From an uncultured Opitutia bacterium (GTDB taxonomy: Bacteria > Verrucomicrobiota > Verrucomicrobiia > Opitutales > UBA953), in NCBI GenBank assembly GCA_903925205.1, contig CAIYEN010000102.1:1-35832 (forward strand): a DNA stretch of 35,832 nt, read 5' to 3'. The number at the start of each line of letters is the position of its first letter. Within the stretch, counting starts at the first letter, position 1. Shown in pieces: positions 1-35,832 of this stretch. Below the pieces are notes generated by a model, which was not told the origin of the DNA, ran no database searches, and saw only the letters and a program-made list of their open reading frames with translations. The position numbers and the translations under genes were made by a program.

Positions 1-1776
1 CGCTTGGAGTACCGCGGGTACGACTCCGCCGGAGTCGCGTTGCAGGCCGCAAGTGGTCAGCTGACCGCCGTCCGCGCGGTCGGTAAGGTGGTGCGCCTGA
101 CCGAAAAAGTGACGGCCGAGCTTACGGGCACGCTGTCCGCCACGGCGCAGTGTGGCATCGCGCATACCCGCTGGGCGACGCACGGGGCGCCGACGGAAAA
201 GAATGCGCATCCCCATTTCTCGGGCGATGGCCGCCTTTGCTTGGTTCATAACGGCATCATCGAGAACTATCGAGCGATCCGGGCTCGCTTGGAGGCGAAA
301 GGCCATGCCTTCGTCTCGGAAACCGACACCGAAGCCTTGGTGCGTTTGATTGGGGAGCATTATCAAGGCGACCTGCGCAAAGCGGTGGGGCAGGCCTTGG
401 CCCAAGTCGAAGGGGCGTACGGCATCGCCGTGCTGGCCGTCGACGAACCCGGGGTGCTGGTCGTGGCCCGCAAGGGAAGCCCCTTGGTCGTGGGTTTAGG
501 GGAGGGGGCGACCCTCGTCGCTTCGGATGCCGCGGCCTTGGTCGCGCATACCCGGCGGGTCATCTATTTGGACGACGGGGATATCGCCGTCCTCACGGCC
601 GACCACGTCGACATCCGTGATCGTCACGATGTGATTCGCGAACGCGAGGTCGCGGAACTCGGCTTAGATGCGGGAGCGGTTGAGAAGGGCGGTTACGAGC
701 ACTTCATGCTTAAGGAAATCTTTGAGCAGCCCGAGTCTGTGCGGAACGCCTTACGCGGGCGACTCGATGCTGAGCACGGTACGGCGGTGTTGGCCGGCAT
801 GGGGATCTCCACGCGCGACCTTGCCGAAATCCAGCGCATCGTTCTGGTCGGCTGTGGCACCTCTTTACATGCTGGGCAAGTCGGCGAGTTCGCCTTCGAG
901 GATTGGGCTGACCTTAATGCGGAGGTGCAGCCCGCGGCGGAGTTCCGTTATCGGAATCCCTTGGTCGGCAGTCGTGACCTCGTCTTAGCCATCTCGCAGT
1001 CGGGCGAGACCGCCGATACCTTAGCGGCAGTCCGGGAAGCCAAGGCTAAGGGCGCCTTGGTCTTGGGCGTCGTGAACGTGGTCGGCTCGACGATCGCGCG
1101 GGAAGCGGGCCAAGGCGTCTTCATCCATGCCGGACCGGAGATATCCGTGGCCTCCACGAAGGCCTTTACCGGCCAAGTCGCCGTCCTCTTGCTCATGGCC
1201 TTACGGCTAGGCCGCGGCCGGCGCCTCTCGTGGGAGCGGGGCCGGGCGTTGGCTACGGAACTGGCGCGACTACCGGAACTCATCGAACAAGTCTTGGCGC
1301 AGAACGACGCCATTGCGGCGGTGGCCGCGCGGATGGCCACCGCGGAGCACGCCTTCTACTTGGGGCGTGGACCGATGCACCCCGTTGCCTTGGAAGGCGC
1401 CTTGAAACTCAAGGAAATCTCGTACGTCCATGCGGAAGGCTACCATGCGGCGGAGATGAAGCATGGCCCCATCGCCTTGCTTGTGCCCGGCACCCCTGTC
1501 GTGGTCTTGGCGAATCGCTCGCCGCAGCGGGACAAAGTCTGGAGCAACGCCGAAGAATGCAAAGCCCGCGGGGCGCGGATCATTGCGGTGGTTTCGGCTG
1601 GTCAGGTCGGGGCCGACCTCGCGGATGATCGCATCGTCATTCCCGACTGCGATCCTTGGGTGGCGACGATTCCGGCGGCCGTTGCTTTGCAGCTTTTAGC
1701 GTATCATGTCGCGCGCCTCCGCGGCTGCCCGATTGACCAACCGCGCAACCTGGCGAAATCGGTGACCGTAGAGTGA
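1..1776 (+). CDS. glmS: Glutamine--fructose-6-phosphate aminotransferase (isomerizing), 5' truncated by window start
   Basis: Reading frame is open from base 1 (R-LEYRGYDSAG), so the TTG 'start' at 4 is artificial. Motifs: HTRWATHG, HNGIIENY, SQSGETADT, C-terminal NLAKSVTVE typical of GlmS. Confidence 0.96.
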   Translation, partial: RLEYRGYDSAGVALQAASGQLTAVRAVGKVVRLTEKVTAELTGTLSATAQCGIAHTRWATHGAPTEKNAHPHFSGDGRLCLVHNGIIENYRAIRARLEAKGHAFVSETDTEALVRLIGEHYQGDLRKAVGQALAQVEGAYGIAVLAVDEPGVLVVARKGSPLVVGLGEGATLVASDAAALVAHTRRVIYLDDGDIAVLTADHVDIRDRHDVIREREVAELGLDAGAVEKGGYEHFMLKEIFEQPESVRNALRGRLDAEHGTAVLAGMGISTRDLAEIQRIVLVGCGTSLHAGQVGEFAFEDWADLNAEVQPAAEFRYRNPLVGSRDLVLAISQSGETADTLAAVREAKAKGALVLGVVNVVGSTIAREAGQGVFIHAGPEISVASTKAFTGQVAVLLLMALRLGRGRRLSWERGRALATELARLPELIEQVLAQNDAIAAVAARMATAEHAFYLGRGPMHPVALEGALKLKEISYVHAEGYHAAEMKHGPIALLVPGTPVVVLANRSPQRDKVWSNAEECKARGARIIAVVSAGQVGADLADDRIVIPDCDPWVATIPAAVALQLLAYHVARLRGCPIDQPRNLAKSVTVE

Positions 1777-1856
1777 AACTGATATTATTGATAGGCCATC
1801 AACCCTAGGGTCGCACCGTTGCGGGGCTAGGCGGGCCTTTTCATCTTTATGGCGTT

Positions 1857-2260
<404 letters not shown>

Positions 2261-2351
2261 AGACAGCGGAAGGTGAATGAGTGCGGAGCGGCGGGACTTT
2301 TTCAAGCACGAAAACAGGCAAAGGTCACCGACCGTAAAGCGCTGTTCAAAG

Positions 2352-2423
2352 TGGCCAGACCGGGACTCGAACCCGGAACCAATTGATTAAAAGTCAACTG
2401 CTCTACCATTGAGCTATCTGGCC
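2352..2423 (-). tRNA. tRNA-Lys (anticodon TTT), CCA not encoded
   Basis: Reverse complement GGCCAGATAGCTCAATGGTAGAGCAGTTGACTTTTAATCAATTGGTTCCGGGTTCGAGTCCCGGTCTGGCCA; acceptor GGCCAGA/TCTGGCC, anticodon loop CTTTTAA. Confidence 0.95.
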
Positions 2424-2479
2424 CTTGAACGCCTGCCAGCAAAGGGCTTTGCCCGCCGTGGGTAAAGGATAAATAGCCC

Positions 2480-3043
2480 TTAGCGGTGACCGCGTTGCCG
2501 GACGGCCTCAAAGAGGCAAACACCGGCAGAGACGGACACGTTGAGGCAAGGGACCGCACCCAGCATCGGGATGCGCACCAAGAAATCGCAGGTTTCGGCC
2601 GTCAGGTGGCGGATGCCGTCGCCTTCGGCGCCCATCACAATCGCCAGCGGGCCGGTCAGTTTGGCTGTGTAAAGGGACTGGCTCGTCTTGTGGTCGCTCG
2701 TGCCGGCGATCCAGACGCCACCATCCTTGAGTTTGACCAGGGCATTGCGGAGGTTGTTGGCCTGGACGATGGGCATGTGCTCCGCCGCACCGACGGCGAC
2801 CTTGCGGACGGTATCGTTGACGGGCGAGGAGTTCTTGCGGGTCGTGACGACGAAGGCGCAACCGGCGCAATCCGCGGTGCGCAGGCAAGCGCCAAGGTTG
2901 TGCGGGTCTTGGACGCCGTCGAGGACGAGGATTAACGGGTCCTTGTGCTGCGCGAGCAGGGCAGGGATATCCGCCTCATCCAACAGCCGAATCGGCTTAT
3001 TGAGGTCCGCGTGGCGGGGCGCTCGATCGTTGGACCGAGCCAT
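2480..3043 (-). CDS. TrmH/SpoU-family RNA 2'-O-ribose methyltransferase (RlmB-like, no N-terminal substrate-binding domain)
   Basis: Motifs LDGVQDPHNLGACLRTADCAG, IVMGAEGDGIRHLT, IPMLGAVPCLNVSVSAGVCLFE characteristic of SPOUT MTases. Confidence 0.9.
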   Translation of the reverse strand: MARSNDRAPRHADLNKPIRLLDEADIPALLAQHKDPLILVLDGVQDPHNLGACLRTADCAGCAFVVTTRKNSSPVNDTVRKVAVGAAEHMPIVQANNLRNALVKLKDGGVWIAGTSDHKTSQSLYTAKLTGPLAIVMGAEGDGIRHLTAETCDFLVRIPMLGAVPCLNVSVSAGVCLFEAVRQRGHR

Positions 3044-3046
3044 GGC

Positions 3047-4066
3047 TTAGCGGCGGGCCAGCCGGCCGCGGGCGTGGAGGGCTTCGGCGATCTGAATGGC
3101 GTTGAGCGCCGCGCCTTTCCAAAGCTGGTCGCCGCTCACCCAGAGGGAGAGGCCGTTGTCGAAGAGCGTGTCCTTGCGGAGGCGACCGACGCCGCATTTC
3201 TCCTTGCCGGCGTAATCCAGGGGCATCGGGTAGACCTTCTTCGCAGGCTCATCGCAGACCTCGGCGCCGGGGAAGGCGGCGATGGCCGCGCGGGCGACGG
3301 CCAGATCGACGGGGCGTGCAAACTCGGCGCTGATGGCGATGGAGTGGGCGCGGAAGACCGGGACGCGAACGCAGGTCGTGGTGACCTTGAGGTCCGGGAG
3401 GCCCATGATCTTACGACCTTCGTGCAGCATCTTCATCTCTTCCTTGGTGTAGCCGTCTTCGAGGAAGGAGTCGACCTGCGGGATGAGGTTGAAGGCGATG
3501 GTGTGCGGGTAGACCTTCGGCGGTGAGGCTTCGCCCTTCGCCCACGCGCGGACCTGCGTGTCGAGTTCGCGCATGGCCTCGGCGCCCGTGCCGGAGACGG
3601 CTTGGTAGGTCGAGGCAAAGAAGCGCTTCAAGCCGAAGGCTTGGTGCAGCGGGAAGAGGCCCATCAAGGCGATGGCCGTGGAGCAATTGGGGTTCGCGAT
3701 GATGCCTTGGTGGTTATCCAGGGCCTGGGCGTTGATCTCGGGGACCACCAAGGGGACCGTCGGGTCCATGCGGAAGGCCGAACTGTTATCGATGACGATG
3801 ACCCCGCGCTTGACGGCTTCATGGGCCAGGGCGACGGAAACCGAGCCGCCGGCGCTGAAGATGACGAAATCGAGCCCTGTAAAGGCCTCGGGCGTGGCTT
3901 CCTGGACGGTCCAGTCCTGGCCGCCATAGCTGACCTTGGACCCGGCCGAACGGGCCGAGGCGAGGGGGCGGAGCTCAGCCACCGGGAACTTTCGCTTGGC
4001 CATCAACGCCAGCAGTTCTTGACCGACCGCGCCGGTCACGCCCACGATGCCAATTCGATATGCCAT
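3047..4066 (-). CDS. asd: Aspartate-semialdehyde dehydrogenase
   Basis: GIVGVTGAVGQELL N-terminus, NPNCSTAIALM active-site Cys, RVPVFRAHSIAISAEF; stop is 3 nt from the next start, suggesting coupling with the methyltransferase. Confidence 0.95.
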   Translation of the reverse strand: MAYRIGIVGVTGAVGQELLALMAKRKFPVAELRPLASARSAGSKVSYGGQDWTVQEATPEAFTGLDFVIFSAGGSVSVALAHEAVKRGVIVIDNSSAFRMDPTVPLVVPEINAQALDNHQGIIANPNCSTAIALMGLFPLHQAFGLKRFFASTYQAVSGTGAEAMRELDTQVRAWAKGEASPPKVYPHTIAFNLIPQVDSFLEDGYTKEEMKMLHEGRKIMGLPDLKVTTTCVRVPVFRAHSIAISAEFARPVDLAVARAAIAAFPGAEVCDEPAKKVYPMPLDYAGKEKCGVGRLRKDTLFDNGLSLWVSGDQLWKGAALNAIQIAEALHARGRLARR

Positions 4067-4131
4067 GTTCTGAGTTATCCTTGGTTTTGAAAAAGGAGTT
4101 CGCCGAACGCCTCCAGGCGTTGGGTGTATCC

Positions 4132-4617
4132 ATGTCGGAACATTGCCTTCTAGTGTCGGTTGACCAGCAAAAACTCTGGCATTTTTATGGCGCAGGGTGT
4201 GATTCCTACACCATCAGCACGGCCCGGGCCGGCCGGGGCTGTGTCCAGGATTCACAGCAGACCCCGACGGGCTTGCATCAGGTGTCCGAGAAGATTGGGG
4301 CGGAGGCGCCCGCGGGGATGGTTTTTAAGGCGCGGCAACCCACCGGCAAGGTCTGGGCCGATTGGCCGTCGGCCGAGGATAACCTCATCACTTCGCGGAT
4401 TCTTTGGTTGGCGGGCCTTGAGCCCGGATACAACGCCGGCACCAATGCGGCGGGCCAGGTCGTGGATACGAAGCAACGCTACGTCTACATCCATGGCACC
4501 AATCAGCACGCCCGGTTGGGCACGCCCAATAGCCATGGCTGCGTGTTGCTTTCAGATGCGGATGTGATGGCGCTCTTCGAGCGCGTGCCCGTTGGCACGC
4601 AGGTCTACATTCGCTAG
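4132..4617 (+). CDS. L,D-transpeptidase (YkuD domain)
   Basis: YVYIHGTNQ...TPNSHGCVLLSDADV is the HxGT...SHGC catalytic signature. ORF track start 4060 overlaps the asd start, so ATG 4132 (MSEHCLLVSV) is preferred. Confidence 0.88.
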   Translation: MSEHCLLVSVDQQKLWHFYGAGCDSYTISTARAGRGCVQDSQQTPTGLHQVSEKIGAEAPAGMVFKARQPTGKVWADWPSAEDNLITSRILWLAGLEPGYNAGTNAAGQVVDTKQRYVYIHGTNQHARLGTPNSHGCVLLSDADVMALFERVPVGTQVYIR

Positions 4618-4620
4618 CGC

Positions 4621-6696
4621 TTACTTGTCTTCCGCACCGCTCTGCCACGCGAGAATCATGTCCCGCGCGACCGGCCCAGCCGTCTTGCCCCCCCAGGTGC
4701 TGGTGTCGAGTTGACCTTCCACCAGGACGCAGAAGGCGACCACCGGATTATCCGCGGGAGCATACCCGACAATCCAAGCGAGGTGCGCCTTTTCGCGATT
4801 CTTAAAATATTCCGACGTGCCGGTCTTGGCGGCGTAAGGCAGGCCGGGGATGCGCACGCTCTTGGCGGTGCCTTCTTCGACGCAGCGCAGCATGCCTTCG
4901 CGTAAGGCTTGGAGTTGCGGCGTGGTCAGCCCAATTGGTTCGGCCCCGGCATGGCGCCCATCGCGGCCCGGATCATGGATGATGCTCGGCGTCGTGCGGG
5001 TCTCGCCGCGGGCGATGGAGGCCGCCACGCACGCCATGTGGAGCGGGGTCGTGAGTAGGTAGCCTTGCCCGATAGACGTGTTGGCGGTGTCGCCGTCGGT
5101 CCAGGGCTGCCCCGCCACGCGTAGTTTGTAGGCGCGGTCGGGCACAACCATGCGGGTGGCCGGATTAGGGAGCTCCGTGGTCGGGGCGTTTTCACTTTCC
5201 GCGGGCTTCTGTAGCAGCGGGGTGTCGAGCCCGAAGCGGCGGGCTTCTTTCGCTAAGTTTTCCGGCCCGGTCCGGAGGCCGACCTGGTAGTTCCAGACGT
5301 TGCAGGAAACCGCCAGCATCTTCTCGAGGTCGACTTGGCCATAGCCCGCGGGCTCATGTTCTGGGAAGGCACGGCCACCGACCAAGTAGCTGGGGCCGCA
5401 GTCCAGGATATCGTCCCAGTCGATATTTTTGGAACGCATCCCGGCGGTGGCGGTGATGAGTTTGAACGTCGAGCCGGGCGGGTAGAGCCCCTGAATGGAA
5501 CGATTTAACCAGCCGCCTTCCGTATTGACGGTATCGACATAGGCCTGCGTGACACGGTCGGCCATGGCGTTGGGGTCAAACGAGGGTTGGCTCGCGAGGG
5601 CCAAGATCTCCCCCGTATTGACGTCGAGCATGACGGCCGCGGCGGGCAAAGGTTTCCCTTGGGAGTCGACGATCTTCGCCAAGGCGTCTTCCGCCGATTT
5701 CTGGATTTTAGTGTCCAGCGAGAGGTTGACGTTGGCGCCTTGTTTGGGCGCTTGGTGTTCGAGTCGGTCCTTGTTGTAGCCCGAAGAGGTCTTCGTCCAG
5801 CGCTCCCAGCCACTGTGCCCCGAAAGCGATTCGTTATAGGAAGCCTCGATGCCTTCGGCGCCTTTTTTGCCGATGTAGCCAAGTTTCTGGAGGTTGTTGA
5901 ACCGTTCCTCGAGTTCATCGTCGAGTTCGCCTTTGATCACGTCGGTGTCGCGCACGTAGCCGAGGACGTGGGCGGCCAGTTTGCCGTTCGGGTAGGAGCG
6001 GACCATGTCCGCTTCCAGCGTAATCGGGCCTTGGACGGGAAATTGCTCGATGAAGCGGGCGACCGCCCGATTGCTTGCTTCGACGCTCAGGGACTGGCCG
6101 GAATTGGGGAAGGAAAGGTCGACGATCAAGGGGAACTTCAGGGCGCGCCGTTCGGACAGGTGCTTGCGCAAGGCGTCAGCATGGACCATGCGTTCCTCGG
6201 GGTGGAGGTCAGGGGTGGATTTTATTTTGGCGGTGCCTTGGGCCGCTTTTTGGTTCGTGGAGTCGATGATGAACCAGATTTTCGAGAGCCAGGCATTGAG
6301 CACATTCAGGCGGGCGGTCTGCTGCAGGTGATCGAAGTCGGGGCGGCGGTCGGGGGCGCGGGCCTTTTCCTTACTCAGTAGGTCAAGGTATTCCTTACGG
6401 AACTCGGGTTGGAGCGCCAGTAGGTCCGCTTTGATGCTCCAGCGGACGCGGTTATCGACGAGCACGTAACCGTTACGGTCGAAAATTTTACCACGCGAAG
6501 GCGGGAGGATGACAATCCTTTGGCTTTGGTTGTCAGACTGGCTGGTGAGGAAGACGCTTTGGTACAGTTGGCGATAACCCAAGCCGAAGGCCACGTAAAC
6601 AAAGCCGACAAAAAAGAAGCAGAAAACCGCCCGGAGTCGCCAGGCGGAAATGGGGTCCGAAGGAGCGGAAGGATTCTGGCCGTCGACGTCTTTCAT
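4621..6696 (-). CDS. mrdA: Penicillin-binding protein 2 (elongasome transpeptidase)
   Basis: PBP dimerization and transpeptidase domains: YPPGSTFKL (SxxK), SCN (SxN), AKTGTSEYF (KTG); one N-terminal TM; directly downstream of mreBCD. Confidence 0.95.
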   Translation of the reverse strand: MKDVDGQNPSAPSDPISAWRLRAVFCFFFVGFVYVAFGLGYRQLYQSVFLTSQSDNQSQRIVILPPSRGKIFDRNGYVLVDNRVRWSIKADLLALQPEFRKEYLDLLSKEKARAPDRRPDFDHLQQTARLNVLNAWLSKIWFIIDSTNQKAAQGTAKIKSTPDLHPEERMVHADALRKHLSERRALKFPLIVDLSFPNSGQSLSVEASNRAVARFIEQFPVQGPITLEADMVRSYPNGKLAAHVLGYVRDTDVIKGELDDELEERFNNLQKLGYIGKKGAEGIEASYNESLSGHSGWERWTKTSSGYNKDRLEHQAPKQGANVNLSLDTKIQKSAEDALAKIVDSQGKPLPAAAVMLDVNTGEILALASQPSFDPNAMADRVTQAYVDTVNTEGGWLNRSIQGLYPPGSTFKLITATAGMRSKNIDWDDILDCGPSYLVGGRAFPEHEPAGYGQVDLEKMLAVSCNVWNYQVGLRTGPENLAKEARRFGLDTPLLQKPAESENAPTTELPNPATRMVVPDRAYKLRVAGQPWTDGDTANTSIGQGYLLTTPLHMACVAASIARGETRTTPSIIHDPGRDGRHAGAEPIGLTTPQLQALREGMLRCVEEGTAKSVRIPGLPYAAKTGTSEYFKNREKAHLAWIVGYAPADNPVVAFCVLVEGQLDTSTWGGKTAGPVARDMILAWQSGAEDK

Positions 6697-7223
6697 GTGG
6701 CTTCGTCGGGTTGGGGGACGCCGACTTTATCCATGGCGAAGTTCTGGACTAAGGTGAGCGGGACCAGCAGCAGCACCGCCATGATTGTTGCCAGCAGGAG
6801 ATGCACCAACCATTGACCGAGGAAGTGCAGCGAGAATAGCGGGACCTGTTTCAGGTGGGCGAGTCCGGCAGCAACGAACCAGGTCGTGCAGGCGAGGCCA
6901 TTCACGAGAACGGCCGCCCAGAACATCTTCGGCATGTCGCGAATTTCATCCCGGTGTGCGGTCAGGTAGATCGCTGCCCCGACTAAGAGGAGCGCCAGCG
7001 AACCATCCGGAATCGGCCGCAGGGCTTCGAATAGAAAGCCGACGCACGCGGCGAAGAGCACCGCTTGCCAGCGGCGCAGACGTCGGCAGGGAGCGATAAT
7101 AGCGGCCCCTGAGACGAAGAGGCAGACCCCCGAGGTCGCCAACGCGTCCGAGAGTAAGTCGACGCCGAGCAACCAAGGGAAGGTCGCGAGCACCAAGAAG
7201 AACCAGGCCCAACTCAGGCTCAT
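6693..7223 (-). CDS. mreD: Rod shape-determining protein MreD-like membrane protein
   Basis: 176 aa hydrophobic protein between mreC and PBP2, 4-bp overlaps with both neighbours. Assigned mainly by position and topology. Confidence 0.75.
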   Translation of the reverse strand: MSLSWAWFFLVLATFPWLLGVDLLSDALATSGVCLFVSGAAIIAPCRRLRRWQAVLFAACVGFLFEALRPIPDGSLALLLVGAAIYLTAHRDEIRDMPKMFWAAVLVNGLACTTWFVAAGLAHLKQVPLFSLHFLGQWLVHLLLATIMAVLLLVPLTLVQNFAMDKVGVPQPDEAT

Positions 7224-8113
7224 CGAAATTCTTCCGGTTTGGAGTTGTCGGCCGGGGTCAGCAGGATTTCCCCGGCGGTGGGGTACTTGGGAATCAGGAC
7301 CGAAACCTCTTGGATGAAGTTGAGTTCTTTGGCGGGGGTGAGGACGCCTTCCTGCAAGTGTTTTTCGGCCGTGCTATGGACGCCTGATTCCAAGGTACCC
7401 AGCGTTAAGTGGGCTGGGAAGACCCCGCCCAGTCCGGTCGTCATCACCTTCGCGATTTGGCCAGCGGGCGGATTGTATTCTACCGGGATGATGCTGACCA
7501 AGGCCCGCGGTGCCGTCAAGGAGAGGCCGGCGCCACCGCTGACGTGGACGACATTGTTTTGCTCGTCTCCTTCGAGGAAGGCGGTGCACCGGAAGCTAGG
7601 GCTGGTGACGAGGTCAACCTCACTGGTGGTAAGGTGGACAATGCTGACGCGACCAATCACGCGGTCGCCGAAGACCACGGGGCAGCCCGGGACCACGCCG
7701 TCACTCCGGCCTTTGCGGATGATAATGCGTTGCCACCAAGAGGAGGTCTCGCGGACGGAGACGCGGGCGACTAAGGTGACGAACTCGGTGGAGGATGGGT
7801 AACGGAGCAACTCCCGCAGGCGGACATTTTCTTTACGCGCGTCATCCAGGGTATGAATCTTGAGCTCGAGGGCGGCGTTGATGCGGGCGAGGTCGCGCGA
7901 GGCCGCGGCGAGTTCCTCGGGGGAGCGACTTTTGAGTTCCCAGTAACGGGCGAGGTCGCGCCCCTTGCCGACGAGGTGCAGGGCGGGCGCTTGGAATTCG
8001 GCAAAGGCCTCGCGGTTAAAGCGGCGGACGGCACTGGGCACCAGCATCCAGAGCCCGATGAAGAACACCAGGGCCACGTAGGATGCTTTGGCTCCTTGGC
8101 GGTTGTTATCCAT
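7220..8113 (-). CDS. mreC: Rod shape-determining protein MreC
   Basis: N-terminal TM, coiled-coil then beta region (LRELLRYPSS..FVTLVARVSVRETSSWWQRIIIRKGRSDGVVPGCPVV..DRVIGRV); adjacent to mreB. Confidence 0.93.
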   Translation of the reverse strand: MDNNRQGAKASYVALVFFIGLWMLVPSAVRRFNREAFAEFQAPALHLVGKGRDLARYWELKSRSPEELAAASRDLARINAALELKIHTLDDARKENVRLRELLRYPSSTEFVTLVARVSVRETSSWWQRIIIRKGRSDGVVPGCPVVFGDRVIGRVSIVHLTTSEVDLVTSPSFRCTAFLEGDEQNNVVHVSGGAGLSLTAPRALVSIIPVEYNPPAGQIAKVMTTGLGGVFPAHLTLGTLESGVHSTAEKHLQEGVLTPAKELNFIQEVSVLIPKYPTAGEILLTPADNSKPEEFR

Positions 8114-8133
8114 GGCGGGTTAGCCCGCAGGGA

Positions 8134-9150
8134 TTACTCTCGGCCGCTCCAGCGGGAGGCGTTCGCGAGAATCTTGCCGGTGCCGTTGACGACGGCGCAG
8201 AGGGGGTCTTCGGCAATGATCACCGGGAGGCCGGTGGCTTCGGAGAGGGCCCGGTCGATGCGGCGGATGAGGGCGCCGCCACCGGCGATGACGATGCCGC
8301 GGTCGACGAGGTCGGCCGAGAGTTCCGGGGGGATGCGTTCCAGCGAGCTCTTCACGGCTTCGATGATCTGGTTGACGTTATCAGCCATGGCCTCGCGGAC
8401 TTCCTGCGAGGTCAGGTGGAGCGAGCGGGGGAGGCCGGTGACGGCGTCACGACCGCGCACTTCGTAGGTCATTTCCTGTTCGAGGGCGTAAGCCGAACCA
8501 ATCTTGATCTTAATTTCTTCGGCGGTGCGCTCACCGATGATCAGGTTATACGACGAGCGGATATACTTGATGATGGAAAGGTCGAACTCGTCGCCCCCCA
8601 CGCGGATGGAGCGGGCGTGGACGATGCCACCGAGGGAGATGACAGCGACTTCGGTCGTGCCGCCACCGATGTCGACAATCATGGAGCCGGTGGGCTCTTC
8701 GACGGGGAGGCCAACGCCGATGGCCGAAGCGACCGGCTCAGGAATGGTGATGACGTCATCGGCGCCCGCGCGGTAGGCAGAGTCCATGACGGCGCGGCGT
8801 TCGACGGCGGTGATGCCGTAAGGCACGGCCACGACGACGGTGAGGTTGGTGAAGATGGATTTACGGGCGACCTTGCCGATGAAGTAGCGGAGCATGTGCT
8901 CGCTGATTTCGAAGTCGGCAATGACGCCGTCCTTCATCGGACGCAGGGCTTGGATGTCGCCCGGGGTGCGGCCAAGCATCATCTTCGCTTCGTTACCGAC
9001 AGCGATGGGCTTGCGGGTGCTCGAGCGGATGGCGACGACCGAAGGCTCGCGGAGAACGACCCCGCGATCCTTAAGGAAGACGAGCGTGTTGGCGGTACCG
9101 AGGTCGATGCCGATGGCTTGCGTGAATAGCCCGGGGAAGCGCTTGAACAT
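8134..9150 (-). CDS. mreB: Rod shape-determining protein MreB
   Basis: IGIDLGTANTLVFLKDRGVVLREPSVVA, MIVDIGGGTTEVAVISLGGIV, IVIAGGGALI typical of MreB. Confidence 0.98.
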   Translation of the reverse strand: MFKRFPGLFTQAIGIDLGTANTLVFLKDRGVVLREPSVVAIRSSTRKPIAVGNEAKMMLGRTPGDIQALRPMKDGVIADFEISEHMLRYFIGKVARKSIFTNLTVVVAVPYGITAVERRAVMDSAYRAGADDVITIPEPVASAIGVGLPVEEPTGSMIVDIGGGTTEVAVISLGGIVHARSIRVGGDEFDLSIIKYIRSSYNLIIGERTAEEIKIKIGSAYALEQEMTYEVRGRDAVTGLPRSLHLTSQEVREAMADNVNQIIEAVKSSLERIPPELSADLVDRGIVIAGGGALIRRIDRALSEATGLPVIIAEDPLCAVVNGTGKILANASRWSGRE

Positions 9151-9169
9151 CAGATGGGTTGGTTTCCTT

Positions 9170-9189
9170 TATGAATAACCTATGAATAA
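9170..9189 (-). repeat. 9-bp direct repeat TTATTCATA x2 at 11-bp period upstream of mreB
   Basis: Plus strand TATGAATAA at 9170-9178 and 9181-9189, 20-39 bp upstream of the mreB ATG. Confidence 0.6.
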
Positions 9190-9316
9190 GGGAGTCAAAC
9201 CCCTTTTGCCCAAAGGGTTAAGCGGGCGACCCCTGCTGGGAATAACTTTGGTCAGGCGGTCCGCGGGTCACACCCGCAAGGCCTTGAGGCGGGGGCATTT
9301 GTGCAGTCTTCGCTCG

Positions 9317-10282
9317 TTAGACCACACATCGCCAAACCAAGATAGCGGCGCCCAAGGCGATGCGGTACCAGGCGAACGGTCCCATGCCACGTCGCAGGAT
9401 GAAACCGACCATCCATTTGACCGAGAGGAAAGCGGCCCCAGCCGCGATGAGCAGGCCGACACCGGCGCTGCCTAAGGGGTAGACCTGCGTGAGGGCCGGT
9501 CCCAAGCCGTAGACCTTGTAAAGCGAGGCTGCCGAGAGGATCGCGAGGCCGACCAAGAACGAAAACTCCGTCGCGGCGGCAGCGGAGAGGCCGGCCCAGC
9601 GCCCGCCGAGGATGGTCGCGAGCGAGCGGCTTGTGCCCGGGATGAGTGCCACGCATTGGCAGAGGCCGATGATGAGTGCCTGTCGCCAGCTCAGGCGCAG
9701 GACTTCGTCGGGCGTGGCGGCGTGCTTCGGTAGGTAGTGTTCGGCCAATAAGATGACGAGACCACCCGTGATGAGTGCGAGGGCGACGATCTCGATGCTG
9801 AACGGAATGTACTCCTTGAATAGGTAGCCGAGTACGGCCGCGGGGAGAAACGCGATGAAGAGCGACCGTGCGAGCGCGAGGGCAGGGCGCTCGAGGCGAA
9901 GCAAGCCGGCAGCCAGCTGGCGGAGGCGCCCGAAAAAGACGACCAGCACGGCGAGGATGGCCCCGAACTGGATGATGACGATATAGTCATCGGCCACGCG
10001 ATCGAGGTTCACGGGGCGACCTTTGCGATCCACCACGCCGCGGACGATTTTATGTTCAGCGTTGTCCACGCCGAGCAGGCGGTCGCTGATGATCATGTGG
10101 CCGGTCGAGGAAATCGGGAGGAATTCCGTGACGCCTTCGACGACGCCGGTGACGATGACACGCGTCGGTGTGAACTGCGCTTGGGCCTCGGCCGGGCTGA
10201 TTTCTTGCGGGGCCGGCGTCGGCGCGGCCGTCGCGAAGCCGGACAGCGAAAGGGCGAGCAGGAGGAGGCATAGGCCGCGCAT
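9317..10282 (-). CDS. uppP: Undecaprenyl-diphosphatase with signal-like N-terminal extension
   Basis: [16 protein letters not shown] and [13 protein letters not shown] signatures; preceded by a signal-peptide-like stretch [20 protein letters not shown]. Confidence 0.93.
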
Positions 10283-10381
10283 GCCATCCTAATGGTTGTG
10301 AAAGGAGGACAGGGCAAGACCTGCGATGTGACCTTGTCGCTTGCCCTTCGGAGGGCTTCTCGCTTTATCGGTGGACACTTT

Positions 10382-11617
10382 ATGTCGGCCTCTAGCCTTA
10401 TCCCGACCACCGAGCCTCGCTTCCAGGTTCCCGACGTCCATGGCCGTTTCGGCCAGTTCGGGGGGATGTACGTCCCGGAGACGTTGATGACCCCCTTGCT
10501 CGACCTGACCAAGGCGTACGACGAGGCCCGCCGAGATCCGGCCTTCCAGAAAGCTTATGCCGACATGCTGGTGGAATATGCCGGCCGCCCTACGGGGCTG
10601 TATTACGCCGAGGCGCTGACTAAGCATTGCGGGGGTTCGAAGATTTACCTCAAGCGTGAGGACATGCTCCACACGGGGGCCCATAAGATTAACAACGTCA
10701 TCGGGCAGGCTTTGCTCGCGGTGCGCATGGGGAAGAAGCGCATCATCGCCGAAACCGGTGCGGGTCAGCACGGCACCGCCACGGCGGCCGTCTGCGCCCG
10801 CTTTGGCCTGAAGTGCGTCATCTACATGGGGGCGACCGATATGGAACGCCAGGCGCTCAACGTCTACCGCATGCGCCTCATGGGCGCGGAGGTGCGCGGC
10901 GTCGAAGCCGGCCAACGGACGTTGAAGGAAGCCGTCAATGAAGCCATGCGCGATTGGGTGACCAACGTGCGCGACACGCATTATATCTTAGGCACAGCCT
11001 ATGGCTCGCACCCGTATCCGATGATGGTCCGCGATTTCCACCGCATCATCTCGCTCGAGTCCAAGCAGCAGATGATTCGGGCCGAAGACCGTTTGCCCGA
11101 CACCGTCGTAGCCTGCGTCGGGGGCGGCTCCAACGCCATCGGTTCTTTCTTCGAGTACCTCGACGAACCTGGCGTCCAACTCATCGGCGTCGAAGCCGGT
11201 GGTCGGGCCATCAAAACGGGCGAGCATGCCGCCCGTTTCGCTGGCGGTCGCCTCGGCGTGTTGCAGGGCTGCATGACCCATATCTTGCAGAATAGCGAAG
11301 GGCAGATTGAGGGCACGCACTCCGTTTCCGCCGGCTTGGATTACGCCGCCGTCGGCCCCGAGCATGCCTATTACCACGACAAGGGGCGCATCGAGTTCGC
11401 CTACGCGAACGATCAGGAATGCCTCGATGCGTTCCAGTTATTATCGCGCACCGAGGGCATCATCCCGGCGCTCGAGTCGAGCCACGCTATCGCCCATGGT
11501 TGCAAGGTCGCGGCCGATGGACCCCGGACCAATATCGTCCTCATCAACCTCTCTGGTCGCGGTGACAAGGATGTGTGGAGTGCGGCGCGCGCGATGGGCG
11601 TTGAAATCAAACTCTGA
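10382..11617 (+). CDS. trpB: Tryptophan synthase beta chain
   Basis: [35 protein letters not shown] (PLP lysine), [11 protein letters not shown] 10382 preferred over the longer ORF start 10292. Confidence 0.97.
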
Positions 11618-11620
11618 CGC

Positions 11621-12499
11621 ATGGCAGCGACTTCGATGACGGGGTTTGGTCGCGGGGAAATTAACCTACCGGACCGACGCCTTTCGGTCGAAATCGCCAC
11701 CGTCAACCAGAAGAACCTGCAAGTCTCCTGCTACGTGCCAGAGGAATGGTCGACGCTCGAGACACTTTCGGCTCCGTGGATTCGGGCTCGGCTGGTTCGG
11801 GGAAAAGTGACGGTGCGGGTGACCTTTGCCGAAGCCGGAGTGAAGTCCGCAACCGCGTGGGATGAAGCGGCGGTGCTGAATGCTTTGGCGGATCTGCGTG
11901 CTTTAGCCGTGCGCTCTGGCGTGCCGTTTGAACCCGACGCTCGCTTGCTACTCCAGCTCGCGGAGGGCAAACGTTCTACCCGGGCGTCGTTGCCGCCCAT
12001 CGAAACGTGTGCCGCGGCGGTCGCGCAGGGCTTTGCGGCGGCCTTGGATCAATTGGTGGCGATGCGCGCGGCCGAGGGTCGCGTCTTGGTCACGGACTTG
12101 AACGCACGTTTACAGAAGATTGCCGCCCTCGTCGCTGACATGGAAGCCGGGGAGAAGGAGGCGCCCAAGCGCCATCGGGCCGCACTGCTAAAACGTCTAC
12201 AAGAAGCTGGCTTGGGCTTGGATCCGGCCGACGAGCGCGTCCTTAAGGAACTCGCGCTCTTTGCCGACCGCTGTGACATCACCGAAGAAGTCGTCCGACT
12301 CAAAAGCCACATCTTGCAGTTTACCAATGAGTTGAAGGTCGAGAAAAGTGGTCGAAAACTCGATTTCCTGGTCCAAGAATTGCTCCGGGAGGTGAATACG
12401 GTGGGCAGCAAAGCGGCCGAAATACCCACGACAAAGGCCGTTTTGGAGGCTAAAACCGAGATTGAGCGGATTCGGGAGCAGGTTCAGAACCTCGAATAA
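11621..12499 (+). CDS. YicC family endoribonuclease-like protein
   Basis: N-terminal MTGFGRGE, C-terminal KSHILQF..GRKLDFLVQELLREVNTVGSKA typical of YicC. Confidence 0.93.
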   Translation: MAATSMTGFGRGEINLPDRRLSVEIATVNQKNLQVSCYVPEEWSTLETLSAPWIRARLVRGKVTVRVTFAEAGVKSATAWDEAAVLNALADLRALAVRSGVPFEPDARLLLQLAEGKRSTRASLPPIETCAAAVAQGFAAALDQLVAMRAAEGRVLVTDLNARLQKIAALVADMEAGEKEAPKRHRAALLKRLQEAGLGLDPADERVLKELALFADRCDITEEVVRLKSHILQFTNELKVEKSGRKLDFLVQELLREVNTVGSKAAEIPTTKAVLEAKTEIERIREQVQNLE

Positions 12500-12570
12500 G
12501 CTTTTTTGTGGGTGCGGTGTTGCCATGGAGCGTTTCCCATGCCTTTGTCTATCAACACTTACCCACCTCC

Positions 12571-12906
12571 ATGTCCGACAACCTCACGAAGCGGGAAATC
12601 GTCCTGAAGATCTTTACGGAAAAGGGCTACCCGCAAAAGCACATCCGCGACAGCGTTCAGCTGACCTTGGATGCCATCAGCGAGGCGCTGTTGTCCGGCC
12701 GAGACGTTGAGTTGCGTAACTTCGGTGTCTTTCAGGTCCAGGTGCGCAAGAGCCGCATCGGTCGCAATCCTAACCGCCCTGAGACGGACGTCGTGATTCC
12801 GAAGCGTGCCGTCATCAAATTCAAGGCCGGCAAGGAATTGAAGGCCAAGCTCAAGTCGTACAACGTCGACAAGACGGACGCTGCGCCCGAGCAGCCCCAG
12901 GCGTAA
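12571..12906 (+). CDS. HU/IHF family DNA-binding protein
   Basis: LTKREIVLKIFTEKG...VELRNFGVFQVQVRKSRIGRNPNRPETDVVIPKRAVIKFKAGKELK. ATG 12571 preferred over ORF start 12508. Confidence 0.93.
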   Translation: MSDNLTKREIVLKIFTEKGYPQKHIRDSVQLTLDAISEALLSGRDVELRNFGVFQVQVRKSRIGRNPNRPETDVVIPKRAVIKFKAGKELKAKLKSYNVDKTDAAPEQPQA

Positions 12907-12923
12907 GTTTCGCCTGACTATCA

Positions 12924-14261
12924 ATGTCCGACATTCGAACGCTGCCCGGCTTCCGGGAGTTCTATCCTGAAGACCGTGCGGTCTTAGGGCACATCTTTGA
13001 CGTGTGGCGGCAAGCGTGCCGCCGTTATGGCTTCCGCGAGTGGGAATCCCCAGTCTTGGAGCCGCTGGAACTCTTCACTGAGAAGTCCGGCGAGGAAATC
13101 GTCCGCCAACTCTTCAACTTTGAAGACAAGGGCGGTCGCCAGGTCAGCCTCCGGCCGGAGATGACGCCTTCGCTGGCCCGCATGGTGGGGGCCCGTGCCA
13201 ATGGCATGGCTAAGCCCATCCGCTGGTTCGCAATTGGGGAGAATTACCGCTACGAGAAGCCCCAGAAGGGCCGCCTGCGGGCTTTCTATCAACTCAACGC
13301 CGACTTACTCGGTGAGGCGGGACCCGCCGCTGACGCCGAGCTCATCGCACTCTGTGCCGACTGCTTGTTGGGCTTCGGCCTGACCCAGCAGGATTTCCGC
13401 ATCCGTATTTCCGATCGGACGCTCTGGTTCCGTTACCTCGCCAGCCTCGGCGTGCCTGAAGCCAATGCCACGGCCGTGCTCGGTGTGGTCGATAAACTCG
13501 AGCGCGGTGCGCCGAAGGATTTGATTGAAGCGATGACGGCGGCGTTGGCGGGAACCGCTTGCGACCCCGAGAAGACTTTAGCGGCGGCGCGCACCTTTGC
13601 GGCGACGCGCTCCCTTGAGGAGCTGGCTCAGCTGGCCGCGGGCGATGCCGCAATGACGGCCCGTCTGGACGAGTGGAATCATTTGCTCGGTACGCTGAAG
13701 TCCATGGGCTTCGGTGAATGCATCGCCATCGACCTCACGATTGTCCGTGGTTTGGCCTATTACACGGGCTTCGTGTTCGAGGCTTTTGAAACGGGCGGCG
13801 AAGCCCGTGCCTTGGCTGGGGGTGGTCGTTACGATGCTTTGGTTAAGAAGCTGGGTGGGCCCGATCTCCCCGCCGTCGGCTTCGGGATGGGCGACGTCAC
13901 CCTGCGTGATTTACTGGAAGCCAAGAAACTGCTTCCAGCCTATGCGGATGGACCGGACTTCTTCGTCATGGTCCTCGGCGCCGATGCCCGGGCCGCGGCC
14001 TTGGAAGATGTTGCCAACCTTCGTCGGGCGGGTTTCCGCGTCGAGTACAACCTGCGTGATGGTAAGTTCGGTAAGCTCGCCCAGCAGGCCGAAACTGCGG
14101 GGGCCAAGTATGCGCTCGTTTACGGCGGCGAGGAAGTGGCCAAGGGCGTGACGAAGGTGCGGAGCCTGACGGACCGCACCGAAGCCGAAGTGCCGCGGAC
14201 GGACTTAGTCCCAGCACTCCGGGCGGTCATGGAAGAGGGCATGCGCGCCATCCTCCCTTAA
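12924..14261 (+). CDS. hisS: Histidine--tRNA ligase
   Basis: LPGFREFYPED, RPEMTPSLARMV, IGENYRYEKPQKGRLRAFYQ, VRGLAYYTGFVFE, GGGRYDALV. Confidence 0.96.
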   Translation: MSDIRTLPGFREFYPEDRAVLGHIFDVWRQACRRYGFREWESPVLEPLELFTEKSGEEIVRQLFNFEDKGGRQVSLRPEMTPSLARMVGARANGMAKPIRWFAIGENYRYEKPQKGRLRAFYQLNADLLGEAGPAADAELIALCADCLLGFGLTQQDFRIRISDRTLWFRYLASLGVPEANATAVLGVVDKLERGAPKDLIEAMTAALAGTACDPEKTLAAARTFAATRSLEELAQLAAGDAAMTARLDEWNHLLGTLKSMGFGECIAIDLTIVRGLAYYTGFVFEAFETGGEARALAGGGRYDALVKKLGGPDLPAVGFGMGDVTLRDLLEAKKLLPAYADGPDFFVMVLGADARAAALEDVANLRRAGFRVEYNLRDGKFGKLAQQAETAGAKYALVYGGEEVAKGVTKVRSLTDRTEAEVPRTDLVPALRAVMEEGMRAILP

Positions 14262-14266
14262 CGCTG

Positions 14267-15850
14267 ATGTCCGAGCAGACGCGCCAGTATCAGGATATGG
14301 CCAAGACCGCCTCCTGGACGATGGTCTCGCGTGTGCTCGGGCTAGTTCGTGACCAATTGATCGCGGCCTTCTTTGGCGCCAGCGCGATTGGCGCAGCCTT
14401 CCTCTTTGCGTTTCAGATTCCGAACCTTTTCCGCCGATTGTTGGGCGAGGGGGCTTTGACGGCGGCCACGGTTCCGGTCTTGGCGGAAATCGAAGCCCAG
14501 CATGGGCGCCCCGCCTCCCACGCGTTCCTGAACTACGTCCTCCGGAAAATCCTGCCGTGGCTCCTTGGGCTCACGCTCGTCTGCATCGGCCTTGCGCTGC
14601 TCGCGATGATGCTCTTCACGGACCCGCGTTATGTGAATTCCGCGGAGTTTACCGCTTGGTGTATGCCCTATATGCCGCTCATCTGTGTGGCGGCGCTGTT
14701 TACCTCGGCCGTCAATCTCAGCGGCCGCTTTGGTTTGGCGGAAATCGCTTCCTCGGGCCTGAACGTCTGCATGATCTTGGGGCTGGGCTTCTTCGGGTAT
14801 TACCTCGGAGAGGGTGACCTCGGACGGGCTCGGTGGTTGTGCTTCGGCACCTTAGCGGGCGGCACGCTCCAGCTGCTGATTCCGATGTGGGGTCTCCACC
14901 AGGCGGGGTGGCGCCGCGCGCCGGTGCGGGCGGATGCCGCTGCCTGGCAGGCTTTGCGGGTTGCCTTCATCCCCGCGGCGTTGGGCGCCGGAATTCTCCA
15001 GATTAACTTCCTCATCTCGCGGTCATTGGCGTTCGACCTCGAGGGCTCGAAGCTCACCTACTACTATATCGCTAATCGCATCGTCGAACTTCCGATTGGG
15101 TTATTCTCGACGGCCATTGCCACGGTAATGTTCCCAGCCATGGCGACGGCGTTTGTGGAGAAGGACACCGCCGCCATGGGCCGTAATTACGCGCGCGGTA
15201 TGCGGCTCATCCTCGCGATCAACATCGGTGCCGCCATCGGGCTAGCCGTTTATTCGGAGCAGATTATCCGCCTACTTTTTGAGTTCGGTCGCTTCTCGGC
15301 CGAAGACTGCGCGAAGACCCGTTCGGTGTTGGTGCTCTTCGCCTTAGCCATGCCGTTCCATGCGATGATCTCGATGGTGACGCGGGCGTTGAACGTTGCC
15401 GGCCAGACGCAAGCGACCTTCCGAGTCGCCCTGTGGGCCGTGGGCATCAATGTCACAGGTTCCGTGGCGGCGGTCGTGCTGGGCTATGGCATCGAAGGCC
15501 TCGCCGTGGCCAACGCGGCTTCGGCCGTGGTGCAGTACGTCCTGCTGCGCCGACAGTTGCGCCGGACCGCGCCAGCGTTTCTCGCTGAGAACCTTGCGAA
15601 GCCGTTCGGCCAAGCCCTCGTGGGCTCCTTGATTATGGGTATCGTCGCGTATCACGGCTTTAGCCTGTTGTTCAGGTTCGGCCAGCCTTGGTTAAACCCC
15701 AAGGTCAACCTTCTGGCCGCGATGGCCCTGGCGGGCGGTATCGCCGCGGCGCTGTACGCGGCGTTACTGGTATGGTGGAATTACCCCGAACGCGACCTGG
15801 TGCTGGGCTTTAGTGATCGTCTACTGCGTCGCCTCCGTCTGCGCCGCTAA
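14267..15850 (+). CDS. murJ: Lipid II flippase MurJ (MviN)
   Basis: Polytopic, SRVLGLVRDQLIAAFFGAS..AFLFAFQIPNLFRRLLGEGALTAATVPVL is the canonical MviN N-terminus. Confidence 0.96.
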   Translation: MSEQTRQYQDMAKTASWTMVSRVLGLVRDQLIAAFFGASAIGAAFLFAFQIPNLFRRLLGEGALTAATVPVLAEIEAQHGRPASHAFLNYVLRKILPWLLGLTLVCIGLALLAMMLFTDPRYVNSAEFTAWCMPYMPLICVAALFTSAVNLSGRFGLAEIASSGLNVCMILGLGFFGYYLGEGDLGRARWLCFGTLAGGTLQLLIPMWGLHQAGWRRAPVRADAAAWQALRVAFIPAALGAGILQINFLISRSLAFDLEGSKLTYYYIANRIVELPIGLFSTAIATVMFPAMATAFVEKDTAAMGRNYARGMRLILAINIGAAIGLAVYSEQIIRLLFEFGRFSAEDCAKTRSVLVLFALAMPFHAMISMVTRALNVAGQTQATFRVALWAVGINVTGSVAAVVLGYGIEGLAVANAASAVVQYVLLRRQLRRTAPAFLAENLAKPFGQALVGSLIMGIVAYHGFSLLFRFGQPWLNPKVNLLAAMALAGGIAAALYAALLVWWNYPERDLVLGFSDRLLRRLRLRR

Positions 15851-15897
15851 AGTCTTTGCAACTCTCCCAGGCGGGAGTTGTTCTAAAGTTGTACCCC

Positions 15898-18800
15898 ATG
15901 ATTTTAAGCGGCCCCGTCCTTCCTGAATTACTCCGCGATGAGTGCTTGGCGGATATCTTCCGGGCAACGGTCCGCCGTCAGCCTGCCGCCCCAGCGTTGG
16001 AAGATGGCCAAGGCATCCTCACTTATCAGGAACTTTTACAACGGGCGGAGGGCGTCGCGGCGGGACTGCGTGCGGCCGGCGTGGGGCCCGGCCACTGTGT
16101 GGGGCTATGGCTGGGACGGGGACGCGATTTGATTATCGGGCAGGTCGGTATCGCCCTAGCGGGGGCCGCGTGGCTCCCTTTCGACGCGGCGGTCCCCCCC
16201 GATCGCTTGGCGACGTGCATGCGGGATGCGCGCGGCACGTTGGTGCTGACCGAGGAGGCGCGGGCCGCCGCGGTCCGGGAACGTGGCTGCAAGCCCTTGG
16301 TCATGGCGGCTCTACCCGTCGTCGGGGACGGCGTGATGGTCCGGGCCGCGTCGTCAGATAATGCTTATGTGATTTATACCTCGGGATCGACGGGGGAGCC
16401 CAAAGGCATCGCGATTTCACAACGCAGCGTCTGCCACTTTGTCCGCAGTGAAAACCAGGTGCTGCGGATTCGGGCCGACGACCGGGTCTATCAAGGCTTC
16501 TCCGTCGCCTTCGATATGTCGGTGGAGGAGGTCTGGATTTCTTTCCTGGCGGGCGCCACGCTCTGGATCGCTCCCGTCGAGACCGTTGCTGATCCCGATG
16601 CCGTGGCGGCGGCCTTACTTGCCCATCGCCTCACGGTGTTGCATGCGGTCCCAACGCTCGTGGCCCTGATGCCGGCGTTGCCGCCCACGGTCCGGTTATT
16701 GAACCTAGGCGGTGAAGCCTGTCCCGATGCCTTGTCCGAACGCCTTGTTGGCAAAGGGTACGAAGTCTTTAATACTTATGGTCCAACCGAGACCACGGTC
16801 ACCGCGACGCTCGCGGAACTCCGTCCAGGAAAGTCGGTCACGATTGGCCGTCCTTTACCTAACTACCAAATCGGCATTTGTGACCCGGCGCGACAGCTCC
16901 TGACGCAGGGAGCGTCCGGAGAGATTGTGGTTTTCGGGCCGGGCTTAGCGACTGGCTATCTCGGGCGGGCGGAGCTCACCGCCGCGCGGTTTGTCGAAAT
17001 CGCTGGCCAACGGGCCTACCTGACGGGCGACTTAGGACGGATTGATGCCTCGGGCGAAATCCAGTGTTTTGGCCGCGTTGATAATCAGGTGAAACTCCGC
17101 GGGTTCCGGATTGAACTCGACGAAATTTCCGCGGCACTGGCGGAACAACCGGGCGTGGGCACGGCGGCGGTCGTCGTCCGTCCGTTCGCCGGCAGCGATG
17201 AAATCGTCGCGTTCATCGTGGCGGCAGAAGCTCCGCTGAACCTCGCTGACTTGCGGGCGGCCTTAGCCCGTCGCTTGGCGGTCTATATGTTACCGGCCCA
17301 TGTGGAAGTCTTGCCCAGCATGCCGCGGTTAAGTTCGGGGAAAGTCGATTTGGCGGCCTTGCGTCACCGTGCGCTGCAAGTCGCGGCGGTAGCCGCGGCG
17401 CCCCCGCCCGTGGATGAACATGAAGCCGCCTTACGGGTAATCTTAGCGGAGTTTTTTCCAGGGCGGCGGTTGGCGCCAGACGTCGACTTCTTCTCGGACT
17501 TAAATGGCCACTCCTTACTCGCCGCGCGCTTGGTCACGCGTCTCCGTCAGGATCCACGCTACGCGACCATCGGCGTCCAACACGTTTACCGCCATCGACA
17601 GCTGGGCGCATTAGCGAAAGCCATGGCCAGTTTGGGGGCGGCGATACCCGGACGCCCAGCGCCCGCCCATGAAGTCGTTCCGTTCAGTCGCCATTTTTGG
17701 TGTGGCTGCGCCCAGGCGGCCTGCCTGCCGTTCCTCGTCTTGTTGCACATGTTCCAGTGGTTGGCGCCGTTCTTTGCCTACCACCTGCTCACTGGGGACC
17801 ACGATGACAGCATGGTCGTCGCGATTTTGGCGGCTTTAGGAACTTACCTAGGGGCTTTGGCGCTCTCATTTCCCTTGGGCATTTTGCTTCGTCGCTTGCT
17901 GGTGGGCCGACTTCGTCCGGGCAACTACCCGCTCTGGGGGGTGACCTATTTCCGGTGGTGGCTGGGGGCGCGCCTTAATGAAATCCCTGCGGTCTACCTG
18001 ATTTCGGGGACCCCGTGGAAGTCACTGCACTTGCGTCTCCTTGGGGCGAAAGTTGGCCGGGATTGCTTGATCAACTCGGTGACCGTCTCGGTGCCGGAAC
18101 TCTTGACGATCGGTGATGGGGCCTGCCTCGGCACCTTTGTGAATTTGGAGAACGCGCGGGTGGAAGGCGGTCGGCTTATCATTGGCCGCATCACGATTGG
18201 TCGGGGTGCCGCCGTGGATTCGTACGCCGTATTGGAGAACGACACTTCGGTGGGCGACGGTGCGAGGTTAGCGGGGCAATCTGCCTTGGCGGAGACGAAG
18301 CATATTCCCGCCGGAGAGACCTGGGCGGGGGCGCCGGCTCGTCCGGTGGAGACCGATACCGCGGTACCCGCTGCACCACCTCGCCCGAGCGTGTGGGCAC
18401 GCACGGCACGCCTGGCGGCCTTTGCGGTCGGGGCAGCCGTGGTGGCGGTCTTGTTCTACATTCCCGTCTTCCCAAGTTTTGTTGCGATCGACTACGTGGA
18501 CGCTCGCTGGCTCGATTTATTTGAGTCAGACCACAATTGGTGGGAGACCTTCCCGCTCTTCTTCCTGCTCGCCATACCTGCGGCGGCCATTCTTTTAGTC
18601 ATTACCGCTGGCTTAACTGGTTTTTTGAAGGCGTGTCTGCCCACGCAACGGACCGGGCGCTTCTCCTTGCACGGCCGGGAGTATTTCTGGAAGTGGCAAC
18701 TCTCCGCGATCCTTGATGCCTCCTTGCAGGTGCTGCACGGTTTATATGCCTCGGTCTATGTGGCTACCTGGCTGCGGCTCCTTGGCACGAAAGTCGGCCG

Positions 18801-19827
18801 TGATGCCGAAGTCTCCACCGCCGAAGGCGTCGTGCCCGAGCTCTTGGAACTCGGCGATGAATCGTTCATTGCTGATGGGGCGATGCTCGGCGATGAAGAG
18901 CAACGGGGTGGCTGGATGGTGCTACGCCGGACGCGGATCGGCCATCGCTCCTTCGTGGGCAACGGTGCCTACGTTCCTGATGGCACGACCTTCCCGGACG
19001 ATTTTCTCCTCGGTGTGCAATCCAGTTCGCCGCGGAACGAACAGATGCGCGCCGGGCAGACTTGGATGGGCTCCCCGCCGATGCTGTTACCGGCTCGCGA
19101 GACCATCGCGTCGCAGGACCCCACCTTAACCTTCCGGCCCAGCCCAGGTCGCCGCCTCGCCCGTGCCTGCATCGAAGGCCTGCGTATCGTCGTGCCGCTG
19201 GCCTTCATCATCGCGGTCGGTTACGTGACCGTCTACGAGACCATGGATTACGTGACGGAGGCAGACTGGTGGGGCTTCACCGTCGCCTTGACCTTGGCGG
19301 GTCTGTGCTACGCCGCCATCGCCTTCGCCTTTGTTTGGTCCGTCAAGTGGCTGATGGTCGGACGGTATCGTCCGCGCCTCGCCCCCATGTGGACGCTATT
19401 TGTTTGGCTGAGCGAAGCCGTTACGATTCTGCATGAATCGTTGGCGGTGCCGGCGCTGCTCAATTACCTCCGCGGTACCCCGATGCTCCCGTGGGCCTTT
19501 CGCCTGTTGGGCGTGAAGGTGGGGCGCACGACCTGGCTTAATACCACGGACCTGACGGAGTTTGACTGCGTCACTATCGGTGACGGGGCGGAACTGAACG
19601 AACACAGTGGCCCGCAGACGCATTTGTTTGAAGACCGCGTCATGCGGATTGGCATGGTCCAGATCGGCGCACGGGCCACCTTGGGCGTTCGTGCCACCGT
19701 CCTTTATGATGCCTCCGTGGGGGAGGAATGTCGCCTTGGCCCGTTGACCTTGGTGGCCAAGGGCGAGCACACCCCAGCCCGCACGTCGTGGGAAGGCACG
19801 CCCTCGGCGCCCGCGCCCCTGAACTAA
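15898..19827 (+). CDS. Pls/PosA-like non-ribosomal peptide synthetase: adenylation + carrier domain + membrane-embedded hexapeptide-repeat C-terminal region
   Basis: A-domain motifs VIYTSGSTGEPKG, NTYGPTETT, YLTGDLGR, LSSGKVDLAAL; carrier motif DFFSDLNGHSLLAARL with Ser codon at 17512-17514; six TM segments arranged in three pairs, each followed by a left-handed beta-helix-like region (LRLLGAKVGRD, LRLLGTKVGRD, FRLLGVKVGRT). No condensation or thioesterase domain seen. Confidence 0.9.
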   Translation: MILSGPVLPELLRDECLADIFRATVRRQPAAPALEDGQGILTYQELLQRAEGVAAGLRAAGVGPGHCVGLWLGRGRDLIIGQVGIALAGAAWLPFDAAVPPDRLATCMRDARGTLVLTEEARAAAVRERGCKPLVMAALPVVGDGVMVRAASSDNAYVIYTSGSTGEPKGIAISQRSVCHFVRSENQVLRIRADDRVYQGFSVAFDMSVEEVWISFLAGATLWIAPVETVADPDAVAAALLAHRLTVLHAVPTLVALMPALPPTVRLLNLGGEACPDALSERLVGKGYEVFNTYGPTETTVTATLAELRPGKSVTIGRPLPNYQIGICDPARQLLTQGASGEIVVFGPGLATGYLGRAELTAARFVEIAGQRAYLTGDLGRIDASGEIQCFGRVDNQVKLRGFRIELDEISAALAEQPGVGTAAVVVRPFAGSDEIVAFIVAAEAPLNLADLRAALARRLAVYMLPAHVEVLPSMPRLSSGKVDLAALRHRALQVAAVAAAPPPVDEHEAALRVILAEFFPGRRLAPDVDFFSDLNGHSLLAARLVTRLRQDPRYATIGVQHVYRHRQLGALAKAMASLGAAIPGRPAPAHEVVPFSRHFWCGCAQAACLPFLVLLHMFQWLAPFFAYHLLTGDHDDSMVVAILAALGTYLGALALSFPLGILLRRLLVGRLRPGNYPLWGVTYFRWWLGARLNEIPAVYLISGTPWKSLHLRLLGAKVGRDCLINSVTVSVPELLTIGDGACLGTFVNLENARVEGGRLIIGRITIGRGAAVDSYAVLENDTSVGDGARLAGQSALAETKHIPAGETWAGAPARPVETDTAVPAAPPRPSVWARTARLAAFAVGAAVVAVLFYIPVFPSFVAIDYVDARWLDLFESDHNWWETFPLFFLLAIPAAAILLVITAGLTGFLKACLPTQRTGRFSLHGREYFWKWQLSAILDASLQVLHGLYASVYVATWLRLLGTKVGRDAEVSTAEGVVPELLELGDESFIADGAMLGDEEQRGGWMVLRRTRIGHRSFVGNGAYVPDGTTFPDDFLLGVQSSSPRNEQMRAGQTWMGSPPMLLPARETIASQDPTLTFRPSPGRRLARACIEGLRIVVPLAFIIAVGYVTVYETMDYVTEADWWGFTVALTLAGLCYAAIAFAFVWSVKWLMVGRYRPRLAPMWTLFVWLSEAVTILHESLAVPALLNYLRGTPMLPWAFRLLGVKVGRTTWLNTTDLTEFDCVTIGDGAELNEHSGPQTHLFEDRVMRIGMVQIGARATLGVRATVLYDASVGEECRLGPLTLVAKGEHTPARTSWEGTPSAPAPLN

Positions 19828-19828
19828 G

Positions 19829-20353
19829 ATGAAAGTCTACGACCTGGCCGAAGTGGCCTTACGGCCTGCCCCCCAAGCGGCTGACGTTTACCTTGTCCGT
19901 TTACCAGAGCTAGGCCGTGGGCCTACCGCTCAGGCGACCTTGCGGCGCGCGCTTTTAAAGTTACTGCGCGGTTGGTATGGCGAGTCGGTGGAACTCGTGG
20001 AGACGGGCCCGGCGCCGACGCTGACAGGCTGCCCCTTGAAGTGCTCGATTTCCTATGACGGGACCGACGGGTGGGTCGCGTTAGGGGCACAGGCCAAATT
20101 AGGTTGCGATGCCGTCTTGGCCCAGGACTTCCCGGAAATGTTGGCCGTGGCGCGGAAGTATCTGGGACCGCACGTGGCGGAGCGCATCGAGCAGTCGCGG
20201 TTGCGGGCCGAGACCTTCGCCCACGCCTGGGCGAAGCATGAAGCGACCCTTAAGGCCATGGGGTGGGGCTTAGCGGAAGCACAAGTGGTGCCAGCGATGC
20301 TCTGCCACTATCACCGGCAAACGCAGGCGATTGTGGCGGTAGTGACGGAATAG
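19829..20353 (+). CDS. 4'-phosphopantetheinyl transferase superfamily protein
   Basis: CSISYDGTDGWVALG, LGCDAVLAQDF, and WAKHEATLKAMGWGL (variant of WxxxEAxxKxxGxG). ATG is one nt after the NRPS stop codon. Confidence 0.82.
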   Translation: MKVYDLAEVALRPAPQAADVYLVRLPELGRGPTAQATLRRALLKLLRGWYGESVELVETGPAPTLTGCPLKCSISYDGTDGWVALGAQAKLGCDAVLAQDFPEMLAVARKYLGPHVAERIEQSRLRAETFAHAWAKHEATLKAMGWGLAEAQVVPAMLCHYHRQTQAIVAVVTE

Positions 20354-21247
20354 TTACACTTTGCCGGAGCGGGCAGGGGAGGCGGCTTTCGCCGGGCCGC
20401 TCCGGTACTTCTTCACCAACGCCTGCAGGATCGCGACCGTTTCGTCATCGGCGAGACCATCGACCTTGGCGCCGCGGAAGTGTCGTTGGAACGATTCTAG
20501 CGCGAGGCCCAACGTCTTATCTGAGTTGTCGTCTAAGCGGTAGCCGTAGGTGCGCAGCAGCTGCTGGATATCGGCGTTCGCGAGCTTCTTGGATTTAAGT
20601 AAGATCCGGAACACCTGGACATCTTTAGCATCGGGCCAGGCACCGACACCATTGGCGGCAAAATATTCCCAAGGGAATAAAGAACCGGGATCGATCTTGC
20701 GACCGACCGCGATATCAGAATGTGCGACGACGTTCTCGGGGGGAATCCGATGCGTCGTCACCAAGTGCTGCGCCAGCGCGAGGACGGCTTCAACTTGGGG
20801 CTTGGGGTACGGATGGACGTTGCCGTCGTAGTTCACAATCTCGATGCCCAGCGAGGACTGGTTCAGGCTTTCGAATTTGCCCCAGGCGCTCTTGCCCGCG
20901 TGGTACGCCGCTAAGGAGTCGGGACACATCCGGAAGATGCGCGCCTTCGGTTGCTCGTCACTGACGAGGTAGTGGACGCCGACCATATGACCCTTGGAGC
21001 GGCCCTGGAGGCTATCTAAAGCGGAGGGTAGGGATGAGGCCGTATGGTGTAGCACCAAGATGGCGATGGGTTGCTTGCGGGCCTCGACGGCCGCGGACGC
21101 GGGTCCTTGGATCACCGAAAGCTTCGGGTTAACCGTGATGACCACTTCGGCCGTCGTTCCGGCCGTTTTCGAGGAAGTTGTGCCACAACCGGCGAGGGCC
21201 AAAACCGCCAGTAAGGTCGCTAATCGCTTAAAATATGAGGGGAGCAT
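20354..21247 (-). CDS. N-acetylmuramoyl-L-alanine amidase (Amidase_2) lipoprotein with C-terminal PG-binding-like domain
   Basis: Lipobox LALAGC; ILVLHHTAS...GVHYLV..AYHAGKSAW..NQSSLGIEIVN; VVAHSDIAVGRKIDPGSLFPW. Confidence 0.92.
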   Translation of the reverse strand: MLPSYFKRLATLLAVLALAGCGTTSSKTAGTTAEVVITVNPKLSVIQGPASAAVEARKQPIAILVLHHTASSLPSALDSLQGRSKGHMVGVHYLVSDEQPKARIFRMCPDSLAAYHAGKSAWGKFESLNQSSLGIEIVNYDGNVHPYPKPQVEAVLALAQHLVTTHRIPPENVVAHSDIAVGRKIDPGSLFPWEYFAANGVGAWPDAKDVQVFRILLKSKKLANADIQQLLRTYGYRLDDNSDKTLGLALESFQRHFRGAKVDGLADDETVAILQALVKKYRSGPAKAASPARSGKV

Positions 21248-21329
21248 GCTTAATTGCCTGATTTTTGAATGAATAAACCATCGGGAATGAACCCCAAGAC
21301 AATACGGTAAACAGTGTTTTAAATCATAT

Positions 21330-21359
21330 TTGATTGGGTTTTTATTGATTAGACATAAT
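21330..21359 (+). promoter_or_regulatory. Candidate sigma70-like promoter with overlapping inverted repeat upstream of DeoR regulator
   Basis: TTGATT (21330-21335) - 18 bp - CATAAT (21354-21359) in a conspicuously AT-rich 190-bp gap; AATCA-TATT-TGATT inverted repeat at 21322-21335 overlaps the -35. Confidence 0.4.
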
Positions 21360-21438
21360 GTATATTGTGCGAAATGTGTCTATAAGGACGGACTACTAGA
21401 AAATGCGTTATTGATTGCTTGAGGGTTTTCGAGCGTAA

Positions 21439-22230
21439 ATGCCTGTCCTCCCCATGAAAGTCGCTCGCCATATCATTGAAGCCCGTCGTGAAGCCATCGC
21501 CAAGCTGCTGAGCAAAGTCGGCTACGTGCCCGTGCTCGAAATCTGCAAACAGTTTAATGTGTCGGAAGCCACTGCCCGGCGCGACCTGACGGAGTTGGAA
21601 AATCAGCGTCGGATCACGCGCACGCACGGGGGTGCACTGTCGGACTTCAATCGTAACTTCCCGCCGCTCGATGATCGCAAGGTCGAAGATTCGGAAGCCA
21701 AGCGTAAGATCGGTAACAAGGCTGCTTCGCGGGTTAAGGCCGGCATGACGGTGTATCTCGACTCGGGTTCGACCATCTTCTTTGCCGCTGAAGCGATTGC
21801 GGCTTCGGGCGTGCCGGACTTGCAGATTGTGACGACGTGTCTCCCGACGGCACAGTTGATTTCGTCGCTCCCGGGCGTCGAGGTCTACATCCCGGGCGGC
21901 CTGTTCCTCACCCGTCACGCCATGGTCGCTGGCGACCGCACCCTCGAAGAAGTGGCCCGCTGGAATTTTGACGTCGCCCTGCTCGGGGCCGAAGGCATCG
22001 ACGAAAATGGTCTCTGGAATTCGCAACGCGATATCTCGCACCAACAACGTGAAGTGATTCGTCGCAGCGATGAGGTCTTGATTTGCATGAACCGCGTTAA
22101 GCTGGGTCGCGGTGGTCCCTGCGCAGTGACGCGCGATGTCTCCCCGTTGTTCCTGGTGACGGACGCGGATGCGGTCGCGGTGGCGCAAGCGAAGGTCAAG
22201 ATGGCCGCCGACCACGTCCTCACCGCCTAA
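21439..22230 (+). CDS. DeoR family transcriptional regulator
   Basis: HTH region ILEICKQFNVSEATARRDLTELENQRRITRTHGGAL and sugar-P sensor-like C-terminus. Start could be 21439 or the downstream ATG (MKVARHI). Confidence 0.93.
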   Translation: MPVLPMKVARHIIEARREAIAKLLSKVGYVPVLEICKQFNVSEATARRDLTELENQRRITRTHGGALSDFNRNFPPLDDRKVEDSEAKRKIGNKAASRVKAGMTVYLDSGSTIFFAAEAIAASGVPDLQIVTTCLPTAQLISSLPGVEVYIPGGLFLTRHAMVAGDRTLEEVARWNFDVALLGAEGIDENGLWNSQRDISHQQREVIRRSDEVLICMNRVKLGRGGPCAVTRDVSPLFLVTDADAVAVAQAKVKMAADHVLTA

Positions 22231-22259
22231 GTTCGTCCGCTGCGGACGCATCTCAGGCT

Positions 22260-23015
22260 ATGTCCCCCGACGCCCCTCAGTCGCTGCTGGAACTTTCTCA
22301 TGCTTTGGGTGGTGAGCGTCTGCGCATGGCTATTTTGGGTGAAGGAAACACATCCCTGCGTCTGGATGCGGACACTTTTATCGTCAAAGCTTCGGGCTCA
22401 AACCTCGCGTCGCTGCGCCCCACCGACCTGACGACTTGTCGCTTCGACCGCTTGTTGCCGCTCTTAGATGCTGCCGCGGCCACCGATGCCGAAATCGACA
22501 ACATCCTGTTCGCCGCCCGCGTCCACGAAGTCGATAAGAAGCCTTCCATCGAGGCCCTCTTCCATGCGTACTTGTTGACGTTGCCCGGCGTGGCCTGCGT
22601 CGGCCACGTCCACGCCATCGCGGTGAATCAGATTCTCTGTTCACCCCGCGCCCGCGACTATGCCGAGCGGCGCGCCTGCCCCGATGAGATTGTCATGTGC
22701 GGGCTTGAGTCGGTCTTCGTACCTTATGCGGAGCCGGGTCTTGGTTTGGCTCAATCCATCCGCCGTGAGGTCCAGGCCTTCGTGCAGCGCACTGGCCGCG
22801 AGCCCAAAGTCATCTTACTGCAGAACCACGGAATCATTGCCGTCGGCCCTTCCCCGAAAGCCGTCCTCGGTGCCCTGCTTATGGCCGAAAAAGCCGCCGA
22901 GATCTTTGTGGGCGCTGCCGCGTTGGGCGGCCCCGTGTTCTTGACCGCGGCGCAGTGCGAACGTATCGCCGGACGCCCCGACGAGCTTTATCGCCAAAAG
23001 ATGCTCGGGCTCTAA
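22260..23015 (+). CDS. Class II aldolase/adducin family protein
   Basis: GEGNTSLRLD, KASGSNL, GHVHAIAVNQ (Zn His-x-His), LQNHGIIAVG. Confidence 0.9.
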   Translation: MSPDAPQSLLELSHALGGERLRMAILGEGNTSLRLDADTFIVKASGSNLASLRPTDLTTCRFDRLLPLLDAAAATDAEIDNILFAARVHEVDKKPSIEALFHAYLLTLPGVACVGHVHAIAVNQILCSPRARDYAERRACPDEIVMCGLESVFVPYAEPGLGLAQSIRREVQAFVQRTGREPKVILLQNHGIIAVGPSPKAVLGALLMAEKAAEIFVGAAALGGPVFLTAAQCERIAGRPDELYRQKMLGL

Positions 23016-23050
23016 TTGCCTTTCCCCGCTCTCCTCCCTTCCTGCTACCC

Positions 23051-24520
23051 ATGTCCAACTACCTTGCCATCGACCTCGGCGCCGAATCCGGCCGCGTGAT
23101 CTTCGGGACCCTCAAGGGGGGTAAGCTCACGATGAAGGAGATTCACCGTTTTGCTAACGGTGCCATCACCGCCAATGGCACCCTGCGCTGGGACATTGTC
23201 CGCATCTTCCGCGAGATTCGCATCGGCTTGGCCAAGGGCGCGAAGCTCGGGCCGATCCGTTCGATCGCCTGCGACTCTTGGGGCGTCGATTACGTCTTGC
23301 TCAAGGGCGATGGCCCGATGCTTTCCTTGCCCTACACCTACCGCGATGAGCGCAGCTTCAAGTCCTTCGATAAGGCCATGAAGAAGTTCTCACAGAAGCA
23401 GTTGTTCGAAGGGACTGGCATTGCCTCCATTTCCATCAACACGCTCTACCAGCTCTTTGATGACGTTGAGAACCGCCCGGAGATCTTGGCCTTCGCCGAC
23501 AAGTTCTTGCTCATCGGGGACTACATCACTTGGTTGCTCACTGGCCAGGCGCGCGCCGAAGAGACCTTAATCTCCGGCAGTCAGCTCTGGGATACGCGCA
23601 AGCGCGATTGGGCTTGGCCGGTGCTCAAGAAGCTCGGCATCCCTAAGCACATCTTTCCGAAGCCCGCGGCTCCTGGCACGAAGCTCGGTAAACTCCTGCC
23701 TTACCTGAGCAAGGAAACCGGCCTAAAGTCGGCCGAAGTCGTGACGACTTGTGCGCATGATACGGCCGCGGCGGTCGCCGCCGTGCCCGCCACCAAGGGC
23801 GATGATTGGGCGTACCTGTCTTCGGGCACGTGGTCCCTCTTGGGCGTCGAGCTGCCGAAGCCATTGGTCAATGAGACCGTGCGCGAGGCGAAGTATACGA
23901 ATGAAGTCGGTTTCGAAGGCACGACCCGTTTTTTGAAGAACCTCGTCGGCCTCTGGGTCCTGCAGGAATGCCGCCGCGAGTGGCTGGAGCGTGGCGAAGT
24001 CTCCGACTACGGTGAGATTGTGAAGCTGGCCCTGAAGGCTCCGGCCTTGCGCAGCTTCATCCGGCCGGACGATGTCCGTTTTGCTAAGCGCGGCGATATG
24101 GTGAAGAAGGTCCAGGACTTCTGCCGCGAGACCAAGCAGCCGGTGCCGCAGACGCATGGTGAGGTCGCCCGCTGCGTGCTCGAATCCCTCGCCCTCCTCT
24201 ACCGCGTTGAAATGGACGGGATTGAGAAACTTACCGGTCGTAAGCTCTCGACGTTGCACATCGTCGGCGGCGGTTGCCGCAATGCGCTCCTGAACCAAGC
24301 CACGGCCGACGCCACCGGTCGCACGGTCATCGCTGGCCCAGTTGAAGCCACCGCGGCAGGCAATATCCTTGTCCAGGCCGTCGCCATGAAGGAATTGAAG
24401 AACCTCGATGCCCTCCGTGGCGTCGTCCGAAAGTCCTTTGAAGTAGTGACTTACAAACCCAATCCTACGCTTGATTGGCTCGACGCCTTAGTGAAGTTTA
24501 ATGGTTTAAAGAAGTCATAA
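23051..24520 (+). CDS. rhaB: Rhamnulokinase / FGGY-family carbohydrate kinase
   Basis: YLAIDLGAESGRVIFGTL, CDSWGVDYVLL, YLSSGTWSLLGVELPKPL, HIVGGGCRNALLNQATADATGRTVIAGPVEATAAGN typical of RhaB. ATG 23051 preferred over ORF start 22955. Confidence 0.92.
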   Translation: MSNYLAIDLGAESGRVIFGTLKGGKLTMKEIHRFANGAITANGTLRWDIVRIFREIRIGLAKGAKLGPIRSIACDSWGVDYVLLKGDGPMLSLPYTYRDERSFKSFDKAMKKFSQKQLFEGTGIASISINTLYQLFDDVENRPEILAFADKFLLIGDYITWLLTGQARAEETLISGSQLWDTRKRDWAWPVLKKLGIPKHIFPKPAAPGTKLGKLLPYLSKETGLKSAEVVTTCAHDTAAAVAAVPATKGDDWAYLSSGTWSLLGVELPKPLVNETVREAKYTNEVGFEGTTRFLKNLVGLWVLQECRREWLERGEVSDYGEIVKLALKAPALRSFIRPDDVRFAKRGDMVKKVQDFCRETKQPVPQTHGEVARCVLESLALLYRVEMDGIEKLTGRKLSTLHIVGGGCRNALLNQATADATGRTVIAGPVEATAAGNILVQAVAMKELKNLDALRGVVRKSFEVVTYKPNPTLDWLDALVKFNGLKKS

Positions 24521-24563
24521 ACCTGCTTAAGCCTCCCTTCCCTGCCTTTACCTGCAAAGCACC

Positions 24564-26756
24564 ATGTCTACCTACAAGTACGTCTCCCACCTCTGGAACG
24601 ATGCCGAAGCGGCAAAACTCGATCCAGTGGCTCGCCTGATCTACCGTTCCAATAAGTTGGGCGCGGACCAGCGCATCACCAATACGGGCGGCGGCAATAC
24701 CTCCTCCAAAATCGTCGAGAAGGATCCCCTCACCGGTAAGGACACTCCAGTGCTTTGGGTCAAGGGTTCGGGCGGCGACCTGCGTACGAGCCTCCGCGAG
24801 AATTTCTCCTCCCTCTATCAGGATAAGCTCATCAGCCTGCAGGCGGTCTACGCGGCGCGGGCGGACAAGGGCCTGAAATCCCAGGCGGAAGACGACATGG
24901 TGGCGATGTATAACCACACCACATTCAACCTCAACCCGCGGGCGTCCTCGATCGACACCCCGTTGCACAGCTTCCTGCCAGGCAAGCATGTCGACCACAT
25001 GCACCCGAACGCGATCATCTCGATCGCCGCTTCCAAGAACTGCGCGGCCCTGACCAAGCAGATCTTCGCTGGTAAGATGGCTTACGTGAAGTGGATGCGC
25101 CCGGGCTTCGAGCTCGGCCTCGCCATGCAGGACATTTCCCGCGCCCAGCCGGACATCAAGGCCATCATGATGGGGCAGCACGGCTTCATCTCGTGGGCGG
25201 ATGACGATAAGGTCTGCTATGAACTGACGTTGGCCATGATCGAGCAGGCCGCGGCCTACATCGAAGCTCAGTATCAGGCCAAGGGCGGCGATGCCAAGGC
25301 CTTCGGTGGCGCCAAGTACCAAACGCTCGCGACCGAGCAGCGGCATGCCACCCTAGCGGCCATCCTGCCGTGGCTCCGCGGTCAAGTCTCCAAGGAGAAG
25401 CGCTTCGTCGGCACTATTCAGGACGACGAAAAGATTCTCCGTTTCGTCAACTCGGCCGATGCCCCGCGCCTCGCCGAACTCGGCACCTCGTGCCCGGACC
25501 ACTTCCTCCGCACGAAGATTAAGCCGCTCTATGTCGCTTGGAATCCGCAGGCCGAAGACGTCGCCGCGCTCAAGGCCAAGCTGGCCGCTGGCCTCGAACA
25601 GTACCGCCAAGACTACGCCACTTACTACAACGCCTGCAAGCGGTCCAACTCGCCGGCCATGCGCGATGCGAACCCGACCGTCGTCCTCATCCCCGGTCTT
25701 GGCATGATCGCGTGGGGCAAGGATAAGTCCGAATCCCGCGTCACCGCTGAGTTCTACAACTGCGCCGTCGAAGTGATGCGCGGGGCCGAAGCCATCGACG
25801 AGTATGTTTCCCTGCCGCAGCAGGAAGCCTTCGACATCGAGTACTGGCTCCTCGAAGAAGCAAAGCTCAAGCGCATGCCGGCGGAGAAGGAACTCGCCCG
25901 CCAAGTTATCGTCGTCGTTGGTGCCGGCTCGGGCATCGGCAAGGAAACCGCCCATCGCCTCGTCAAGGAAGGTGCCCACATTGTCTGCGTCGACAAGAAC
26001 GTCGAGGCCGCCCAGGCCACGGCCAAGGAAATCACCGATAAGCACGGCGTCGGCATCGGCGTCGCCGGCACGGGTCTCTCCAATTGCGGCCCGGCCATCG
26101 GCCTCAGCGGCGACATCATGGACCGCGCTTCCATCCGGAAGATGCTGGACCAGGTCGCGCTCGCTTACGGCGGTTTCGACTCCATCTGCGTTACCGCTGG
26201 GATCTTTGTCTCGCCCGACACCACGGGCCATATCCCGGATGACAAGTGGGCCCTCACCTTCGCCCTCAACGTCACGGGCAGCTACCTCGTCGCCGACGAA
26301 GCGTTCAAGAGCTGGAAGGAACAGGGCCTCCGCGGTAACCTCGTCCTGACCACGAGCGCCAACGCCGCCGTCGCTAAGAAGGGGTCGGTCGCCTACGATA
26401 CCTCGAAGGCCGCCGCCAACCACCTCGTCCGCGAGTTGGCCATGGAGCTCTCCCCGCTCGTCCGGGTCAACGGCGTCGCCCCAGCGACCGTCGTCCAAGG
26501 CTCGGCGATGTTCCCGCGCGACCGAGTGATCGCCTCGCTTGCTAAGTACAACATTCCTTACACCGATGATGAGGCGACCGATTCGCTGACGACGAAGCTC
26601 TCCCGCTTCTACGCCGATCGCACCCTGACGAAGAACCCCATCACCCCTGCCGACCAGGCCGAAGCCTATTTCCTCCTCGTGACCAATCGCCTCAGCAAGA
26701 CGACCGGACAGATCATCACGGTCGACGGCGGCCTCCACGAGGCGTTCCTCCGCTAA
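24564..26756 (+). CDS. Bifunctional rhamnulose-1-phosphate aldolase/short-chain dehydrogenase (lactaldehyde dehydrogenase)
   Basis: N-terminal class II aldolase domain (TNTGGGNTSSKI, HPNAIISIAASKN, MGQHGFISW); C-terminal SDR domain (VVVGAGSGIGKETAHRL, YDTSKAAANHLVREL). Confidence 0.93.
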   Translation: MSTYKYVSHLWNDAEAAKLDPVARLIYRSNKLGADQRITNTGGGNTSSKIVEKDPLTGKDTPVLWVKGSGGDLRTSLRENFSSLYQDKLISLQAVYAARADKGLKSQAEDDMVAMYNHTTFNLNPRASSIDTPLHSFLPGKHVDHMHPNAIISIAASKNCAALTKQIFAGKMAYVKWMRPGFELGLAMQDISRAQPDIKAIMMGQHGFISWADDDKVCYELTLAMIEQAAAYIEAQYQAKGGDAKAFGGAKYQTLATEQRHATLAAILPWLRGQVSKEKRFVGTIQDDEKILRFVNSADAPRLAELGTSCPDHFLRTKIKPLYVAWNPQAEDVAALKAKLAAGLEQYRQDYATYYNACKRSNSPAMRDANPTVVLIPGLGMIAWGKDKSESRVTAEFYNCAVEVMRGAEAIDEYVSLPQQEAFDIEYWLLEEAKLKRMPAEKELARQVIVVVGAGSGIGKETAHRLVKEGAHIVCVDKNVEAAQATAKEITDKHGVGIGVAGTGLSNCGPAIGLSGDIMDRASIRKMLDQVALAYGGFDSICVTAGIFVSPDTTGHIPDDKWALTFALNVTGSYLVADEAFKSWKEQGLRGNLVLTTSANAAVAKKGSVAYDTSKAAANHLVRELAMELSPLVRVNGVAPATVVQGSAMFPRDRVIASLAKYNIPYTDDEATDSLTTKLSRFYADRTLTKNPITPADQAEAYFLLVTNRLSKTTGQIITVDGGLHEAFLR

Positions 26757-26759
26757 AAC

Positions 26760-27479
26760 GTGCGCGTCTCGCTCTTCGTTCCTTGCTTCGTCGACCAGCT
26801 CACCCCGCAGGTGGGCTTGGCCACGGCCAAGGTGCTTAAGCGCCTCGGGCATGCCGTGGAATTCCGCTCCGCCCAAACCTGCTGCGGTCAGCCGTCTTTC
26901 AACTCCGGCCAATGGGATGTCGCTCGTGAGGGGGCGCTCCGAACCATCGAGGTCTTCCGAGGTGCCGAAGTCGTCGTTGGACCTTCGGGCTCCTGTGTGG
27001 CGATGATCAAGAAGTTCTACCCGGAGCTCCTCAAGGACACCCCGCATCTCGCTGCCGCCGAGGACCTCGCCGCGCGGACTTTCGAGTTCTCCGAATTCCT
27101 GGTCAATAAGCTCGGCGTGACCGACGTTGGGGCTAAGTTCGCCAAGAAGGTTACCTACCACGACGGTTGTCACGCGCTCCGCGAGCTCCGCCTCAAGGAA
27201 GAACCCCGGCAACTGCTCCGGGCGGTCAAGGGCCTGGAACTGATCGAATCCGAAGAAGGTGAATCGTGCTGCGGCTTTGGGGGACTCTTTTCCGCGAAGT
27301 TCCCGATGATCTCCACCGCCATGGTGCAGGTCAAAGGCGGCGCCCTCGCCCGCACCGGTGCGGACTTCGTCGTTTCCTCCGACCCTTCCTGCTTGCTGCA
27401 AATCGGTGGCTGGCTCTCCCGCGAGGGTAAGCCGATTCTGCCGTTGCACATCGCCGAAGTGCTGGCCCACGACGCCTAA
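26760..27479 (+). CDS. lutA: LutA-like (Fe-S)-binding protein, lactate oxidation subunit; GTG start
   Basis: Two CCG motifs: AQTCCGQPSFNSG and ESCCGFGGLFSAKFP; followed directly by lutB and lutC. Confidence 0.92.
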   Translation: MRVSLFVPCFVDQLTPQVGLATAKVLKRLGHAVEFRSAQTCCGQPSFNSGQWDVAREGALRTIEVFRGAEVVVGPSGSCVAMIKKFYPELLKDTPHLAAAEDLAARTFEFSEFLVNKLGVTDVGAKFAKKVTYHDGCHALRELRLKEEPRQLLRAVKGLELIESEEGESCCGFGGLFSAKFPMISTAMVQVKGGALARTGADFVVSSDPSCLLQIGGWLSREGKPILPLHIAEVLAHDA

Positions 27480-27483
27480 AGCG

Positions 27484-28875
27484 ATGTCCGACGCCAAGCA
27501 GATCTTCATCAAGGACGCCACGCTGAACGCCGCCGACGGGGATCAGCGTGCTTTCATCCGGAAGGCCCTTGGTGGCTACTACGTCAACCGCGACCTGCAG
27601 AAGGCTCGTTACCGCGATTGGGAGCGGGCCCGCGATGCGGCCTCGCTGGCCAAGTGGACCGCCGTCAACGACCTCGCGAATCAACTCGAGAAGTTCACGG
27701 CTAACTTTGAGCGCAACGGTGGCGTTGTGCACTGGGCGCGCGACTCCGCGGAAGCCCGCGCCATCATTCTGAAGATTGCAGCCGACGTTAACGCCAAGGC
27801 GATCGTGAAGTCGAAGTGCATGACCTCGGAGGAGATTCACCTCAACGATGCGCTCGAGAAGGCTGGCTACGGCGTCGTCGAGAGCGACCTCGGTGAGTTC
27901 ATTCAACAACTCCGCGGCGAAGCGCCCTACCACTTCGTCTTCCCGTGCATGCACGTGAAGCGCGAGGCCATCAGCGAGCTTTTCACCAAGCATCTCGGCA
28001 CTGCGCCGACCGATAGCCCCGAAGAGTTGACGATGATTGCCCGCCGTCACCTCCGCCAGCTCTACGTGGACGCCGACATCGGCATCACGGGGGCGAACTT
28101 CCTGGTCGCGGAAACCGGCCAGATTTCCATCACCGAAAACGAAGGGAACGCCCGTCTGACCGCGGCCCTGCCCCGCATTCACATCGCGCTCTCGGGGATC
28201 GAGAAGGTCGTGAATCGCCTGGATGACCTCGCGGTGCTACTCCCGATGTTGGCTACGGCGGGGGCTGGCCAGCCGATGACCTGCTACAACACGCTGTACG
28301 CGGGGCCCCGTAAGCCCGGCGAATGCGATGGCCCGGAGCAGTTCCACTTGGTCTTGCTGGATAACGCTCGCACGCGGCTCTTGGCGGATCCCGAGCAGCG
28401 CGATGCCTTGCATTGCATTCGCTGTGGGGCGTGTCTCAACGTCTGCCCGATCTTCAAGAACATTGGCGGCTTGGCCTACGGCACGACCTACCAAGGTCCA
28501 ATCGGCTCGGTCATCACCCCGCACCTGCGCGGCCTGAAGCAGTGGAACCACCTTTCCAGCGCCTCCTCGCTTTGCGGCGCTTGCACGGACGCCTGCCCGG
28601 TCCGTATCGACCTGCACCATCACCTCCTGCACAATCGCCGCAATGCGATGAAGCAGTCGCCGAGCCTCTTCGATCGCGCCTTCCACGCGGGGTTTGGCTT
28701 TGTGATGAAGCGTCCGACCCTCTTCGGCCTCGGCGGCAAGGTTTTCCGTGCGACGTTGCCTTTGCTAAAGAAACTCCCGCTTCCTTATATGAGTGCTTGG
28801 CTGAAAACGCGCGACCTGCCGGCAGCGCCCGCCCAGTCATTCCGCGAACAATGGAAGGACTCCGACCATGGCTGA
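27484..28875 (+). CDS. lutB: LutB-like lactate utilization iron-sulfur protein
   Basis: CIRCGACLNVCPIFKNIGG and LCGACTDACPVRIDLHHHLL [4Fe-4S] motifs; TGANFLVAETGQISITENEGNAR. ATG 27484 preferred over ORF start 27358. Confidence 0.95.
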   Translation: MSDAKQIFIKDATLNAADGDQRAFIRKALGGYYVNRDLQKARYRDWERARDAASLAKWTAVNDLANQLEKFTANFERNGGVVHWARDSAEARAIILKIAADVNAKAIVKSKCMTSEEIHLNDALEKAGYGVVESDLGEFIQQLRGEAPYHFVFPCMHVKREAISELFTKHLGTAPTDSPEELTMIARRHLRQLYVDADIGITGANFLVAETGQISITENEGNARLTAALPRIHIALSGIEKVVNRLDDLAVLLPMLATAGAGQPMTCYNTLYAGPRKPGECDGPEQFHLVLLDNARTRLLADPEQRDALHCIRCGACLNVCPIFKNIGGLAYGTTYQGPIGSVITPHLRGLKQWNHLSSASSLCGACTDACPVRIDLHHHLLHNRRNAMKQSPSLFDRAFHAGFGFVMKRPTLFGLGGKVFRATLPLLKKLPLPYMSAWLKTRDLPAAPAQSFREQWKDSDHG

Positions 28876-29548
28876 TGCCCGCTCCGATATCCTGGCGCGT
28901 ATCCGCGAGGCCTTGCAGGTCAAAGCCCCCAAGCCCCATTTCAAGGCTGAGGAAACCGCTGGCCAGCCCGTCAAAATCGCCAAGCCCTGGTTGCCCGATG
29001 GCGGCGAAACGACCGAGGCGAGCCTGCTGATCCTTGCCGAGCAATTGGCGAAGTTAAAGGCCGTCCTCATCCGCGTGCCGGACGAAACTGCTGCTGGTCA
29101 AGCGGTGGCGGACCTCGCCCGCTCCAAGGCTTGGAAGCAAGTCGCTTACCACGGTGCCCCGCTGGTCCGTCCGGTGGCCGCCGCCCTACCCTGCCCGGCT
29201 TGGGAAGCCGACGCCTCATTTGAGAAGCAGAAGTTGGAAGGGTGTGACGCCTCGATTACCTCCTGCGAGTCGATCGTGGCCCAGTTGGGCTCCATCTTGG
29301 TCTCCAGTGCCTCCTCGGGGGGGCGGGCCCTCTCGATCTTGCCGCACGTTCACGTCGTCGTTGCGCGGGTCGACCAAGTGGTCCCCGACCTCGCCACGGC
29401 CATCGCCCTGATGCAGGCGGTGCACGGCGAAAAGATGCCGAGCATGCTCTCGTTCATCACGGGGCCGAGCCGAACCGGCGATATTGAACGCATTTTAGTC
29501 CTCGGAGCGCACGGTCCGAAGGAACTTTACCTGGTCTTGGTGGGTTAG
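28868..29548 (+). CDS. lutC: LutC-like lactate utilization protein (LUD domain)
   Basis: ARSDILARIREAL N-terminus, ITSCESIVAQLGSILVSS, FITGPSRTGDIERILVLGAHGPKELYLVLV; overlaps lutB by 8 bp. Confidence 0.94.
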   Translation: MADARSDILARIREALQVKAPKPHFKAEETAGQPVKIAKPWLPDGGETTEASLLILAEQLAKLKAVLIRVPDETAAGQAVADLARSKAWKQVAYHGAPLVRPVAAALPCPAWEADASFEKQKLEGCDASITSCESIVAQLGSILVSSASSGGRALSILPHVHVVVARVDQVVPDLATAIALMQAVHGEKMPSMLSFITGPSRTGDIERILVLGAHGPKELYLVLVG

Positions 29549-29558
29549 AGTCAGTGTG

Positions 29559-32500
29559 ATGCGCTCCTTGTTCGCCCCGTTTGCCTTCAGCCTCGGCCTT
29601 GCGGCGGCGGAGGTCACCCCCGTGAAGTGGTCGGGGGCGATCAACGTTCCCGATCCAGTCGCCGTGACCGTCGATGAAAAAGGCGCGGTCTACGTGTGCG
29701 CGACGACCCGCCGCAAGGTTGCGGACTTAGACATCCGCGAGCACACGCAATGGATCGCCGATGACCAGGCCCTGACCTCGCCCCTGGAGAAAGAAGCGTT
29801 CTATAAGCGCGTGATGGCACCTGGGGCGATGCGCGGTCCCCAGGGGAGCCTGAAGGACCATAATGGCGACGGCAGTGTCGATTGGAAGGACCTCATCGTT
29901 CATAAGGAGCGAATCTATAAACTCACCGACACCAACGGCGACGGCGTCGCGGATAAAATCACGGTCTTCGCCGAGGGCTTTAACTCGGTCGGGGCCGGCA
30001 TCGCCGCGGGGGTTCTTTATCATGATGGGTGGGTCTATGTGACGGCCCAGCCGGACCTTTGGCGCCTGAAGGATACCGATGGCGACGGCGTGGCGGACGT
30101 GCAGGAGCTGGTCGTCACCGGCTTTGGTGCGCACATCGCCTACGCCGGGCACGACATGCACGGGCTCCGCCTCGGTCCCGACGGCCGCATCTATTGGACC
30201 ATCGGCGATAAGGGGACCAATGTCACCAGCAAGGAAGGTAAGCACTTTTACTTCCCGCACACCGGTGCCGTTCTGCGCTGCGAACCGGATGGTACGGGCT
30301 TCGAAGTATTTGCCTCCGGCATTCGGAACCTGCAGGAAATCGCCTTCGACGAACTCGGTAATATCATCGGCGTGGATAACGATGCCGATCAGCCGAAGGA
30401 ACGGGAGCGGCTGGTTTATGTCGTCGAGGGCTCGGATTCGGGATGGCGCTGTCACAGTCAGTTCATGAAGTTGAACAGCCGCTGGATGCGCGAAAACATC
30501 TGGCAACCCGCTGGCGCTCCTGATCAGCCCCTCTGCTACACTCCACCCCTTGCCAATTATTCCGATGGCCCTGCGGGCTTCCTGCGTGAGCCGGGACACG
30601 CCTTGGATGGCACGTTGCGTGGTCAATTCATCCTCGATCAGTTTCCGAACGGGAAGATGGATGCCTTCGCCCTCCAGCCAGCCGCCGACAGTTTCAAGAT
30701 GGTTGGGCTGCGGACAATCAACCAAGGCATCATGGGCATCGGCATGGCTTGGGGGCCTGATGGAAAAGCTTACTTTGCGGACTGGATTGGGGGCTACCCC
30801 CTCGATGGTAAAGGGGCGGTCTGGAACATGGACGTCGCGACGAAGACCGATCCGGTGTCGAAGGAAATCCTTTCGCTCCCGCTGTCGGCGCCGCTCGCCA
30901 AGGACCGCCTGTTGACTTTATTAGGGCATCCCGACCAGCGGGTACGCGTTAATGCCACGCTCCGTCTGGACCGACTGGGAGCTTGGGCGGACCTCTTGGC
31001 CGTCGCACTGAATGATAAGCGTGAGCGTCTCGCCCGCATCCATGCGATTTGGGGTTGGGGGATGGGCTTGCGTCACGGTAAGCTCGCTTCGCTCCAAGGC
31101 GTGACCGCACTGCTTGCGGATGCGGACGACGAAATTCGTGTGCAGACGCTCAAGGTTTTGTCGGAAGGTCGCTTGCCGCCCCCTTCGCGTCTGACGCTCG
31201 AAACTGAAATCAGTGATGCCGTAGCCGAGAAGATGATTGCCCAACTGTCATCTCAGAACCCCCGCCTGCGGATGCAGGCGGGCCTCACCTTGGGGCGTTT
31301 AGGACTGGGCCGCGTTGGCTTGGCCGCCACTCCTGTCCCCTTAGGCGCCTTTTGCCATGACGCCGCTGCCGACCTAAAGATGCCGTGGCTGCGCCATGGC
31401 TTAGTCATGGGGTTGGCGGGGACTCAGCGGCCCGAGGACTTGCTTAAACTCGCACAAGGGCAGGATGCCGGGCAGGCCACCTTCGCCACCTTGGCCTTGG
31501 CTCGGCAGCGTTCGCCGCTCTTGGCTCAGCTCCTCGCTTCTCCGTATCAGGATGTCGTGAATGAAGCCGTGCGCGCCATCCACGATGACGAAGGCATCCC
31601 CACCGCACAGGCCGCTTTGGCTCAGACGTTGGGTCGGTCAGCCCTACCCGCTACGGCTTTACGACGGGTCATCAATCAGAACCTCCGGGATGGCAGCCCA
31701 GCGGCGGCCACACGCATTCTCCAGTGGCTCCGGGCGCAACCCGAGTCTGCCCCCTTGGTGGATGAGGCCCTCCAGGCTCTCTTGGTTTTCGAACTTCCGC
31801 CGGTCCTTGACCTCGTCGATGGCACGGCGAAGCGCTACACGAAGCGTGATCGTAACGCCCTAGCTACCGTCCTCCGCCAAGGACAGCCCACATTGCTGGC
31901 GTTCGAAAACGAGTCATTGAAGGCGACGGGCGTCGAAATTCTCGTGCGTTACGGGCTGGACGTCCCGACGGCGGATTTACTCAGGTTGGCCAAGGATACC
32001 AAGGTCGGTGCCGCGGTCCGTTTGCAGGTCCTCCGGCTGCTTGCAGCGAAGACGGAGTCACCCGTTGCCATTAAGGAGGCACTCCTGGCTGTCACCCGCG
32101 AGGGGAGCGAAACGTCACTCCGCATCGAAGGGATGCAACTCCTCGCTCAGGTCGACCCCGCCAGCGCCTTGTCAGTCGCCCGTCGATTCCTCGACGTTGC
32201 TGGCTCCACCCTTGCGGAGAAGCAAGCCGCGGTCCGCGTGCTCTTCGCGAGCACCGAAGCGGAGGCGAGCCAGCCCCGCCTCGCCCTGACCAACAAGTTA
32301 CTGCAGGCAAAGTTCAATGACTCCCTGCGCTTAGATGTTTTCCTTGCTGCACAGGCCTCCCCGGAGACGGCCGTACAGGCCGCTTTGAAACGATACCAGG
32401 AGGCTACCCGCCAGCCCGTGCAACTGGCGGCGCCTGGTTTGCCTTATGAGCTTTTAGTTGCTGGGGGCGATGCGGTGCGCGGGCGCACCCTGACGCAAGA

Positions 32501-32906
32501 ACACCTCGCCGCCAATTGCGTGGCCTGCCATCGCTTTGAATCCGACGAAGGCAGCGAAGTCGGTCCGCTGCTGAAGAAAGTCGGTGACCAACGGACCCCT
32601 GCGGAGTTGGCGGAGTCCTTGGTCAACCCTTCGGCTAAGCTTGTGCCTGGCTTTGGCTTTGAGACCTTGACGCTGAAGTCGGGGGAGGTGCTGAGTGGCA
32701 GCGTCATCAGCGAGGCCAAGCAGACCCTGCGTCTGCGCCAAGCAGATGGGACGATGAAAGACGTCGAAGTCGGTGCGATTGTCAGCCGGACGCAGCCGAT
32801 CTCAATCATGCCCCCCATGCTCGGGATTTTGTCCCCAGCGGAGGTGCGTGATGTCGTCGCCTACCTCGCGACGCTGAAGACGAAGGCCCCTAAGGCTAAG
32901 AAGTAG
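29559..32906 (+). CDS. PVC-type heme-binding CxxCH protein with beta-propeller-like dehydrogenase region and HEAT-like repeats
   Basis: N-terminal secreted glucose/sorbosone-dehydrogenase-like region with DxxGDG loops, HEAT-like middle, C-terminal NCVACHRFESDEGSEVGPLLKKVG c-type heme motif. Confidence 0.9.
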   Translation: MRSLFAPFAFSLGLAAAEVTPVKWSGAINVPDPVAVTVDEKGAVYVCATTRRKVADLDIREHTQWIADDQALTSPLEKEAFYKRVMAPGAMRGPQGSLKDHNGDGSVDWKDLIVHKERIYKLTDTNGDGVADKITVFAEGFNSVGAGIAAGVLYHDGWVYVTAQPDLWRLKDTDGDGVADVQELVVTGFGAHIAYAGHDMHGLRLGPDGRIYWTIGDKGTNVTSKEGKHFYFPHTGAVLRCEPDGTGFEVFASGIRNLQEIAFDELGNIIGVDNDADQPKERERLVYVVEGSDSGWRCHSQFMKLNSRWMRENIWQPAGAPDQPLCYTPPLANYSDGPAGFLREPGHALDGTLRGQFILDQFPNGKMDAFALQPAADSFKMVGLRTINQGIMGIGMAWGPDGKAYFADWIGGYPLDGKGAVWNMDVATKTDPVSKEILSLPLSAPLAKDRLLTLLGHPDQRVRVNATLRLDRLGAWADLLAVALNDKRERLARIHAIWGWGMGLRHGKLASLQGVTALLADADDEIRVQTLKVLSEGRLPPPSRLTLETEISDAVAEKMIAQLSSQNPRLRMQAGLTLGRLGLGRVGLAATPVPLGAFCHDAAADLKMPWLRHGLVMGLAGTQRPEDLLKLAQGQDAGQATFATLALARQRSPLLAQLLASPYQDVVNEAVRAIHDDEGIPTAQAALAQTLGRSALPATALRRVINQNLRDGSPAAATRILQWLRAQPESAPLVDEALQALLVFELPPVLDLVDGTAKRYTKRDRNALATVLRQGQPTLLAFENESLKATGVEILVRYGLDVPTADLLRLAKDTKVGAAVRLQVLRLLAAKTESPVAIKEALLAVTREGSETSLRIEGMQLLAQVDPASALSVARRFLDVAGSTLAEKQAAVRVLFASTEAEASQPRLALTNKLLQAKFNDSLRLDVFLAAQASPETAVQAALKRYQEATRQPVQLAAPGLPYELLVAGGDAVRGRTLTQEHLAANCVACHRFESDEGSEVGPLLKKVGDQRTPAELAESLVNPSAKLVPGFGFETLTLKSGEVLSGSVISEAKQTLRLRQADGTMKDVEVGAIVSRTQPISIMPPMLGILSPAEVRDVVAYLATLKTKAPKAKK

Positions 32907-32950
32907 ACCCTAGTTGGATGTAGGGTTGAACACTCAATCAATCGGGTGTT
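32907..32950 (+). other. Tandem stem-loops in the gap between the heme protein and the S9 peptidase
   Basis: ACCCTA(32907-32912)...TAGGGT(32921-32926); AACACTC(32929-32935)...GGGTGTT(32944-32950, one G-U). Confidence 0.5.
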
Positions 32951-32960
32951 TACTAGCTTC

Positions 32961-35198
32961 ATGCCCCTCCGCTGCTTATGGCTGCTGTTTCCCTGGGTTC
33001 TCTGCGCCCAAGCCCCTTCAACGAAGGTTTGGCAAAAACAGTTGGAGACGTGGAGTAGCACGATCAGCAATACCCGCTTGGAGAACGTCCAATGGTCGCC
33101 CGCGGGCGAGCGGCTGACTTACAGTTGGCGGACCCCCGAGGGCCGCACGGAATACAAACTCGTCGAGTGCGCGACGGGCCAAGTCACGTCAGCCTTTGAT
33201 GCCGAAGCCTTGGCGGCGGCCTTGCGGAAGGAAAGCAAACCCAAGGCCGACGCTCGTAACCTCGGGATCTCGCGGGTGCTGCCCCAGGATGACGGAAAAG
33301 TTTGGATCGAGGGCAGCGGCTTCGTCTGTACCTGGTCGCCGGATGGCGTGCTCGTTAAGCAGGACGCCAGCAAGGCCCCTGACCTAAAAGTTGCCCCCAC
33401 GGCCGGTCGCATTCGAAGCGTCGGCTCTTCACGGATGCTGAGTGCCTCCCGTTACGGTAGCAAATCCCCGGACGGCCTCTGGCGCGTGACCGTCACCGGC
33501 AACGAAGTGAGTGCGCTAGCGACCTCTGGGGAAAAGGTGGTCTACGCGGCGAGCGGTGGTAAAGCTACCCCGGCCCTCCCTCCCGGTTTCGCATGGAGTG
33601 GGCAACCGGCCTGGACTCCGGACGGTAAGCACTTCGCGCTCTGGGCGACGCGCGCGGTCCCGGTGCGCAAATACCTCGTGAAGGATTCGGTCAAGCAGAC
33701 CGAAAAGGAAATCGACTACGATAAGCCGGGGGACGACAAGACCCAGCAGCTGGCGTGTGTCTTTAGCCTGGCGGGCGGCTACCGCTTCCCCGGTGCCGAC
33801 GTCCTGCCTCTGGCCATGAATACGGACCGCTTGGACTGGACGCCCGACTCCCAGCGCCTGCGCTCCACCTATACCATCCGTGGCTTTACCGGTCATGGCA
33901 TCATTGAATTCGATGTGGGCACGAAGCAATGGCGCAAACTCCTGACAGAGGAGGATCCCAAGTTCGTCTTCACCTATGGCAGTTTTTATCGCTATGACTT
34001 GCCGGACGAGACGACCCTCTGGGTGTCCGAGCGCTCGGGCTGGACGCACCTCTACCGGGTCGATTTGCGCACGGGCGCGACGCTTAATGCGGTGACGGCG
34101 GGCGCTTGGGTCATGAAGGCCGTGCTGCAGGTGGATGAGGCGGCCAAGCAGGTGACCTTTGTTGGACTCGGTCGTAATGCTGGGGAAGACCCATATTACC
34201 GTCACGTCTACCGGGTCAATTTCGACGGCATGGGGCTCGTGCAGTTGACGCACGGCGACGGCACGCACGACGTCCAGTTTAGTCCTGGCCGTAAATACCT
34301 CGTGGACACCTATTCGCGGGTCGACCAAACGCCCCGCTTTGTTTTGCGGCGAACCTTGGATGGCCGGGAACTGGCGGTATTGGGGCAAGCCGATGACGCC
34401 CAGTTACGCGCGGCCGGCTGGGAGGCCCCGCGCCGTTTCGTCGCCAAGGATCGCGCCGGAAAGTTCGACATCCATGGCGTCATGGTGCGCCCCTATCCTT
34501 TTGACCCGCAGAAGAAGTACCCCGTTATCGAATACATCTACGCCGGGCCGCAGGATTCCTTCGTTCCCAAGTCGTTCAGTGTCTGGAGCAACGCTTTCCG
34601 CGAGGCTTCCCTGCAGGGCTTCTACGTCGTCCAGATCGATGGGCGTGGCACCTGGAATCGCGGGAAAGAGTTCCACCAAGAGGCTTGGCGGAACCTCGGC
34701 GATGCGGGTTTACCCGATCGGGTCGTCTGGCTGAAGGCGGCGAGCCGCGTAGAGCCAGCGATGGACCTTAAGCGGGTGGGCATCTTTGGCGGGTCGGCCG
34801 GTGGGCAGAACGCCGTCCATGCCTTGCTTCGTCATGGCGATTTCTACAAGGCCGCTGCCGCGGACTGCGGGTGCCACGACAACCGCGTCGATAAGCTCTG
34901 GTGGAATGAGCAGTGGATGGGCTATCCCATTGGCCCGTGGTATGCCGCCAATGCCTGCCTGACCGAAGCGGACAAACTCCAAGGCAAACTCTTCCTGACC
35001 GTCGGCGAATCCGATACGAACGTCGACGTGAAGTGCACGTATGACCTGCGCGACGCGCTCTTTGCTGCCGGCAAAAAAGACCTCGTGGAATTTACGGTCG
35101 TCCCCGGGGCGAACCACGGGGCCTGCGAACGGGGCGACATGCGCGAGAAGCGCTTGGACTTCTTCCAGCGCACGCTGGGCGGTCCCCTGCCCCGCTAA
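32961..35198 (+). CDS. S9 family peptidase (DPP IV / prolyl oligopeptidase type), secreted
   Basis: Signal-like N-terminus MPLRCLWLLFPWVLCAQA; C-terminal alpha/beta hydrolase with GIFGGSAGGQNAV (Ser), GESDTN (Asp), GANHGACER (His). Confidence 0.92.
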   Translation: MPLRCLWLLFPWVLCAQAPSTKVWQKQLETWSSTISNTRLENVQWSPAGERLTYSWRTPEGRTEYKLVECATGQVTSAFDAEALAAALRKESKPKADARNLGISRVLPQDDGKVWIEGSGFVCTWSPDGVLVKQDASKAPDLKVAPTAGRIRSVGSSRMLSASRYGSKSPDGLWRVTVTGNEVSALATSGEKVVYAASGGKATPALPPGFAWSGQPAWTPDGKHFALWATRAVPVRKYLVKDSVKQTEKEIDYDKPGDDKTQQLACVFSLAGGYRFPGADVLPLAMNTDRLDWTPDSQRLRSTYTIRGFTGHGIIEFDVGTKQWRKLLTEEDPKFVFTYGSFYRYDLPDETTLWVSERSGWTHLYRVDLRTGATLNAVTAGAWVMKAVLQVDEAAKQVTFVGLGRNAGEDPYYRHVYRVNFDGMGLVQLTHGDGTHDVQFSPGRKYLVDTYSRVDQTPRFVLRRTLDGRELAVLGQADDAQLRAAGWEAPRRFVAKDRAGKFDIHGVMVRPYPFDPQKKYPVIEYIYAGPQDSFVPKSFSVWSNAFREASLQGFYVVQIDGRGTWNRGKEFHQEAWRNLGDAGLPDRVVWLKAASRVEPAMDLKRVGIFGGSAGGQNAVHALLRHGDFYKAAAADCGCHDNRVDKLWWNEQWMGYPIGPWYAANACLTEADKLQGKLFLTVGESDTNVDVKCTYDLRDALFAAGKKDLVEFTVVPGANHGACERGDMREKRLDFFQRTLGGPLPR

Positions 35199-35201
35199 TT
35201 T

Positions 35202-35732
35202 ATGCCGCACCACCCTCCCGGACTCATCGAGCTACGCTTGGCGAATGCCCATCAGCTCTTCAATACGATGGATCCGTCGCCCTTCCATGAGCGTGACCTC
35301 GACCATGACGCCGAAGAGTTCATCGTGAGTTGGGCCCGCGAGCAGGCGCCCGAATCCACCCTCCGCTTACGCATCGTCTTGAAGCAGGCCGCGGATGAAT
35401 CCGTGGCACGGATGGTTCAGGAATCGATCAAGCATTACTTCAGCTATCGGGCGGAAAACAGTCGCCGCGAGTTCCGGGAACTCCTCCGGGAAGGCCGGAC
35501 TTCCTTGCTCATCGGCTTGCTGTTCCTTGGGCTCATGCTCCTCGCCCGTAGTTTGGTGCCGCCGTCAGGGATGTGGAGTGACTGGCTCCGGGAGGGCCTG
35601 ATTATTAGCGGTTGGGTGGCCCTCTGGAAGCCGATCGACATTCACCTCTACCGCTGGTGGCCCGTCCGCCGGTTACGTCGCTTGCAGGACCGTCTGGCGG
35701 CCTGTCCGGTGGAGGTCGCCTTTGAGGCTTAA
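35202..35732 (+). CDS. Conserved hypothetical membrane protein with two TM segments
   Basis: SPFHERDLDHDAEEFIVSWARE N-terminal region and hydrophobic LLIGLLFLGLMLLARSLV / GLIISGWVALW; 3 nt after the S9 peptidase stop. Confidence 0.8.
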   Translation: MPHHPPGLIELRLANAHQLFNTMDPSPFHERDLDHDAEEFIVSWAREQAPESTLRLRIVLKQAADESVARMVQESIKHYFSYRAENSRREFRELLREGRTSLLIGLLFLGLMLLARSLVPPSGMWSDWLREGLIISGWVALWKPIDIHLYRWWPVRRLRRLQDRLAACPVEVAFEA

Positions 35733-35763
35733 GCCGCCGAGGGCATTGCGTGAAATGCTGAGG

Positions 35764-35788
35764 AAAATCGCGAAATAACGATTTTTTT
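35764..35788 (+). terminator. Putative intrinsic terminator
   Basis: AAAATCG-CGAAATAA-CGATTTT inverted repeat running into a T tract; the stem is AT-rich and weak. Confidence 0.5.
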
Positions 35789-35832
35789 ACGATGTGGCAT
35801 TGACAGGGGGGAGTCCTGCCTCAATCCAAACC

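Follow-up and report, generated by a model that had tools for sequence, protein, structure and literature searches.

A stretch of 35,832 nucleotides from an uncultured Opitutia bacterium (hereafter the window) carries, downstream of murJ, a gene for a membrane-bound nonribosomal peptide synthetase (NRPS) followed by a gene for a 4'-phosphopantetheinyl transferase (PPTase). What do these two genes make, and does their location among cell-wall genes tell anything about their function? We conclude, with a probability of roughly 0.82, that they constitute a PosA-type delta-poly-L-ornithine system, i.e., a synthetase and a PPTase encoded directly downstream of it. The predicted poly-ornithine pathway would now extend to Verrucomicrobiota.

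The NRPS and its predicted substrate

The NRPS gene (posA-like) lies in an open reading frame from 15856 (TTG) to 19827 on the forward strand. Its true start is likely the ATG at 15898, the coordinate given in the preliminary description, rather than the TTG: the sequence M-I-L-[SQP]-G is retained in other members of the genus with the gene at the murJ site. The predicted delta-poly-L-ornithine synthetase has 1309 amino acids from the ATG; residue numbers below count the codon at 15856 as 1, and numbering from the ATG is lower by 14.

Scanned against Pfam, the protein matched AMP-binding (238 bits), AMP-binding_C (31 bits) and Hexapep (47 bits) but no condensation or thioesterase domain. PP-binding (PF00550) scored 20.0 bits in the protein scan, under the cut-off of 20.8, and 25.4 bits in the genome scan, above it. 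With NCBIfam models, TIGR02353 (the Pls/PosA family) scored 708 bits against a curated cut-off of 423.1, and TIGR01733 scored 363 bits against a cut-off of 317. The NRPS belongs to the Pls/PosA family. Along the forward strand, a single adenylation (A) domain (15958-17364) is followed by a single carrier (PCP) domain (17422-17625) and a predicted C-terminal polymerisation domain (17710-19803), in the layout A-PCP-(2 TM + left-handed beta-helix)x3. The predicted pantetheinylated residue of the carrier, Ser553 in NGHSLLA (17512-17514), is unchanged across 48 homologues. Three pairs of strong TM segments, six in all, stood out in the hydropathy profile of the C-terminal part: 622-640/654-672, 853-871/901-919 and 1108-1126/1142-1160. 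This layout, and the family, had been read from the letters alone in the preliminary description, and the searches bear both out. Nor did the two findings that it had named as fatal appear: the C-terminal part matched TIGR02353, though its fold is that of left-handed beta-helix (LbH) acyltransferases, and the A and PCP residues are conserved in homologues.

The ten-residue specificity code, read from alignments to the PosA structure and to homologues, is DMEHNGTVTK (D220, M221, E224, H263, N283, G285, T307, V315, T316 and K496). In PosA of Acinetobacter baumannii, whose synthesis of delta-poly-L-ornithine has been proven, the code is DMEHNGTVSK (PMC10522769), so that 9 of the 10 residues are equal and the single change, S to T at T316, is conservative. 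In the PosA pocket, D217 and E221 are essential, T304 and S313 contact the side-chain amine, and M218 restricts side-chain length; the mutation S313A imposed a 183-fold cost (PMC10522769). T316 in the place of Ser313 is a point against the ornithine reading, though it retains the hydroxyl.

The NRPS and A. baumannii PosA have 46.9% identity across 99% of the NRPS length (A domain, 48.8%; C-terminal part, 49.0%), and the two share domain order, six TM segments and three beta-helices, although they come from different phyla. Identities were 40-45% (A domain) and 35-40% (C-terminal part) to family members with other codes, namely those of Azospirillum (DLEDIGSVVK), Rhizobium (DLEDIGTVVK), Rhodococcus (DFEYLGTVTK) and Streptomyces (DFECLSAVTK). 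The epsilon-poly-L-lysine synthetase Pls of Streptomyces albulus (A domain, PDB 7WEW) shares family and layout with the NRPS, but its A domain is much less similar (258 bits versus 407 for PosA), and the Pls hallmark, a lysine pocket with Ala at the position of PosA Met218, is absent. ArgJ is encoded in the same genome, so ornithine should be available. This strong homology points to ornithine as the substrate, and the product would be a delta-linked ornithine homopolymer, which upholds and sharpens the earlier proposal of a homopolymer of a cationic amino acid.

Could the same machinery use another diamino acid, such as lysine, diaminobutyrate or D-ornithine? With PosA, D-Orn is activated about half as efficiently as L-Orn (PMC10522769), and one position of the pocket is changed here (T for S). 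However, the length-limiting methionine is retained as M221, where Lys enzymes such as Pls have Ala and the PDAP synthetase has Phe (PMC10522769), and DMEHNG[TS]V[ST]K was present in every code-covering homologue, i.e., in all close relatives, among 34 loci found by similarity to the window; another diamino acid is unlikely. We see only a minimal chance that the module adds ornithine to another product without polymerising it, as may occur in hybrid PKS-NRPS-lipid clusters. A Pls/PosA-like module has been noted in a hybrid PUFA/PKS-NRPS cluster (PMC13291983), but neither the window nor the rest of the genome encodes another A domain above the NRPS cut-off, and the C-terminal domain matches that of PosA, a stand-alone polymerase.

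The predicted poly-ornithine locus would probably count among the NAPAA clusters (non-alpha poly-amino acids) of antiSMASH, known for instance from Pseudomonas viridiflava (PMC13387001); this prediction class does not stand for a single product. The posA-PPTase pair is likewise found in homologues from Pseudomonas (among L016-L032).

Linear gramicidin synthetase headed the PDB matches and suggested glycine specificity, an artefact of summing the scores of its two A domains; per single A domain, PosA (8g95, one of the A-domain entries 8G95-8G98) was the best match, and the glycine reading was dropped. Two other loci also encode enzymes of the Pls/PosA type. In the same class, a divergent TIGR02353 enzyme in L100 (G344:C92; 7185-11153) scored 407 bits, just under the cut-off; its code, DSECYGGVTK, is that of an arginine-activating Bdellovibrionales enzyme (PMC10522769), and no PPTase was found adjacent to it. 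In L139, a Streptomyces plasmid, a Pls/PosA gene (8044-10630) is followed by genes for diaminobutyrate aminotransferase and aspartate kinase, neighbours that would suit poly-diaminobutyrate.

The adjacent PPTase

The gene directly downstream (19829-20353, forward strand) encodes a protein of 174 amino acids, which the preliminary description took for a dedicated PPTase. Alone, it scored 21.5 bits with PF01648, under the cut-off of 25, but 10 of the 14 members of its family matched PF01648, and the family profile found Sfp (1qr0) and the human PPTase (2byd), in agreement with that description. G92, D94, W134, E138, A139 and K142 are invariant in the 14 members; the protein carries the metal-binding Asp of GxD and a W-x-x-x-E-A-x-x-K motif, features of Sfp-type and human-type enzymes. 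It lacks the second acidic position of the DxE motif of Sfp, with D-A-V at this site where most family members have D-x-M; the human PPTase lacks it too. We considered a degenerate enzyme on this account and ruled it out, the trait being common to the whole family. Its sequence evolves quickly (about 35% between sub-clades within the genus).

A PPTase gene directly follows posA at 26 of the 34 loci; with 3 of the remaining 8 cut by contig ends, the proportion is 26 of 31 testable loci. Because the loci were picked by similarity to the window, this proportion holds for relatives that resemble PosA and should not be extended to the entire family. The pair occurs in Verrucomicrobiota, Pseudomonas, Massilia, Undibacterium and Comamonas, in otherwise unrelated neighbourhoods. 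In the five negative loci, no PPTase was found near posA even with a wider search. The same order, posA and then a PPTase, was seen in the retrieved copies from the genus and in Rhizobium and Sphingomonas. None was found beside the posA-type gene in the loci of A. baumannii (where none is annotated next to posA), Azospirillum, Rhodococcus and Streptomyces. Because it is missing in these four taxa and in 5 of 31 loci, the PPTase is not indispensable to the family. Apparently, the pathway moves as a two-gene unit, and a matching PPTase could help to activate such membrane enzymes in the laboratory.

In its own genome (a MAG of 2.47 Mb, 93% complete, with Opitutae/Opitutus MAGs as nearest named relatives and hence Verrucomicrobiota), the PPTase is the only one besides one AcpS-like protein. 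The genome scan also found one further carrier protein, in an 85-aa frame.

Fold and proposed active site of the C-terminal domain

Employing an alignment of 30 homologues, we modelled residues 612-1323 with AF2 (pLDDT 84, pTM 0.86). The model consists of three repeats of two long helices plus a beta-helix, which agrees with the hydropathy profile, and with Foldseek its PDB matches were LbH (hexapeptide) acetyltransferases. A sequence search turned up no experimental structure that covers the entire domain, and a viral fold library gave no match below E 0.001. The fold is not new, since three packed left-handed beta-helices had already been modelled in the PosA paper (PMC10522769). The soluble units share their fold with LbH acyltransferases such as maltose O-acetyltransferase and serine acetyltransferase (CysE), but in the NRPS three units are fused and membrane-anchored, and a carrier thioester would take the place of acetyl-CoA as donor.

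For the domain, we compared 48 members of TIGR02353, with identities as low as 30%. In the third unit (C3), the motif QTHLFEDR (19615-19638, forward strand; consensus Q-[TA]-H-[LT]-[FY]-E-D-R) has Q1254, H1256, E1259, D1260 and R1261 invariant, and K1302 and E1304 are likewise invariant. H1256 is the only invariant histidine of the whole domain; none was found in C1 or C2. LbH acyltransferases work through a catalytic His, and with the sole invariant His in C3, we propose C3 as the active unit, in which H1256 may serve as the catalytic (general) base for polymerisation. A search of mainly open-access literature found no paper on the C3 His as an active site. A single invariant His makes isopeptide-bond formation by this domain testable by one mutation; together with the travelling PPTase, likewise testable, it adds to what is known of PosA. 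More broadly, the polymerising domain may be a trimer of hexapeptide acyltransferases, fused and anchored in the membrane, whose single active site is the C3 His, so that a CysE-like fold makes peptide bonds in place of a condensation domain, and the adjacent PPTase may represent a dedicated sub-family moving with PosA across phyla; this combined proposal is tentative, and we put it somewhat below even odds.

In the proposed scheme, the PPTase would load phosphopantetheine onto Ser553. By homology to the PosA crystal structures, the A domain would adenylate ornithine, with D220 holding the alpha-amine and E224, T307 and T316 the side-chain amine, and would then thioesterify it to the carrier. 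The membrane C-terminal domain, with its three fused beta-helix acyltransferase units and three TM pairs, would link the units via the delta-amine, as the product of PosA suggests, with the His of QTHLFEDR as putative general base. Probably, a short isopeptide with positive charge would result and be released or exported at the membrane. Neither an exporter nor a resistance gene adjoins the two genes. PosA makes products of 7-12 residues, and a synthetic 12-mer was mildly antifungal (PMC10522769).

The murJ/amidase junction and the spread of posA

On the left, the cassette is flanked by murJ (14267-15850, forward strand) and on the right by a convergent gene for an Amidase_2 + PG_binding_1 protein (20354-21247, reverse strand), both outside the system. 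The gene order is YicC-like, HU-like, HisS/HisZ-like, murJ, NRPS, PPTase, Amidase_2/PG_binding, DeoR regulator and rhamnose operon. The cell-wall neighbours named in the preliminary description (mreB, mreC, PBP transpeptidase, uppP/BacA, murJ and Amidase_2) were confirmed.

A posA-like gene was found in 14 of 55 genomes of the genus; the four other genera of the family that were searched, with 24 genomes, gave none. The close relatives G030 (91% murJ identity) and G025 (89%) are among 36 genomes of the genus in which murJ and the amidase gene are convergent, about 20-140 bp apart, with no cassette between them. Eight genomes have posA-PPTase in the junction, seven of them exactly (G000, G062, G067, G047, G053, G057 and G068) and one across a contig break (G064). 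Five other carriers (G031, G050, G052, G061 and G076) have an empty junction and posA elsewhere, and G037 is too fragmentary to place the cassette. The murJ-NRPS-PPTase order, whose conservation the preliminary description had proposed to check in relatives, holds in the eight genomes and not in the five.

In the tree (SH-aLRT support only), the murJ-site copies group together with full support, and Chthoniobacteraceae/Spartobacteria are their sister group; copies at other sites in the genus make up a separate clade. The genus therefore acquired the cassette at least twice, and close relatives have lost it or never had it. In this lineage, the unit would have been acquired horizontally and have settled between murJ and the amidase gene. 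We looked for a foreign base composition and found no signal of recent transfer (posA, 62.7% G+C; window, 61.8%). dN/dS was 0.08-0.17 (0.08-0.09 for posA against two relatives), indicating purifying selection. With host-like base composition and such ratios, the cassette is settled and under selection.

The location had suggested an envelope-directed product, i.e., a polymer that modifies peptidoglycan or the cell surface. Adjacency to murJ and Amidase_2, held in eight genomes, would fit such a function, but the 36 junctions without the cassette, the five same-genus carriers with posA elsewhere and the unrelated neighbours outside the genus argue against it, and we judge it very unlikely. The cell-wall location looks like an accident of insertion, not evidence of function; such a neighbourhood can mislead, for most genomes of the genus have the junction but no cassette in it.

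A terminator-like hairpin (15864-15877) lies between murJ and posA and is seen in close relatives. It is not retained in more distant members of the genus with posA at the murJ site, where the two genes nearly touch or overlap. Elsewhere in the window, an open reading frame at 6693-7223 (reverse strand), between mreC and the PBP transpeptidase gene (the mreD position), had no Pfam match. The region 21439-35198 encodes a DeoR regulator, an Aldolase_II protein, an FGGY kinase, a rhamnulose-1-phosphate aldolase/dehydrogenase (TIGR02632), LutABC-like proteins, a DUF7133/cytochrome c protein and an S9 peptidase, and is a rhamnose-type sugar use operon.
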